Positions 1 through 64,000 of a stretch of 64,000 bases of DNA are shown piece by piece (positions within the stretch are counted from its first letter, which is position 1; each line of letters begins with the position of its first letter). Both the position numbers and the translations under genes were made by a program. The notes under the pieces are model-generated. The model searched no databases and had not been told where the DNA came from. It saw only the letters and a list, made by a program, of their open reading frames with translations. This DNA is from Ophiura sarsii (Eukaryota; Echinodermata; Ophiuroidea; Amphilepidida; Ophiuridae), in NCBI GenBank assembly GCA_035610835.1, contig CM069443.1:64203577-64267576 (forward strand), in the 5' to 3' direction.

Positions 1-428
1 TGTTTTTTGAAAAAAGAAAGAAAAAAAATAGCGACCCTAGATTTCCAAATATTCGGGTCTGTCGGAAAGGGCAAGTCAACTTCTTTTTTTTTTGGCCTTA
101 AGTCTGTTTGAAGATGGTATCAAAATATGGAAGTGGAAGAGAAGGGAAGAGAAATCGAACTTACTATGATATCTGCAGAGTTTTTGTAAAACCATTTGTG
201 TATTACTATTGTTTCTTGAAACTACTGGATATCAATCTTGGGAATTTGTATTTCTTTTATAACTGAAAGCCCTTTCATTGTTGTTTCTTACTCTATAGTA
301 TGAAAAGGTGTATAGAACAACAACAAATTATACAGAACATGTGTGAACTAATGACACAACAGCGATTTAGGCAATGTTCTGATGTCATTTGGGATGCCAA
401 ACAAACCATTATATATTTGAGGCCTTAC
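1..428. other. VCPIP1 intron, left edge
   Basis: AT-rich. I find no further VCPIP1 exon here. The first 110 bases resemble 49545-49610 (the 'gcgacc..' and 'gggcaagtc' phrases), so this is probably dispersed repeat. Confidence 0.5.
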
Positions 429-647
429 CTTCTGCTGGTATGGAATAGAGTTTGGTTGGATCCAGCGTCATATAGAGTTTCTTGGCCTCCTCATAGAGGT
501 CCCCTCCTGGCCCCAGACGTTCAGGCGCTATGCGATGCGATACTATCTGCGACACCGCTTTACACATGAGGCAGCGATAGAGCTGGTTATCTTGCACAGT
601 TCTCCGTGTGTTGTCTATTATGATGTCTTGCTGTACACCCACAACGC
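429..647 (-). CDS. VCPIP1: VCPIP1 exon (CLMCKAVS / PGGDLYEEA)
   Basis: 219 nt, acceptor TCTGTACTCTAG, donor GAAG/GTAAGG. It carries VVGVQQDIIIDNT, a CLMC pair and LGPGGDLYEEAKKLY, matching the segment after the VHHY exon. It leaves in phase 1 into an exon that is not in this window. Confidence 0.9.
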
Positions 648-3600
648 CTAGAGTACAGAGGGTGACAGAAAAATGAACATTTCCCACTTAATAGAGCATG
701 TCGAGGGTTGAGCGCCAGAAGGCTGTAATTCAAGAAATGCTATTTTGAGATAATTGACTTTCAAGTATTTGGGACTTATTACAATACACTGTAGCACCCA
801 ACTTATGACTTGAATTTTAGTCAAATTAAGAGTGGTTTATGAGTTATCTCTTTATGGTTCTGAAAATCTAGGTTATATGGATTATTTTTGTTACAATATC
901 AATTTGCCCAAAAATTGAGTTACGGCCTTCTGGCGCTCAACCCTTGATGTGTGGTTCAGTGGAACAGCGCAGGACTCATGATCATGAGGTTTTGAGTTCT
1001 AGCCCTGTCGTTGCCAACGTGTGTGTGTGACCTTGGACAAGGCACTTACATTGCCTACTAAATGTTACTATAGGGGTTAAGAATGTTTGTTTGTATGTCA
1101 CAACTTGGCGCTGATTTAGCTGCTGCATTGACATTGCATTGTTTATTAATGTATAATAATTTACGTAATTTGTAACACTGCAAATTATGAGCGTTTACTA
1201 TTGGACAAACTAAAAGTAAACTCAAAAGTAAACGCAATTCTAAACACAAAAGTAAACGCAATTCTAAACACAAAAGTAAACGTAAATGGTGGTGAAAACA
1301 TCTGTGATATAATGGTATTGATTAAAGGCTGCATGGAAAACAGCTTATTTAGTTGTTGGGCTCACATAAGTGTTTAGTATTGCGTTTACCTTTGAGTTTA
1401 CTTTTAGTTTGTCCAAAAGTGAACGCTCATAATTTGCAGTGTAATGTTGTGAGACAATTCAACCAGTTGGCTGCGATGACAACAAAATTATATACCATTA
1501 AGTTTTTGTTTGTATTTTGTTTTGTTTTATCGTTTTGCCACCCACATATTTACCACTAATGACCTTTTACACCACTAAAAACCTTTTAAGGCTCCATTGA
1601 CGAATAATGAACCCATACATTTACCAGAATATAAGAAAAATAAGGGGTCATCACCAGACAGGTGAAAAGGCAACCCTATTTGCCGGCACATCCTCATAAA
1701 AAACCTCAGATCCACCTCCCCCTTCCCGGGTATCAAAGTACCTTTTTGGCCTTCCCATCAAATTTGTGAGAATGTGCTAACGTTACCATCAGTACTAACC
1801 TTTTTGTTTGTAAATGTAATGGTGTACATCTGCAACAACAGAAGGGTGGACACCGTATTTATCTAGAAACACTTCCTCCATAGCTGTTGCCAAACGCTGG
1901 ATATATTTATCCTGTACAGGGAAATATTGGATAAATATGATTGATGTTTGATAAAACAGCAGAAGATACCATGCTTATCGGATCTATTAATGCCCTAATG
2001 ATTTTGACTAGTAACATAATTGAACCGTTTTAAATGAAGGTGAGCTGAGGGGTAGTTTGCCATTTGAGGCATAGATATCATAGATAGGCAACTCCTCGCG
2101 TATCGCAGTATAGCCGAACGGTTTTGTTTACATCTCACGCAGCCATGCGTAATTGTCATGCATCTCGTGGCACGATCCGGTGAGCTGTCAAATGGTCTTA
2201 AAAAAATTAACTTTTTGAGCTCCCCCATTAGCGCAATCAGTATAGCGTCCGCCTGCCACGCGGGCGGCCAGGGTTTTATCCCCGGTGCAGGCAAACAGTG
2301 ATCTTTCCCCTAAAATGTGATTTCTTTCTCTCCGCAGATAGTTTAATTGTCAAAAACATGCTTAGGGTGTTAGGGTTAATCATCTTTTGGACAGTAATCC
2401 CATCCATTGAAACTGATGCAACCCACCTGCAATGATCTATCACCACCAACAACACACATGTCATCCTGGTCAAACTCTATATAGGATGGTATGAGATCAT
2501 GCGGCACTCCCCAGGCCTTTGTCAACATCCAGCGTGGTAACCTTGGCAGAGGGCGACCTGGAGAAGAAAGAAGTAGATATAAGGAAATGTTCATGGGTTT
2601 ACAAAATCACACATATGGCTGTTTTTTCACCTACGCATGAATCATTATAACCTATAAACCATTCGACCTCCATTATATATGGATAACCACTAGATTATGA
2701 ACCAATAAAAAGACAATCACTTTTTTTATATTGGGTTTCCATGCTTAGGCAAACCAGACACCATCTTAGTCAGTCAGTAATGAACCATTGATTGAGAGAC
2801 ATAATTTCTAGATTTTTGACCATGTATCATTATACGATCATTGCATCATATACAAGTGACTGTACTCTGTACTGTATCATACAAGTTGTGCATTGTCTCT
2901 ATACACAGATCAAGTATAAGCCAAGCGTGTGCAACCTGCGGCCCGCGGGCCGCATGCGGCCTGCCGGCCTCTAATCTGGGGCCCGCGAATCAATCCCAAA
3001 ATACCCATTGATGCGGCCCAATTTAACAGGAACTCTCTAGGTTTACACAAATGAGGGATTGATTTAGTGGTGGGCTCCCTTATAATTAGTAGGGTGACGC
3101 GCTGCATTTAGTAAATATAACTCGAGGCGTCATTGCGAGTTGAAATCCCTGGTACGGCGCTTGCAGCAGCAACAGCGAGTAAAAAGAGGAAATTACACCA
3201 AGCGGGTATTCAATGAGCAATGAACTGAGGATGTTGCTTCCTAAGCTAATTACCCTCCCCAATTACTCCTCCTCCGGACGTGTTTTGGAATGTTTGACAA
3301 TCACTGCGGCCCGTGAATGGGTCTCCAAATCACAATGAGAACCAGGTGGTAGAATAGTTGCACATGCTTGGAATAAGCAGACTCTACTCTGCTATGAAAT
3401 CCAAACCAATATTAAAGACAGTAAAATCTATCTTGGCATTTTATTAGTGAAGCCAGAAACATAAGCCTGTTTCAGATTGGTGCAAAGTATAATAAGCTGC
3501 GCACCTCTTACATCCATAACCAAGCATATGGTTCCTTCCTAGCCATTATATAATAGGTGATATACAATACATATAAAATATATTTGTCCGTTTTTTTAGC

Positions 3601-5561
3601 ACAATTAAGCAGATTTCAAACAATTTATTCCTTACCTTAAGTTAACCCTATTAAATTATTACATCCTGGCCTGCTCCATCTAAAAGCTCACTCTGGCCTG
3701 TTTATGAGATACTAAACCAGATTTATTTCTTACCTTTGACCCTAACTTGTGTAATGAAATTATTGCGGCCTGAGCTGCTCCAAGCCACTTATAGTGGTTT
3801 GTTAAGCTTCTATCCTTAACGCGGCATTGCTCAGGATATACTAAACCCGGTTTATTTCTTACCTTTGACCCCAACCAGTGCAATAAAATGATTGCGTCCT
3901 GAGCTGCTCCATGACACACATAGTGGTTTGTTAAACTTCCCATCCTTACCACGGCATTGCTCAGGGGATACTAACCCAGGTTTATTTCTACCTTTGACCC
4001 CAACCAGTGCAATGAAATGATTGCGTCCTGAGCTGCTCCATGCCACACATAGTGGTTTGTTAAACTTCCCATCCTTACCGCGGCATTGCTCAGGAGATAC
4101 TAAACCTGGTTTATTTCTTACCTTTGACCCCAACCAGTGCAATGAAATGATTGCGTCCTGAGCTGCTCCATGCCACACATAGTGGTTTGTTAAACTTCCC
4201 ATCCTTACCGCGGCATTGCTCAGGGGGCACCAAACCAGGTAGGAACACACCTGCGTGAATGTAAAAGCAAGCAATAAATATTATTAACATTTAATATTAC
4301 GGTATCATATTCCTGTTTCTTAACTTTAGTTAGCCATTAACCCAACACCATCAGTGGGAGAAAAATGGATTAAATTACAGGGGAAGCCCCGGGAATCAAA
4401 CTTGGGTCACCTGTGTGGAAGTCCCGCCCCCACCTGATCGCGTCAAGGAGTCTGCTTTGAGGATCTTAAGATTTTCGTCAGCATATGAAAGCCTGCCATG
4501 AGACTGAGGGAGCACGTGCTACCAGCACCTAGTAGTGATACGTAGTACTCAGAAACGTTAGGGTTAATTACAGTGTGCATCAAAGGTATAGATTTCACCC
4601 AATATCATGATGTATGGAGTGTTTCTAATTAAATAATCAAACTAACCTGTATAGTCTCCAGAGCTCTGCAATCCACTCAAAGAATCCAGTAAAATGATAG
4701 GTCTATGAAGCACATTAGCCAATCCAAATATGTGAATGTTCTGTAACCCAAACGCCTCATTCGGTCCTGGCAAGTAGTCTGGATCACTCTCAGCAATGAT
4801 GATCTCCCACTCCTTAGCATCCACAAAATCGCAGAACAGATTCTTGTAGCGTTCCAAGTTGTCCAAGAAGTGCGTTTTTAGGTTTGTTCTGAGCGCATGC
4901 CAGAAGAGCTCTCGTCCTACGAGCGCTCTGGAAATCCCATGCACCAGGCAATGACCGTCTCCGTCAGCGTGGATCGGGATCAGGACTTCTTGACCATCGT
5001 GAAAGTTGTAGATCATCTGGAGAGTCTGCGACAGGTACTTTGCACTTCCGGTTTGGTCACGTCCGTAACCCATGATTCCGATGTGTTCCGGTTGTATGAG
5101 AAAAGCGCGACTACCTAACACGGAACAGTCAAAGACATCTTTCTGATTGACTTCTCTTAAAGGTCTAGCTTTGTTCTGCTTATCCATACCATAGTAGGTC
5201 AACAATGGACTCAACAGTTTGCAATGGTAGTTTGACAGGCCGAGAACTTTGATCGAGTCGGCTGTTTTCTTGGGCGTGAAGTTACCCACCAGTAAGTTTC
5301 GAACCATGTTGTGCAGCGCCACCTCGGGATCCGTGACCTCCTCTGTGTCGCCCATAGCCGAACGAGGATGGCGTTGCCCACAGTTGGAGCATTCTATACT
5401 GGTGTCGTACGATGGAAAGTACAACTTGGTTTTGCAGGATTCATCGGGGCAGGTGCCACAGAGAATGCGATATCGTTCAGCTGGTGCTTTGGATCTGCCG
5501 GGTAACATCTTGGATAGATGGTTGGTTATATCAGATGAGAGTGGTATTTCTTGATGAGGAT
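429..5561 (-). CDS. VCPIP1: VCPIP1-like deubiquitinase, 5 exons, 3' part beyond left edge
   Basis: Family knowledge: VCPIP1 (VCIP135) is an OTU cysteine protease that binds p97/VCP and p47 and is needed for Golgi and ER reassembly after mitosis. Five exons join in frame on the minus strand (4647-5561, 4122-4250, 2427-2557, 1800-1911, 429-647), giving about 484 codons from the Met at 5508. Order: an N-terminal Cys-rich zinc ribbon (CGTC, then SNC); an OTU Cys box DGDGHCLVH with Cys at about residue 187; the OTU His box SSSGRNHF with His at about 322; then KAWGVP, VVGGDRSLQ and PGGDLYEEA blocks typical of the family. The Cys-to-His distance of 135 is close to that of the mammalian protein. All junctions have GT/AG sites and matching phases (1, 1, 0, 1). 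Mammalian VCPIP1 is about 1220 aa, so more than half should lie to the left of the window. The second exon is followed by a tandem array of its own 3' part. Confidence 0.93.
701..947. mobile_element. MITE family A, copy 1
   Basis: About 247 bp with terminal inverted repeats GGGTTGAGCGCCAGAAGGC at the left and its complement at the right. A second copy in the opposite orientation is at 22333-22584 and shares the internal sequence. No coding capacity. It sits in a VCPIP1 intron. Confidence 0.82.
948..1060 (+). mobile_element. tRNA-derived SINE fragment
   Basis: Has an A-box-like TGGTTCAGTGGAACAGCGC, a B-box-like GTTTTGAGTTCTAGCCC, and a tail CCTTGGACAAGGCACTTAC. That layout is typical of widespread tRNA-derived SINEs. 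No target duplication identified. Confidence 0.55.
1175..1445. repeat. Inverted repeat, about 75-bp arms
   Basis: The left arm 1175-1250 (begins ACACTGCAAATTATGAGCG) and right arm 1367-1444 are near-perfect reverse complements. The spacer holds short direct repeats of about 24 bp (AAAAGTAAACGCAATTCTAA). Foldback or MITE-like; the short open frames across it are not genes. Confidence 0.75.
1800..1911 (-). CDS. VCPIP1: VCPIP1 exon (ATAMEEVF / VADVHHY)
   Basis: 112 nt and too short to stand out as an open frame. Acceptor CCCTGTACAG, donor AAAAAG/GTTAGT. It starts DKYIQRLATAMEEVFLDKYG and ends with HPSVVADVHHYIYKQK, matching the segment that follows GGDRSLQ in VCPIP1. Phases 0 in, 1 out fit both neighbours. 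Confidence 0.88.
2222..2292 (+). repeat. tRNA-Gly(GCC)-like SINE head or pseudogene
   Basis: TAGCGCAATCAGTA D-arm, then a CCGC-CTGCCAC-GCGG anticodon arm, then a B-box-like GGGTTTTATCCCC. The acceptor ends do not pair, so this is a tRNA-derived repeat rather than a working tRNA gene. Confidence 0.5.
2427..2557 (-). CDS. VCPIP1: VCPIP1 exon (KAWGVP / GGDRSLQ)
   Basis: 131 nt, acceptor TTCTTCTCCAG, donor CAG/GTGGGT. Reads LPRLPRWMLTKAWGVPHDLI and then YIEFDQDDMCVVGGDRSLQ, both close to the family. It completes the split Gly codon left by the His exon and ends in phase 0. Confidence 0.9.
2922..3370. mobile_element. hAT-like non-autonomous element
   Basis: 449 bp. Ends CAAGCGTGTGCAACC and its near complement GTTGCACATGCTTG. 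Flanked by GTATAAGC (left) and GAATAAGC (right), an 8-bp duplication with one mismatch. Contains a GC-rich GCGGCCCGCGGGCC segment common in hAT-derived repeats. Lies in the VCPIP1 intron. Confidence 0.72.
3690..4121 (-). repeat. Tandem array of the VCPIP1 His-exon 3' part, each unit with a 5' splice site
   Basis: Three further copies follow the exon, with GT donors at 4121 (A), 3991 (B), 3862 (C) and 3733 (D), a period of 129-130 bp. Each unit holds about 113 nt of the exon, from the PGLV region to VKG, plus about 14 nt of intron (GTAAGAAATAAACC). The exon's acceptor and pyrimidine tract are not copied. Copies B and C keep the GRNHF histidine codon. B lacks one base in the intron part, so B reads open into C. 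D is decayed: CTATAAGTG gives a stop in the exon frame, and His is replaced by Asn (GRNNF). A fragment of a fifth unit lies near 3690-3732. Decay increases away from the real exon. Confidence 0.85.
4122..4250 (-). CDS. VCPIP1: VCPIP1 exon with OTU catalytic His (array copy A)
   Basis: This 129-nt exon has acceptor TTCACGCAG at its 5' edge (4250) and donor AAAG/GTAAGAAA at 4121. It supplies FLPGLVPPEQC, then GKDGKFNKPLCVAW and SSSGRNHFIALVGVKG. The His in GRNHF aligns with the second catalytic residue of VCPIP1 OTU domains. It enters in phase 1 from the upstream exon and leaves in phase 1 into the exon at 2557. It is the only copy of the array with a normal acceptor, so it is taken as the constitutive exon. 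Confidence 0.92.
4251..4646 (-). other. VCPIP1 intron between the OTU Cys and His exons
   Basis: No gene or clear repeat seen. It ends with the branch/acceptor region TTTACATTCACGCAG of the His exon. Confidence 0.6.
4647..5561 (-). CDS. VCPIP1: VCPIP1 exon with zinc ribbon and OTU catalytic Cys
   Basis: The first Met in frame is at 5508, but the frame is open upstream to a good splice acceptor (pyrimidine-rich tract ending in ACATGCAG, exon edge at 5561). This may therefore be a second exon with a short N-terminal or 5'UTR exon further right; mammalian VCPIP1 has a longer proline-rich N-terminus. From Met5508: Cys17, Cys20, Cys25, Cys40 and Cys43 look like zinc ligands; residues 83-105 (KVLGLSNYHCKLLSP region) are strongly family-like; DGDGHCLVH with Cys187 is the protease nucleophile box; RPIILLDSLSG lies near the end. 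The donor is CAG/GTTAGT, phase 1. The start is uncertain, the identity is not. Confidence 0.92.
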
Positions 5562-6159
5562 CTGCATGTAAGAAGAAAGATATTTTTTTAAATGAAATGA
5601 GAAATTTGCATTTAATTTAACATAAAATGCAAACCATAAGATACCTTGTACAACCTAAACACCCCCCCCCCCCCCCCCCCCCCCCTGCGTATGCGCCTAC
5701 ATCGAGTGTATTAATAATTCCTATACATCACTTGTACAGCGTGCGCAGGCTGCCAAGGCATTTTAAGATACATGTAGGCCAATACATCTTTAAGATCTAT
5801 GACATAACAAACAGAAAGTAGCACGAAAATAGGCTTAGCATCATGTCACGTCACAAGGACGGGGAAGGACAGTTAAGTCAAATATATAATCAATTATGCG
5901 TCATCTTTTCACCCTCTAAACGAGTAGTGAGGATTTTACATTTCTCTCCAAAATTTTGCACACATAAAAACCCTAGAATACCACACTCACATTCTCCCTT
6001 TAAAGTGTTTTTATCAAAAGAAAGTAAGGTAACAAATCATGGGGCGGGACATGGACACCTGTGGTCTTTATTGGTAGTTTTATGAACAGGAAAAAATACT
6101 TCTGAAACCTGGGACGAATATCACCTAAATTGAAATATTCGCGTCGTAGCCAAACATTC
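5562..6159. other. Upstream region of VCPIP1 with C24 homopolymer
   Basis: Begins (minus strand) with the pyrimidine tract of the splice acceptor at 5561, so more VCPIP1 transcript is expected to the right. A 24-base C run lies at 5662-5685. No further exon recognised. Confidence 0.5.
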
Positions 6160-6620
6160 AGGCCCGTATTCTCGTACGTAGTTAAACACGGTTTTAAGCT
6201 AAACACAAGTCTAACTTTGACTTTAGACAGCATTTAACTAAACGCAATTCTCGTACATTTGTTTTACTTAAACACGCATCTAACTCGCTGAAATGTGTCT
6301 AACTTTAAACATGGGTACGGGGGTAGTTTAATATGTGTTTAACTAAACATGCGCACTAACTGTATGCCTTAAATGATCACTCAACCGTACCATGTATTTA
6401 AGGCATTCGGTCGATATCTATTGTAACACATTAGGGCCACAATGAATTAGATACCTGTATACAATCAGCGCAGGACCACTCTGGGAACAAGATTTGCAGA
6501 GTTTAAAATCATGTTTTGTTAAACACGTCGTTTAAAGGATAAACTCACGTTTAAGTTAGACACACGTTTAGTTAAACACGGTTTTAAGCTAAAACCGTGT
6601 TTAGTACGAGAATACGGCCC
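6160..6620. mobile_element. MITE with CGTATTCTCGTAC ends
   Basis: About 460 bp. The left end has CGTATTCTCGTACGTAGTT and the right end its counterpart AGTACGAGAATACG; both inner flanks repeat TTAAACACGGTTTTAAGC. Related sequence occurs at 59355-60358. Confidence 0.75.
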
Positions 6621-7914
6621 TCAATGTCTATGCCAATTAGCACAGTATTACAGGGACTCGTGGGGTAGTGGGTGACCCCTGACAGAAGGCTTACCCCCCC
6701 CCCCCCCCCCCCCATGCGCTGACAAACTCTATACTAATAAATAGTCGGTTATGCCCCCTGATCACAGGTTTGTCCCCCTCATGCTGCCTTGCCCCCCCCC
6801 CCCCCATATATTCATCTCACCGTGGTCCACCGGAAAACGCAATATAGCAACTGAGCTATCCTTACACTACCGCACAGTCATGGATACATGTACTATTGTT
6901 TATGTTTTAAATGCAATAATTTCTTAAAGTGACTGAGAATAGGCCTAGCCTAGGGCCTAGGCATTATATATACCCTTATTAAAACAAGATATTTAAAAAA
7001 CAATTGGTCAAAGTCAGAGAATGAAATTAACAGAGGACAAATTTAAAGGAAATATGAAAAAGAAGATTTAGACAGTCAGTGTATGATGTGTCTCAACAAA
7101 AACACTTTAATTAAACCATGTATGTATCAAATAAAAATTAAAAATATAGAGAAATGCCATACAAATAACAAATTTGTTTCCAGTAGTGCGCGTGCATTTC
7201 ACTGAGACACTTAGCTTTAATTAGTTTAGTTTTATTTGGCATATCAAAACACAGAGATACAATTACATCAGATCAATATACAAATCTTAAAAATTACAAA
7301 AATGTACACAACATATATTATAAAAGAAAACATTTAACGCCAAGGATAGCCAAAGAAAGCCCTAAAAAGGGCTTATTTCCATTGGTCAAAGTGATTGCGC
7401 ATTTAATTTTTTTAATAGAAAAAACGGGGACAAATATTGTCAAAATTGTGTCCAACATGTTTCAAGATGGCAATTGACCACAAACACGAAAGTGAAACTT
7501 TAATTCGCGGCGAATATCACATTTTAGGGAGTATAATAAGAGTAACAAAAATGCACAGATTTGACTAAATAAAACCATTTTAAGTGAATCTCCACTATGA
7601 ATTTGAGCAAAACAATAAAATAAAAAAATGTATTTCGCATTTGACTTTTCAGGCTTGCTACTGGAAACAAATTGGGTTTTTTTCTTCCTAAGGCGCCTTA
7701 ATTTTTTTATTCGATTCTTGAAGCGCGCCCGCCTCACTTTTGGCCCCGTATTGGGGTTTTTGTTTTTTTTTCTGTCTGAAAAAAATAGCCTAGCTTTAGC
7801 GCCCTCATTTTCGGAGCCGTCTCTTTGAAGGATTAAAACACAACCACGTAAAAGCAATGCACCATATTTCTCATGGACTTCAAAGTCTTCATTATCTGAA
7901 AAAAATCCTTTTTT
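6621..7914. other. Intergenic, no gene seen
   Basis: C-runs near 6695-6713 and 6793-6805, AT-rich elsewhere. A 206-codon minus-strand open frame (7462-8082) crosses a simple tandem repeat, has no recognisable domain or splice context, and is not called. Confidence 0.5.
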
Positions 7915-8095
7915 TTGTTGTACCAATGTACCTTTTTTTGTACCACTGTACCTTTTTTTTACCAATGTACCTTTTTTGTACCAATGTACTTTTTGGGGGC
8001 AGTAATGTACCTTGCGACAAACTTGTGCAACCTTGCAGTTGCAACCACCTTGCGCAACCTGGTACCACCTTGCTGCAACCACATTGTGGTGATTG
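7915..8095. repeat. Short tandem repeat (TGTACCTTTTTT and TTGCAACC units)
   Basis: Five or so imperfect units of about 18-20 bp (TGTACCAATGTACCTTTTTT), followed by TTGCAACCACC-type units. Simple-sequence origin. Confidence 0.7.
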
Positions 8096-8347
8096 CATTT
8101 TTGTAAGGGTTGTCAGATTATATTTCGGTACTTTTTAAAACCGCCAACGCATGCATCTAGTTAATTAAATTTAAGCATGTGGGCGGGGACATTCATGACC
8201 CATAGATACGATCGCGGCCAATCAGATTACAGATACAGATATGCCGCGCCACGTCGACTTCTCAAAGATAACGCTGTTGTGACGCTGTTCTATAGACTAC
8301 AACGCACTGCCAGTTGTCACAGAAAAAAGTCTATAGGCTATAGACAA

Positions 8348-8561
8348 TATTCATGCGGCAGCCATTTTCTAAAATTTGCCACCCAAGCCTCGTTCTCGTT
8401 ACGTATACCTGCGCCTGCGTGACTTGCGTGAGGATGCGTACGCCGCGTGCTTTGGTACCACGCTTCTCGCGCAGTTCTATTTGTGCAGCGCGAGGCGCAG
8501 ATAGACCAAACGGGAACGAGGCTTGGGTGGCATATTTTGGAAAATGGCTGCCGCGTGAATA
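8348..8561. mobile_element. Foldback MITE, about 45-bp arms
   Basis: The left arm starts TATTCATGCGGCAGCC and contains CCACCCAAGCCTCGTTC; the right arm is the near-perfect complement ending GGCTGCCGCGTGAATA. About 214 bp, non-coding. Confidence 0.8.
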
Positions 8562-9345
8562 GAGTCTACTCTAGAGACTAGACTAGCTAGTATAAAACTG
8601 TATAGGGCCTACTCCTAACAGACTAAAAGTAAAATGTACATGTATGACGTTCTAAATTACGCTTACTTTATTTAGCAAGCTTGAACTTGAGAGAAGAAAA
8701 AGGAATTCTTGAATTGCTTGCCAGTTGTTGCAAGCACAAATGACATTTCAACAACAAACAGCAGAATCATGAGACATGAATTTCAATTTGGAAATCAGTC
8801 GTGAACATCATGAACATATTATTTAATTATTAAATTGTTGTATCAAATACTGACCAACCCGTATTTCAGCTACCGAAATGACTCGTCTCACGAAGATATG
8901 ATAAAGCTATCATGAATTCATTATTTTCCTGTTGAACTGCAGCAAAATCATGAAATCTCTTTCTGTCGTCGTTGTTCGTGATCTGTTTGGGTTTTTCCTG
9001 ATTTTTCTTGAACTTTGAACCATATTGACCCATTATCTTAGTTAGTTACCATATTAACCGGGTTAAGTGGATTACTCATTTAGAATAACATCACTGTTCA
9101 GTCACTAATTTAATATTCAAGATAAAAATCACACAATTTCATATTCTATAATATTTAAGAAGTAATCATTAAGAAAAATAACTAAATTTTAGTATATGAT
9201 TGCATATTTTATATTGATCTCACCACTTTACGATTTAAACTTTTTCATGACCTAGGCATAAGTTGTTTTAACTTAAAAGCCAGTTTAATGGGTCAGAGGT
9301 TAATGTAATTAACTCCCGATTTTGCGAGAAATCAACATTTTTGAG
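8562..9345. other. Upstream region of PPP1R2
   Basis: AT-rich. No TATA box or CpG-rich block stands out. ATGGCGG, which resembles a YY1-type element, overlaps the start codon at 9346. Confidence 0.45.
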
Positions 9346-9461
9346 ATGGCGGAGAACTCTGAGAAAACTGATGAAAAACCTGTCAAAGTTAGGTTACCTG
9401 AAGCAAAAAAGGGGATTTTGAAATCTCCAGGATTTTACGATGATCCAGCTAACAGACCCGA
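9346..9461 (+). CDS. PPP1R2: PPP1R2 exon 1 (KGILK)
   Basis: Starts GAGATGGCG, a reasonable initiation context. Encodes [10 protein letters not shown] through [13 protein letters not shown] and ends CCCGA/GTGAGT, phase 2. Confidence 0.9.
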
Positions 9462-12400
9462 GTGAGTTTTTTTATTAGTTTGTGGAGAAATCTTGGAGAA
9501 AATATAGGCCTAATAATTATAAAGCTTTATTAAATTATTAAAATGGTGCCAAATTCGGCACTTTAAACATAAACAAGTTGACAAAACCTTAGGCCAAGGC
9601 CAGTCGCAGATTGTGGCGATTTGGATTCGCTCAAGTGGATTATGAAACGCAAATCGCTCAAAGCAACTCGAAAGATCAAACGACCAGTCGTGCTACTGCT
9701 AGTGCTAGTCTGCCTATCTCGATACACTTACAAGTTACAGTACAGTAACTTTACAGCGTCAGCGTCAACATTTTGAAATTCGAAATGGCAAAGACTATTC
9801 GCCCGTACAGACGGCTGTATGCAGCCATAAGGACGTCCAATGCTTCTGTCAATCACAAGTTCTTTCTATTGTCTGGCGATACGAACTTGTTTACCGTGCA
9901 TCAGCTCAGTGCGTTTTCAATCACTTGATCGATCAAATATCAACTAAACGACTTGGTCGGTTGTCATCAATAGTACATGTAGTATTGCCCACCGGTTTTA
10001 CTAGGAAAGGTTTCTTTGTTTTATATTGGTTTTACCATGGTTTTACCCACTAAATAGTATGAGACTACAGACATTAAGATTGTTTGGCATTGTTTCAAAC
10101 ATTACTAAAAAAATACTTTTCATAATTTGTGTCAATCTTTCGGAAATGTTTCGTCGCGGGGATTGGGGTGCAGGGAACAAGACTAGCATAGCTCAAGAGC
10201 AAGTAGACTGGGCGATCGATTGGCGGCCCGTGTTTACATCTTCATGTACAATTGATCACCGAGTGATTGAAAACGCACTGATGCACGGTAAACAAGTTCG
10301 TATCGCCAGACAAAAGAAAAAACTTGTGATTGACTAAAGCAGTGGACGTCCTTATGGCCGTCTGTATTCGCCCGGGTACCCTGTAGCTAATGCTAATGCC
10401 CGGGCAACTATTGAGGGCGCTATATCGCTGCAGCTAAAGGCTGCAATTATATTGCCAGGGATGCCAGGGCTACTATTGAGGGCGCTCTATAATTGACCCT
10501 GCAGCTAAACCCTGAACATCTATTCGCTGGGGTAACTATTGTTGGCGCTATATCATTGACCCTGCCCTGAAGCTAAAAACCGAAAATCAATTCACCTGTT
10601 CCGAAAATATCAATGCCACAAACTGGAATGAGGACCACCACAAATTAACATTTACCAATTTTGTCTTGACATGAACCACAGTCTGTCAGTAATATTTGTC
10701 AGCAAAAAAAAAAAAAGGAAAATTGACCGACCGACCAGATTTATGGCATTTGAGGGCAACACAACAACCTTTTTTGCCCTTATTACCCTGTAAGATTCAA
10801 TATTTTCCCCCTTTTTTCCATTTTCCAGAGAAGGAATCAAGTGGGATGAGATGAATATATTACAGACATTTCACCCAGCAGACAAAGACTACGGTCATAT
10901 GAAGGTTGACGAACCAGACACCCCGTTCAATAAGGTTAAATATGCGGAGGGAGATGAAGCCATGAGCGATGAAGAGGGAGATAAGCAGCTATGTCCAGAT
11001 GCATTGTCCAAAAAGTAAGTCATATGAAGTTTGACGAACCAGACACCCCGTTCAACAAGGTTAAATATGCGGAGGGAGATGAAGCCATGAGCGATGAAGA
11101 GGGAGATAAGCAACTATGTCCAGATGCATTGTCCAAAAAGTAAGTCATAGGTTGACGAACCAGACCCCGATCAACAAGGTTAAATATGCGGAGGGAGATG
11201 AAGCCATGAGCGATGAAGAGGGAGATAAGCAGCTATGTCCAGATGCATTGTCCAAAAAGTAAGTCATATGAAGGTTGACGAGCCAGACACCCCACCCCGT
11301 TCAACAGGGTTCTAGTTACGGTGGGCGGCACTTGGCGGGGCCGCCCGGCACTGACAATATCTGCCCAGCACTCTAAAAAAAAGGTTCCTATTTTGTAAAA
11401 AAAATGTTTAACAATTTGTGGATAAAATCATTAAACTGCCTCATAAAACAAGAAATTATGTGGCAGTAACCCTCAGAGTGCATTAAAATACCCTAAAAAG
11501 ACATTAAAAAGGCCTCTGGATCCCATGCCATGATCCACTGCACTTCGTTCGCTACACTTTCTCCGTTCGCCGTCAGTAAATTTACCCGGCACTAAGATGG
11601 TCCTGGCTAGAACCCTGCCGTTCAATAAGGTTAAATATGCGGAGGGAGATGAAGCCATGAGCGATGAAGAGGGAGATAAGCAGCTATGTCCAGATGCATT
11701 GTCCAAAAAGTAAGTTCAAATATATGGATGGAAATGAAGCCATGAGCAATAATGAGGGATACAAGCAGCTATGTCCAGATGCATTGTCCAAAAAGTAAGT
11801 TCAAATATACAGATGGAAATAAAGCCATGAGCAATAATGAGGGATATATTAGCAGCTATGTCCAGATGCATTGTCCAAAAAGTAAGTTCAAATATATGGA
11901 TGGAAATGAAGCCATGAGCAATGAAGAGGGATATAAGCAGCTATGTCCAGATGCATTGTCCAAAAAGTAAGTTTATACGGATGGTAATGAAGCCATAAGC
12001 GATGAAGCCATGAGTGATGAAGAGGGAGATAAGCAGCTATGTCAAGATGCATTGTCTAAAAAGTAAGTTCATATCGACGCTGTTCTGTTACAACCTTTTA
12101 TCTCCATCTGGCCCTTCATAATGTATAAAGCAGGGTTTCTCAACAAGTGACCTGCAGGCCAAATCCGGCCCATCAAGCAATGTTGAATGGCCCTTGAAAA
12201 TCTCTAAAAACAAATAAAAACATAACAAAAAGGACTAAAGAAGGCAATTTGGCCCCTGAGATGTGTTTCTTTAAATATTTTTGGCCCTCCACCATAATTA
12301 GTTGAGAACCCCCAGTATAAAGTAATACTTCCTATGTGTGTATAACCATTGGAAAGTTTTACTTTATACATGCTGAAGGGCCTGAAAATATACCAGCGAC

Positions 12401-15400
12401 GATATTCTTATCATTTCTCCATTGGCACAGCCATAGGAGGCCATTTAAAATAGTTTGCACAGCCATTTTTCAAAATTACACACCCAATTATCTGATTACA
12501 TGACCTAAATTTATCTTTAAACAAAATTTCATTTCTCCATTTTCGAACCTAATCTTTTTAATTTACGCACATAGAGTTCCCTGTTGAATCATGCCCAAAC
12601 CACTGATATGGAGGCTTAGTTATTACTTCTGTAAAACCTGATCCATAGAATCCCATCACAGGGAAAAAAGGTGTGAAAGTGTTCTGAGTCTTGACATTGG
12701 TTGAACCATTGATGGGTAATGAAAAGAATAAATCGTTGTTAAAGATTAATTTACATTAAAATGTGTATCAAAAACACAAGTGTCTTCAAACAGTGTACCC
12801 AGTGTTCTAAGGAGTAAGAACCAGAATGTCGGTTAATACCTGATCTTCCAAGTTATATCTTTCTTTTTTTCAAGATTTAAATTTTACATAATAGACGTTA
12901 TTCATAATTGGCGATTTCGTGTCTAAAGAGGGAGACATACTCGATAAACATACAATCTGGTACTTTTACTGCAATGTAATGAACCGTAACATTTCATTTC
13001 AAACTAGTGGATTAGAAAGTTTATACTTTCAAGTTTATTTCACGAATGTAATAAGGTCAAATATTGAACAGCTCAGAAGTATGAATCATTTTTTATGATT
13101 GGTGCAAAGTTCACCACATTGAAAAACTACATCGTTAGCCTCGTTTTCAGAGCACTAATTGCTCTGAGCATGCTCAGTTGGATAGCACGGTCCTCTTTTG
13201 AAGTAAATGCGCCAATTATGAATAACTTCTATTGGTCAAAATATTACTACTGTAAAACACTATAATTTTGTGGATACTTTATTTTGGCAAATTTAAAGTA
13301 ACTGCTATTTTAGCGGGCATTTAATTTGGCGAATCTGGAAATGTTACTGTTACTTTCAATGCAAAATTGTTAGTTTCACGGGTATTTAATTTCCCGAATC
13401 CGCATCTATCCCGAAATTTGTGAAATTAAATCCATCGCAAAATTAAGTGGTTTTACATTATTCTCATCCTCACAGGTTGGAGTGTGACAGTATACAAAAA
13501 AGGTGGTGGGAAAAAGATGCGGGTGAGGAATCCAGCAGTGATGAAGAGGAAGAACATCTAACAGAGGAACAAAAAGGTTGGTATGGGCCCAGGGAAGGGA
13601 ATAGTAGGGGCCTGTTACACACAATGGGCCGGGGAAGGGAATAGTAGGGGCCTGTTACACACAATGAGCCAGGGAAGGGAATAGTAGGGGCCTGTTACAC
13701 ACAATGGGCCGGGGAAGGGAATAGTAGGCCTGTTACACATAATGAGCCAGGGAAGGGAATAGTAGGGGCCTGTTACACACAATGAGCCAGGGAAGGGAAT
13801 AGTAGGGGCCTGTTACACACAATGGGCCGGGGAAGGGAATAGTAGGCCTGTTACACATAATGAGCCAGGGAAGGGAATAGTAGGGGCCTGTTACACACAA
13901 TGGGCCGGGGAAGGGAATAGTAGGCCTGTTACACACAATGAGCCAGGGAAGGGAATAGTAGGGGCCTGTTACACACAATGAGCCAGGGAAGGGAATAGTA
14001 TAGGGGCCTGTTACACACAATGGGCCGGGGAAGGGAATAGTATAGGGGCCTGTTAAATTTTCTTGGAAGCAGGCAGGGTGTAGATACTCAGGGGGGAGAT
14101 GGGTCACATTTTGCAAGAAATCCCTATTAGACATGCGGTATGATTTAGTGCTGAAAAACCCTAAAGCACAAAAATGACAAATTGGTCTATTTTATTCCTT
14201 AGAACAGCTGTAAAAGCTATTATTGTCATCTAAGAAATATTACTATTCAAATTCGTGTCAAATTTAGCCGGCTAGTGACAACCCCGAACATGGTCGTGTT
14301 TTGCAAAAATCATGTAAACACAGTGAAATCAGTCATTTTAGGTATAGAAAACCCCAAAATACAGATAATAAGGGTCAAAGCAGCAGTTTGAGGTTAAAAA
14401 AACCCGTTAAATATGGGTCATGGTTTCAAACCTCCAGCGGCCTCAAAATTGATGCATTCCAAAGTTTGAGTTGCATAACTTCAATGGTGCTTATTTTAGA
14501 AGTACAAGGTCGCAAGATATATGCTAGGGACAGGGATTTTGCGCTTTTTAAAAGCACTAAAAGTGCTGCTTGATTTTGGAAAAAGTGCTTTTTGGAGCAA
14601 AAGGTGCTTTTTTAGGTAAAAGGTGCTTTTTTTTTAGTAAAAGGTGCTTTTATTCACCAAAATTATGCCATGCGTTAAAAATAAATCCAAAAGCGATTAT
14701 ATTCCATGTTTCCATGTTGACGTATTTCTTTTTTCATTGTCAAAACCATCATTTTTCATTCAAAACTACATTCAAACTAAACTAAGTGTAGAATAAACAC
14801 TTCCACGGTTATGTAACTTGTTGATTTTTAGGTAGATGGACATTATTTGTTAAATATTTAGACAATTTTGAAAAAAAAATGCTGTGTGATGAAAAAGTGC
14901 TATTTTGGGCAAAAGGTGCTTTTTTTTGTGCTTTTGCGCTTTTGAGCATTTTCCCTGTCCTTAATATATGCCCATTGAGTAGTACACTAACTGGCTGGTG
15001 GTTAACCACCTTTGGCAGTAATTCACCACATTTTAGTCTATAATTTGTAAATGGAACATTTCTGGCCCCTAAGATTTTACAGACATAATGAAAAAATATG
15101 GGGATTCTCCTGATATCAAAATTTCTTGGTGTGAAAAAAAAATCATAGCCCAAAAAAAGTGATACACCTTTAAGCTTGGGACAGTGATTTGTGTGTATTT
15201 TGCTTATCTGGAGTGAGAAGTTGAAGTATTTTTCAATATGTTTATTTACAATGCAATCAGAGGAAGTCAGGGATATTGATAGATGGTAAAGAAGTCTGGC
15301 AGAGGTAGACAAAATATGTCCATAAAATGGTAGAGATAATTGTATTAAATTACACATTAAATGCTGGTTTTTGTCTCGCCTGAACTTGTTCAGAAAGAGA

Positions 15401-15415
15401 CTTAGTGGCCACTTT

Positions 15416-15461
<46 letters not shown>

Positions 15462-18335
15462 CGACCTAAGAGACAAGAAATCTGGAGATCCGTAAGGCCT
15501 ATCTTGATGGGACTTAATGTAGGGAAGGGGGTGGTGCGTTCTGTTACTGATTGAATTTTCAAGGTCATTGGAGGTCATTCAAGGTCATTGGGGTCAAATA
15601 TGCTTTAAAACTTTTGTGACGCGTTGTAACGCGATATCTAGAGATCCGTAAGGCCTATCTTGATGGGACTTGATGTCAGGGAAGGGGGTGGTGTGTTCTT
15701 TTGCTGATTAGATTTGCAAGGTCATTCAAGGTCATCGGGGTCAAATATGGGGTCAAATAGATCCATAAGGCCTATATTGATGAGATTTGGTGGAGGGAAG
15801 GGGAGTGGTGTGTTCATTTTGCTGAATAAATTTTCAAGGTCATCAGAGGTCATTCAAGGTCACCGGGGGTCAAATAAGATCCGTAAGGCCTATCTTGATT
15901 GGCTTTGGTGGAGGGAAGGGGGGTGGTGTATTCTTTTTGCTGATTAAATTTTCAAGGTCATCGGAGGTCATTCAAGGTCATCTGGGGTCAAATAAGATCC
16001 GTAAGGCCTATCTTGATGGGATTTGGTGGACGGAAGAGGGATGGTGTGTTCTTTTTGTTGATTAATTTTTCGAGGTCATCAGAGGTCATCTGGGGTCAAA
16101 TAAGATCCGTAAGGCCTATCTTGATGTGATTTGGTGGATGGAAGGGGGTTGGTGTGTTCTTTTTGCTGATTAAATTTTCAAGGTCATCGGAGGTCATCTG
16201 GGGTCAAATAAGATCCGTAAGGCCTATCTTGATAGGATTTGGTGGACGGAAGAGGGATGGTGTGTTATTTTTGCTGATTGATTTTTCGAGGTCATCTGAG
16301 GTCATCTGGGGTCAAATAAGATCCGCAAGTCCTATCTTGATGTGATTTGGTGGAGGGAAGGGGGTTGGTGTGTTCTTTTTGCTGATTAAATTTTTCAAGG
16401 TCATCAGGTCATTCAAGGTCAAATAAGATCCGTAAGGCCTCTCTTGATGGGATTTGGTGGAAGGAAGCTGGATGGTGTGTTCTTTTTGCTGATTAATTTT
16501 ACGAGGTCATTCAAGGTCATCTGGGGTCAAATAAGATCCGTAAGGCGTATCTTGATTATATTTGGTGGAGAGACGGGGTGTGGTGTGTTCTTTTTGCTGA
16601 TTAATTTTTCAAGGTCATCTGGGGTCAAATAAGATCCGTAAGGCCTATCTTGATGGGATTTGGTGGAGGGAAGGGGGATGGTGTGTTCTTTTTGCTGATT
16701 AAATTTTCAAGGTCATCAGAGGTCATTTAAGGTCAAATATGGGGTCAAATAGATCAGTAGGGCCTATCTTGATGGGACTTTGTGGAGGGAAAGGGGGGTG
16801 TATTCTTTTTGTTGATTACATTTTCAAGGTCATTGGAGGTCATTCAAGATCGTCTGGGGTCCCCTAAAATGTCTTGCCTCCTTTTGCCCCCCCCCCCCCC
16901 CCCCAAATTATGATGCTGGCGCCGCCACTGCATAGTCCAAAGGGGGTGGGGTACCATCTATCTCAACTTTGAAGGGCCATAAAGCGGAAACGATTAGTTT
17001 GTGTTCCGCAAAATTTTTAGTACTGGGTAACATTTGAGCATCCCTTAAGGTATTACATCCCTTGCATTAACTACAATGCATACCTCTGTGACAGTGCTAC
17101 ATTGTATCATATGTTTCATCATCATTTCTTTCAAGTCACTTTTGATGAACAGGCGAGACACGCCGTTCGAGAACCGCCTTGTTTATTTATCGATTGATTC
17201 ATTCATTGATAGATTCTTTCATTCATTACCATACTTCGTTAGCAACGGTCAAAACAGAGCAGGGCTACAGGCCGTTTTCTCCAAGATTTGACGAAACGAT
17301 TTACAAGGGTGACACAATCAAAGTTGAACTGCAGCATTAGCTCTATCATTTAGTTGAGTGATTATTGCGCCTACTCAAGGAGCATATATTGAAAAGAGCC
17401 CTTGTTGTCTAAAAAAATGGGGCTCCCTCATGAATTTAGTCGATTTTGGGGAGGAAATGGCCCATGTAATGAATTATTTTGACCCCTGCTCATTAGATCA
17501 TCATCAACCTACTGTAAAAGTAGAAATTTTCGCAGGGTTTTTATTTTCGCGAATTTCGCGAATCAATCCTCATCCGCGAAAATATAAACTCGTGAAAATT
17601 ATTGAATTCCATTGACTTTTGTTCACAAATGTTGAAAATCGTGAAAATAAAAAATCGCGAAATGCCTGTTATGACCATTTTCGTGAAAATATTTTATCGC
17701 GAAAATATTGACTCTTACAGTATATTTCCAATTCATTATTCATTTACCCTCTCATCCATCCTTCAATCATCCATCCGTCCCCCTTCCATTAATGCATGGT
17801 TTGATCTGTTCCAAATTGGTGAATCCTCCTTACAGCAGCGAATAAATTCAGAAGGATGCAGCCGTGCATGAAGGCAACAAGCACACTGTGTATCATATGC
17901 GTGACCAGGTGTGCAGTAAAAACAGCATGCATGTCACCGTATTCTTGTCGCCCTAAGCTTGGATTATTTTTTGCACACAGAGAGATAAAACCCGAATATT
18001 TCTCGCCAATTTAGAGCTGATTAAACTCTAGATGATATTCACTCGTGTATTTTAACATACTTTTCTGCCATTGATTGATTGATTCCACAGACGAAAGAGC
18101 CCAGTTCCAAAACAAGAGAAAACACCACTACAATGAAGCCCAGAACATGCAGCTAGCAAAACAACTCATAGAGCAAGAATTGGCAGAATTGGAGGAAGAA
18201 GAGGCCATGGCCAAATCCTCCGCTATTCAAGGAACTGATGGGGCAGTGGCAGGGACCTCTGACCCCCAAACAGCTGAGTCATCACAGGATGTTGACAAGC
18301 ATGCTGGGAAGACGGAGGAAGCCATGCAGCAATGA
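9346..18335 (+). CDS. PPP1R2: PPP1R2-like protein phosphatase 1 inhibitor-2, 4 exons
   Basis: Family knowledge: inhibitor-2 binds the PP1 catalytic subunit and blocks its active site; phosphorylation of a TP threonine by GSK3/CDK reactivates the complex. Exons 9346-9461, 10829-11014, 13476-13576 and 18091-18335 join in frame to 215 aa (human 205). Seen: KGILK at 22-26 (PP1-binding SILK-type motif); KWDEMNIL at 43-50; HPADKDYG at 54-61; MKVDEPDTP with Thr70, the regulatory site; an acidic SSSDEEEE at 120-127, a likely CK2 target; KRKHHYNE at 143-150 including the HYNE box that enters the PP1 active site; and an acidic helical tail. All junctions are GT/AG with phases 2, 2, 1. Exon 2 is followed by an 8-unit array of its own 3' part. 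Confidence 0.94.
9806..10366. mobile_element. Foldback element in PPP1R2 intron 1
   Basis: 561 bp with long inverted arms (about 140 bp) starting TACAGACGGC and ending GCCGTCTGTA. A perfect 8-bp target duplication TTCGCCCG lies at 9798-9805 and 10367-10374. The 103-codon frame inside is not a gene. Confidence 0.9.
10385..10600. repeat. Short tandem repeat in PPP1R2 intron 1
   Basis: Two to three imperfect units of about 80-90 bp carrying ACTATTGAGGGCGCTATAT and GACCCTGCAGCTAAA. Confidence 0.65.
10829..11014 (+). CDS. PPP1R2: PPP1R2 exon 2 ([19 protein letters not shown] site)
   Basis: 186 nt. Acceptor TTTTTTCCATTTTCCAG, donor AAAAA/GTAAGT. It is the first and only full copy of the array that follows; later units lack the acceptor and the KWDEMNIL part. 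Confidence 0.93.
11015..12063 (+). repeat. Array of PPP1R2 exon-2 3' parts, each with GTAAGT donor
   Basis: Seven extra units after exon 2. GT donors lie at 11015, 11140, 11259, 11710, 11795, 11882, 11967 and 12063. Units 2-4 keep the [21 protein letters not shown] segment (about 119-130 bp); units 5-8 are shorter (85-96 bp), start at the FKY segment and have drifted. Every unit ends in the nearly invariant GCATTGTCCAAAAAGTAAG. In the exon frame the donor reads AAA AAG TAA, a stop. Unit 4 is split by a hAT-type insertion at 11305-11617. Confidence 0.9.
11305..11617. mobile_element. hAT-type MITE inside array unit 4
   Basis: 313 bp with perfect 11-bp inverted ends CAGGGTTCTAG / CTAGAACCCTG and a perfect 8-bp target duplication CCGTTCAA (11297-11304 and 11618-11625). 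CAGGG ends plus an 8-bp duplication are typical of hAT. No transposase. It inserted after the array unit existed. Confidence 0.92.
12131..12314. mobile_element. hAT-type MITE in PPP1R2 intron 2
   Basis: 184 bp. Left CAGGGTTTCTCAAC, right GTTGAGAACCCCCA, perfect 8-bp duplication GTATAAAG at 12123-12130 and 12315-12322. Internal GGCCCATC and TTTGGCCCTCC resemble hAT-derived repeats of other animals. Confidence 0.9.
12890..13233. mobile_element. MITE family B, copy 1
   Basis: Ends AATAGACGTTATTCATAATT and its complement AATTATGAATAACTTCTATT. A second copy, inverted, at 22641-22990 shares the internal text (GAGCATGCTCAG, TAGTTTTTCAATGTGGTGAA in one orientation). Confidence 0.8.
13246..13460. mobile_element. 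MITE ending 15 bp before PPP1R2 exon 3
   Basis: Left TACTGTAAAACACTATAATT and right AATTAAGTGGTTTTACATTA are imperfect inverted ends. Its right end lies next to the acceptor of exon 3 (exon starts 13476), so it probably contributes part of the branch/pyrimidine region. Confidence 0.6.
13476..13576 (+). CDS. PPP1R2: PPP1R2 exon 3 (acidic SSSDEEEE)
   Basis: 101 nt. Acceptor TTCTCATCCTCACAG, donor AAAAAG/GTTGGTATG. Encodes [16 protein letters not shown] and then [16 protein letters not shown]. The donor is weak (GTTGGT) and is followed at once by a minisatellite. Confidence 0.9.
13583..14058 (+). repeat. 40-bp minisatellite abutting exon 3 donor
   Basis: About 12 copies of a roughly 40-bp unit (GGGAAGGGAATAGTAGGGG, CCTGTTACACACAATG), in two alternating variants (GGGCCGGGG and GAGCCAGGG). 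The array starts within about 10 bp of the exon 3 donor. Confidence 0.92.
14525..14963. mobile_element. hAT-like element in PPP1R2 intron 3
   Basis: 439 bp. Left end TAGGGACAGGGATTTTGCGC, right end TTTTCCCTGTCCTTA. Perfect 8-bp flanking duplication ATATATGC (14517-14524, 14964-14971). The inside holds four AAAAGGTGCTTTTT units. Confidence 0.85.
14985..15195. repeat. Dispersed repeat, copy also flanks the 8.7-kb element
   Basis: The text around TTTCTGGCCCCTAAGATTTT and ATGGGGATTCTCCTGATATC appears, reversed, on both outer sides of the insertion at 40415-49083 (40340-40414 and 49084-49330). Confidence 0.75.
15418..15461 (+). repeat. (CTGT)n microsatellite
   Basis: Eleven perfect tetranucleotide units. 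Confidence 0.95.
15470..16865 (+). repeat. Long-unit tandem repeat (about 90-140 bp)
   Basis: About 11-12 imperfect units. Each contains AGATCCGTAAGGCCTATCTT, GGTGGAGGGAAGGGGG, TTCTTTTTGCTGATTAA and AAGGTCATCTGGGGTCAAAT. A smaller array of the same family is at 55473-55760. Ends at a C-run (16889-16904). Open frames through it are artefacts. Confidence 0.9.
17513..17725. mobile_element. MITE with TACTGTAAAAGT ends
   Basis: Left TACTGTAAAAGTAGAAATTT, right GAAAATATTGACTCTTACAG; TA-bounded, Tc1/mariner-like. Internal TTTTCGCG repeats. Confidence 0.7.
17880..18035. repeat. Dispersed repeat, second copy at 27240-27400
   Basis: Shared phrases CATATGCGTGA, GCTTGGATTA and TTTCTCGCCAATTT link the two loci. 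It lies just upstream of the PPP1R2 exon 4 acceptor. Confidence 0.6.
18091..18335 (+). CDS. PPP1R2: PPP1R2 exon 4 (HYNE, acidic tail)
   Basis: Acceptor GATTGATTCCACAG. Encodes [19 protein letters not shown], then [18 protein letters not shown], and ends EEAMQQ stop. The HYNE box and following helix are the conserved PP1 active-site segment. An in-frame Met exists upstream (18075) but lies in the intron. Confidence 0.93.
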
Positions 18336-18789
18336 CAACCCTCAAATGAGTAGGATGTGTAACGCTTTATCTACTGTTTAAAATGTGCATCATGTTATAT
18401 GGATGTTGATCTAACTGTGCTAACCCTGTTTGTAACTCAGTGGAAATATAGCATCAGGGGTCTGTGGGGCTGGCCCATAGTTTTGGCCATGTGGATAACG
18501 TTTAAGCCATATGAAGACAGTTTAAGCTCTCGACTGAAATTTCTCTCTGTCATCAAGAAAATGACAAATGGCTGGGCGTTGGGTTTTTTCATTCCTGAAA
18601 AAGTATACACAACTTTGTGAGACCCACAGAGTTGATTTCTAGCTCAATCTGATCGACAAAGCAGCTTTTTTCACACTGACAACTTAACACCTGCTAGGAT
18701 AGACTCCAAGAAGCCATAGCAGGAGTTTTTAACCGCAGCTACAAATATGGATCACCAAATTGTCTGGTGGTGCAGACATTTAATGTGTC
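18336..18789 (+). other. PPP1R2 3'UTR or downstream
   Basis: No AATAAA before the MITE at 18790. The first is at 19009-19014, so the UTR may include the MITE or use a variant signal. Confidence 0.45.
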
Positions 18790-18968
18790 CAGCCCTCAAA
18801 TTAAGAAATGGAAAGGGCAAGGCAATTTTAGGCAATTTGAAAGGGGCACCAACTTCAACCAAGGCAATTATGTACTTTTCAATGGAGTAAAAACAGCCAG
18901 AAGTTGAGGGCATCGAGGTAACTAGGTGGGGTACCGACGGCAATTGCCTTCGGTTAATTTGAGGGCTG
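18790..18968. mobile_element. hAT-type MITE downstream of PPP1R2
   Basis: 179 bp, perfect 15-bp inverted ends CAGCCCTCAAATTAA / TTAATTTGAGGGCTG, perfect 8-bp duplication AATGTGTC at 18782-18789 and 18969-18976. Confidence 0.93.
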
Positions 18969-19008
18969 AATGTGTCATTATAACCCTAACTCCTGTAGTT
19001 ATTGAAAC

Positions 19009-19014
19009 AATAAA
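19009..19014 (+). terminator. Candidate poly(A) signal AATAAA for PPP1R2
   Basis: First AATAAA on the plus strand after the PPP1R2 stop, 674 bp downstream and beyond a MITE. Position only. Confidence 0.3.
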
Positions 19015-19360
19015 CAGGAGAAGGGGTTTAGGTGGGGATAATAAAAAAAATCCTGCTGTCCCTGCTGTGATTAGTTCATCTCTATGGTTGGCAAGCCAGT
19101 CAACCAGTGTACCGGTCACTTTGTAGCGAAACAAAATCAATCAAAAACGATGGTGCAGCATTATTTATACACTTATAAACATACATGTACAGAACAATTT
19201 TGAAGCAAGTGCTATCCTGAACATGAAGCCAGTGGAGAGATGCAAGCAGGTCCAGAGAACCAGCATATAGTGCTTGCTACTGGTCCTATATTTTATATTA
19301 TAGTAGAGATTTAATTAATCAATCAACCAATATAATGCAATCATGCAAAATTAGTCTTAA

Positions 19361-19958
19361 GGCGACCAAAAAAACAGGGGTAGAATTTCGTAACCAACCG
19401 CGAGGTAACGGATTCTTGCGGAAGGATTTGCGAGAATCCATGGATTCTCGCCAATTTTGAGAATCCATGGATTATTGCGAAATTAATGAAAATCATATCA
19501 AGAATAAAGCTATAAGCTTGCACAACTTTCAAATTCGGCATGTTTGTTGACTAAGGGTCAAATACCAGTCATCTAAGGTCCTGTTTTAGACTTAGAAAAG
19601 AAGAAAAAAAGAAAAAACAATTTTATTTATTTATTTTTTTGCACGCGAATCCACCTGGATTCACGCTGTAGTGATTTTACGCGAATCGATTCGCGGATTC
19701 GCACGGAAATTCTACCCCTGAAAAAAGAAACCGTGTTGTACGGGCAAACAGACCTTTCACGTCAGGTCGGTCGGTCAGGCTTTTTTTCCTAAAAAATCTG
19801 TAAAATCCAAAAAAAATCTGTACAGATTTTGCCGTATTGTGACAAGCTAAAAAATAAAATTGGGTCGGTGTTCATTTGAATGTGACATTTTTGTCACCGA
19901 TATCTAAAAAAAATAGGTGGGTCGGGCCCGTACAACAGGGTTTCTTTTTTTCGTCGCC
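19361..19958. mobile_element. MITE family D, interrupted in its left end
   Basis: The left end GGCGACCAAAAAAA is split by another element (19375-19720) and resumes AAGAAACCGTGTTGTACGGG. The right end is CCCGTACAACAGGG then TTTCTTTTTTTCGTCGCC. A second copy is at 38213-38490 and a fragment near 47679. Confidence 0.75.
19375..19720. mobile_element. CAGGGG-ended MITE nested in MITE D
   Basis: 346 bp with perfect 15-bp inverted ends CAGGGGTAGAATTTC / GAAATTCTACCCCTG in an A-tract (duplication AAAAAA or longer). Its inner part (CGAGAATCCATGGATTCTCG) recurs at 50850-51030. Confidence 0.82.
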
Positions 19959-20791
19959 TGAGCTTCAAATATATCACATTTGTAGTTTCTAATTTGCTAT
20001 ATTGATTATTTCCAATGCTATACATATGACGCTTATTTTCTGAAGATATCAACGATTGAAAGGTTGACAAAATAATATGAAATGAATAGGAAATTTGTAT
20101 TCTTTTTTTTTGGTCATCTCAAAATCAATATTCCTAACTTATGATTCTTTTAGGTTGATTATATCACAAATGTTTGTATTTTCTACACTGGTCACATCAT
20201 ATAGGCCTAAACTAAAGAGTCATTTAGCATGATCGATATTACAATTTCATTTGCCGTGAGTATTTGAGCGTTTAGTGCCACAGGGACTGATTTACTTCAG
20301 TCTGGTCCCATCAGGACTTAAGCGTGTGTCCGTATGGACCGACCGTGTAAACAAACAAACATATTTTAGCCATTACATGACGACAGGAGAATGAGCAGGC
20401 CTTAAGTGTTGAGCATGTAAACTACTATTACTACTATAGGTCAACCTGTCAGATTCAGAATCCCTCAGACCAAAACATCATGAATATGACGGCGTGAATG
20501 ATGTTCAATGGGTACTGCGTTATACATGTAGTTTGGTTCAAGGCATTGTGATTCGAACAATAAGTATAATTATTATTTATATGGGCCTTCCAAACGGTAC
20601 AATAAAAGTGTGTATTGAATATTGTGCACCAAGTTCCCGGATGTGCGTCCAATATTCAAAAAATATTGCGGTCCAATATTTTTGGTGCGGCGCAGAAGTT
20701 GTGCGCATGATAACATATACGCAGAGAAGGTCAGTTCGGACTTACTTATTTAGTTTTTTATCAAAACAGTCTGTTATATAAATAATAATAA
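19959..20791. other. Intergenic, no gene seen
   Basis: AT-rich, no convincing coding segment; short open frames only. Confidence 0.5.
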
Positions 20792-20934
20792 TAATATTGA
20801 ATGTCTTATTTTCGGATGATACAAGAATATATTGCACGAGCTATCAAAATATTGCACTCGTCTCCGACTCGTGCAATATTTGTATAGCTCATGCAATATA
20901 TTCTTGTATCACCCTCAAAGCCATTCAATATTAT
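20792..20934. mobile_element. Palindromic MITE
   Basis: Near-perfect hairpin: AATATTGAATG ... TGATACAAGAATATATTGCA, mirrored by TGCAATATATTCTTGTATCA ... CATTCAATATT, with nested AATATTGCAC arms at the centre. Confidence 0.85.
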
Positions 20935-22332
20935 ATAAATACAACACCACACCATCCATATCAGCATATGGCATAGTATGGCACTAAACCCTTAAATGTT
21001 TCTTAATAGGCAAGGCATTATTGGAATCAAACAGAACTTGTTATCGTCAACGTCATAATAATAATATGGACATAATTCCTACAGTGCGTGCATACACGTG
21101 CGTGTTGCATACATGCTTATGTGCATGCTTGGTAAACCCAGAAGTGCGTACTGGAAACTTTCAAAAAAATTACCGCGCGTCATGATTGGTCAATCGTGAA
21201 ATCGTCACGCGTATGCGTGCATAGTTGTTTGCGCATTTCATGCAATCTAGACGCAGCTCCACGAACACCAACAAAACATGCTCGTGTGAAATAGCTTGTA
21301 TTTTGTCCATAGCATTATGACAGTGACTATATATTGGTGCAGCCATAGCAGCTGCTCACGATGTTCTGTTTCCACCAAAAACGTAGTGTTTTTGCATGCG
21401 CTTTCTTAAGGTAATTTATGAGATTTATTTATGTGCTTTACTTAAAAAGCTTGTACAAAAATAGGGAATCATTCAATGAGGAGAAAAATAGGGGTTTTGA
21501 GGGAGTAAAATTCATATCTACACTGAAAAGCAAGGCATTTTAGCAACTTGTGCAGCTAAGTTTTCATGCCCACATATCATAGGCCTAAATTACCGTATGT
21601 GATTATGTATCAATCTAGTGATAATTTAAGCTGCAAAAATATGAGTACCTCGGCTATTGCAGAAACTTAATGCTGTGAAAATGTTGTGTTTGCAGTACTC
21701 CTCTCCAGGGCTCAAAATAGACAGGGGCTAAGGGTGATTAGCCCCCAAATTTTACAAAAAAGCCCCCAAAAAAATCTCAAACAATGCCAAAAAGTACACA
21801 CGGGGGCTACTTTTTATCAATTCTGTTTAAAATAGCCCCCGTAATAAAAAAGGTATGTTGGCTATTAAGTACAATTTTAAGAATTATGTGACAACTATGC
21901 AAACCCTATCTTTTATGGGACCATCATCCCTTTTTTCAACCGAAAAGAAAGAAAAGAAAATATGCAGACAAATTGTTTTATCCGATTTTATATAAGCAAT
22001 TAGAGCTCAAATAATAGATTTTTTAGATTTTTGGATGATGCCGTGTCCAAGGGGTAAATCGCTACTTGACAAACAATTAAAAGCCCCATATTATATATGA
22101 AAGTTTAAAATTATAAACATGTTGAACTTTTGATCTCAACACAAATTGTGGACCTACCTGGAATTTTTCATTCTAACCACTTTTGACTTTCATCAACAGA
22201 ATTTTGACCCGATATTTGAGAAATCTAACCTTTGGTTATACAAATGCTCTTGACCTTTTATCAGTTGAGCACTCTTATTTCTCTAAGCCTAGAAGTTGGT
22301 TTGAGCACAACACCGGGGAGTGTGTATGTATA
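20935..22332. other. Intergenic with a hAT-end-like fragment
   Basis: CAGGGCTCAAAATAGAC at about 21716 resembles a hAT end, but I find no matching right end. Otherwise AT-rich with no gene. Confidence 0.45.
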
Positions 22333-22584
22333 CATCAAGGGTTGAGCGCAAGAAGGCCATAACTCATCTTTTGGGCAAAATGATATTTTGGTACCAAAAT
22401 AATCCATATAACCTAGATTTTCAGAACCATAAAGAGATAACTCATAAACACTCTTAATTTGACTAAAACCAGAGTTATAAGTTTGGTGCTACAGTGTATT
22501 GTAATGAGTCCCGAATATTTGAAAGTTGATGATCTCAGAATAGCATTTTTTAAGTTACGGCCTTCTGGCGCTCAACCCTCGACA
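22333..22584. mobile_element. MITE family A, copy 2 (inverted)
   Basis: Starts ATCAAGGGTTGAGCGC and ends GGCGCTCAACCCTCGAC; the internal part matches the reverse of 701-947. Confidence 0.85.
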
Positions 22585-22640
22585 TTGCCTGGTGTTTGCT
22601 ATTGAACCTATTACCACAATCCTGTCATCTTTTTTTATAC

Positions 22641-22990
22641 AATAGATGTTATTCATAATTGGCGCACTTACGTCAAAAGAGGGCCGTGCTATCCAACTGA
22701 GCATGCTGATGCTCAGAGCAATTAGTGCTCCGAAAATGAGGCCAGCAATGTAGCCACGACGAGAGTGATGTAGTTTTTCAATGTGGTGAACTTTGCACTA
22801 ATCATAAAAATTTGTCATACTTCTGAGCTGTTCAATATTTATATAACCTTGAACGTATAAACTTTCTATTCCACTAGTTTGAAATTAAATGTTTGCTGGT
22901 AACCAACACTATCTAGGAAAATGTAGAAGTTCACAGATTGTATGTTTATCAGCGTGACATCGAGTATGTCTCCCTCTTGTCTATTGCCTT
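22641..22990. mobile_element. MITE family B, copy 2 (inverted)
   Basis: Starts AATAGATGTTATTCATAATT and ends near CTCCCTCTTGTCTATT; the internal part matches the reverse of 12890-13233. Confidence 0.8.
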
Positions 22991-23638
22991 ATTGGCATGA
23001 AACTCGGAGGAACGACTCCTTTTCTGGAAGGTTTTGACTTTTAATTTTTATTATGCTTTGCCCTTTTGGCATTGATGTGCACTCTATTCAAAAGATAGTC
23101 TAATCATGAATTTATGTTGATTTTTTTAAACCTTTGGTACACATAACTTCAAAATCGGGTTGAAGCCTCTCTGAAATTGAATTTTAATAAAGATGCATAA
23201 CTTCATGAAGTTATTTTCATGTTCCTCCAATCAAACAATTTTTATGGCCTTATTGGGTTAAGTTGTAGAGTCAAAACAGAAACACATTTGTAATTATGTT
23301 ATTGTAATTAATTAATTGACAATTATCAAAAACATTACTATATCAACTAGAATAAAACAAAATAAAAACATTTTGCACAGTTGCCACTGTTTCTTCAGAA
23401 TATAATTCTAAGAAACAGGTGTGTTTTAAATTTAGAAATATATTTGATTTGGCTATGTTGCTTATTTAATCACTTTGCTCTAAAGCATGGTGTTTATCTT
23501 TTTGCTATCTCTTTCACTCTTAAGCAAGATCGTCTGTATTCTTTGAATACAGTTTGTTAATCTTAAATCAGAATATAATCCTTCATATATTTATTTTTTC
23601 CAATCCAAGTCAAAAATAGTTATCTTTTACAGGATGTT
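22991..23638. other. Intergenic, no gene seen
   Basis: AT-rich, no repeat pair recognised. Confidence 0.45.
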
Positions 23639-24035
23639 TCAACTCAACAGCCGACGTGCAAACGGTCCCGGATCAATTCCTGGCCGGTCTTTGGTAATTT
23701 AGTTGATGTTTTCTCTTCCAAAATTGTGATCTCGGTTAAAAACCTGGTTAGGGGGTTCAATTAACCCTAACAGCCCGAGCGCTAAAAAATACTACTTCTA
23801 AACCTATCTCCAAGCGCATGTGGGGACGGTTTTTCGATGACGTAATCAACCGAACCTATATATAGTGAGCGCAGTATACTACGCGACCGAGTAGCTGAGG
23901 CTTAGGCTCGTGGCTTAGTGGGTGGGAGGTTCCCCGGATCGATTCCCGGCTGGTCCCCGACGATTTAGTTGGTGTTTTCCCTTCCAAAATTGTGGTCCCG
24001 TGAAAAACCTGATTAGGGATTTATGCAACCACAAT
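23639..24035 (+). repeat. Two SINE-like copies
   Basis: 23639-23770 and 23895-24030 share a B-box-like CCCGGATCGATTCCCGGC (variant in copy 1), GATTTAGTTGGTGTTTTC, and AAAATTGTGGTCCCG plus AAAAACCTG. tRNA-derived by box pattern. Confidence 0.6.
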
Positions 24036-24079
24036 GAAGTGATTTGTGACAGGATTGCCAGTTCATAATCAGTGTTTAG

Positions 24080-25059
24080 AAAGGGAGCACAATACGTGGT
24101 AATTTTCGTGACGGTATTATTTTCGTGAACTTCGCAAGTGGACATGAAAACAAAAATATAAACACGCGAAAATATTCTTTAGCAATAGCGTTACGTTATA
24201 ATCAATGCAGAAACCGTCAAATTAAAGACTGGCACATTTTCCAAAAACTATAAAATTGCGAAAATATCTGTACACAAAAATTACCACTTATAAATACAGT
24301 ATACCAGCAGAATCATGTATATTTTCACGTTATTTTTTAGATCTATTTAATAATTGTCAATTGTGGAAACAATTTTGATTAAAATCTCCGAATTCGGGAT
24401 TTGAATTTATTGTAGCATGCCCATATGTATGTAATAATATTGTCTAGAATATTTGTATAAAGTTTTATCAGTATTATGTTTTTATATATATTTTGTCAAA
24501 TGTCCTAGTAAATAACAGATTTCATGTTGAAATGAATGAATGGTAAATACTTTATGAGAATATGCTTCTTATATAATTATATATATTTGAAGTGAAATTA
24601 AGAAAGGCCTTCAAAAACGGATAAAATATTAAGTTCTAGATTGTAACAATTTGGTTTAGTTTTTGAGATGTATGGGCATTGTAGAAGACTTTGAGGGTTT
24701 AGTGCAACAAAGAGCTATCTGCATTTTTTGGTCAAAATGAGATTTTGGTATCAAAATGATCCGCACAAGATCATGAACCTAATTTTCCGAATGATTTATA
24801 ATGCACAACGTTCTATTGTAACAATTATAATCTTTTAACTTGTCAAAACCAGAAGGTGACAATGATGGGTACAAATCTTTAATTCATTTTTTCGCAAAAT
24901 AGCCGAAATGCAGATAGCCCTTTGTTGCACTAAATTCTTGACTTGTTTCTGCATGGTTCCTCTATATGACTGCCATCGTTAAAACGGCAGATCAGATTGA
25001 GGGACTGGATTCATGCGTTGATTGAATATCACCTAATCTCTAGAATATTTTGTATTTAA
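24080..25059. other. Intergenic, partial MITE and AT-rich DNA
   Basis: TGGTAATTTTCGTGACGG (24097) and AAAATTACCACTTATAAA (24276) are imperfect inverted ends of a possible 210-bp element. The rest is AT-rich, no gene. Confidence 0.4.
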
Positions 25060-25625
25060 AGGTGTATTTACAATATTGAAATTCATGGAGGACCAAATCA
25101 TTGTGACCTACCCTTGTCCCTTAACACTTTACACACGGCTACTATTAGTTGTATTACATACAAGACAGATGTCTCAAAAGCCTTTCCCAACTTTCTATGT
25201 CTATCTCAAGAACTACCGAGCCAATATTACTAGGCATGTTTGTTCTTATTTTAATGCATTACCCATGATGATTCCAAATATGGTGATGAAATTCAATAAT
25301 TTTGACATTCTTTAAACATTTTGTGAAATGTTGGAATTGTCTGTCGTCTGCAAATGCCTGCCGTGTGTGGAAAGTGTTAACACTTTCCACGCGGCTATTG
25401 GTTTTACCATATCAAAAACAGGTTTTTCAGAAACCTTTCCCAATTTTCAAAGTCTATCTCAAGGATTACTGAACCAATACGAGGCATGTTTGTACTTTTT
25501 TCAATGCATTTCACATGGTGATTCCAAATATGGTTATGAAATTTAACAATTTTGACATTTTTTAAACAGTTTGAGACATTTTGGAATGTCGTCTGCAGAC
25601 GCCTGCCGTGTGTGGAAAGTGTTAA
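25060..25625. repeat. Dispersed repeat, two units
   Basis: Units share TGATTCCAAATATGGT, ATGAAATT, TTTTGACATT and CTGCCGTGTGTGGAAAGTGT. Reverse-orientation relatives occur at 41650-41870, 42270-42530 and 42960-43020 inside the 8.7-kb element. Confidence 0.75.
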
Positions 25626-26474
25626 GATTGCTGACAATATACTGCCAATTCTTTCTTCCATGTACTCTGCTCCTAAACTATACATCTCACTGCCATATAT
25701 GTTCAATCTGTAGTTAAAGAGTTTAGTGCAACAAAGTCCTATTTATATTAAGTAAAAAAGGCCATTATCAACAATAGCTGCTCTGAGTTACATTTAGTAT
25801 AATATCACATGCTTAGCATAGGCTACACAACAAAACCCCATCTGGCAGCTATTGGAGATAGTAGTACATTGAGGCTCTAAACTCTCAAGTGTAGTAGTTG
25901 TGCTGGTTGCCTTATGCTGCTGGTTGCCTTATAATCTGACCCTGCCCGCAACTTGTGTCCCAGGACCGCAATTAGATTTATGGCGTCTTGACGCCCTCAA
26001 CGGAATGAAGCGCAATAACACTGACAAAATAGTTGCTAGTTGACATCCTGTGAAAATCCTTGTTTTTACCTCCCCGACCACCAACCCCCTGAATGTTTTG
26101 ACAAACACTTGTTCATGAATATTATTTCAGAGGTGTCAAAATATAAACACTTGTGGTCCTACCGTCCTGGGACACATGTTGTGGACAGGATCAGATTTAT
26201 GCGCCTTATGCTAGTTTTAAAAACTGAAATCCTTATAACTGGTGACAACAGGTCTCAATGGGGCAAGAGGTATGTTATCCCCATCAGTTAGAAAAGTCTT
26301 GGAGTGTTCAAATCTTTGACAACATTTGTCTGCACTTGCGTATTATGTAAAACAATGACTTCAACAGCACCTGAGAAAATATAGGCTGTCAATTTTAAAA
26401 CAGCAGTGATATTTGCACTGGGCATATGTATTTTGTTTGATAATTGAAATTGGTGCTTTAGATAGAATAAACAT
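25626..26474. other. Intergenic, no gene seen
   Basis: An 83-codon frame at 26040 has no recognised motif and no splice context. Nothing else noted. Confidence 0.4.
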
Positions 26475-26774
26475 ATACTAAACTCCTCACAAAAAGTATC
26501 GAGATACTTATATATTAGCCAATAATTAACATCCCGAAAGGGTGTGGCTTAATCGAAGCAAATAACCCAGTGCATAATTTTGTTCTGCGTATTTTGACAC
26601 CTCGATTATTGAGATGCGATGATGCGGAACGGAGTTATTGTCATTTCAATGGTCGTAGGTCCAGTTTCAAAAGTGACACTGAGTTATTTGCTTTGATTAA
26701 TCCATACCCGTACAGGCCATTATTAATCATTGGCTCATTTGTTAAGTGTCTCGATACTTTTTGTGATGAGTATA
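26475..26774. mobile_element. MITE with CACAAAAAGTATCGAGA ends
   Basis: Left CTCCTCACAAAAAGTATCGA, right TCGATACTTTTTGTGATGAG; about 300 bp; no transposase. Internal GCAAATAACCCAGTG / ACTGAGTTATTTGC is a second inverted pair. Confidence 0.8.
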
Positions 26775-28458
26775 GGGCATCTGTGTGGGAAAGCTTATTG
26801 AGGTTGGTAGGCACACAACAAATTAGACCTGGGTCTAAATGAAGAAAATTCCTTTTAGAGGGACCTTTTATTCTTTTATATCCCCTGTATTCTCCCTAAC
26901 CAAGTCCAACAGTAAATATAGCAGTGACATGTTTTGCCCCTTTATAAGAGGCAAAAAACCTGCTGAATCCTGGATACGCCCCTGTATAAGGTCCATTAAT
27001 AATGCAGGATGAGCTCGTCTAAGCATAAAACAATCCTTTCTGGAAGGAAGTCCCTTCATATAGACCAGGTCTAAAGTCAGACCGGGTCTGAGTTGTTTTG
27101 TGTGCATACCAACCTTGGTGTTCTGTAATTGGTGATTGTTCGTTTTTAACTCTGCACAGTGACGTCAGAGTGTATTCTAATGATCCTACTGCCACCTCAT
27201 TGTGCAAGTGATTGTAATATACCCACACTATCAAAAACGAATCGTCGTATTGTGCATCATATGCGTGATGCGCGCGTGCGGCCAAAACCGTTTGCATGTG
27301 ACCATAATTGCGGGCGTACGCTTGGATTACTTTTACCCGCGGATAGATAAAAACCGAACATTTCTCGCCAATTTGGAACTGATTTAACTTTAGAAGGTTT
27401 GTGTATCAAATTCACAACCTATTGCAGTGAATTCATTTAGATTTGAGAGTTACCCGCTATGGGCAGGCAGGTGGGTGCTATTTCCAGTCCTTTATTATCC
27501 TACTATACTGTAGATATCACCAATATTTTGAGGCTATTCAACCAAATTGAAGATGTCCCTCATTGTTTGAATTGAAGATATCAAATACATTCTATGTGTT
27601 TGTGTTTTCAAAATATTCGAGATAATGTTGAGTGAGCATGCCCCAAATAAGTTGTGGGAATTCTCAACATATATTTTAACACATTTTGGACATTCTGAAT
27701 TCATTTGGATTCTCCCCAACAATAATGTGTAATTAAGGATCTCCCGAACATGGGGCCAAGGAATTCAATAAAGTAAGAATGGTTGAAGATATAAATAACA
27801 TTGTGTTTTATATTTGAAACGTAAAGAAGTAGAGGGTAAGTTTTATTTGGTACATTTCAGACAACGATGGCCACGCGAATTTTGTATTTTGAATTTGTAT
27901 TGGAATAACCGCGTAATCGCGAATGTTAATCTTATAATTTTGAAAAATTCATCATAATTAGAAGATTTTTTTTCCAATCCAAAACCGTTGGAGTTGGCTA
28001 ACCAACTCCATTGTAAATGCTATTTTTTAAATTATTTACATCGTTAACCGGGCGATTAATGTTAAAAATATTTCAAAATGGTGCACTCCCATCGCCATAT
28101 TGAAACGATGAAATCGTGTGGCCATCGTCGTCTGGTACATTTATGTGAATCCTAAGTTGCAAGATGCTTTTGAAATATAAAAAGTAAAAAGTATACTTTC
28201 TCACACGAGACAATCATATGAAAAAGTTGACTTTCTGAGTAGTGTGGTTCATTCAGTAAATACTGTATACATTACAAAACAAGTATTCAACAGCTTCATT
28301 TACTGTGCGATGCCTTACTAATAGTAAAGATTTGACCGCCCACAAAGCTGACTTGGTGCATACAAATAATGGACTTTTTGCGAATTCCTTACACCCGTGT
28401 GGACAGTCGGAGATGGTTGGGGGTTGCCTACTGGATGGAACAGCTTGGTAACATATGT
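26775..28458. other. Intergenic; includes a dispersed repeat copy
   Basis: 27240-27400 matches 17880-18035. 28360-28458 is the left half of an older repeat also present at 55240-55460. No gene. Confidence 0.45.
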
Positions 28459-28865
28459 GATGCGATCTGTGAAAACCCGCCACATGGTGGGGTTTTTCAT
28501 ATTTGAGATATTTATATCATAAGAAAGCTGAAACTGCTGATTACAAAACTGTTTCCATCATTTTTCTATGATCACTAAAAAAGGTTATGAGTGAATGAAG
28601 TTTGTGATGTCATAAAAATCTACAAAACAAAAAATCATGAAAACAGGCCAAAAAAGATGATGTTTAATAGTTTAATAGAATAACATTATAAGGTTAATTA
28701 GAAAAGTGACTTAAGTATTAAGTTTTTGAAGGTGAAATTTCATAAAAGATGATGACACAAAGTATTGGAAATTAATTTTCTAAAAGAATCTTTAAAAAAA
28801 GAAAGAAAAACCATAGTCCCTAGTTCACATTTTGCGACATCCGACGGGTTTTCACAGATCGCATC
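28459..28865. mobile_element. MITE with perfect 21-bp inverted ends
   Basis: Starts GATGCGATCTGTGAAAAC and ends GTTTTCACAGATCGCATC. A 4-bp duplication ATGT lies on each side (28455-28458, 28866-28869). 407 bp. It splits an older repeat whose other copy is at 55240-55460. Confidence 0.87.
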
Positions 28866-29244
28866 ATGTATTTTGGGGATTATGGGTCGCTGATTAGAAC
28901 AGCTTAGATGGGGACTATTATTAGATCAGCTTGGTTGATACTAATAGAACCAGGCGAGGGTGTATATTATGTGCGCTCTGAAACCAAACCGGTGTGAAAG
29001 GAGCCGTGGCCCACTGGAGCCAATGTCCAGCCTCCGTAGACACATGGAATGAAGCGTGAAACTAGTATGTCGTGTAGTGCCCTTTACCTACGCACTTATA
29101 AAACTCGCCCATTGCTTGTGTGGTGGATTTCGATCATGACAGGAGCATGCGCAGATGCGATTTTTGTGTAAGTGGTCTGTGATTTTGTCAATATTATATT
29201 TTTACTGTGATTTGTCGATCTGCATTAAATGCAAAAAGTAACAA

Positions 29245-29261
29245 CGCCCCCGGCTGGACTC

Positions 29262-29297
<36 letters not shown>

Positions 29298-29318
29298 TAC
29301 CAATTGCGCCACGGAGGT
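29245..29318 (-). tRNA. tRNA-Asn(GTT)-like gene
   Basis: Minus strand. D-stem GCGC/GCGC, anticodon arm TTCGG-CTGTTAA-CCGAA, T-arm GGTGG-TTCGAGT-CCAGC with one mismatch, A box TGGCGCAATTGG and B box GGTTCGAGTCC intact. The acceptor stem pairs at 6 of 7 positions (first pair A-C). No intron. It could be functional, a mild pseudogene or a SINE source; no SINE body is seen next to it. Confidence 0.75.
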
Positions 29319-29956
29319 GATTATTTACTAGGCTGTTTTGGTTTGCCATGTTCACCCGTACACTTCCCCGTACACTTTCTTGCAAAGTCGGGCATCATTT
29401 TTTCTCAAATGTTGCTTGCATATTGCCGTTGCTGTCGCCTTTAATACATGTGCTGTCAGTTGAACTTGGAACCAACGTTTAATTTGAACTGTCTATTTTC
29501 AATAAAAAAATACTCCAATACGGGAAAAAAATCAGAAAAGCTCACAGACAACAAATAAGAACATCATTTTACTCGACCTAGAATTTCAATCAACGTATTT
29601 CAATCATCGGGGAAACCCGATGATGCGAGTGACGTCATTTAATGAGCTCATTAGCATAATTTATGTCCGTGAAATGTACAATAGAGTTTTATAAGTGCTA
29701 CGTGCCTATACTTTACTGTACAGGGTGGACTATGGCTCCTGATACCTATTGCATAAAAGTTATGATTCTTAAGTGACTCTGAAACTCTTCTTAAGACTTG
29801 TTTGGAAGAAAGTTAAAGAATTCTTCCTAAGTTGAGCTTTATTAATTTAGACCCAGGTATAAAGTTTGACATGGGATATGTTTCATGAAGATTGAGGTAG
29901 GAATTTGTAAACAATCATCTTAAAGAAGAGTTGACAATGTAAGAAGAATCACTCTT
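29319..29956. other. Intergenic, no gene seen
   Basis: AT-rich with no clear repeat pairs. Confidence 0.4.
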
Positions 29957-30339
29957 CTTAAAGGTATATTATGTGATCTTTCCAGGGAACGCCCTCAACA
30001 TCGAAAAAAAAATGAAAGAAGATTTTCTTGCAGATTTACATTTCTGATCATAAATCGTACATACATTCCAAGTTACAGGGCGATACGATTCTTAATTACT
30101 TCAAAATCATGATTTTAGAGTGAAATTAAACTGTCGGATAACACCGACAGTTTATATTTTCACTCTAAATTCACTCTAAAACCATGATTTCGAGGTAATT
30201 AGGAATCGTATCGCTCTGTAACTTGGAATGTATGTATGATTTATGATCAGAAATGTAAATCTGCAAGAAAATCTACTTTCTAAAAAAAATAATGAATAGA
30301 GAGCGCTCTCTGGAAAAGATCACATAATATGCCTTTAAG
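29957..30339. mobile_element. MITE family C, copy 1 (near full-length hairpin)
   Basis: Starts CTTAAAGGTATATTATGTG and ends CACATAATATGCCTTTAAG. The two halves are complementary almost to the centre (CTGTCGG-ATAACA-CCGACAG). Copy 2 at 32491-32853. Confidence 0.88.
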
Positions 30340-30639
30340 ATGAATCTAACATTTTATGCAATAGTACTTCCAGGCTCCAGGGGGCTATGTCTTCTGCTAC
30401 ACCGGTAAGGTTAATACACAAATGTTGCTATATACAGAAGAATTGATAGCTTTCCGGATTTACGGATGGGGATGGGGGACTCCATGTGGTTGTCTTTAAA
30501 ACCAAAAAAGCCAAACAAATTGCATGGTCAAAATCACGCAGGTACCGACGGCATGCGTTGTGTACCAACAGGGTAATTTTAGGGTGGGGGGGAGGGGGCA
30601 TTCCCCCTGGCTACGCCACTGACTTGGTTTCAAAATTGT

Positions 30640-32310
30640 TCAAAAGACTTGACTTGACTCAAGTCACCTATTCAAAAAACTTGAATCAAATCACCTATTC
30701 AAAAGACGATTTGACTCAAGTCACCTATTAAAAACACCTGACTTGAAGTCACATATATTTAGAAATGTGACTTGACTCAAGTCACATATTCAAACGACTT
30801 GACTCAAGTCACCTATTCAAAAGACTTGACCCAAGTCACCTATTCAAAAGACTTAACTCAAGTCACCAATTCAAAATACTTGATTAGACTTGACTCAAGT
30901 CACCAATTCAACAGACTTTACTTAACTCAAGTCACATATTCAAAAGACTTGACTTGACTCAAGTCACCAATTCAAAAGACTTTACTTTACTCAAGTCACA
31001 TATTCAAAAGACTTTACTTGACTCAAGTACCTATTCAAAAGACTTAACTTAACCTAATGTTCAAAAGACAGGACTCGAGTCACCTATTCAAAAGACATGA
31101 CTTGACATATTCAAAGACTTGACTTGACTAAATTCACCTATTCAAAAGACGACTTGACTCAAGTCACCTACAAGTCACCTATTCAAAAGACTTGACTTGA
31201 CTCAAGTCACATATTCAAAAGACTTGACTCGACTCAAGTACCTATTCAAAAGACTTTGCTTGACTCAAGTCACCTATTCAAAAGACATGACTTGACATAT
31301 TCAAAAGACTTGACTCAAGTCACCTATTCAAAAGACTTGACTTGACCTAATGTTCAAAAGACAGGACTCGAGTCACCTATTCAAAAGACATGACTTGACA
31401 TATTCTAAGACTTTAGGGGGCTGGCATTTTCTTCGGAAGGGGGGGGGGGGGGGGGGGGGGTCCCAAAAATGTGGATAGACCCAGACAATTTTTTCATGAC
31501 CCCCCCTATCCAAGAGCTGCATATTTTTATGACCCCCCCCCCCCTACCTTTTTTTTTCTTCACGCAAGCATGCTTTGATAAATTTGTGACCCCCCCCCCC
31601 CCCATTTTCAATGAAATAATTTTATGACCCCCCCTGTTTTCATGTCAAAAAAACTATGACCCCCCCCCAGTATATTTGGGACCCACCCCCTTCTGAAGAA
31701 AATGCCAGCCCCCTTACTTGACTAAATTCACCTATTCAAAAGACTTGAATTGACTCAAGTCACCTATTCAAAAGACTTGACTTGACACAAGTCACATATT
31801 CAAAAGACTTGACTTGACACAAGTCACATATTCAAAAGACTTGACTCAAGTACCTATTCAAAGACTTTGCTTGACTCAAGTCACCTATTCAAAAGACATG
31901 ACTTGACATATTCAAAAGACTTGACTCAAGTCGCCAATTCAAAAGACTTGACTTGCCTCAAGTCACCTATTCAAAAGACTTGACTTGACTCAAGTAGGCC
32001 TACCTATTCAAAAGACTTTTCTTGACTCAAGTCACCTATTCAAAAGACTTGACTTGACTCAAGTCACATATTCAAAAGACTTGACTTGACTCAAGTACCT
32101 ATTCAAAAGACTTGACTTGACCTAATGTTCAAAAGACAGGACTCGAGTCACCTATTCAAAAGACATGACTTGACATATTCAAAGACTTGACTTGACTCAA
32201 GTCACCTATTCAAAAGACTTGACTTGACTCAAGTCACATATTCAACAAAAGCCTTGACTTGACTCAGGTCACATATTTAAAAGACTTGACTTGACTCAAG
32301 TCACCTATTC
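30640..32310 (+). repeat. Minisatellite, about 26-32-bp unit
   Basis: More than 40 imperfect units of TTGACTTGACTCAAGTCACC plus TATTCAAAAGAC. Interrupted at 31415-31715 by another element. The frames that read DLTQVTYSK repeats are a consequence of the unit, not a gene. Confidence 0.95.
31415..31712. mobile_element. Foldback element inserted in the minisatellite
   Basis: Left GGGGGCTGGCATTTTCTTC, right GAAGAAAATGCCAGCCCCC, arms about 40 bp, flanked by TTA on both sides (a 3-bp duplication as in PIF/Harbinger). The interior has several C7-C14 runs and ATTTTTATGACCCCC phrases. Confidence 0.8.
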
Positions 32311-32490
32311 AACGCAAATATAGCGCTACTTGATTGAGTAAGTTGAGTCTAAAACAATTGTTGTTATTATAAAAATAAATATTATGCCTAATTTCAGTAC
32401 TTCAAGAACTTGATGTGACTTGATATAAAATCAGTCGCTTGACTTGTGCCAACCAGTGATTTGACTTGACTTCTTGACCCAATGGATTGA

Positions 32491-32853
32491 CTTTAAAAGG
32501 TATATTATGTGATCTTTTCCAGGAGATGCCCTCAAATCCTCAAAAGAATTTTGGAAGCAAGATTTTCTTGCAGATTTATATTTCTGATCATAAATCATAA
32601 ATTTATTCCGAGTTACAGAGCGATACGATTCCTAATTACATCAAAATCATGGGTTTAGAGTGAATTTAGAGTTTAAAAATAACCCAACCGTTTATATTCA
32701 CTCTTATACCATGATTTTGAAGTAATTAGGAATCGTATCGCCCTATAATTTGGAATGTTACGATTTATGATCAGAATGTAAATCTGCAAGAAAATCTGCT
32801 TCAATTTTTCCCCCGAGGATAGGGCGTTCCCTGGAAACGATCGCATATACCTA
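32491..32853. mobile_element. MITE family C, copy 2
   Basis: Starts TTTAAAAGGTATATTATGTG and ends CCTGGAAACGATCGCATATA with the same hairpin centre as 29957-30339. Lies about 465 bp upstream of the RPL12 start codon. Confidence 0.85.
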
Positions 32854-33317
32854 AAAATAGGTAAATAATTGAGAAAGACTTGACTCTGGTCACATCCATC
32901 TGTCAATGAATTGACTTAACTTGTGACAGTCGAGGGCGGACGAGGGCGGTCCACACTTTGAAAAAGACACGGAAAAGAATTGCGTGGTGAATCCTTTTTC
33001 TTTTTTATTTGATCCTAAATCGATACTTGTTTGCCGAGTCCACGACCGCCTGCGTAGTGCTAAAATATAGTATTTGCATGATTTGAGGGCGTCAAAAGAC
33101 AACCTCGTTATAAGAATTCACGCGTATCCGTCACGAGAAACTCTGATGACATATGCATTATGCCGTGGGGGTCGAGGCTATTTGTTTAGCCATCTGCCTT
33201 TTTCGCAATTTACGTGCTAGGTGCAAGTGCAACGTCTTCGGTAGTGTCCAGAATCGGGCTCATCCGACACTTTCACCAAATATTTTTGTGTTTTTAACAA
33301 GACCCCAATAAACAAAA
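32854..33317 (+). promoter_or_regulatory. RPL12 upstream region
   Basis: No TATA box. A pyrimidine stretch CTGCCTTTTTCGC at about 33197 would suit a 5'TOP start typical of ribosomal protein genes. This is an inference from position and composition only. Confidence 0.3.
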
Positions 33318-33354
33318 ATGCCTCCCAAATTTGATCCCAATGAGATTAAGATCG
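33318..33354 (+). CDS. RPL12: RPL12 exon 1
   Basis: Reads [12 protein letters not shown] plus one base; donor ATCG/GTAAGT. Start context AAAAATG. Too short to be seen as an open frame. Confidence 0.93.
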
Positions 33355-36300
33355 GTAAGTGTAACATTTAGTCAAATTTTAGGTCTTGATTGAAGATCGA
33401 AATTACTCGTGCATCTGTTGATAATGGAAGACGGGCTGTCGATTGGCTATTTTAGGCAGTCCATGCATGCACGCTCCATGCATGCACACTCCAGACAATT
33501 TCAGGGAGGTTTAACAATTCATACTTTCCATTTGGTGTATAGTTTTGAAATGTAGTGCCTAGCGAAATGAATGATTATCACAAGAGAAGCAAACTATACT
33601 ACTAGTAGTGATGCTACACAGTATTTAAATATTTATATTAGACATAGGCTATCAAGTTACCCCTCATTTTGAAGCTCATAATGTTGCGCATCTATTGAAG
33701 TGACGTTTTTTTTTAATTGGTGCCGCGTATGCTAATTAACAGTAATTAAATATTCATATGCGGAAAATTCTGCGGAATATTGTTTTTAGGTAATTAAAGG
33801 TAAAATGTATTGATTTTTTTTCATTTTTGGCTCACTTGGCAGATGATATTATCAGAAAACCTAATCCTAGACATTAATGCCTAACTTAAACTTGTTAAAA
33901 TGTTTAATTACCAAGTTATTGTAGTAATTATTGATGTTGCGCAATACAACATTCGTATGTCCATTTAAGAAATACATAATATTGACCAACAAAAATAAAA
34001 AATTGACCCAATTTTAGAAAAAAATTAAGCTAAAAAGATAGCTAATAATTTAATTAATATAATAATAAGTCCCTTTAATAAATATAAATAAATTTGAATA
34101 ACCCAACTTACAAATAAATAACATTAATCCAGTTCCCTAGAAGTAAAATCAAATTTCCTTTAATGCCCATAGGAATCAATAGCATAATGACCAATTTGCC
34201 CCAAATGTGCCTGATTTTGTATGTCATGAGGTCTCAAACTTTTAGCGGGCGCTATTTCGCGCGTCTCATTTGCCTCATGTGTTTGGTATCACTAGAAAGT
34301 GCACATTCTAAACTGCCTAAAAATCGCAATCATGAACAATCATCAGAGGGGTAAGGCCAAGAAATCACCAATTTATTCCAAAAATAATTTAAAAAACATC
34401 AAAAATTCTGCAAAATCTTCCCCATTTCTTCATTATTAAAGCAATTTCAACCATTTTTTGAATGATTTGAGGGAAAAAATACTTTTGTACGTATTTCTAG
34501 ACATTAATCACCCACCATGCAATGCGAGACACCAGCAATATCATCATTGACAAGATTTTCAAAATGGCGATTTTCGGTAGCGATGTCTGTTCGGAGCGCT
34601 TTTTTCACGATTTGTTAACGATATTTTCTGCAGATTTTTTTCAAATCTGAGGAAATATTATAGTAAAACATACTTTCATGCAATACTGTTTTTAATTTTG
34701 TTGCTGTATTTCGTATATTTCAAACACTATAGTCCATTTCCGAGAGCAATTTTTTGCGTGTTACAGAATAGCAGCACTGATTTCAATGCGCTGTGTAGCA
34801 TCGCTACTACTAGCTAGGCCTTCATCATTAGGCTAAATATATTATTATAAATATTGAACGAACAACAGTCAACACGCATTCGTGTCAATCAAATTCAAGA
34901 ATATTTTCAAAGTAAGATAATGATCATGCATGCATGCAATATGCCCTTCCAGTTTGTTCGTTTAATCGGCGTTAACAATAACTTAATAAGAAGAAAAATG
35001 AACTGGTTGTCCAGCGGCATGTAGAACAGTCTTAAACGGTACTCTTTATAATAATAATACTAATAAATCATGCTTATAAATAAATAGATACTCATGACTA
35101 CTAGAGATGCATCGCCATGACTTTTCCTAATACTATAGTAATAGTACCAGCGCGTGTAAAAATGACTTGAGAATGTGATATTCAAAACTAGTTTCTGAAA
35201 GTTTCAAAAGGTTTCTTGTAATGCTGATTCAATGATTAACGTATTCATTAACACAGTCTAGTCTAGATACTATCGCTAAATTCCCAGATCTACTTCTAGA
35301 CTAAACTTAATTTCAAAATGTCATTTTTAACCACATTCCATCATGCATATTTTCAAAGTATTCTCTAAGTAATTCTGCAAGTAGTTATCGAAAAACCTAC
35401 CCAAAAAGTAGCATAACTTTCCCAAAACTCCAGATTTTTTCCCACTACTTTAGCCATTTTGTCTGTTTTCATTTGGCCTATTTTGTCTGTTTTCATTTGG
35501 CCTAAAATGATCAAGGCCTGATGATGTCATCATCGGAAAACTTTGACAGACGCTAGGCCTCTCACAAATCCAAGTCTGTGAAAAGATAGGCTGGCCTCAA
35601 AAACACTGACGTCATAATGAGCTGCGCTACTGCGCAGTACTCCAAACAATCCCAGCGGTCACGCTGGCTGGCTGCTGGTGTACTCATTAGCATAATTTAT
35701 CCAGATTCTATGCCCAGTGTTCTACGTGCGTATTGAACAAAATATGAATCGTACTACTGACACTTATTTCTGCTCTCTATTGTCTTATCTTATACAGTTT
35801 TCCTGCGAGCTGTTGGTGGAGAAGTAGGTGCTACATCAACTCTTGCCCCCAAGATTGGTCCCCTTGGTTTGGTAAGTAAACTTGATGTGGATGATTTAGT
35901 TTTACTTTACCTAGCTACAAAAACTAGTATACAGTGTCGTGATAGGGCGATCCAAATTTAAGTAAGGTTTTAGCCAAGACATACATATACTGTGAACATT
36001 AAACATGATATCTAAAGCAAAAGTGTGACTAATTTTATTCAGAAAAGTTGTAAAATAATGAAAATCTTGATCAAAATATCTGACACCGACTCCGATACTT
36101 TCTTTTCATAGCTCCCAGACAGAGCTATAATACTTCATACCGATATTCACGACATTGAGAAACGAATCTCTAGGAGGAGATAAGGAGTGATTTTGGGAAT
36201 AAATGTCTGGATGGCAAACAAGCTCTGCCAGGGTCAAACCAGGCTGGGAGTCAGTCCAAGCACTATCTATGAGGTTGTGTTCTTCAAAATCTTTGTGCTT

Positions 36301-39257
36301 TTGTTATCAAACATAGCCTACCATACCATGCTGGCTGGTGTAATGAGACTGGGAAGCAGGGGGTCATAACTCAACTTTGGTGTACTATTTCCAAGTTCTC
36401 AGTAATTATAAATACATATTGATACCTCAAATAATTGTTCTCATCAAGAACAGATTTTTCACACTGCAAGTATGAAGTATCCAACCGGAAGGATTGCAAA
36501 TTGCAATGTTGCTTGGTACCATCTGCGAGAATGGATTCTTCAGTGTGTGGTTTTTGTGACACTTAGGGTTCTCGATTAATTTGTAACCTGCTTTTATTTA
36601 TTTTTTCCAACAGTCTCCAAAAAAAGTTGGTGATGACATTGCCAAGGCAACCCAAGATTGGAAGGGTCTGAAAATCACTGTCCAACTGACCATCCAGAAT
36701 CGTCAGGCTAAGGTCTCTGTCGTCCCCAGTGCATCATCTCTGATCATTAAGGCTCTGAAGGAACCACCACGTGACCGCAAGAAGGTGAAAAATGGTAGGT
36801 GCTGGCTGGCTGGCAAAAATAATATTGGCTTGAATAGCAAATTTGTGAATGTTCAATCTGTATGTTGCCCTCCTGCTCAAGATATAACCCACACTCCCTA
36901 CAGAAGTGGTGGAAATAGGATTGTTAATATCATAGGCAAAACACGCCAAATGGTCAGATATGTGCTTACTTTGGTCAAAATAAAATACACTTCCGCACTA
37001 AACATGGGGAGAGGATGATTGTATGGGCCATCTAAAGGGGGAATCCCCCTGATCTACACATGGCTAATTGATCAGGATTTGTTTGCTTTGATTATAATAC
37101 AGTTCGAGTTTGAGCATAGGCATCACAGATGCCACATTTTGATGAAGCCACAAACTGAGTGGCATGGCAAATCCACAGAATGATAGCTCTCAAATTTCCT
37201 CTGATCATGTGAGTTTACTTAATTAATTTTCACGTTTTTGTTTCCTTTCTGCAGTATCTCACAACGGCAACGTGACCCTTGATGAGATCATCGATATCGC
37301 CCGAATTATGCGCGAGAGATCCATGGCCCGTACCTTGGCCGGAACCGTGAAAGAGATCCTGGGAACCGCCCAGTCTGTCGGCTGCACCGTTGAAGGATCC
37401 CATCCACATGACATCATTGAATCCATTGATGATGGGGAGACAGAAATCCCGGAGGTAAATATACACAGGCCTCGAAATAAGGAGGGCCCTCAGGTCAAAA
37501 GCCCTAAAAAAATAATGAGGACCCTTGACTCTTCTATCATGGGGGTCCTCAGGACCCACAAAAAAGAAATACATACAGAAAATTGTGTGCATTTTTTTAA
37601 ACAAAAGATGTTGCTGATGACATATCCTATGATGTAGTACTTAAACATTAACAGCAGGGTTTAAAATATGGGGAATCTACAAATGTTATGATATATACAT
37701 GTTATCCAGACATCTTGAATCCAAAAGTCAAAACTCATGTCAAATTTCAAATGTTTTGGACCCTTGAAAATAAGTGAGGACCCTTGAAATTTCAGAGGCG
37801 AGGGTTCAGAGGACCCTTTGATTTTTATTTTTATTTCGAGGCCTGAATATACACCACAGAAAAGAAAGTCTTCACTCATCAGACCTTAACTTTGAATCGC
37901 ATACTTTTGTAATTACAAAATTTAAATTATTGATACAGATCTTCCGTTCGGCAAAATTAATTGTTCAGCCAAATTTTGATACATCATTTGTTACCAAAGA
38001 TGGTCAATTGTATGATGAAACGTGCAGTATAGAAGGTTATGATTGATGCGAAAATAACATCTTAAACAAGAGTGCCAATTGATACTCCTTGTGCCTGTAT
38101 TGCATTGTGTCATTGTGTGTAATCTAAAATATATATTGTTATCAATCTTGAACAATTTACCATCTTGGGTAGCAAATGGGAATCAAAATTTAACTAACAA
38201 GATTCTCAATTATTAAAAAAGAAACCCTGTTCTACAGGCAAACGGACCTCTCGGGATGGGTCATTCAGTTGGCTGTTTGTTATTGTTATACTTTTTCACC
38301 CTTAAAAATGACCATAAAAATCAAACAAATCTGTGAAAATGTTGCCGTTTTTTTGTTGAGTATTTTACCAAGCCAACCAAAATATTTGGGTCGGTATTCA
38401 TTTGCACATGAACATTCTTTTCACCAATTTCTATTTAAAAAAATGGGTCAGTCCGGCGTGTAGAACAAGGTTTTCTTTTTTCGTCGCCTAATATATTCAA
38501 AGTTATCACCTCTTACTAAGTGTGGACTTTCTTTTCCCTACTAAGGAGGGGATTGTTCAAATAAAAGTAAATCAAGTGATTATTACTCATACTCCTAATC
38601 TCCCCATGTACATCAGATTTCTACAGCAAACATATGCTTGTATCCTCAGCCTTGTATCCTATACAATCGTATGGTGACCAAAAAACTTCTTATGGCAGAG
38701 GGTGTGGGATTTGGTTTCACACCATAGCATCTCCAGCCCTGATTGGACCCATATTTGGCCCCTTTCACCCTAATTTGGAATAACAAAATAGCATTCATGT
38801 GACTTACTTCTTTATGGCGGGTGAAATTCCCGAACCACGATGCTTCTTCAAATCTTCCTTTCCAACATAGCTGTCTTGATTTCTTTTACCTGCAATCCTG
38901 TGTCACGCTTTTGATTTCTTTGACCTGCAATCTGGTGTCACACATAAGTATGTCAATGTAGGTTTAGGGCTGGTCTACCAGACTTTCTAACTCCCATGTT
39001 TTGGCGTCCAATGTATGAGTTTGGAGACCAGCTCATTGGACCCTCTGAAGCAGTGTCCTGCAAATCTTGCTCTACGTTCTCTGATCTTATCCGAGACTTA
39101 GGGCATATTCATGTGAAACACCATGTTTGTTTTGTTACTTTCAAAATATAAAATTCCCAAAACTACTAATTCTTGAAAGCTATGATGCCCGTGACAATTG
39201 CTTAATTTTGATATTGACCGTCTTTCCTTTTCTGTTTTGATTTCATCGCAGGAATAA
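33318..39257 (+). CDS. RPL12: Ribosomal protein L12 (uL11), 5 exons
   Basis: Family knowledge: uL11 sits at the base of the P-stalk of the large ribosomal subunit and helps recruit translation factors. Coding exons 33318-33354, 35798-35871, 36614-36794, 37255-37454 and 39252-39257 join in frame to exactly 165 aa, the length of human RPL12. Seen: [11 protein letters not shown] start; [72 protein letters not shown] near the end. All introns are GT/AG (phases 1, 0, 1, 0). Intron 4 carries a hAT-type MITE 11 bp after its donor, and intron 3 a candidate box C/D snoRNA. Very strong identification. Confidence 0.96.
33355..35797 (+). other. RPL12 intron 1 (2.4 kb)
   Basis: AT-rich. A direct repeat of CATTTTGTCTGTTTTCATTTGG lies at about 35456-35502. 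No other gene or recognised element seen. Confidence 0.55.
35798..35871 (+). CDS. RPL12: RPL12 exon 2
   Basis: 74 nt, acceptor TTATCTTATACAG, donor TTTG/GTAAGT. Completes a Val codon, then [20 protein letters not shown] and PLGL. Confidence 0.95.
36614..36794 (+). CDS. RPL12: RPL12 exon 3
   Basis: 181 nt, acceptor TTTTTTCCAACAG, donor AATG/GTAGGT. Starts [18 protein letters not shown] and ends [12 protein letters not shown]. Confidence 0.96.
37133..37211 (+). ncRNA. Candidate box C/D snoRNA in RPL12 intron 3
   Basis: C box TGATGA (37140-37145), D' CTGA (37155-37158), C'-like TGATAG (37181-37186), D box CTGA (37201-37204), flanked by a CACAT/ATGTG stem (37133-37137, 37207-37211). The D box is 50 nt before the 3' splice site. 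Ribosomal protein introns often host snoRNAs. Against it: only 9 nt between C and D', and the rRNA target is not identified. The short motifs could be chance. Confidence 0.35.
37255..37454 (+). CDS. RPL12: RPL12 exon 4
   Basis: 200 nt, acceptor TTTCCTTTCTGCAG, donor GGAG/GTAAAT. Starts [18 protein letters not shown], ends [12 protein letters not shown]. Confidence 0.96.
37466..37845. mobile_element. hAT-type MITE in RPL12 intron 4
   Basis: 380 bp, perfect 15-bp inverted ends CAGGCCTCGAAATAA / TTATTTCGAGGCCTG and perfect 8-bp duplication AATATACA (37458-37465, 37846-37853). Internal inverted phrases with GAGGACCCTTGA. Confidence 0.95.
38213..38490. mobile_element. MITE family D, copy 2 (in RPL12 intron 4)
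   Basis: Left AAGAAACCCTGTTCTACAGG, right GTAGAACAAGGTTTTC then TTTTTTCGTCGCC; matches 19361-19958 without its nested insert. Confidence 0.78.
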
Positions 39258-39480
39258 ACTTGACACCAGCAGCAGATGATGATGGGTTGTGTGCAGAGGA
39301 AGAACGACCGCAATCTTAAAATGTCCAGTTTTGATACGTACCATGTTCTCAATATTGGTAATATTCCAACGTGATTATCTGGAGCGGCAGTTACTGCCTT
39401 CATCAATGTTCAGTTTATCAAAATTGGTTTAAGAAAGAGGCAAATAAGAAACAAATAAAGAAAAACACAAGAATCTTTCA
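39252..39480 (+). CDS. RPL12: RPL12 exon 5: one codon plus stop, then 3'UTR
   Basis: Acceptor TTGATTTCATCGCAG followed by GAA TAA, so the protein ends EIPEE. The choice gives exactly 165 aa; the alternative (reading through the donor of exon 4) runs into a transposon. The coding part is 39252-39257; the UTR extends to about 39480 after AATAAA. Confidence 0.82.
39454..39459 (+). terminator. Poly(A) signal of RPL12
   Basis: AATAAA about 200 bp after the stop codon. Confidence 0.7.
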
Positions 39481-39576
39481 AGAGCAAAATCTTTGGTGTT
39501 GTCGTATTTTAATTTGTCTCTTCTATGGCGGTTTAAAATGTCCATAGATGCTATTTGTAATTTGACCTGGCCAGAC

Positions 39577-40123
39577 CAGACATGCCAACTAGTACGTTTT
39601 TCCCGTATTTCGTTAAAAATACGGGCATATGGGATTTTCCAAAAAAATACGTTTTTAACCATTGTAGACCTCCAAAAGAAAAATCCTTTCAAAAACGACT
39701 GCAAGGCCAACCATTGTAGACCTCCAAAAGAAAAATCCTTTCAAAAACAACTGCAAGGCAAAGAATCCTTTTCAAAAACGACTGCAAGTAAAGACTTTTA
39801 TCGCCACAAGCCCTGTGGTATAAACATGATAACACGAGGCTCGTTTCGCCACTTGATTTGTAAGCTCGTATGTGATTGGATAATATAGTGATTTGGGACT
39901 CTATTAACCAATCGGAACACTGCATACAAAGCTTAAGGTTTTAACAATATTCACAAAAAATACATCGATATCGCCGCCAAATGCAAGCACGTCTGCGAAA
40001 TAATTCACGATTCGTAAGTAAGGTCGTTTATGCATGTTTTAGAAAAATACAGGTTTTCAATGAAAAATACAGGTTAGGGGGTTTCAGAATACAGTTTTCT
40101 GATCCCAGAGGTTGGCATGTCTG
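39577..40123. mobile_element. hAT-like element just after RPL12
   Basis: Inverted ends CAGACATGCCAAC / GTTGGCATGTCTG (13 bp perfect). The flanks resemble an imperfect duplication (GCCAGACC / GTCAGACT). Contains a direct repeat of about 55 bp (CCATTGTAGACCTCCAAAAG), present twice at 39658-39770. Confidence 0.7.
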
Positions 40124-41649
40124 TCAGACTGGTTGCGGTGGGGTTAAACATAGGATATTTGCAGCTTGGGATCATCGCATGTGATGTGTTTAAGCTCATA
40201 TTTATTCTTGACGTATTTGCCCCAACAAATTTGAGGTCGGGTTGGTTGGTCGACTATGAGTGACGGACTGCGGTCTGTCAAGGTTTCATGTCAAGACAAA
40301 ATTGGTAAATGTCAATTTTACTAATGTTTCCTGTGTGATATTTAATTTAAAGTTGTATGTTCCGATCACTTTTTTGAGGCTATGATTTTTTTTTTCACAT
40401 CAAGATATTTTGATGAATGCTAGACACTTCGCCTCCAATGAATTCCGCCTCCCGAAAATGTTGCCTCCTGCAAATATTGCCTCCCGTAAATTTTGCCTGC
40501 CGTGAATTACGCCTACGTACAACTTCGCCTCCCTATTTATTCCGCGTGCTTGGCTTAACATTGATAGCAGCGTCGGCGCGGTCGGGCCTCTAGTGTAAGC
40601 CTATTGATTATGTGGTACCGTTGCAAATCCGACTGGTATGTAGACCGGAGTAGACCTACTTGAAATTATTTAGCGTGCATGACTGAACGGAAGTATAGCC
40701 ATACAGCGCAGCGGTTTGCCCTGCTCGTCAGTGCCCCGATCCAGTGCCCCGATTCAGTGCCCGGCCGCGTGCCTTTGGACGGACCCGTGGCTCGTGATAT
40801 GGCGGCGTGTGTCCCAGTGAAAGGTGTTCTATAGTTGTATTCCTTATCAATCAGCATATAGGGATATGCATTTTGAGTTTGACAGTAAGCCTAAGCTCTG
40901 TGTCTATATAATGAACAATTATTATGTTTTGAGGTGTCCAAGTCTGGTAGGCCTATAATATAGGATCCAAACATAATCATGATACTGAAAACGGATGTAT
41001 TGGTCTCGCTATGACTGAGTTCCAAAATTAAAATTAAAAACTCTTAGCTCGACCACTATCATGACTATGGTTTCAATCCAATGTTTTTACCAAGATCTCA
41101 TCTTTATTGTTCGGCACAAAGCTCAATTATACAGATCTATCAATTGTTGGTGATGTTAAATACAGCAAATCTATGAAGCAATGTTCTGCTTGAGCATGTT
41201 CAGGGATCATTTAGGCTATACCATAGGCTTATTTAAAGTTTGGCCGATGTAGTAGGCCTATAAGTGGGTTATATACCCTGAAAGTGAAAAAATCATTCAC
41301 CGATTTTCCATGATCGAAACGGAACTGATAAAAGACTTTCGATGAAATTAACCGAGAAAATGTGTTCCCCATTATATAAAATGTCTGATAGGCCTATAGA
41401 ACAAATCAATATAATTTCATAATAATAACATCACGCTTGCTCATCCTTTATGCGTGTCCCGGCCCCCGTAAAATATTTGGTGCCACCAGCAAGCATTTGA
41501 AATTTGTTTTCTTTCGTCTCTATATAATCGAAAAATCACCAATCAGCTACGGTGTTATTCCAGGAATTTCAAATAACCGTATTTGTGTGTCCCCTTACTT
41601 TATTTAATACAATTTAATATGATAATGCTCTTTCGTGTAATTCAAAGAT

Positions 41650-43025
41650 GTCTTCACACTTTTCACGCGGCCGGCGTCTGCAGACGATCCAAAATGTTTG
41701 ATTGAAAAAATGTCAAAATTTACCATTGGAATCACCATGTAAAATGCATTCAAATAAGTACAAACATGCTTATTATTTGTTCTGTTATCCTTGAGATAGA
41801 CAGAGTTTCTGAAAAAGGTTTCTGAAAAGTATGTTTTGTGTTAAACCAATAGCCGCGTGTAAAGTGTTCAAACTTAAAGAACTCCAGATTAGCCAATTAA
41901 AAGTAACAAACAATTCAAACAATTAATAATGTTGACATTGAACTTTTGTTTTATTAATCGTAGTCATCGGGCAATCATTCAAACAAATATACAATTATAC
42001 ACAAATTTGATGATAAACAAACAAACAAACACAATCAAGTTAATGAATCCATATTAATTCAACAAATCAAAACAACAATCATTGCAAAAAGGGGATTGAA
42101 GAAGGTCGAATTTCACTATGATTTCATAATTTAATTAGCAAGCATTGAGACGACATAACCGAAAAACATAAATCAGCTAGTGTTATTCTAGGAATTTCAA
42201 CCATAACCATGATAACCGGATTGTGCGTCCCTTAATTTATTTACAGTTGAAAATGACATAATGCTCTTCCGTGTATTTCAAAGATGTCTTAAACATTATC
42301 CACAAGTCTGCAGACAATCCAAAATTGCACAAAATGTTTCAAAAATATCTTAATTATTGTCATTTACCATATTTGGAATATCATCATGTAAAATGCATTC
42401 AAATAAGTACAAACATGCCTATTATCTGTTCTGTTAGCCTTGAGATAGACATGAGAGTTAGAAAAAGGTTTCTGAGAAGTATGTTTTTTGTACCGTGGTT
42501 AAACCAATAGCCGCGTGGAAAGTGTTCAAACTTAAAGTTAAAGAACTCCAGATTGGCCATTTAACAAGCAATTCAAACAATTAATGTTGACATTGAACTT
42601 CTGTTTTATTAATCGTAGTCATCGGGCAATCATTCAAACACATATACAAGCTATACACAAATTTGATGATACACAACCAAACACATTCAAGTTTATAAAT
42701 CCATATTAATTCAACAAATCACTAATCATTACAAAACGTCAGAGGGGATTGAAGAAGGTTGAATTTCACAATGTTTTCACAATTTAATTAGCAAGCATTG
42801 AAACGTGTTTTCTGTCGTCTGTCGCATAACCGAAAACATAAATCAGCTAATGTTATTCTAAGAATTTGAACCATAACCGGATTGTGCATCCCTTAATTTA
42901 TTTTAAACAGTTGAAAATGACATAATGCTCTTTCGTGTATTTCAAGGATGTCTTAACATTATCCACCCGTCGGCAGACAATCCAAAATTGCACAAAATGT
43001 TTCAAAAATGTCAAAATTACTGAAC
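41650..43025. repeat. Dispersed repeat units inside the large element
   Basis: Two long related units (about 640 bp each; phrases AGCCGCGTG.AAAGTGTTCAAAC, TCGTAGTCATCGGGCAATCA, CTGCAGACGATCCAAAATG) plus a third partial. Related to 25060-25625 in reverse. Confidence 0.75.
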
Positions 43026-45738
43026 GTCATTGATCAATAGTTTTTACGGTTTGGGTATATCGGAATCCCGACGGCGAACCCGGTGAAAAGTTATAATTTA
43101 TATGTAATTATTATGATAGACATGTTCACTTATTTTAAGTGCGATAGAAGTTTGGATAAACAACAATCAAATGGAAATGTTCTAAGCATCAATTGAATCC
43201 AAATAAAAGGACAAACAATTCATTGCTATATCAGAGAGAATCAATTCATTTACGGTTATGGGTATGTAGATAGACATGTCCATTATTTTAAGCGCGACAG
43301 AAGTTTGGCAGAAGTTTGATCTCAATCACTTTTCAATCCCGCCAACTGTTTGTAAACCGTGTAGATTAAAGTTAATCACCGACAGATTATAACTTTTCTA
43401 TAGAATGAAAGACAGTGCTGTATATAACGATAAGAGATAATCGTTTACTATAATCTTGACTCGATACTTATTATCACCTTATTGTCTCTAATATTGAATT
43501 GGCATACCACACATTCACTAAAATAAACGATATTTATAATCTTTTTCCAACCGAATTTGACTGTAGGCCTAATGTATCAACATGTTAAAATGAACACACG
43601 CAAAAAGAAAAGAAAAACAAAAAGCAGTATATATTATCCAAATTAATATATAGTATACTAAATCAACTAAACTATTGTATATTACATTGAAGAAAATAGG
43701 CCTATACTTAGAATAACTTTAAATTATACTTTTTGAAATACTTTTTGAAAACAATTAATAACATTATAAGGCCGTCTTCATAATTATATTCAAGTTTATT
43801 TAAAGTGCATGAAATTGATAACACGATCAAACTGAGATTAAAATACCTAAAAATTCAAACCGGTTGGAAAGTAAGATTGAGATATTGGTTATTTTACAGA
43901 ATGCGTGTATAGGTATTAGAGCAGTATCTCCGAGTTTTAATTAAGCCGTTACAAAGTTTGAAAGAAGATTCAAATCTTAATATCTTCAATGTGAATGTGT
44001 TGCAAATGGCGATTTGGTTCGCTCCATGCCATTTCATGTCTATGATGAATATAAAACATAGTTGATATTTCAGAAAATACGAAAGTAGCACTGGACATGA
44101 AACAAATTTACCAAATCGGGGGCTGAAATTGAACCTGTGTCTCCCGCATGGAAGCCCACTTCCTATGAAACTATATAGCAGGAAAGGTGATAAATGTAAT
44201 AGGAATGTGTTTCGATTTTAATTTATTTTCGTGGCTATGTAGAATTTATGGTAATTCGTACATGTAGTACACAAAAGCGATATAGACCTATTATTTCTAT
44301 ATAAAACATATAATTATTTTCCAATTATTTGTATGGACAACTGCAAATGGCGGTCGATGGTCCGATGGCTTACCGACGAGAGTGTCATGCCTGAGTATTC
44401 AATGAAAATGAGCAGGAAGTATAAGTGTTCAAATGCAGGCTTGATCTTTCTCACTCAGTGTTCTTCTATAATAATAATGGGCACATTTTATTGACAACTT
44501 TTCTATATTCTTATGTTTAGTGCAATACTTTTATTATGGAAAGCAGGCTTTCCTATAACCCTTTTATTAGCCATGTGATACATTGGTTCTATCAAGGAGT
44601 TGGTTCCATGCAGTTGTATGTTTTCATTGTAGGCCTATTTGTTTGTTTTGGGCAAACTGCAATGCCTTCTAATCTGGCTTTATCTGTATGCTTATCAATG
44701 TTGTTTATAAATCAACGCGGGGAGAGATTAAAATAAAAATAAAATGAATGAAATTCAAATATTGCTCGTGTTGGAACAGTTTTAGAGTGGGAATCTTAGA
44801 GCGGATATTATAGCTACACGGCCGGCTACAGTATACAGTTGCAATCCAAGTGGTATTATCGATTTATTTTGAGTATACTAAAGATATGTTAAACGCAAGT
44901 TGAAATGGCTGTATACAATCGATGATTTTCTACCCCGTAATTTCTGGGTGTCAGCACGTGTGTGCTGACCGGGTGTGCTGATTCGTATCAATTTGCCTAT
45001 AGTATTGTAAAATCCTTACCACCACAGCAAGTATATTGTAAAATCCCTATCACCAGCAAATAGGCATACATGAAGTACAGTCATCACAATAAGTAACTGA
45101 CCAGGTAATAAATGTGCTGAGAACTCTAAAAGTATAACTCCTACATAAACATGTTAAATTATAAACATGTTGAGAAATTTCTCGTCTTGAATTTGAGATA
45201 TTACACGCTAAGAATGGCTGATTATTAAGGAAGTTTACAATCCCATATGTAGGCCTACTGTCAAGTCTGATTTTCAATTTCACATTTTCATTTTCAACAC
45301 GGGGGCTCAGACCGGCAAATTATTGATTACTTGTAGTGGTAGTGCCAATTCACCGGTCGATGGCCTGACTGTTGTATGAGTCGGCCGGTGGCATTGTTAC
45401 GCTTACTGACATACTCTCCCCATGTTGAAAAGAAAGTGTTAAATTGAAAATCAGACTTTTTTCCTAACGTTCGGGATCGTAGCTTCCTCTTTAATCAACC
45501 ATTCTTTAGCGTGTAGGGCCTAATATCTCAAATTCAAGAATAGAAATTTCTCAACAACTTTATAATTAAATGTATGTTTATGTAGGAGTTATACTTTTAG
45601 AGTTATCAGCATGTTTATTACCTGCTCAGTTACTTATTGTGATGACCTATTTGCGTTTAGTATTGTAAAATCCCTATACCACCGGCAAGTATTGTAGTCC
45701 CTGCCACCAGTAAAATATGGCAAGGCCCACTGCCCCAT
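43026..45738. other. Interior of large element, no gene seen
   Basis: A short duplicated phrase GATAGACATGT.CA.TTATTTTAAG occurs at 43115 and 43272. A diverged precursor of the direct-repeat family lies at 44995-45300 (TATTGTAAAATCC). No coding segment recognised. Confidence 0.45.
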
Positions 45739-48360
45739 CGTTTGGTTTGTCAAAATACGGCACAATTGTAACAGATATATTTGAGTTTTACGGTCACCTT
45801 CAAGGTGGAAACTCCAAATTAAACACATAAAACACAGAACAGAGATGATCTTTTTCCGTCGACTATAATAATATAAAATAAGCCTAACCACCAACCCCAA
45901 ATGTTAAGCCAAGCCGCACGCATTAATTTCAGGTACTTGCAATGGCCATACAGCACGGGGCGTAAACGGCTCTCACCACCGCCGCGCTACGGTCATGTTC
46001 AGCCAAGCACGCATAATAATTCCAGGTAGGCCGTAGGGCCAACTTGCAAGGGAAATAACCACGGGCACATCACCGCATAGAGGCAGGACACCCGTCGCGC
46101 AGTGGCGCCTTGGTATGTTCAGCCAAACACAGGCACGCATATCCCGTGCCGAATTTGATGACCCAGTTGCGTTATAGTATTGTAAAATCCCTACCACCGG
46201 CAAGTATAATTGTAGTCCCTGCCACCAGTAAAATATGGAAAGGCCCACTGCCCCATCACATTGAACAAGCGCCCTAATAATACTTCAAGCCGAGGAGTGT
46301 TTGCTTGAAAAATATATAATATATAATTTGTTTGGAAATTTTAGTCCGTAGATGTATAATTTACACATGATAGGCCTACTAACAAGTAGTCCGTATCCAA
46401 TTAAAGTTACAGCGTCCATATATTTCTATACTTTAATCTTTACCAAAAGGGGTTACCCCGGTACAAACCGTCATATTCCCACCATCCATTTTTGTCACTG
46501 ATTTCTCTATCATCATGCATGCATCGGGAGTTTAATTAATTTGTTTGGTATGGTACGGGGGGGGGGGGGACCTGCAACTTCACGTGCAAATGAGTACCGA
46601 CCAAATAATCTTTTGGTTTATCATAATACGGCACAATTGTAACAGATATATTTGAGTTTTACGGTCATCTTCAAGGTGGAAACTCCAAATTAAACACATA
46701 AAACACAGAACAGAGATGATCTTTTTCCGTCGACTATAATAATATAAAATAAGCCTAACCACCAACCCCAAATGTTAAGCCAAGCCGCACGCATTAATTT
46801 CAGGTACTTGCAATGGCCATACAGCACGGGCGTTAACGGCTCTCACCACCGCCGCGCTACGGTCATGTTCTGCCAAGCACGCATAATAATTCCAGGTAGG
46901 CCGTAGGGCCAACTTGCAAGGGAAATAACCACGGGCACATCACCGCATAGAGGCAGGACACCCGTCGCGCAGTGGCGCCTCGGTGTTCAGCCAAACACAG
47001 GCACGCATATCCCGTGCCGAATTTGATGACCCAGTTGCGTTATACTTATAGTATTGTAAAATCCCTACCACCGGCAAGTATTGTAGTCCCTGCCACCAGT
47101 AAAATATGGAAAGGCCCACGGCCCCATATTGAACAAGCGCCCTAATAATACTTCAAGCCGAGGAGTGTTTGCTTGAAAAATATATAATATATAATTTTTT
47201 TGGAAATTTGAGTCCGTAGATGTATAATTTACACATGATAGGCCTACAAACGTAAACAAGTAGTCCGTGTCCAAATTAAAGTTACAGCGTCCATATTTCT
47301 ATACTTTAATCTTTACCAAAAGGGGTTACCCCGGTACAAACCGTCATATTCCCACCATCCATTTTTGTCACTTATTTCTCTACCATCAGTGTTCAGCAGA
47401 GCTCAGAGTTTTTATTAACCAAACATATAATCATCATGCATGCATCGGGAGTTTAATTAATTTGTTTGGTATGGTACGGGGGGAAACCTGCAACTTCACG
47501 CTATGAATTATACCCACCAGCCCCTTGGATTACCCCCCCCGTGCATAACTTAACCATATCCCTGGGCCATCGGCGCCCGTATACCGGTCGTAGATAATTG
47601 GGGTTGTTCTACGGTACGCGCGGGGATAGGGGCCTACTGTATTTGCCGGGTATTTTGACTACCACTCAGGGGTTTAAAACAGAAACCCTGTTCTACGGGC
47701 CCGGCGAATTTATTAACCGTGTCCGTATTAAACTAACATTTGGCCAAACACTGTATACATTGCTGTACATCCCAATGTACATGTGCATGTGTTTACTATA
47801 TAACCTTTACTCGTCAATGCTGAGACTAGGTATAATTATTAGTCTCAGGGCAAAGGTATCACACGTTTGTTACGGTAAATAACATCGCGGCCCGGCCGAC
47901 ACATTTTTAAAGAAATTAGTGAAAAGAACTTTACGTGCAAATGATTACCGACCAAATAATCTTTTGGTTTGTCAAAATACGGCACAATTGTAACATATAT
48001 ATTTGAGCTTTACGGTCATCTTCAAGGTGGAAACTCCAAATTAAACATATAAAACACAGAACAGAGATGATCTTTTTCCGTCGACTATAATAATAAGCCT
48101 AACCACCAACCCCAAATGTAAAGCCAAGCCGCGCGCAATAATTTCAGGTACTTGCAGTGACCATACAGCACGGGGCGTTAACGGGTCTCACAACCACCGT
48201 GCTACGTCATGTCAGCCAAGCACGCATAATAATTCGGCCTACTTGCAATGGAAATAACCACGGGCACATCACCGCATAAGAGGCAGGACACCCGTCGCGC
48301 AGTGACGCCTTGGTATGTTCAGCCAAACACAGGCACGCATATCCCGTGCCGAATTTCCCC
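45739..48360. repeat. Three large direct repeats inside the large element
   Basis: Units starting at TTTGGTTTGTCAAAATACGG near 45739, 46612 and 47963. They share CTTCAAGGTGGAAACTCC, GATCTTTTTCCGTCGACTAT and AACACAGGCACGCATATCCC. Spacing is about 873 bp then 1351 bp, the latter with an extra block (47510-47935) containing a MITE D end at 47679. Confidence 0.85.
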
Positions 48361-48594
48361 CGTGCCTCTCCCGGCTATTAGTTGCGGAGTGTCGATAGTC
48401 GCTTATAAATTAATTATTAAAACATGACTAATAAACAAAGGAAAGTGCATATCCGTGTATAAGGAACCAAAATATCCAACGATCACAATATTAAGAGAAG
48501 AAACACATATAACAACTATTCAATCACTGTCAAAAGCCAACAAAATTAACACCAGTCGTATTATAATTTCTTTTAATTGGTTCAAGTTCTGCTT

Positions 48595-48930
48595 ATCACT
48601 CGCAATCGGCATACATTAAAATGTATTTTCTCACTTTGAAAACCGTGCTATCGGCATACAGTAAAATGTATTTTCTCACTTTGAAAACCGTGCTAAACGC
48701 ACATGTTCGATTGTATGAGAAATAATTACACACATATATATCGAACAGTTCGAACTTGTAATCATTGTTACGATATTTAATGTACATGTATACCCAACAA
48801 CATCTTGTGTGCTGTACCGGGGTACATGTACTCATGCATAATAGATTTACAACCGGGCCGCCACACAGAGATCTTGTGTGATCATGTGTGACATTGGGTA
48901 TGCATGATAGATTTACCACCGGCCGCACTG
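48595..48930. repeat. Two short tandem duplications
   Basis: 48610-48700: AAAATGTATTTTCTCACTTT with flanks, twice. 48840-48930: ATAGATTTAC plus CCGGCCGC-type unit, twice. Confidence 0.75.
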
Positions 48931-49384
48931 AGACACAGATTACATTGATCCATCGCTCGTGCTGATTTGCGGTATAAATAGGGAGGCGAGTTTGTACGTA
49001 GGCGAATTTCACGGTGGGCAATACTTACGGGAGGCAACTTGTACAGGAGGCAACATGTACGAGAGGCGAAGTGTCCTGTTTCCATTTTGATATCAGAAGA
49101 ATCCCCATATTTTTCTCATTATGTCCGTCAAATCTTAGGGGCCAGAAATGTTCCATTTAGAAATTAAGGCGAAAATGTGGTGAATTACTGCCAAGGATGG
49201 TGGGTGGGTTAACCACCAACCAGTTTGTGTACGACTCAATGGGCAAATGTTTTGTGACCTTGTGTTTCTAGAAATAGAACCATTGGAGTTATGCAACTCA
49301 AACTTTGGAATGTGCCAATTTTAAGGATGACCTTTCATGTAAAATAGAAAACATCAAGTTGAAAATTGGGGTCAATAATCGGAA

Positions 49385-49541
49385 CATCTACCTTTAAAAA
49401 ACATTTATTTAAGCAGAATATGATATATTTTTGACAATTTGGGTCAAATTTAAATCTAAAAATCATCTACCTTTAAAAAACATTTATTTAAGCAGAATAT
49501 GATATATTTTTGACAATTTGGGTCAAATTTAAATCTAAAAA
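49385..49541 (+). repeat. Direct duplication of about 79 bp
   Basis: ATCTACCTTTAAAAAACATT ... AATTTAAATCTAAAAAT occurs twice in a row with almost no differences. Confidence 0.92.
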
Positions 49542-49773
49542 TAAAAAATTGCGACCTTAAGTTTTGATATTTTAGGGTCTGCGCTGAGGGCAAGTCCTAG
49601 GCAACAACACTTTCGTGTGCCTAACTCTACCACGCCATAGACCATACACCACAATATACCTTTCTTAAACACATTGCAAATGGCTTGCGTGCATTTTGTT
49701 CAGTTTTACATACTATAGTTGGATTTATAATTGAACGAACACATTGAAGCAGCGTTTTGCCGCTTGCGTACAT

Positions 49774-50350
49774 TGCGTCATAGATAATTGACACAGGGAT
49801 GGTTAAGTCCCAGATTATCTACATTGAAATGGTGTGTGGAGCCGATCTATGTCTGTTTTGCAAACACCTGTATGACTAGCATTTTTGAAAAGCCCGGTAA
49901 ACAGAACGGGTATTGATAGTTTATTGCGGCAACTACAGTATCTAATACTGGCTAACGGGATACATAAAATAAGTTTGATAAAAAAAACAATGGTGAAAGT
50001 TAAGATACTTCTAATATTTGAAACATAACAATTTAATACACGCATTCACCGATGCGATAGATGTAACGCTATGTGTGAAGTTTATAGACACTTATTTCAC
50101 CCAGTTTTCTATTACACGTAAACTCGACCCATGATTAGCGCGATGGACAATAGCACTTTTTTTAAATTGATTCCTAGCGATTTCATGCATCTGGGAACGA
50201 GAGTGGCGTATTATTTATAGATGTCAAGAAGTTATTTCATGACAGGGGCGAAAGTCTACGGCTTTTGTGTTGAGCGACCTTGGTCCGAAACATACATTGC
50301 TTCAAACAAAACACCCACTTGACCATCCCTGTGTCGATTATCTATGATTG
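49774..50350. mobile_element. Foldback element with CAGGGATGGT ends
   Basis: Left ATAGATAATTGACACAGGGA, right TCCCTGTGTCGATTATCTAT; about 575 bp, inverted arms about 30-40 bp. Confidence 0.75.
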
Positions 50351-50845
50351 CATGTAATCATAAGCGTGAACATTTTGGGGTGTACAAGGCTTTAGTTTTT
50401 AAAAGTTTAATCATACTAACTAAAGTTGAATGAGTGGACACAACTGAATTTCTCAAAAAAAAGTTAGAAAGCTGGTGTGTTCTTTCCAACATATCACATT
50501 TGTTTATTTATTTGTAGCAATTGCCTGTTTTATTGCCCATGCCCAGCCACTTAAGAATGTGGGGAGGACTCATTCAAAACGTGCCAAATTCCCCACTATT
50601 TTGCACTCAAGACAGCAACTCTGTCGTGTGTTAAATGAATTATGACAACTATAGTGTAGCATGATTGCTCTATTAAGTATTATAGACTTGTGAGCACAAA
50701 ATAGTGATGATTTGGGCACATTCAAAAAGAGACCTCTCCCAGACTCCCATATTCGTCTCAGACAAGTTGATGAGCACTGAAACAAGTAATTGCTACATTT
50801 GTTGTCATCAATAAAATCATTGGAAAGACAAACATCAGCTTTCTA
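50351..50845. other. Intergenic, no gene seen
   Basis: AT-rich, nothing recognised. Confidence 0.4.
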
Positions 50846-50849
50846 CAGG

Positions 50850-51035
50850 AGAATTAATTTCGTAACCAACTGCGCGAATCCGTTGGGATTCTCGTGGAAA
50901 GATTTTGCGAGAATCCATGGATTCTCGCCAATTTTGAGAATCCATGGATTATTGCGAAATTAATGAAAATAATATCAAGAATAAGGCTATAAGCTTGCAC
51001 AACTTCCAAATTCGGCATGTTTGCACAACACAAAT
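50850..51035. repeat. Partial copy of the MITE at 19375-19720
   Basis: Shares GCGAGAATCCATGGATTCTC, GATTATTGCGAAATTAATG and CTATAAGCTTGCACAACTT with 19390-19545. The far end is missing. Confidence 0.75.
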
Positions 51036-51140
51036 AAATATATCGAGAAAAAACACATTTCTGAACATATTTTGCACTAGGCATGTTTTATATAATTCTG
51101 TAATCAGGGGTCAAAACGGGCTAGGAAATAATGCCAAAAG

Positions 51141-51449
51141 CAGTAGCGTAGCCAGCGGGGGGGGGGGGGGGGGGAGGGGGGCAGACTGCCCCCGGACACC
51201 TAAAATGGGGACGGAGAAGCGGGAAAATGGGAACGAGAAATTGTTCATGTAGTACATTTACTGTGCGATTTTTTTTGGACAGAGCAATTTTATTTTTTTG
51301 GACTGTGCACATTTTTTTGACTTCACCCGCCCCACCCACTTACGTGAAATTCAGGAGGTAAGTGACTAGAATTTTTTGGGGGCAACCTTTTACGAAAATT
51401 TTAGAAATCTTGCCCCCCCCCCCTGAAAAAAATCCTAGCTACGCCACTG
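51141..51449. mobile_element. MITE with CAGTAGCGTAGC ends
   Basis: Left CAGTAGCGTAGCCAGC, right CTAGCTACGCCACTG; G-rich left and C-rich right interiors (G15 and C11 runs). A related right end is at about 30590-30621 (GGCTACGCCACTG). Confidence 0.7.
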
Positions 51450-52220
51450 GTCTGGTCCTCTCTTAAAAATGCTACGCGCCTGGCCAAAAAACACACCGTG
51501 TAGGGTTCTATATTTATAGAATACATGGCAGTACAGGTAACACACCCGGGATGATCCCCTACTCTTTACGATGAGTTCTGCACCTATTTTAACGTGCTCA
51601 GGGTGAGCGTCTGAATACACGAGACCAACAGCTTTACGTGACACTCTAAAACGCCGGCGCACTTACATTCACTGTATAGACCTGCACATTGTTCACACTT
51701 CAGTGAGTGGGGTAATTGTTCACAGTGAATGGGGTAGAGGAGAAATTCTACAATTAAATCTGATTATCAAACCAAAGAAAGAGAATCTGATAAACTAACC
51801 CTACTGAACTAAGATGTGATTGTAGAATTGACGCAATTATGGATGTTTAGTAAAAGAAATTTATCAGTAGCGGGACCCCAGTGTACAAATTCTCAACAAA
51901 TTAGTGAGACTTGTGATTTATTGTTTTAAACTTGAGGCAGTTTAACATCAAGTAATTTATGGCAAGTATAAATTTGCATGTATCTTCTGTACAAATGCCA
52001 GGGTGCTTGTACTTAACACTCGAAGATTGAGGGCCTGTTTAACAACATTTTGCCCTAGCCGTGTTCATTTCCCAGTCTGCCCTTGATGAAAGATGATAAT
52101 TGGAACCATCGAACCTTACAACACACTAAAACGACTATTAACCACCCTAACCTCTGCGGTTATGTTTTTGTGCGTATCGGGTAGAGGGGAGAAAAGTACT
52201 ATTTTTTAACCCGAAAAATC
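51450..52220. other. Intergenic, no gene seen
   Basis: No repeat pair or coding segment recognised. Confidence 0.4.
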
Positions 52221-52225
52221 ACCAA

Positions 52226-52298
52226 GCATCCCGGGATTTGATCGCGGGACCATCCGCACCTAAGTCTTGTCCCTCTACCGATTGAGCTAAACTCCCAG
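52226..52298 (-). repeat. tRNA-like SINE head or pseudogene
   Basis: Minus strand GGGAGTTTAGCTCAATCGGT (A box), then a B-box-like GCGATCAAATCCCGG. The anticodon arm does not pair, so it is not a working tRNA. Confidence 0.55.
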
Positions 52299-52479
52299 CG
52301 CATATGCAGGCAGCAACTTCCTGCCCACATATGCCTGTGGTAGGTGACGTCATCGAGGCAATGCAGCAGCACGTGCGTGGAGATAGTTTCTGGTTGTAAG
52401 GTTTTGTAAGATTTAGCAGGGTTTAGGGTTAGTCCATCCCAAAGACAATAGAGAAGCGTTTCGGAACAGCAGTTCTATT

Positions 52480-52795
52480 TTTATGTTACTTGTGCGACAA
52501 AATCTACGTTGGTGAAACAGTTCGTAACGAGGCTAAATGAACACAAGAAAGCAAGCGACAAATAGTTGACGAGAGCCAATGGAAAGCAAGCAACAAAAAG
52601 TTCACGAGAGCCAACAGAAAAGATTCTGTGACGGAACAACATAAATCGGCTGTCACTGACCACATCACACAAGAGAACCACACCATTGACTGGGAAGGGG
52701 CAATGATTCTTGACAAAGAATACGACAAACTGAAGCGATGGATCCATTTGGATACACAGACTTGGGGGCCAACCGCAACAAGGGTATTTGTTCTC
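52480..52795 (+). pseudogene. Relic of a Penelope-type GIY-YIG endonuclease C-terminus
   Basis: In successive frames: DKIYVGETVR, then (frame change) TRLNEHKKAS, then EQHKSAVTDHITQENHTIDW and EGAMILDKEYDKLKRWIH. KIYVGET..TRLNEH and the ..DHI.QENH.IDWE...ILD.E....RW.. pattern are what I know from GIY-YIG domains of Penelope-like retroelements. At least one frameshift, stops and an internal 40-bp duplication (AAGCAAGC.ACAAA.AGTT) show it is dead. No reverse transcriptase part seen upstream. Confidence 0.68.
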
Positions 52796-52920
52796 TAAAT
52801 CATGTCTACGATCCACTGAGCTTCCTGGGACCGAGAATGTGAACAAATCTTGCGCGGTAAAACAAGTGGATCAAGTCATTATCGAAGAAGTCTTCTGAGC
52901 GGAAAGACGAACCTGTCTAA

Positions 52921-53861
52921 ATGTGAGTAACGTAACATAATGGGTTTGTTTGTTCAACAAAGTGTCACCAAAATTTCTATCTACAATCCTGATGAACTTG
53001 TTCAAAGATCAAAGCATCCTTTAGAATATTGTCTAAGAAAATATAAAATTTTGTCCTTCAGTGACTTCTGACCAAGTCGTTTATCTGGTACCTTTTAATT
53101 CTTTTGATTACACACATTATAGTGTCTGTTTTGCTTCTATGATGGCAATAACCTGGGTCTGTTTAATTTTTCTTTACGCTAAATCTTGTAGTTGCCATCA
53201 TAATGCTCTTTGCCATTTTTCATTATTATTTTAACTTTTTTTTTTTTTAGGGGGGGGGGGGACCATTTTGAAATGAATTGGTAAATCTGAGATATACATT
53301 TAATGAGCAAATTCCTTCTCCGTAGTTTGATACTTCATTCATAAAAATTGAGAGAAAGTGTTGAAGTTATGATTGTTTTCAACGACCACAACTACCAAAA
53401 CAATAAGTTCACTAAAATTGGGTTTCTCTGTGATATCATTGATTAGGGATTGATTGTTCATAACAAAAATTAGGGGTTATAACTTAAAAGGGGGATCAAG
53501 AAAAAACACCCTATTTTGGGGTTAGCAAAAAAAATAGATGTCCATTGCTCAATTTGTTCCAACTCCCCTCCCCACAAAAGTATTTATGAACACTCCCTTA
53601 GTGTGTGATTTAGCACTGGTATCGGCCTCTTTATTGTCCTCATTTACTGATATTCCATTTAAAATTAAGCTCACTTGCGATACATTTACCCCCGTGATAC
53701 ACAGTCCCGCGAGCCCTGGGAAACTCGCCAGGATTTTTACGAGTTACTTTTCTTGCCTCTTAATTGATTCCCTGCTGTGACTAATTTGTCACATTTGAAA
53801 CAATAAATCGAATTGGTGTTAGTTAACCAATGTAGCCTACAATTAGAAGTTCGTAAATATA
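52921..53861. other. Intergenic, no gene seen
   Basis: G10 run at about 53252-53261; otherwise AT-rich. Confidence 0.4.
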
Positions 53862-54885
53862 CAGGGTGAATCAAAAAACATTGTGCACGATTTGAAGCGG
53901 CCATTTGACCTTGATGCATGCATTGAACCATGGATTTTTTGTTGTTTGTAGAAAGCGTTGTTAATCTAGTTTATCCTCCCAAAGTATGAAAGTAATCGAA
54001 TTAAAAATAAGCAAACTGTGGCAAGTTTCGTAAACTGACCGTGTTTTTCGCCATTCCAATGGGATTTACACAGTTACAACATGAATATTGCAGCAGCATG
54101 ATGATATGGAGTGAGAGTCTACAAGAAAGGTATTGTTGTGCCTGTAATTTATTACAGGTTCCTGGTATATTAAATGAGCCAAAGGTGGTAAAACATTGTA
54201 GAAATAAATAATACATTTGCCTTTAGGTTGACACGGTATGAGTTACGTTCTTCTGCTAAAGGTTTTTTTTTTAAGGCATACAATAAAATGTTAGCTTCCT
54301 TGCAATTCAAAATAGAAATCATTTAGTAGTTTGCTGATATTAAGTTTTGAGAATGAAGCCTTCCTTCGACATGGCCACCATTTTGCTGAAAACATGTGTG
54401 TTCCCTGTCCAACATGTTACGAACAGCTCGTCTAACCATTCCCCTGTTGCGGTGTAGCCTGTCACTTTGGCTCTGACACGTGCCTCCACTTCTTGAAGAC
54501 TTCTTGATTTCTTGGTCTGTAACAGGTGATGCTTGTATTCAGATTTGCTTTTTCATTTGACAACTCAGTATCAGACTATTAATTACTTATCCCAGAGTGA
54601 AAGAATGATTTTACAGGAACATTTTGACAATTAATGTGATAATAATGACCATTTTAGCCAAACCAATTTTACTGTGTGTAAATCCCATTGGAATGGCGAA
54701 AAACGCGGTCAGTTTACGAAACTTGCCACAGTTTGCTTATTTTTAATTCGATTACCTTCATACTTTGGGAGGATAAACTAGATTAACAACGCTTTATACA
54801 AACAACAAAAATTCCATGGGTCAATGCACGCATCAAGGTCAAATGGCTGCTCCAAATCGTGCACAATGTTTTTTGATTCACCCTG
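53862..54885. mobile_element. Foldback element, about 215-bp inverted arms, TA target
   Basis: 1024 bp, ends CAGGGTGAATCAAAAAACAT / complement, with TA on both sides. The arms 53862-54076 and 54674-54885 are about 90 percent complementary by eye. No transposase. Tc1/mariner-type target. Confidence 0.88.
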
Positions 54886-55239
54886 TAGATAGTTGTGGTA
54901 GACTATCTTTTGGTATTAATTTTCAAAAGGTAAAATGTTAACATCCTATTTGATATTATGAGTATTGACACTGAAATTATTCCTGCTATAAAAATATGGG
55001 TCAGTAACAATATACCGTTTGTCTACCTCCCGGTGAGTTTGTCTGGAAGTTCAGCGCTAGCAGGGGTAAAGGCTCTGTCATCACTAAACAGATGGCTAGT
55101 TTTTTGCGGTATAGCCACCTAGTTGATATTTTGGGTGACATCAATTGTCTTCAGGTGCAATGCATTTAGATAGCAGTTAAAAAGTGACTTTTTACAGTAT
55201 TTGTATGAGGATAAAGGAGCATTAAGACACGTGGGATTG

Positions 55240-55465
55240 CTCCGGTCAAACCACCGGACGTTTTTTACCAATTCCTTACGCCCTTGTATCCAGAGTTACT
55301 CTCCGATGGAAGTAGCCCGCGGGTTGGAACCGCTTGGTTAGAGTCGGGATATGCCACTAATTAGAACAGCTTTGGTTGGGCCATTTGAACAGGTATTGTG
55401 CTTGGTTGATAATACTACGTGTTGGCTGGAGGGGAACAGCGAGGGCGCATATTACGTCTATGTGT
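55240..55465. repeat. Older dispersed repeat, uninterrupted copy
   Basis: Shares AATTCCTTACGCCC, TCTCCGATGG, AATTAGAACAGCTT and GGTTGATA phrases with 28360-28458 plus 28866-28985, where a MITE splits it. Confidence 0.6.
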
Positions 55466-55472
55466 GATTATG

Positions 55473-55760
55473 CAGTGGGGTCAAGTAAGGCCTATCTTGA
55501 TGGGACTTGGTGGAGGGAAGGGGGTTGCATGCTTTTTTGCTGATTACATTTTCAAGGTCTTTGGAGGTCATTCAAGGTCATCTGGGGTCACTTGATGAAA
55601 GGAAGGGGGTTGCATGTTTTGGGCTGATTAAATTTCAAGGTCATTGGAGGTCATTTAAGGTAATCTGGGGAACAAGTAAGGTCTAACTTAATGTGACTTG
55701 GTGAAGGGAAGGTTTTTTTTTTTTTTTGTTGATTAAATTTGCAAAGTCATTGGATGTCAT
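55473..55760 (+). repeat. Second array of the 15.5-16.9 kb repeat family
   Basis: About two and a half units with GGCCTATCTTGATGGGACTT, GGTGGAGGGAAGGGGG and TTCAAGGTCATCTGGGGT. Confidence 0.85.
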
Positions 55761-56477
55761 CAAGAAATGTGCATCGAGGTTTCAACTTGTAAAATAGGAA
55801 GCAACTTAGAAAATGCTCTTATATGAGCGGTTCAGATTTAATTTCTACAATAGATCGCACAAGAAGGCGGTCGCGAAAGCAGGTGAGACTAGTGGTTCGA
55901 GAACAGCCTTGTTTATGAAAACGGTAGAATAGAACCTCCAAATAACCACCAAAAAAATATGTTGTCTTGGTGCCACAATTAGATGAAAGTGCTTCAAATT
56001 AAAATGTGCAAAATAATTAATTGGAGTAGAATTTCAAACCATTTTCTTATCTCAATCTGTCATGATAAAATCAAAATGTGTGGTAACCACATAAAATTAC
56101 AATTTTGCCAAAATATCAGACCTCGCACCCGCGTGTGTGCGTTTCTTATCAGTGATTGTTGACATAATTGTACATTTATATGTCGAAATTGCAACACTTG
56201 TATAATTGGTGCAGTATATATCGCTAAATTTATCAATTAGATATTAACTATATTTATCATATATAGTGCTAGAAGTAAATGTAACTTGAAATATATATAG
56301 CCATTTGTCTCGTGAGCAGTTAATAATAGAACTCTCTTACTGCTACAAAAACAAATATCAAATTCACTGTCTAGGCGACGTTTAAACGCCAATTGCAAGA
56401 TTTCTCGAACTTGGGGCTCACAAACACAAAAAGTAGTTCAAATCTCTCATCAAAAATCGCTAAAGCATCTGAACATC
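55761..56477 (+). promoter_or_regulatory. Upstream region of the TRIM gene
   Basis: A TATATATAG at about 56293, some 185 bp before the ATG, could be a TATA element. No acceptor is evident just before the ATG, and the frame is open for a short way upstream. Inference only. Confidence 0.3.
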
Positions 56478-58190
56478 ATGGCAACACCAGATTTTGTTGA
56501 AGCTGTCGAACAGGAAGTTACATGCCCTATATGCCTGGAATTCTTTGCTGATCCTCGCATTCCTAAAGTGTTGAAATGTTCGCATACATGTTGTCAAGTG
56601 TGTTTACAATCCATGGTGACTTTGAATCCCGGTCAGCCAATTAAGTGTCCCTCAAGCTGTCCCGAGACAACTCCGGTTCCAGCTCGAGGAGTAGCGGCCT
56701 TGACAACCAATCGTCGCCTTAAGAACCTCGCTGAGCAACACCCTAATTACGCCAAGGGACCTCGGCATACTGTACCAAAGTGTGCTCATCATGAAGGCGA
56801 GAAAACCCATCTCTTCTGTGTACCTTGTAATAAATTGGCATGTCAAAGCTGTATACTAGCATTTCACCAAGGACCCACACATGAAGTTAAAGATGTAAAA
56901 GTCACTTGTAAGGGTTATAGGCAGACGTTGGATTCAGTGAGAACCGTTACTACCAGGGAAGTGAATGAAAGTGAGCAACGGGCGAAGAAAATCCTGAAGA
57001 TCATCCAAATCAAACAGAAAAATCTAAAGTCTGAAAACCAACGTATAGACCAGGCTGCTGAGGACATCATCGCTGCTGCACGCAAAGAAAGAGACATGCT
57101 GAAAGCTTCGCTACGAGAGGTGTGTGAATCGGACCTAACTAGATTGCGCGAAGATGTGGCACGACATGACAAGCGTGCCAAGAAAGTCTCAGCCGTCAAT
57201 GAAGTGGCCAATCAGACTGCTGAATCATCTGACTATGCTTACATCACGCAGCATGTCTCCCTTATAGAGAGAATAGAGAACCTTGCCGTAAGGGATGTGA
57301 TGCCTGATATCAGCCTGGTACAACTATCTGCAAGATTTGTACCACTAGCCAATACAGATGTGAAACTAGGTAAAGTTGAGAGACCTGGTCCGAGGGAGCC
57401 TGAACTAGTACAAAAGATTGATGGATTTGACCATGTCTATGAACTTATAGGATCACCAAATGGATTACTTGCTTTTAGTGACTGTGCTAAGAAGCTAGTA
57501 CTAGTATATCGCAAGCAAGATGGACAGTATTCTAAACATCTGAGTTTGTCACTCCCATCCTCCAATACAAATAAACCCCATGGTGTATCTGCATGTGTTG
57601 ATGGCAAGTTCCTAGTGGCAAGAGGCACAGGTATTGAAGTGTATTCTGCAGAAGGAGCATACCAAAAGACAATCAAAACAACAAATGACAATACCACTGG
57701 GACTTATGTATGGAGTGTGGTAACCAAGGCTGATGGTAGGATCCTGGCTGGGGATGTATCCAGATGTGTCATTACAGAACATGAACCTACAGGTGCTATC
57801 ATACGGACAATAAAGACTGGTATAAAACCATATCATATGACTCTCATCCATGACACACATATCGCAATAAGTGAACATAAGAGTGGTAAGGTGAGCGTGA
57901 TGGATATGCAGTCTGGAGAGGAAACACTCAGTATTGATATCCCATGGGTGGTAGGAATCTGCTATGATGAGCAAACTGAATGTCTATTGACTGTGAGGAG
58001 TGAGCCACATAGTGAGCCTGGGATGATGCGTACCAACACCGGTGTAATAGAGCAGTACTGCTGCACCACAGGCAGGTTAGTAGCATGCTTAGCACACCAA
58101 CTGTACTGTCCTCAAGGTATGGGATTCTTATCAGATGGAAATCTAGCTATTGCTAATGATAAAAGTGTCAAGATTTACAAAATGATCTAA
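56478..58190 (+). CDS. Intronless TRIM-family protein (RING, B-box, coiled coil, propeller-like C-terminus)
   Basis: 570 aa in one exon. RING at 15-64: CPICLEFF (Cys16, Cys19), Cys34, His36, Cys39, Cys42, Cys57, Cys61. B-box 2 at 102-135: CAHH, Cys114, Cys117, Cys122, Cys125, His130, His135. Residues about 145-250 are charged and heptad-like, a coiled coil. The C-terminal 250 residues (after RPGPREPELVQKIDGFD) consist of repeated short beta-type blocks (GKFLVARGTGIEVY, GRILAGDVSRCVI, GKVSVMDM, GNLAIANDKSVKIYKMI), fitting an NHL or WD-like propeller as in TRIM2/3/45/56 relatives. Family role: RING E3 ubiquitin ligase; substrate not predictable. Single-exon TRIM genes of this kind are expanded in several invertebrate deuterostomes. 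Start chosen at the first Met, 15 residues before the RING. Confidence 0.93.
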   Translation: MATPDFVEAVEQEVTCPICLEFFADPRIPKVLKCSHTCCQVCLQSMVTLNPGQPIKCPSSCPETTPVPARGVAALTTNRRLKNLAEQHPNYAKGPRHTVPKCAHHEGEKTHLFCVPCNKLACQSCILAFHQGPTHEVKDVKVTCKGYRQTLDSVRTVTTREVNESEQRAKKILKIIQIKQKNLKSENQRIDQAAEDIIAAARKERDMLKASLREVCESDLTRLREDVARHDKRAKKVSAVNEVANQTAESSDYAYITQHVSLIERIENLAVRDVMPDISLVQLSARFVPLANTDVKLGKVERPGPREPELVQKIDGFDHVYELIGSPNGLLAFSDCAKKLVLVYRKQDGQYSKHLSLSLPSSNTNKPHGVSACVDGKFLVARGTGIEVYSAEGAYQKTIKTTNDNTTGTYVWSVVTKADGRILAGDVSRCVITEHEPTGAIIRTIKTGIKPYHMTLIHDTHIAISEHKSGKVSVMDMQSGEETLSIDIPWVVGICYDEQTECLLTVRSEPHSEPGMMRTNTGVIEQYCCTTGRLVACLAHQLYCPQGMGFLSDGNLAIANDKSVKIYKMI

Positions 58191-58269
58191 GGTGGTTATA
58201 TCCCTTTCAATCTTCCTGAATCCTGAACTATATGGAATTAGCTTTGCATTTCATGAAGACAAAAGGTAA

Positions 58270-58275
58270 AATAAA
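58270..58275 (+). terminator. Poly(A) signal of the TRIM gene
   Basis: AATAAA 80 bp after the stop codon. Confidence 0.65.
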
Positions 58276-59354
58276 TAAGGGATTTATAAGAGTTTATTGT
58301 TAGTTTCCTGTTTCTATCCCACCATTCCACAAATATTGCAATGTCAGAAAGTGTACATTCACTCAAAAGAAATTAAACATTTTGTTGTTGTGTAATAATT
58401 CAGTTTCACTCTGATCGTTCACAGACCGGTGGATTCGGGTGCGCCGATGAAAGACGCACCGTTCATCTTGACTAATTACTGATGATTACTGATGATTATT
58501 AAAAACATAATTATAAATACTTATTTTGATTTAACGATGATTATAGATGGTTCCATGTTGATCTAGAAGACTTTAAATTAATGTTGATTCCATGATCGAG
58601 AAGATTGGTTGCATGATTGCCGCAGATTACGTAAGATTATTCGACACAATTACGACGATAAATCACTCATTATAAATCATTTTAATCTCCAATTATGCCA
58701 TACTTTCAATGAGGGCGCGCTAACATGACCTTTATGGTCATGCCAGCAGGGACGGGACTACAATATTGAAACACAGTTTTATCACAGTTGTAAGACCTAA
58801 CATTAAGTTTTCATTCCTGACATGTTTTAGAATAAGAAACCTTTAGAAAATTAAGGAATTGTTTTATTTTTGTAAGTACATTCTGTATTTAGGTCTATAA
58901 CGAATTAACGATCGAGCTCAAATGTTTTTCAAACAATGTGTATGTGTCAACTGTTAAACCCTGCAATACGTTTCATTTAATCCAGGGGGTTATGGTTAGG
59001 GTAGTTAGTGGATATGAGGTCACAGGGATGTGCCGCCAAATAGGGTCCCATTTTCACCCCTCTGGTAAATGAATAGCCCCTTTTCATAGCTATCTTTGGT
59101 TAATTTATGTGTCTAAAATCCTTAAATTTACCTTTTTTCACAGAAATATTAGCAACATCTGTCAAATATGTATATATATTATCGGATTTTGGTACTTAAT
59201 GGGTCCATTTTCATCATGTTTGGGTCCATTTTCATTTTGCTGATGGCACAGATCTACCAAAAAAATATCTGAGTACACCCCCCCCCCCCCCCCCCCCCCC
59301 CCCTCCACAGCATTTTAATTTTGTATACTTCGCAATAATTAGCAGCAAAATTAG
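58276..59354. other. Intergenic with C-run
   Basis: A C-run of about 26 at 59278-59303. Otherwise AT-rich; no gene seen. Confidence 0.45.
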
Positions 59355-60358
59355 ATTGGCTTGGCGTCTGACTTTGACTTTAGACACATCTTTTAACTAG
59401 ATGTAATTTTAAAAAATGTGTTTAACTTAAATACGTGTCTAACTCACTTAGGGGAAGTGTCAACCCTATTATTTTGGTGATCAACTTTTGCTTCTAAGTT
59501 TGAGAATATTGAATAAAAGTACATAAAAGTATACATTTATAGAAAGGAAATTTGATAAGGAATCCGATGGTGATATCAATGTGATACCAAATAAACTAAA
59601 TTTTGAGAAATGAACCAAAAACACCAAATTTTTCAGACAGCATAACTATAAAATAAAAAATGGTAATTTGTTCTAATATACATTTTTGTAAACGAGACAA
59701 TTTTGTCTAGGAAGCAATTTTTTCTTTTTCCAAAATAAGGCTTAGTTATGGAAATATTGCTAAAAACATCGGAAAAGTGTAAAAGTCGTGTTTTTTTGCA
59801 TACATTTCGCTAGAAATGGATGCATATCTCGTGTTTAAAATCCATAATCGAAAAAAATAAAAAAATTGCCTCCTAGCGCTGAAAGTCCTCTACACAATGG
59901 CAGTAAAAGCTTACCTGATAGTTTGATATATTTTTAGTTATGTTGTCTGAAAATTCGTAAAATTCCTTCAAATTTGAACTTCTAGAAAACATAGATTTAG
60001 TAAAATATTGACATTTTCCACCATTTAAAGCTAAAAGTTCACGGAATACACAGGCGTGTGACCTAAAAAGTGAGTACACTATTATAAACAATCAAAATAA
60101 AATATTAAATTCAATTTATATTGTCACAATCTGAAGAAATTGGAAGAAAACTGAAATTTAAATGCTCGTAAGATTGGCCTTTGTTTACATTTTCAGACAT
60201 TGTTTTGCGCTCTTTTGTTTTTCGCGTCTACGTCGCGGATATTAAGCGACGTCTAGTATTATGCGCGGGAAGTTTCAGCGCGCGACACAATGATCGAACA
60301 GCTGTCGCAGCATTTGAAAAGCGCGGAACTTCGCTTAAGTACGAGAATGCGGCCCTTC
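59355..60358. mobile_element. Probable relative of the 6160-6620 element, longer
   Basis: The left part shares ACTTTGACTTTAGACA, TTTAACTTAAA.ACG and GTCTAACTC with 6210-6290. The right end AGTACGAGAATGCGGCCCTT matches AGTACGAGAATACGGCCCT. The left terminal repeat is not recognisable, so the element is incomplete or diverged. Confidence 0.55.
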
Positions 60359-60438
60359 AAATTTACGAATTTGCAAAAGACCACCTTTTAACGGCATTTT
60401 AATTTAATTAATTTTCATCATCTTGCTATATTAAACTA

Positions 60439-61319
60439 CAGGGTGACCCAAAAAAATGTTAACACTCCGGGCACATAAGATATCTTAAAAGGACAGGAAC
60501 ACACGAGTCTAATCTTGATGTATTATGAAAGCTGAGTAAATACGCTTTCATTTGCATTTTAATGCGTTCCAATTGGTTATTTAGAACGGGAGATATGCTT
60601 CATCAAACATGAGGATGCAAAATCAGCTTGGTCCTATCCTCTCAGTATGAAAGTAAAGCTTTTAAAAGGCACGAAGCAAGAAGCAACATGATTAAGTCAC
60701 ACACACACATCAGTTAATCTCTTCTTTGTTCTTTTCAACGCATTCTTTCGATTCTTTTCAAGCTTAAAAGACGTAAATAAATATATTCCACAAGAATTAT
60801 ATAGGTATTTTGTCATGAGTTCAAGTTCTATACTCTTTTTCCATGTGCAATGGGTAGCTGTCAGTAAAGCAGTCTTTAAAATTGAAATTGAAACATTTAA
60901 TGTTCTTTGTTGAAATGGTCCATCCAATTAAATAAATTAACTAATATTGCACTGAAATAAAACTAGTATTGCACTGAAATTAACCATAAATCAACTGCAC
61001 GTAATGAATCCTTCAGGTAAAACAAGAGCTTTCAAATAGTCAACTGAAGTCTCGAGCTGTCATAATGTTCTTGTTTTTGGCATTCTTACAAGTTCGTAAT
61101 CATAGTTGTAATTAATGCAAATTGGACCAAGCCGATTTTGCTTCCTCATGTTTGCTGAAGCGTATCTCCTGTTCTAAATAACCAATTGGAACGCAATAAA
61201 ATGCAAATGAAAGCTTATTTACTCAGCTTTCATAATACATCAAGATTAGACCCGTGTGTTCCTGTCCGTTTAAGATATCTTATGTGCCCGGAGTGTTAAC
61301 ATTTTTTTGGGTCACCCTG
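60439..61319. mobile_element. Foldback element, about 205-bp inverted arms, TA target
   Basis: 881 bp, ends CAGGGTGACCCAAAAAAATG / complement, TA on both sides. The arms 60439-60645 and 61115-61319 are highly complementary. Same CAGGGTG end class as 53862-54885 but different inner sequence. Confidence 0.88.
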
Positions 61320-63188
61320 TATGTATATGAAATCTTAATTAACGGCATTTTAATTTTGGCGAATAGAGGTCCTAGCGAAATTAAAATGCTATCAAAAGTT
61401 GGTTGCTTTGCAGTATACGAGGTACATGTAGGAGGTAGAACTTATTGAATGTCCCTCGTAATATGTATTGTGTGACATAGATTAGCTTCTTGTATTCTGT
61501 ATATAATATATTGTGAAGACAAAAAAAAGGTAAATAAAATAAAAGGGTAGGGGATTTAATTTTGGGACTAAACTATGGCTAATTTAGTATACACATATCG
61601 TGTATCGACATTATGCCAATGCCAGGTAGACTATCTTTGAATAAGGCAAAAAAAATAATTGAAATGTTGTCCTCGACTGCCCGCTCGTCAGATTTAGGGC
61701 CGCTCCAATTTTGTTTTCCTTTTTTTATCCAGATTTGTTGTCAGATTTTTTCCAGGTTTTTTTTCCAGATTTTTTTCTTTCTTTCAGATTTCTTTTTACA
61801 GTTTAAAATGGCATTGAATATTAAATTAAGAGTTTATAACATATATGTACGACTGTTAGAGTGATTACAACTTCTTGTTCGCTGAACTTTGAGCTTCCGC
61901 TGGTATAAGAAATTGTTTTAATTAAAATGTTAAAAAAAGTCCGCCCGTCCCTCCTCTCTGAAAGCTGTGGAGGACAACATTACCTTTTTGTTGGGCCTAT
62001 GAGTACTCGCATGATTGCGAAAGCATGACACTCCGAGTTATAACTTATATTCCAGAAGGTCTATTAAATTACTTTGAATTTTTGCTAATTTAGTATTATA
62101 GACAAGCCTAAAATGAAGCAAACATTGAACAGAAAAGGGTTTTCTTTTATACTTCTTTGACTTCTTTTAGACAAAATTTACCTCCGGACCTCAAAAACTT
62201 ATGCAAGGCACCAGGAACTTAATCTCCCGGTTGCTGCCTCATTCAAGTCCTAAAATAATTATTTGAAATTGAAAACATTTGTATAATCATACTGGGATGA
62301 ATGAACCATCAGGCCTTGACAATAAACTACTTTTCAAATACCTTTTTTTGGTAAAACAGTTCATCAAAGATCAATAGTGGTGACATTCTTTTAGATTTTT
62401 AAATAAATAAATTTCAAAAATGGTGTTCTGGTAGTTTTAGTGTACTATTACTGTTTGTTAGGCCAATTGTTTTTAAAATACTTGTCTCAGCAACCTTTGG
62501 CTATGTCCTATGCGATTTTTAAATTATTTTTTTAATAAAAATAAAAATATTGTCAATTGAATAGTTTTGCTTTTGCCTATATTTAACAAAAGTAATCATA
62601 CATGATCAATGCACATTGTATGCTTGTGTTCTCGTTATCTCTTAACCTCACAAAGTTAGTTGAATGTGTATTCTCAGTCACAAGGTTGCCGAGTATCACC
62701 GAAACTAACTAGTTTAAAATTAATTTTAAAATAAATGAAATGCATGCGGGCTGCTGAGACAAAGTTATACATTTTGTTGGCGTTATAGGGTTTTATTTTT
62801 TCATGACCTATTGGGCAATGTCTGGCTAGACGTCCCGTAACTCAAGTGCCCATGCTCAAACCAATTAGAATATGTTGTAGCTATTTCGTACGGGACGTGA
62901 GGCAAGATATAGCCGCCTATTAATTAGCTAACAATTCGCAATCATTTTCTTTATATCAATACTCATTATATTTTTTTATCTTAAAGGTTTGTTATTCCCA
63001 AGTTGAGTGCAAAGGTTATTATTTTAAATTCAAGGATTGTTTGTCCTTAATCTCTTATCCAATCTTTGGAATAATAATTACCCTTAGGTGACAAAAAACA
63101 ACTATTCTAGGGCCAGACTGACCCAATTTATTTGAAATAATTGAATTTTTTGAAAAATGTCTGAAAATTGTTGAAAATTTAACAACTT

Positions 63189-63224
<36 letters not shown>

Positions 63225-64000
63225 GGCCTCAATCTGCCCTATCTTTTAAGAGGTCCATTTGCCCATAGAATAGGGTTGTTTTTCATCACCTTAGGCTAAA
63301 GAAAGTTGATTCCATGTTTCCCGTAACCCGCCCGCGTTTGATTTTTTCAACCGCGTTATGAATGCCAAAATAGCGAAATCATTCATTATTTGATATTTTC
63401 CATTTTTTTCCTGAAATTGCTGAACCTCGCTACAATTTTGACACAGGCGGGGTAACAGGAAATTCAAAATTGACTTACAGGTGCCTTAAAAAGTCATACA
63501 GATAGATAATAATGATTACAAGATATTTGATTTTCATAATTCATAATATAGTTTTGAAATTATATTTACATGTTCTGTCGTGTTAAATTTGTATCATCAT
63601 GTTGGGTCATTTGGCCCCAATTGAACAAGAAAATTGATGTAAATATATTATTGATGTATATAGAGCGCAAAATGGAGGGGGGGGGTAATTATTATTGGCT
63701 GATGACAAAGAAAGGACCATTGATTTTGTAAGGGAAATAAGTATAGAAGTGGTCATCAATTCTATGATCGTGACATGAATTGAATATAGTGCTCAAAATA
63801 ATTACCAGCCAGGGGGGAGGGGCAATCAGATTAATGTTGTAATCAGCCGCATGAACAAAAACACAGATTAAGGTTGCTTTTTCGACCACAAAGCGGGCCC
63901 GCACAGACCTGTGCTAAGGGTATAAAAATCACCAATTTCAGAGATTAAAGGTGTCTTTCAACCTAAATCCGCACTAAGGGTTGCTTGAGCCGATAGTCGC
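61320..64000. other. Intergenic, AT-rich, no gene seen
   Basis: A G-run of about 30 at 63194-63223. A small inverted pair ACGTCCCGTA / TACGGGACGT lies at 62830-62899. Open frames are short and without recognisable motifs. Confidence 0.5.

What the first reader, a model, noticed from the sequence alone, without database searches (positions are those of the whole stretch)
3690..12063. Same exon-plus-donor tandem architecture in two unrelated genes in opposite orientations
Seen: both arrays copy the 3' part of an internal exon and the first intron bases, both leave out the acceptor, both have a unit near 120-130 bp in the copies nearest the exon, both place an in-frame stop just after the exon. 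Two independent cases within 8 kb suggest a process that duplicates exon/5'-splice-site junctions in this genome, or selection to keep extra donors. I know of tandem exon duplications with both splice sites, but not of a described class of donor-only exon arrays.
Basis: inference. Interest (0 to 1): 0.75.

Follow-up and report, generated by a model that had tools for sequence, protein, structure and literature searches.

The report
Tandem exon-end copies inside introns
In this animal genome, short stretches of DNA are often copied side by side, and when a stretch holds the end of an exon with its splice donor the gene can apparently tolerate it, so extra exon ends pile up in the next intron.

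Summary
Both arrays are real. VCPIP1 exon 2 (minus strand) and PPP1R2 exon 2 (plus strand) are each followed by tandem copies of the exon's 3' part plus donor, without acceptor. I tested the idea in the same 1.57-Gb genome (size fits the brittle star Amphiura filiformis). Twelve further donor-side cases turned up in myosin, kinesin and dynein genes (8 read as letters, 4 from match rows only), against 1 clear acceptor-side array and 1 ambiguous row pair. So the architecture recurs. It is not an excess at donors: 42 of 452 random points in loci not chosen for arrays have a local tandem copy spanning them, 48 of 300 in the window, but only 3 of 93 donors and 0 of 74 acceptors called in such loci. 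Two of ten window donors is unexceptional (P 0.24 to 0.49). Best explanation: frequent local tandem duplication everywhere. Donor-side copies survive because the first-transcribed copy is the complete exon; acceptor-side copies put an incomplete exon first and are mostly purged. No donor-specific process is needed. Selection to keep extra donors is not shown: donors are weakened or lost in 7 of 13 diverged copies. The donor/acceptor asymmetry is the interesting residue.

The parts
4122..4250 (-). VCPIP1 (VCIP135) coding exon 2, functional: acceptor ...CACGCAG before 4250, donor GTAAGA begins at 4121; phase 1-1
   Evidence: translation joins exon 1 in frame; splice sites read; exon 1 Pfam VCIP135_N
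3690..4112 (-). array 1: three full extra copies of exon 2 3' part + donor (+ about 28 intron bp) and one decayed fragment; unit 129-130 bp
   Evidence: TRF; alignment; three extra donors
4647..5508 (-). VCPIP1 large coding exon 1, from a putative ATG to the donor; the exon itself probably starts further upstream
   Evidence: ORF, Pfam VCIP135_N and OTU, donor
10829..11014 (+). PPP1R2 (IPP-2) coding exon 2, functional; donor GTAAGT at 11015
   Evidence: Pfam IPP-2; splice sites
11019..11306 (+). array 2 first block: two full copies (unit 125 bp, the second with a small deletion) and one truncated copy of exon 2 3' part
11307..11615 (+). 309-bp insert inside the array, 9-bp inverted ends GGGTTCTAG/CTAGAACCC (MITE-like)
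11616..12066 (+). array 2 second block: one long copy, then units of 85, 87, 85 and 96 bp, each with a GTAAGT donor
13583..14055 (+). array 3, 40-bp unit, begins about 6 bp after the exon 3 donor of PPP1R2 (13577); holds no exon sequence and no copy of that donor
   Evidence: TRF; sequence; donor not spanned
13476..13576 (+). PPP1R2 coding exon 3
   Evidence: ORF; splice sites
18091..18335 (+). PPP1R2 coding exon 4
   Evidence: Pfam IPP-2 match E 7.8e-5, just under the curated cut-off; acceptor

Best explanation
The arrays are ordinary local tandem duplications, frequent in this genome, that happen to span an exon's donor. Shown: 42 of 452 random points in loci not chosen for arrays are spanned by a same-strand copy within 1.5 kb; donors are spanned no more often; acceptors least often; unit ends in array 2 share short homologies (CATAT, GTT). 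Inferred: a duplication starts through slippage or microhomology-mediated repair between exon and nearby intron, then grows by unequal exchange. A donor-side duplication leaves acceptor, whole exon and donor intact as the first copy transcribed; the extra exon ends lie in the intron without an acceptor and are spliced out, so the change is near-neutral. An acceptor-side duplication puts an acceptor with an incomplete exon first, which invites wrong splicing, so selection removes it more often. The exon is kept by purifying selection while the copies are free to decay.
For: Random points spanned: 42 of 452 in L005-L051, 48 of 300 in the window. Splice sites by the same test: donors 5 of 71 and acceptors 0 of 55 callable among 77 exons, donors 2 of 31 and acceptors 0 of 26 callable among 37 further exons. 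Dropping all exons of L002-L004, which I fetched because arrays were visible: donors 3 of 93, acceptors 0 of 74; acceptors against random points P 0.002, donors against random points P 0.06. Window: 2 of 10 donors and 0 of 9 acceptors; 2 or more of 10 has P 0.24 to 0.49 at background rates. By a stricter self-comparison 7.6% of positions in L005-L021 and 15.3% in the window lie in a local duplication. Array 2: intron GTAAGTTCATAT and exon GGTCATATG meet in the junction GTAAGTCATATG. In potato, a tandem duplication across an intron-exon boundary did change splicing and created an intron with inserted exon sequence (PMC4974935, passages).
Against: Donor against acceptor within the junction test alone is modest (7 of 102 against 0 of 81, P 0.018, with the loci chosen for arrays; 7 against 1 of 82 once the known acceptor-side array is added, P 0.077), and the unselected part alone (3 of 93 against 0 of 74) does not separate them. 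One clear acceptor-side array with about seven extra copies exists (L002). Donor 9-mers in copies are kept somewhat more often than expected. Decay with distance from the exon is seen in only 4 of 6 arrays with two or more scored copies: array 1, L003, L004 and L013 have their most diverged copy farthest out, array 2 has it in the middle, and L002 shows no decay. No RNA data. Paralogous exons (C5 and C15 gene pairs) inflate n. Random points include intergenic and transposon-derived sequence. Splice sites were called by a home-made score.
Confidence: 0.7

Rival explanations
1. A mutational process targets exon/5' splice-site junctions, for example R-loops or repair primed at the donor, and produces donor-anchored duplications at an elevated rate.
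For: Donor side far outnumbers acceptor side. In 5 of the 6 arrays that I sized by eye (array 1, array 2, L002, L003, L004), exon sequence makes up most of the unit and the intron part is short, about 3 to 70 bp.
Against: Donors are spanned less often than random points (3 of 93 against 42 of 452). Exon-based searches favour units rich in exon. The sixth array, L013, has a unit of about 400 bp with more than half intron.
Confidence: 0.1
2. The extra donors are kept by selection as decoy U1 sites, slowing or regulating splicing, or coupling it to nonsense-mediated decay through the stop behind each exon copy.
For: All ten scored extra donors in the window keep GT; 21 of 29 scored copies keep the donor 9-mer against 16.1 expected, and 6 of 13 against 3.0 among copies under 90% identity. 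Both window genes have a stop just after the functional donor.
Against: Copies within an array share history, so the naive P values (0.016 and 0.055) overstate, and copies were found by alignments that include the donor. In 7 of 13 copies under 90% identity the donor is weakened or lost, with GT gone in three. The L002 array has no stop for 233 codons.
Confidence: 0.12
3. The copies are used as alternative or repeated exons, with cryptic acceptors between units.
For: In array 1 the unit boundary reads TTTAG|TATCTCC, which would give an in-frame exon (sequence, read by eye).
Against: Only 22 bases would separate the preceding donor from that site, with no clear pyrimidine tract. Array 2 units of 85 and 87 bp are not multiples of three in the case of 85, and differ in length from one another.
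Confidence: 0.04
4. Assembly artefact: repeated read-through of one exon end.
For: The published A. filiformis assembly used nanopore reads (PMC11310086 passages), if this is that assembly.
Against: Copies differ by substitutions and small indels, units differ in length, and an insert with inverted ends sits inside array 2.
Confidence: 0.02

Closest known systems
[quoted passage not shown] Drosophila cases PMC2891723, potato RdRp PMC4974935)
   Same: Local tandem duplication that includes exon sequence and splice-site signals; the splicing outcome decides whether it is tolerated.
   Different: There the duplicated AGGT or the duplicated acceptor creates a new intron that is used. Here a donor without an acceptor is multiplied inside an existing intron and, as inferred, nothing in the mRNA changes.
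Tandem exon duplication / mutually exclusive exons (recalled)
   Same: Several copies of an exon in a row.
   Different: Those copies carry both splice sites and stay open; these lack the acceptor and are truncated at the 5' end.
Intronic minisatellites (recalled)
   Same: Arrays of short units grown by slippage or unequal exchange; array 3 (40-bp unit) is one.
   Different: Here the unit contains coding sequence and a donor, and the first unit is a functional exon.
Decoy or pseudo 5' splice sites and exon definition
   Same: Extra possible U1-binding sites downstream of an exon.
   Different: No evidence of use or regulation here; the link is by analogy. On exon definition I saw passages of PMC8724738; decoy sites are recalled.

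Membership tests
Tandem exon duplication with both splice sites | each copy contains acceptor, whole exon and donor | tested here: not met
   acceptor and 5' end of the exon absent from every extra copy in both window arrays
Intron gain by tandem duplication | duplication creates a new used intron | not testable with these tools
   needs RNA; the existing intron already contains the array
Intron gain by tandem duplication | duplicated segment carries AG|GT so that both sites of the new intron arise from it | tested here: inconclusive
   array 1 units do carry AAAG|GT and array 2 units AAAAA|GT at the donor, but no acceptor with a pyrimidine tract was seen by eye in either; no acceptor score was run on the copies
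Local tandem array (minisatellite-like) | head-to-tail, near-identical short units | tested here: met
   TRF units 129 and 125/85 bp, 89-93% matches
Local tandem array (minisatellite-like) | no enrichment at donors over random points | tested here: met
   3 of 93 donors against 42 of 452 random points
Selected decoy donors | donor kept while the rest of the copy decays | tested here: inconclusive
   21 of 29 kept, 16.1 expected, copies not independent; 7 of 13 diverged copies weakened or lost

The most novel reading that the evidence does not exclude
Donor-anchored exon arrays are a standing feature of this genome with a function: the exon, held constant by selection, keeps seeding fresh copies into its own intron, and the row of strong donors acts as a bank of U1 decoy sites that tunes splicing or mRNA decay of the gene.
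Probability: 0.1. Interest if true: 0.75.

Novelty: new variant of a known kind. Interest (0 to 1): 0.42.

Why it matters
If the donor/acceptor asymmetry holds genome-wide, a tandem-duplicating genome is a natural experiment on splicing. Each duplication that spans only one splice site tests whether the cell ignores an extra donor after an exon, or an extra acceptor before it. The ratio of surviving donor-side to acceptor-side arrays would measure how strongly each is selected against. It also warns that gene predictors and homology searches can see several exon copies where one is used.

Tried and rejected
Rejected: donor-specific duplication process (no excess over random points); whole-exon duplication (no acceptor); transcribed alternative exons (22-base gap); artefact (divergent units, inserted element). 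The 120-130-bp unit as a shared signature was rejected, because periods in other loci vary widely. L045 first looked donor-side but its copies begin inside the intron. The repeated intron end downstream of exon C16:177986 turned out to belong to an acceptor-side array of the next exon. A dynein row pair (C14:54625986-54626575) stays ambiguous. Kinesin and dynein cases rest on match rows alone; their letters were not read. CCT (66 rows) and ABC membrane (76 rows) showed none in the rows by eye. The five family searches scored only part of their first-look candidates (65 of 228, 87 of 92, 122 of 251, 122 of 144, 90 of 258), so they sample the families. The SNF2 family search did not complete. 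Paper searches whose listings showed nothing on donor-only exon arrays: (titles, abstract starts and counts only, apart from the passages read). Before the donor-retention count I dropped two alignments that did not reach the donor (one in each window array).

Full report
What is there. The window lies at C3:64203577-64267576 of a genome of 1,573,662,873 bases in 748 contigs. Size and the contig lengths seen fit the published brittle star Amphiura filiformis (1.57 Gb, 20 chromosomes over 60 Mb, N50 68.8 Mb; PMC11310086, passages); this naming is an inference. Two genes stand head to head: VCPIP1 on the minus strand and PPP1R2 on the plus strand (Pfam). Downstream of coding exon 2 of each gene there is a tandem array of the exon's 3' part with its donor. 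In VCPIP1 the unit is 129-130 bp, with three full extra copies and a decayed fragment (4112-3690, minus). In PPP1R2 the unit is 125 bp, then 85-96 bp, with seven extra donors between 11140 and 12063 and a 309-bp insert with 9-bp inverted ends. The acceptor is in no extra copy.

Is it a class? A search of the genome with the myosin head family (77 rows) showed three exons whose C-terminal part is repeated just downstream. The letters confirm the same plan: L002, 90-bp unit with six further donors, open throughout; L003, 184-bp unit; L004, 156-bp unit. I gave 52 of the 77 rows to a local comparison, of which 47 lay in the 20 fetched loci. Of these 47 exons, 8 had downstream copies; one of these is really the edge of an array of the next exon. 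The only upstream hit was the L002 array matching itself. Two further donor-side cases (L004 second exon, L013) came from extra exons found by tblastn. Match rows of kinesin (122 rows) add three (C13, C18, C10) and dynein (92 rows) one; CCT (66 rows) and ABC membrane (76 rows) add none. Counting the C5 paralogue pair once, that makes 8 + 3 + 1 = 12 donor-side cases outside the window. Acceptor-side: one array (L002, 134-136-bp unit, about seven copies of intron 3' end, acceptor and exon start before the complete exon). One dynein row pair is ambiguous. Sign test 12:1 P 0.003, 12:2 P 0.013; rows alone 7:0 P 0.016, 7:1 P 0.07. The tally was assembled after the first cases were seen, and it mixes methods.

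Is it an excess at donors? I called splice sites by a simple home-made score and asked whether an 80-base probe centred on the site has a same-strand copy within 1.5 kb that spans it. Donors 5 of 71 and acceptors 0 of 55 callable (77 exons); further exons, donors 2 of 31 and acceptors 0 of 26 callable (37 exons). The same probe at random points: 42 of 452 in L005-L051, which were fetched for exons and not for arrays, and 48 of 300 in the window. L002-L004 were fetched because arrays were visible; without any of their exons the figures are 3 of 93 donors and 0 of 74 acceptors. Acceptors lie below random points (P 0.002); donors tend below (P 0.06) and show no excess. Donors and acceptors of this unselected set (3 of 93, 0 of 74) are too few to tell apart. 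In the window 2 of 10 donors and 0 of 9 acceptors are spanned, and 2 or more of 10 has P 0.24 to 0.49 at the two background rates. The test misses old copies (L005 second exon and L017 were seen only), and the acceptor-side array of L002 is not in these counts because its acceptor was miscalled; adding it gives 1 of 82, and the comparison with 7 of 102 donors then has P 0.077.

Mechanism. Duplication ends share short homologies: in array 2, intron GTAAGTTCATAT and exon GGTCATATG meet in the junction GTAAGTCATATG; the 85-bp sub-array joins GTT of intron and exon; array 1 joins two stretches alike over about ten bases, CTGGTTT(A/G)GT. That suggests slippage or microhomology-mediated repair, then unequal exchange (inference). 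Of six arrays with two or more scored copies, four have the most diverged copy farthest from the exon (array 1, L003, L004, L013); array 2 has it in the middle and L002 shows no decay. Why donor side? After a donor-side duplication the first copy made by the polymerase is the whole exon with its acceptor and donor, and the rest are exon ends without acceptors in the intron. After an acceptor-side duplication the first acceptor leads into an incomplete exon. The potato RdRp gene is a printed case where a duplication across an intron-exon boundary changed the mRNA and gave a new intron (PMC4974935, passages). Old minigene work on duplicated splice sites may point the same way, but I only recall it and did not read it. 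This step is inferred; there is no RNA evidence here.

Do the extra donors do anything? In 29 scored copies from eleven exons the donor 9-mer is identical to the functional one in 21, against 16.1 expected from each copy's exon identity (naive P 0.016; copies are related, so this overstates). Among 13 copies under 90% identity, 6 keep it (3.0 expected, naive P 0.055) and 7 do not, with GT gone in three. I read this as inconclusive, leaning to no function.

Comparison with print. The nearest described things are intron gain by tandem duplication (PMC2891723 and PMC4974935, passages), and tandem exon duplication and intronic minisatellites (recalled). My searches listed no paper on donor-only exon arrays; the library holds open-access papers only, so this is weak evidence of absence. 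Filed as a new variant of local tandem arrays.

Noticed in passing
L002, C16:177990-176920 (minus): Acceptor-side array: about seven extra copies (134-136 bp) of intron 3' end, acceptor and exon start in front of the complete exon of a myosin gene; the mirror image of the finding, about 1.5 kb from a donor-side array.
   Followed up: partly
window 11307-11615: 309-bp insert with 9-bp inverted ends inside the PPP1R2 array, MITE-like; its copy number in the genome was not checked.
   Followed up: partly
window 13583-14055: 40-bp-unit array of about 11 copies starting about 6 bp after the exon 3 donor of PPP1R2, without exon sequence.
   Followed up: partly
window 30639-32312: Large degenerate array of about 32-bp units (CTTGACTCAAGTCACCTATTCAAAAGA).
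   Followed up: no
window 15477-16870 and 55477-55760: Arrays of a unit rich in AAGGTCA motifs, present at two places in the window.
   Followed up: no
window 56316-58190: Single open frame of 624 codons with RING and B-box Pfam matches (TRIM-like).
   Followed up: no
L005, L006, L008, L009, L013, L014, L018-L021: A dispersed repeat whose translation reads much like NHHEKCIEISTNMPSIGSVILEIDL turns up in these loci when translated myosin-locus segments are used as queries.
   Followed up: no
C5:59.22/59.36 Mb, C15:53.18/53.26 Mb, C3:87.10/87.24 Mb: Gene copies with nearly equal match scores in opposite orientation about 75-150 kb apart (myosin, CCT, kinesin): recent inverted duplications or unmerged haplotypes.
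   Followed up: no
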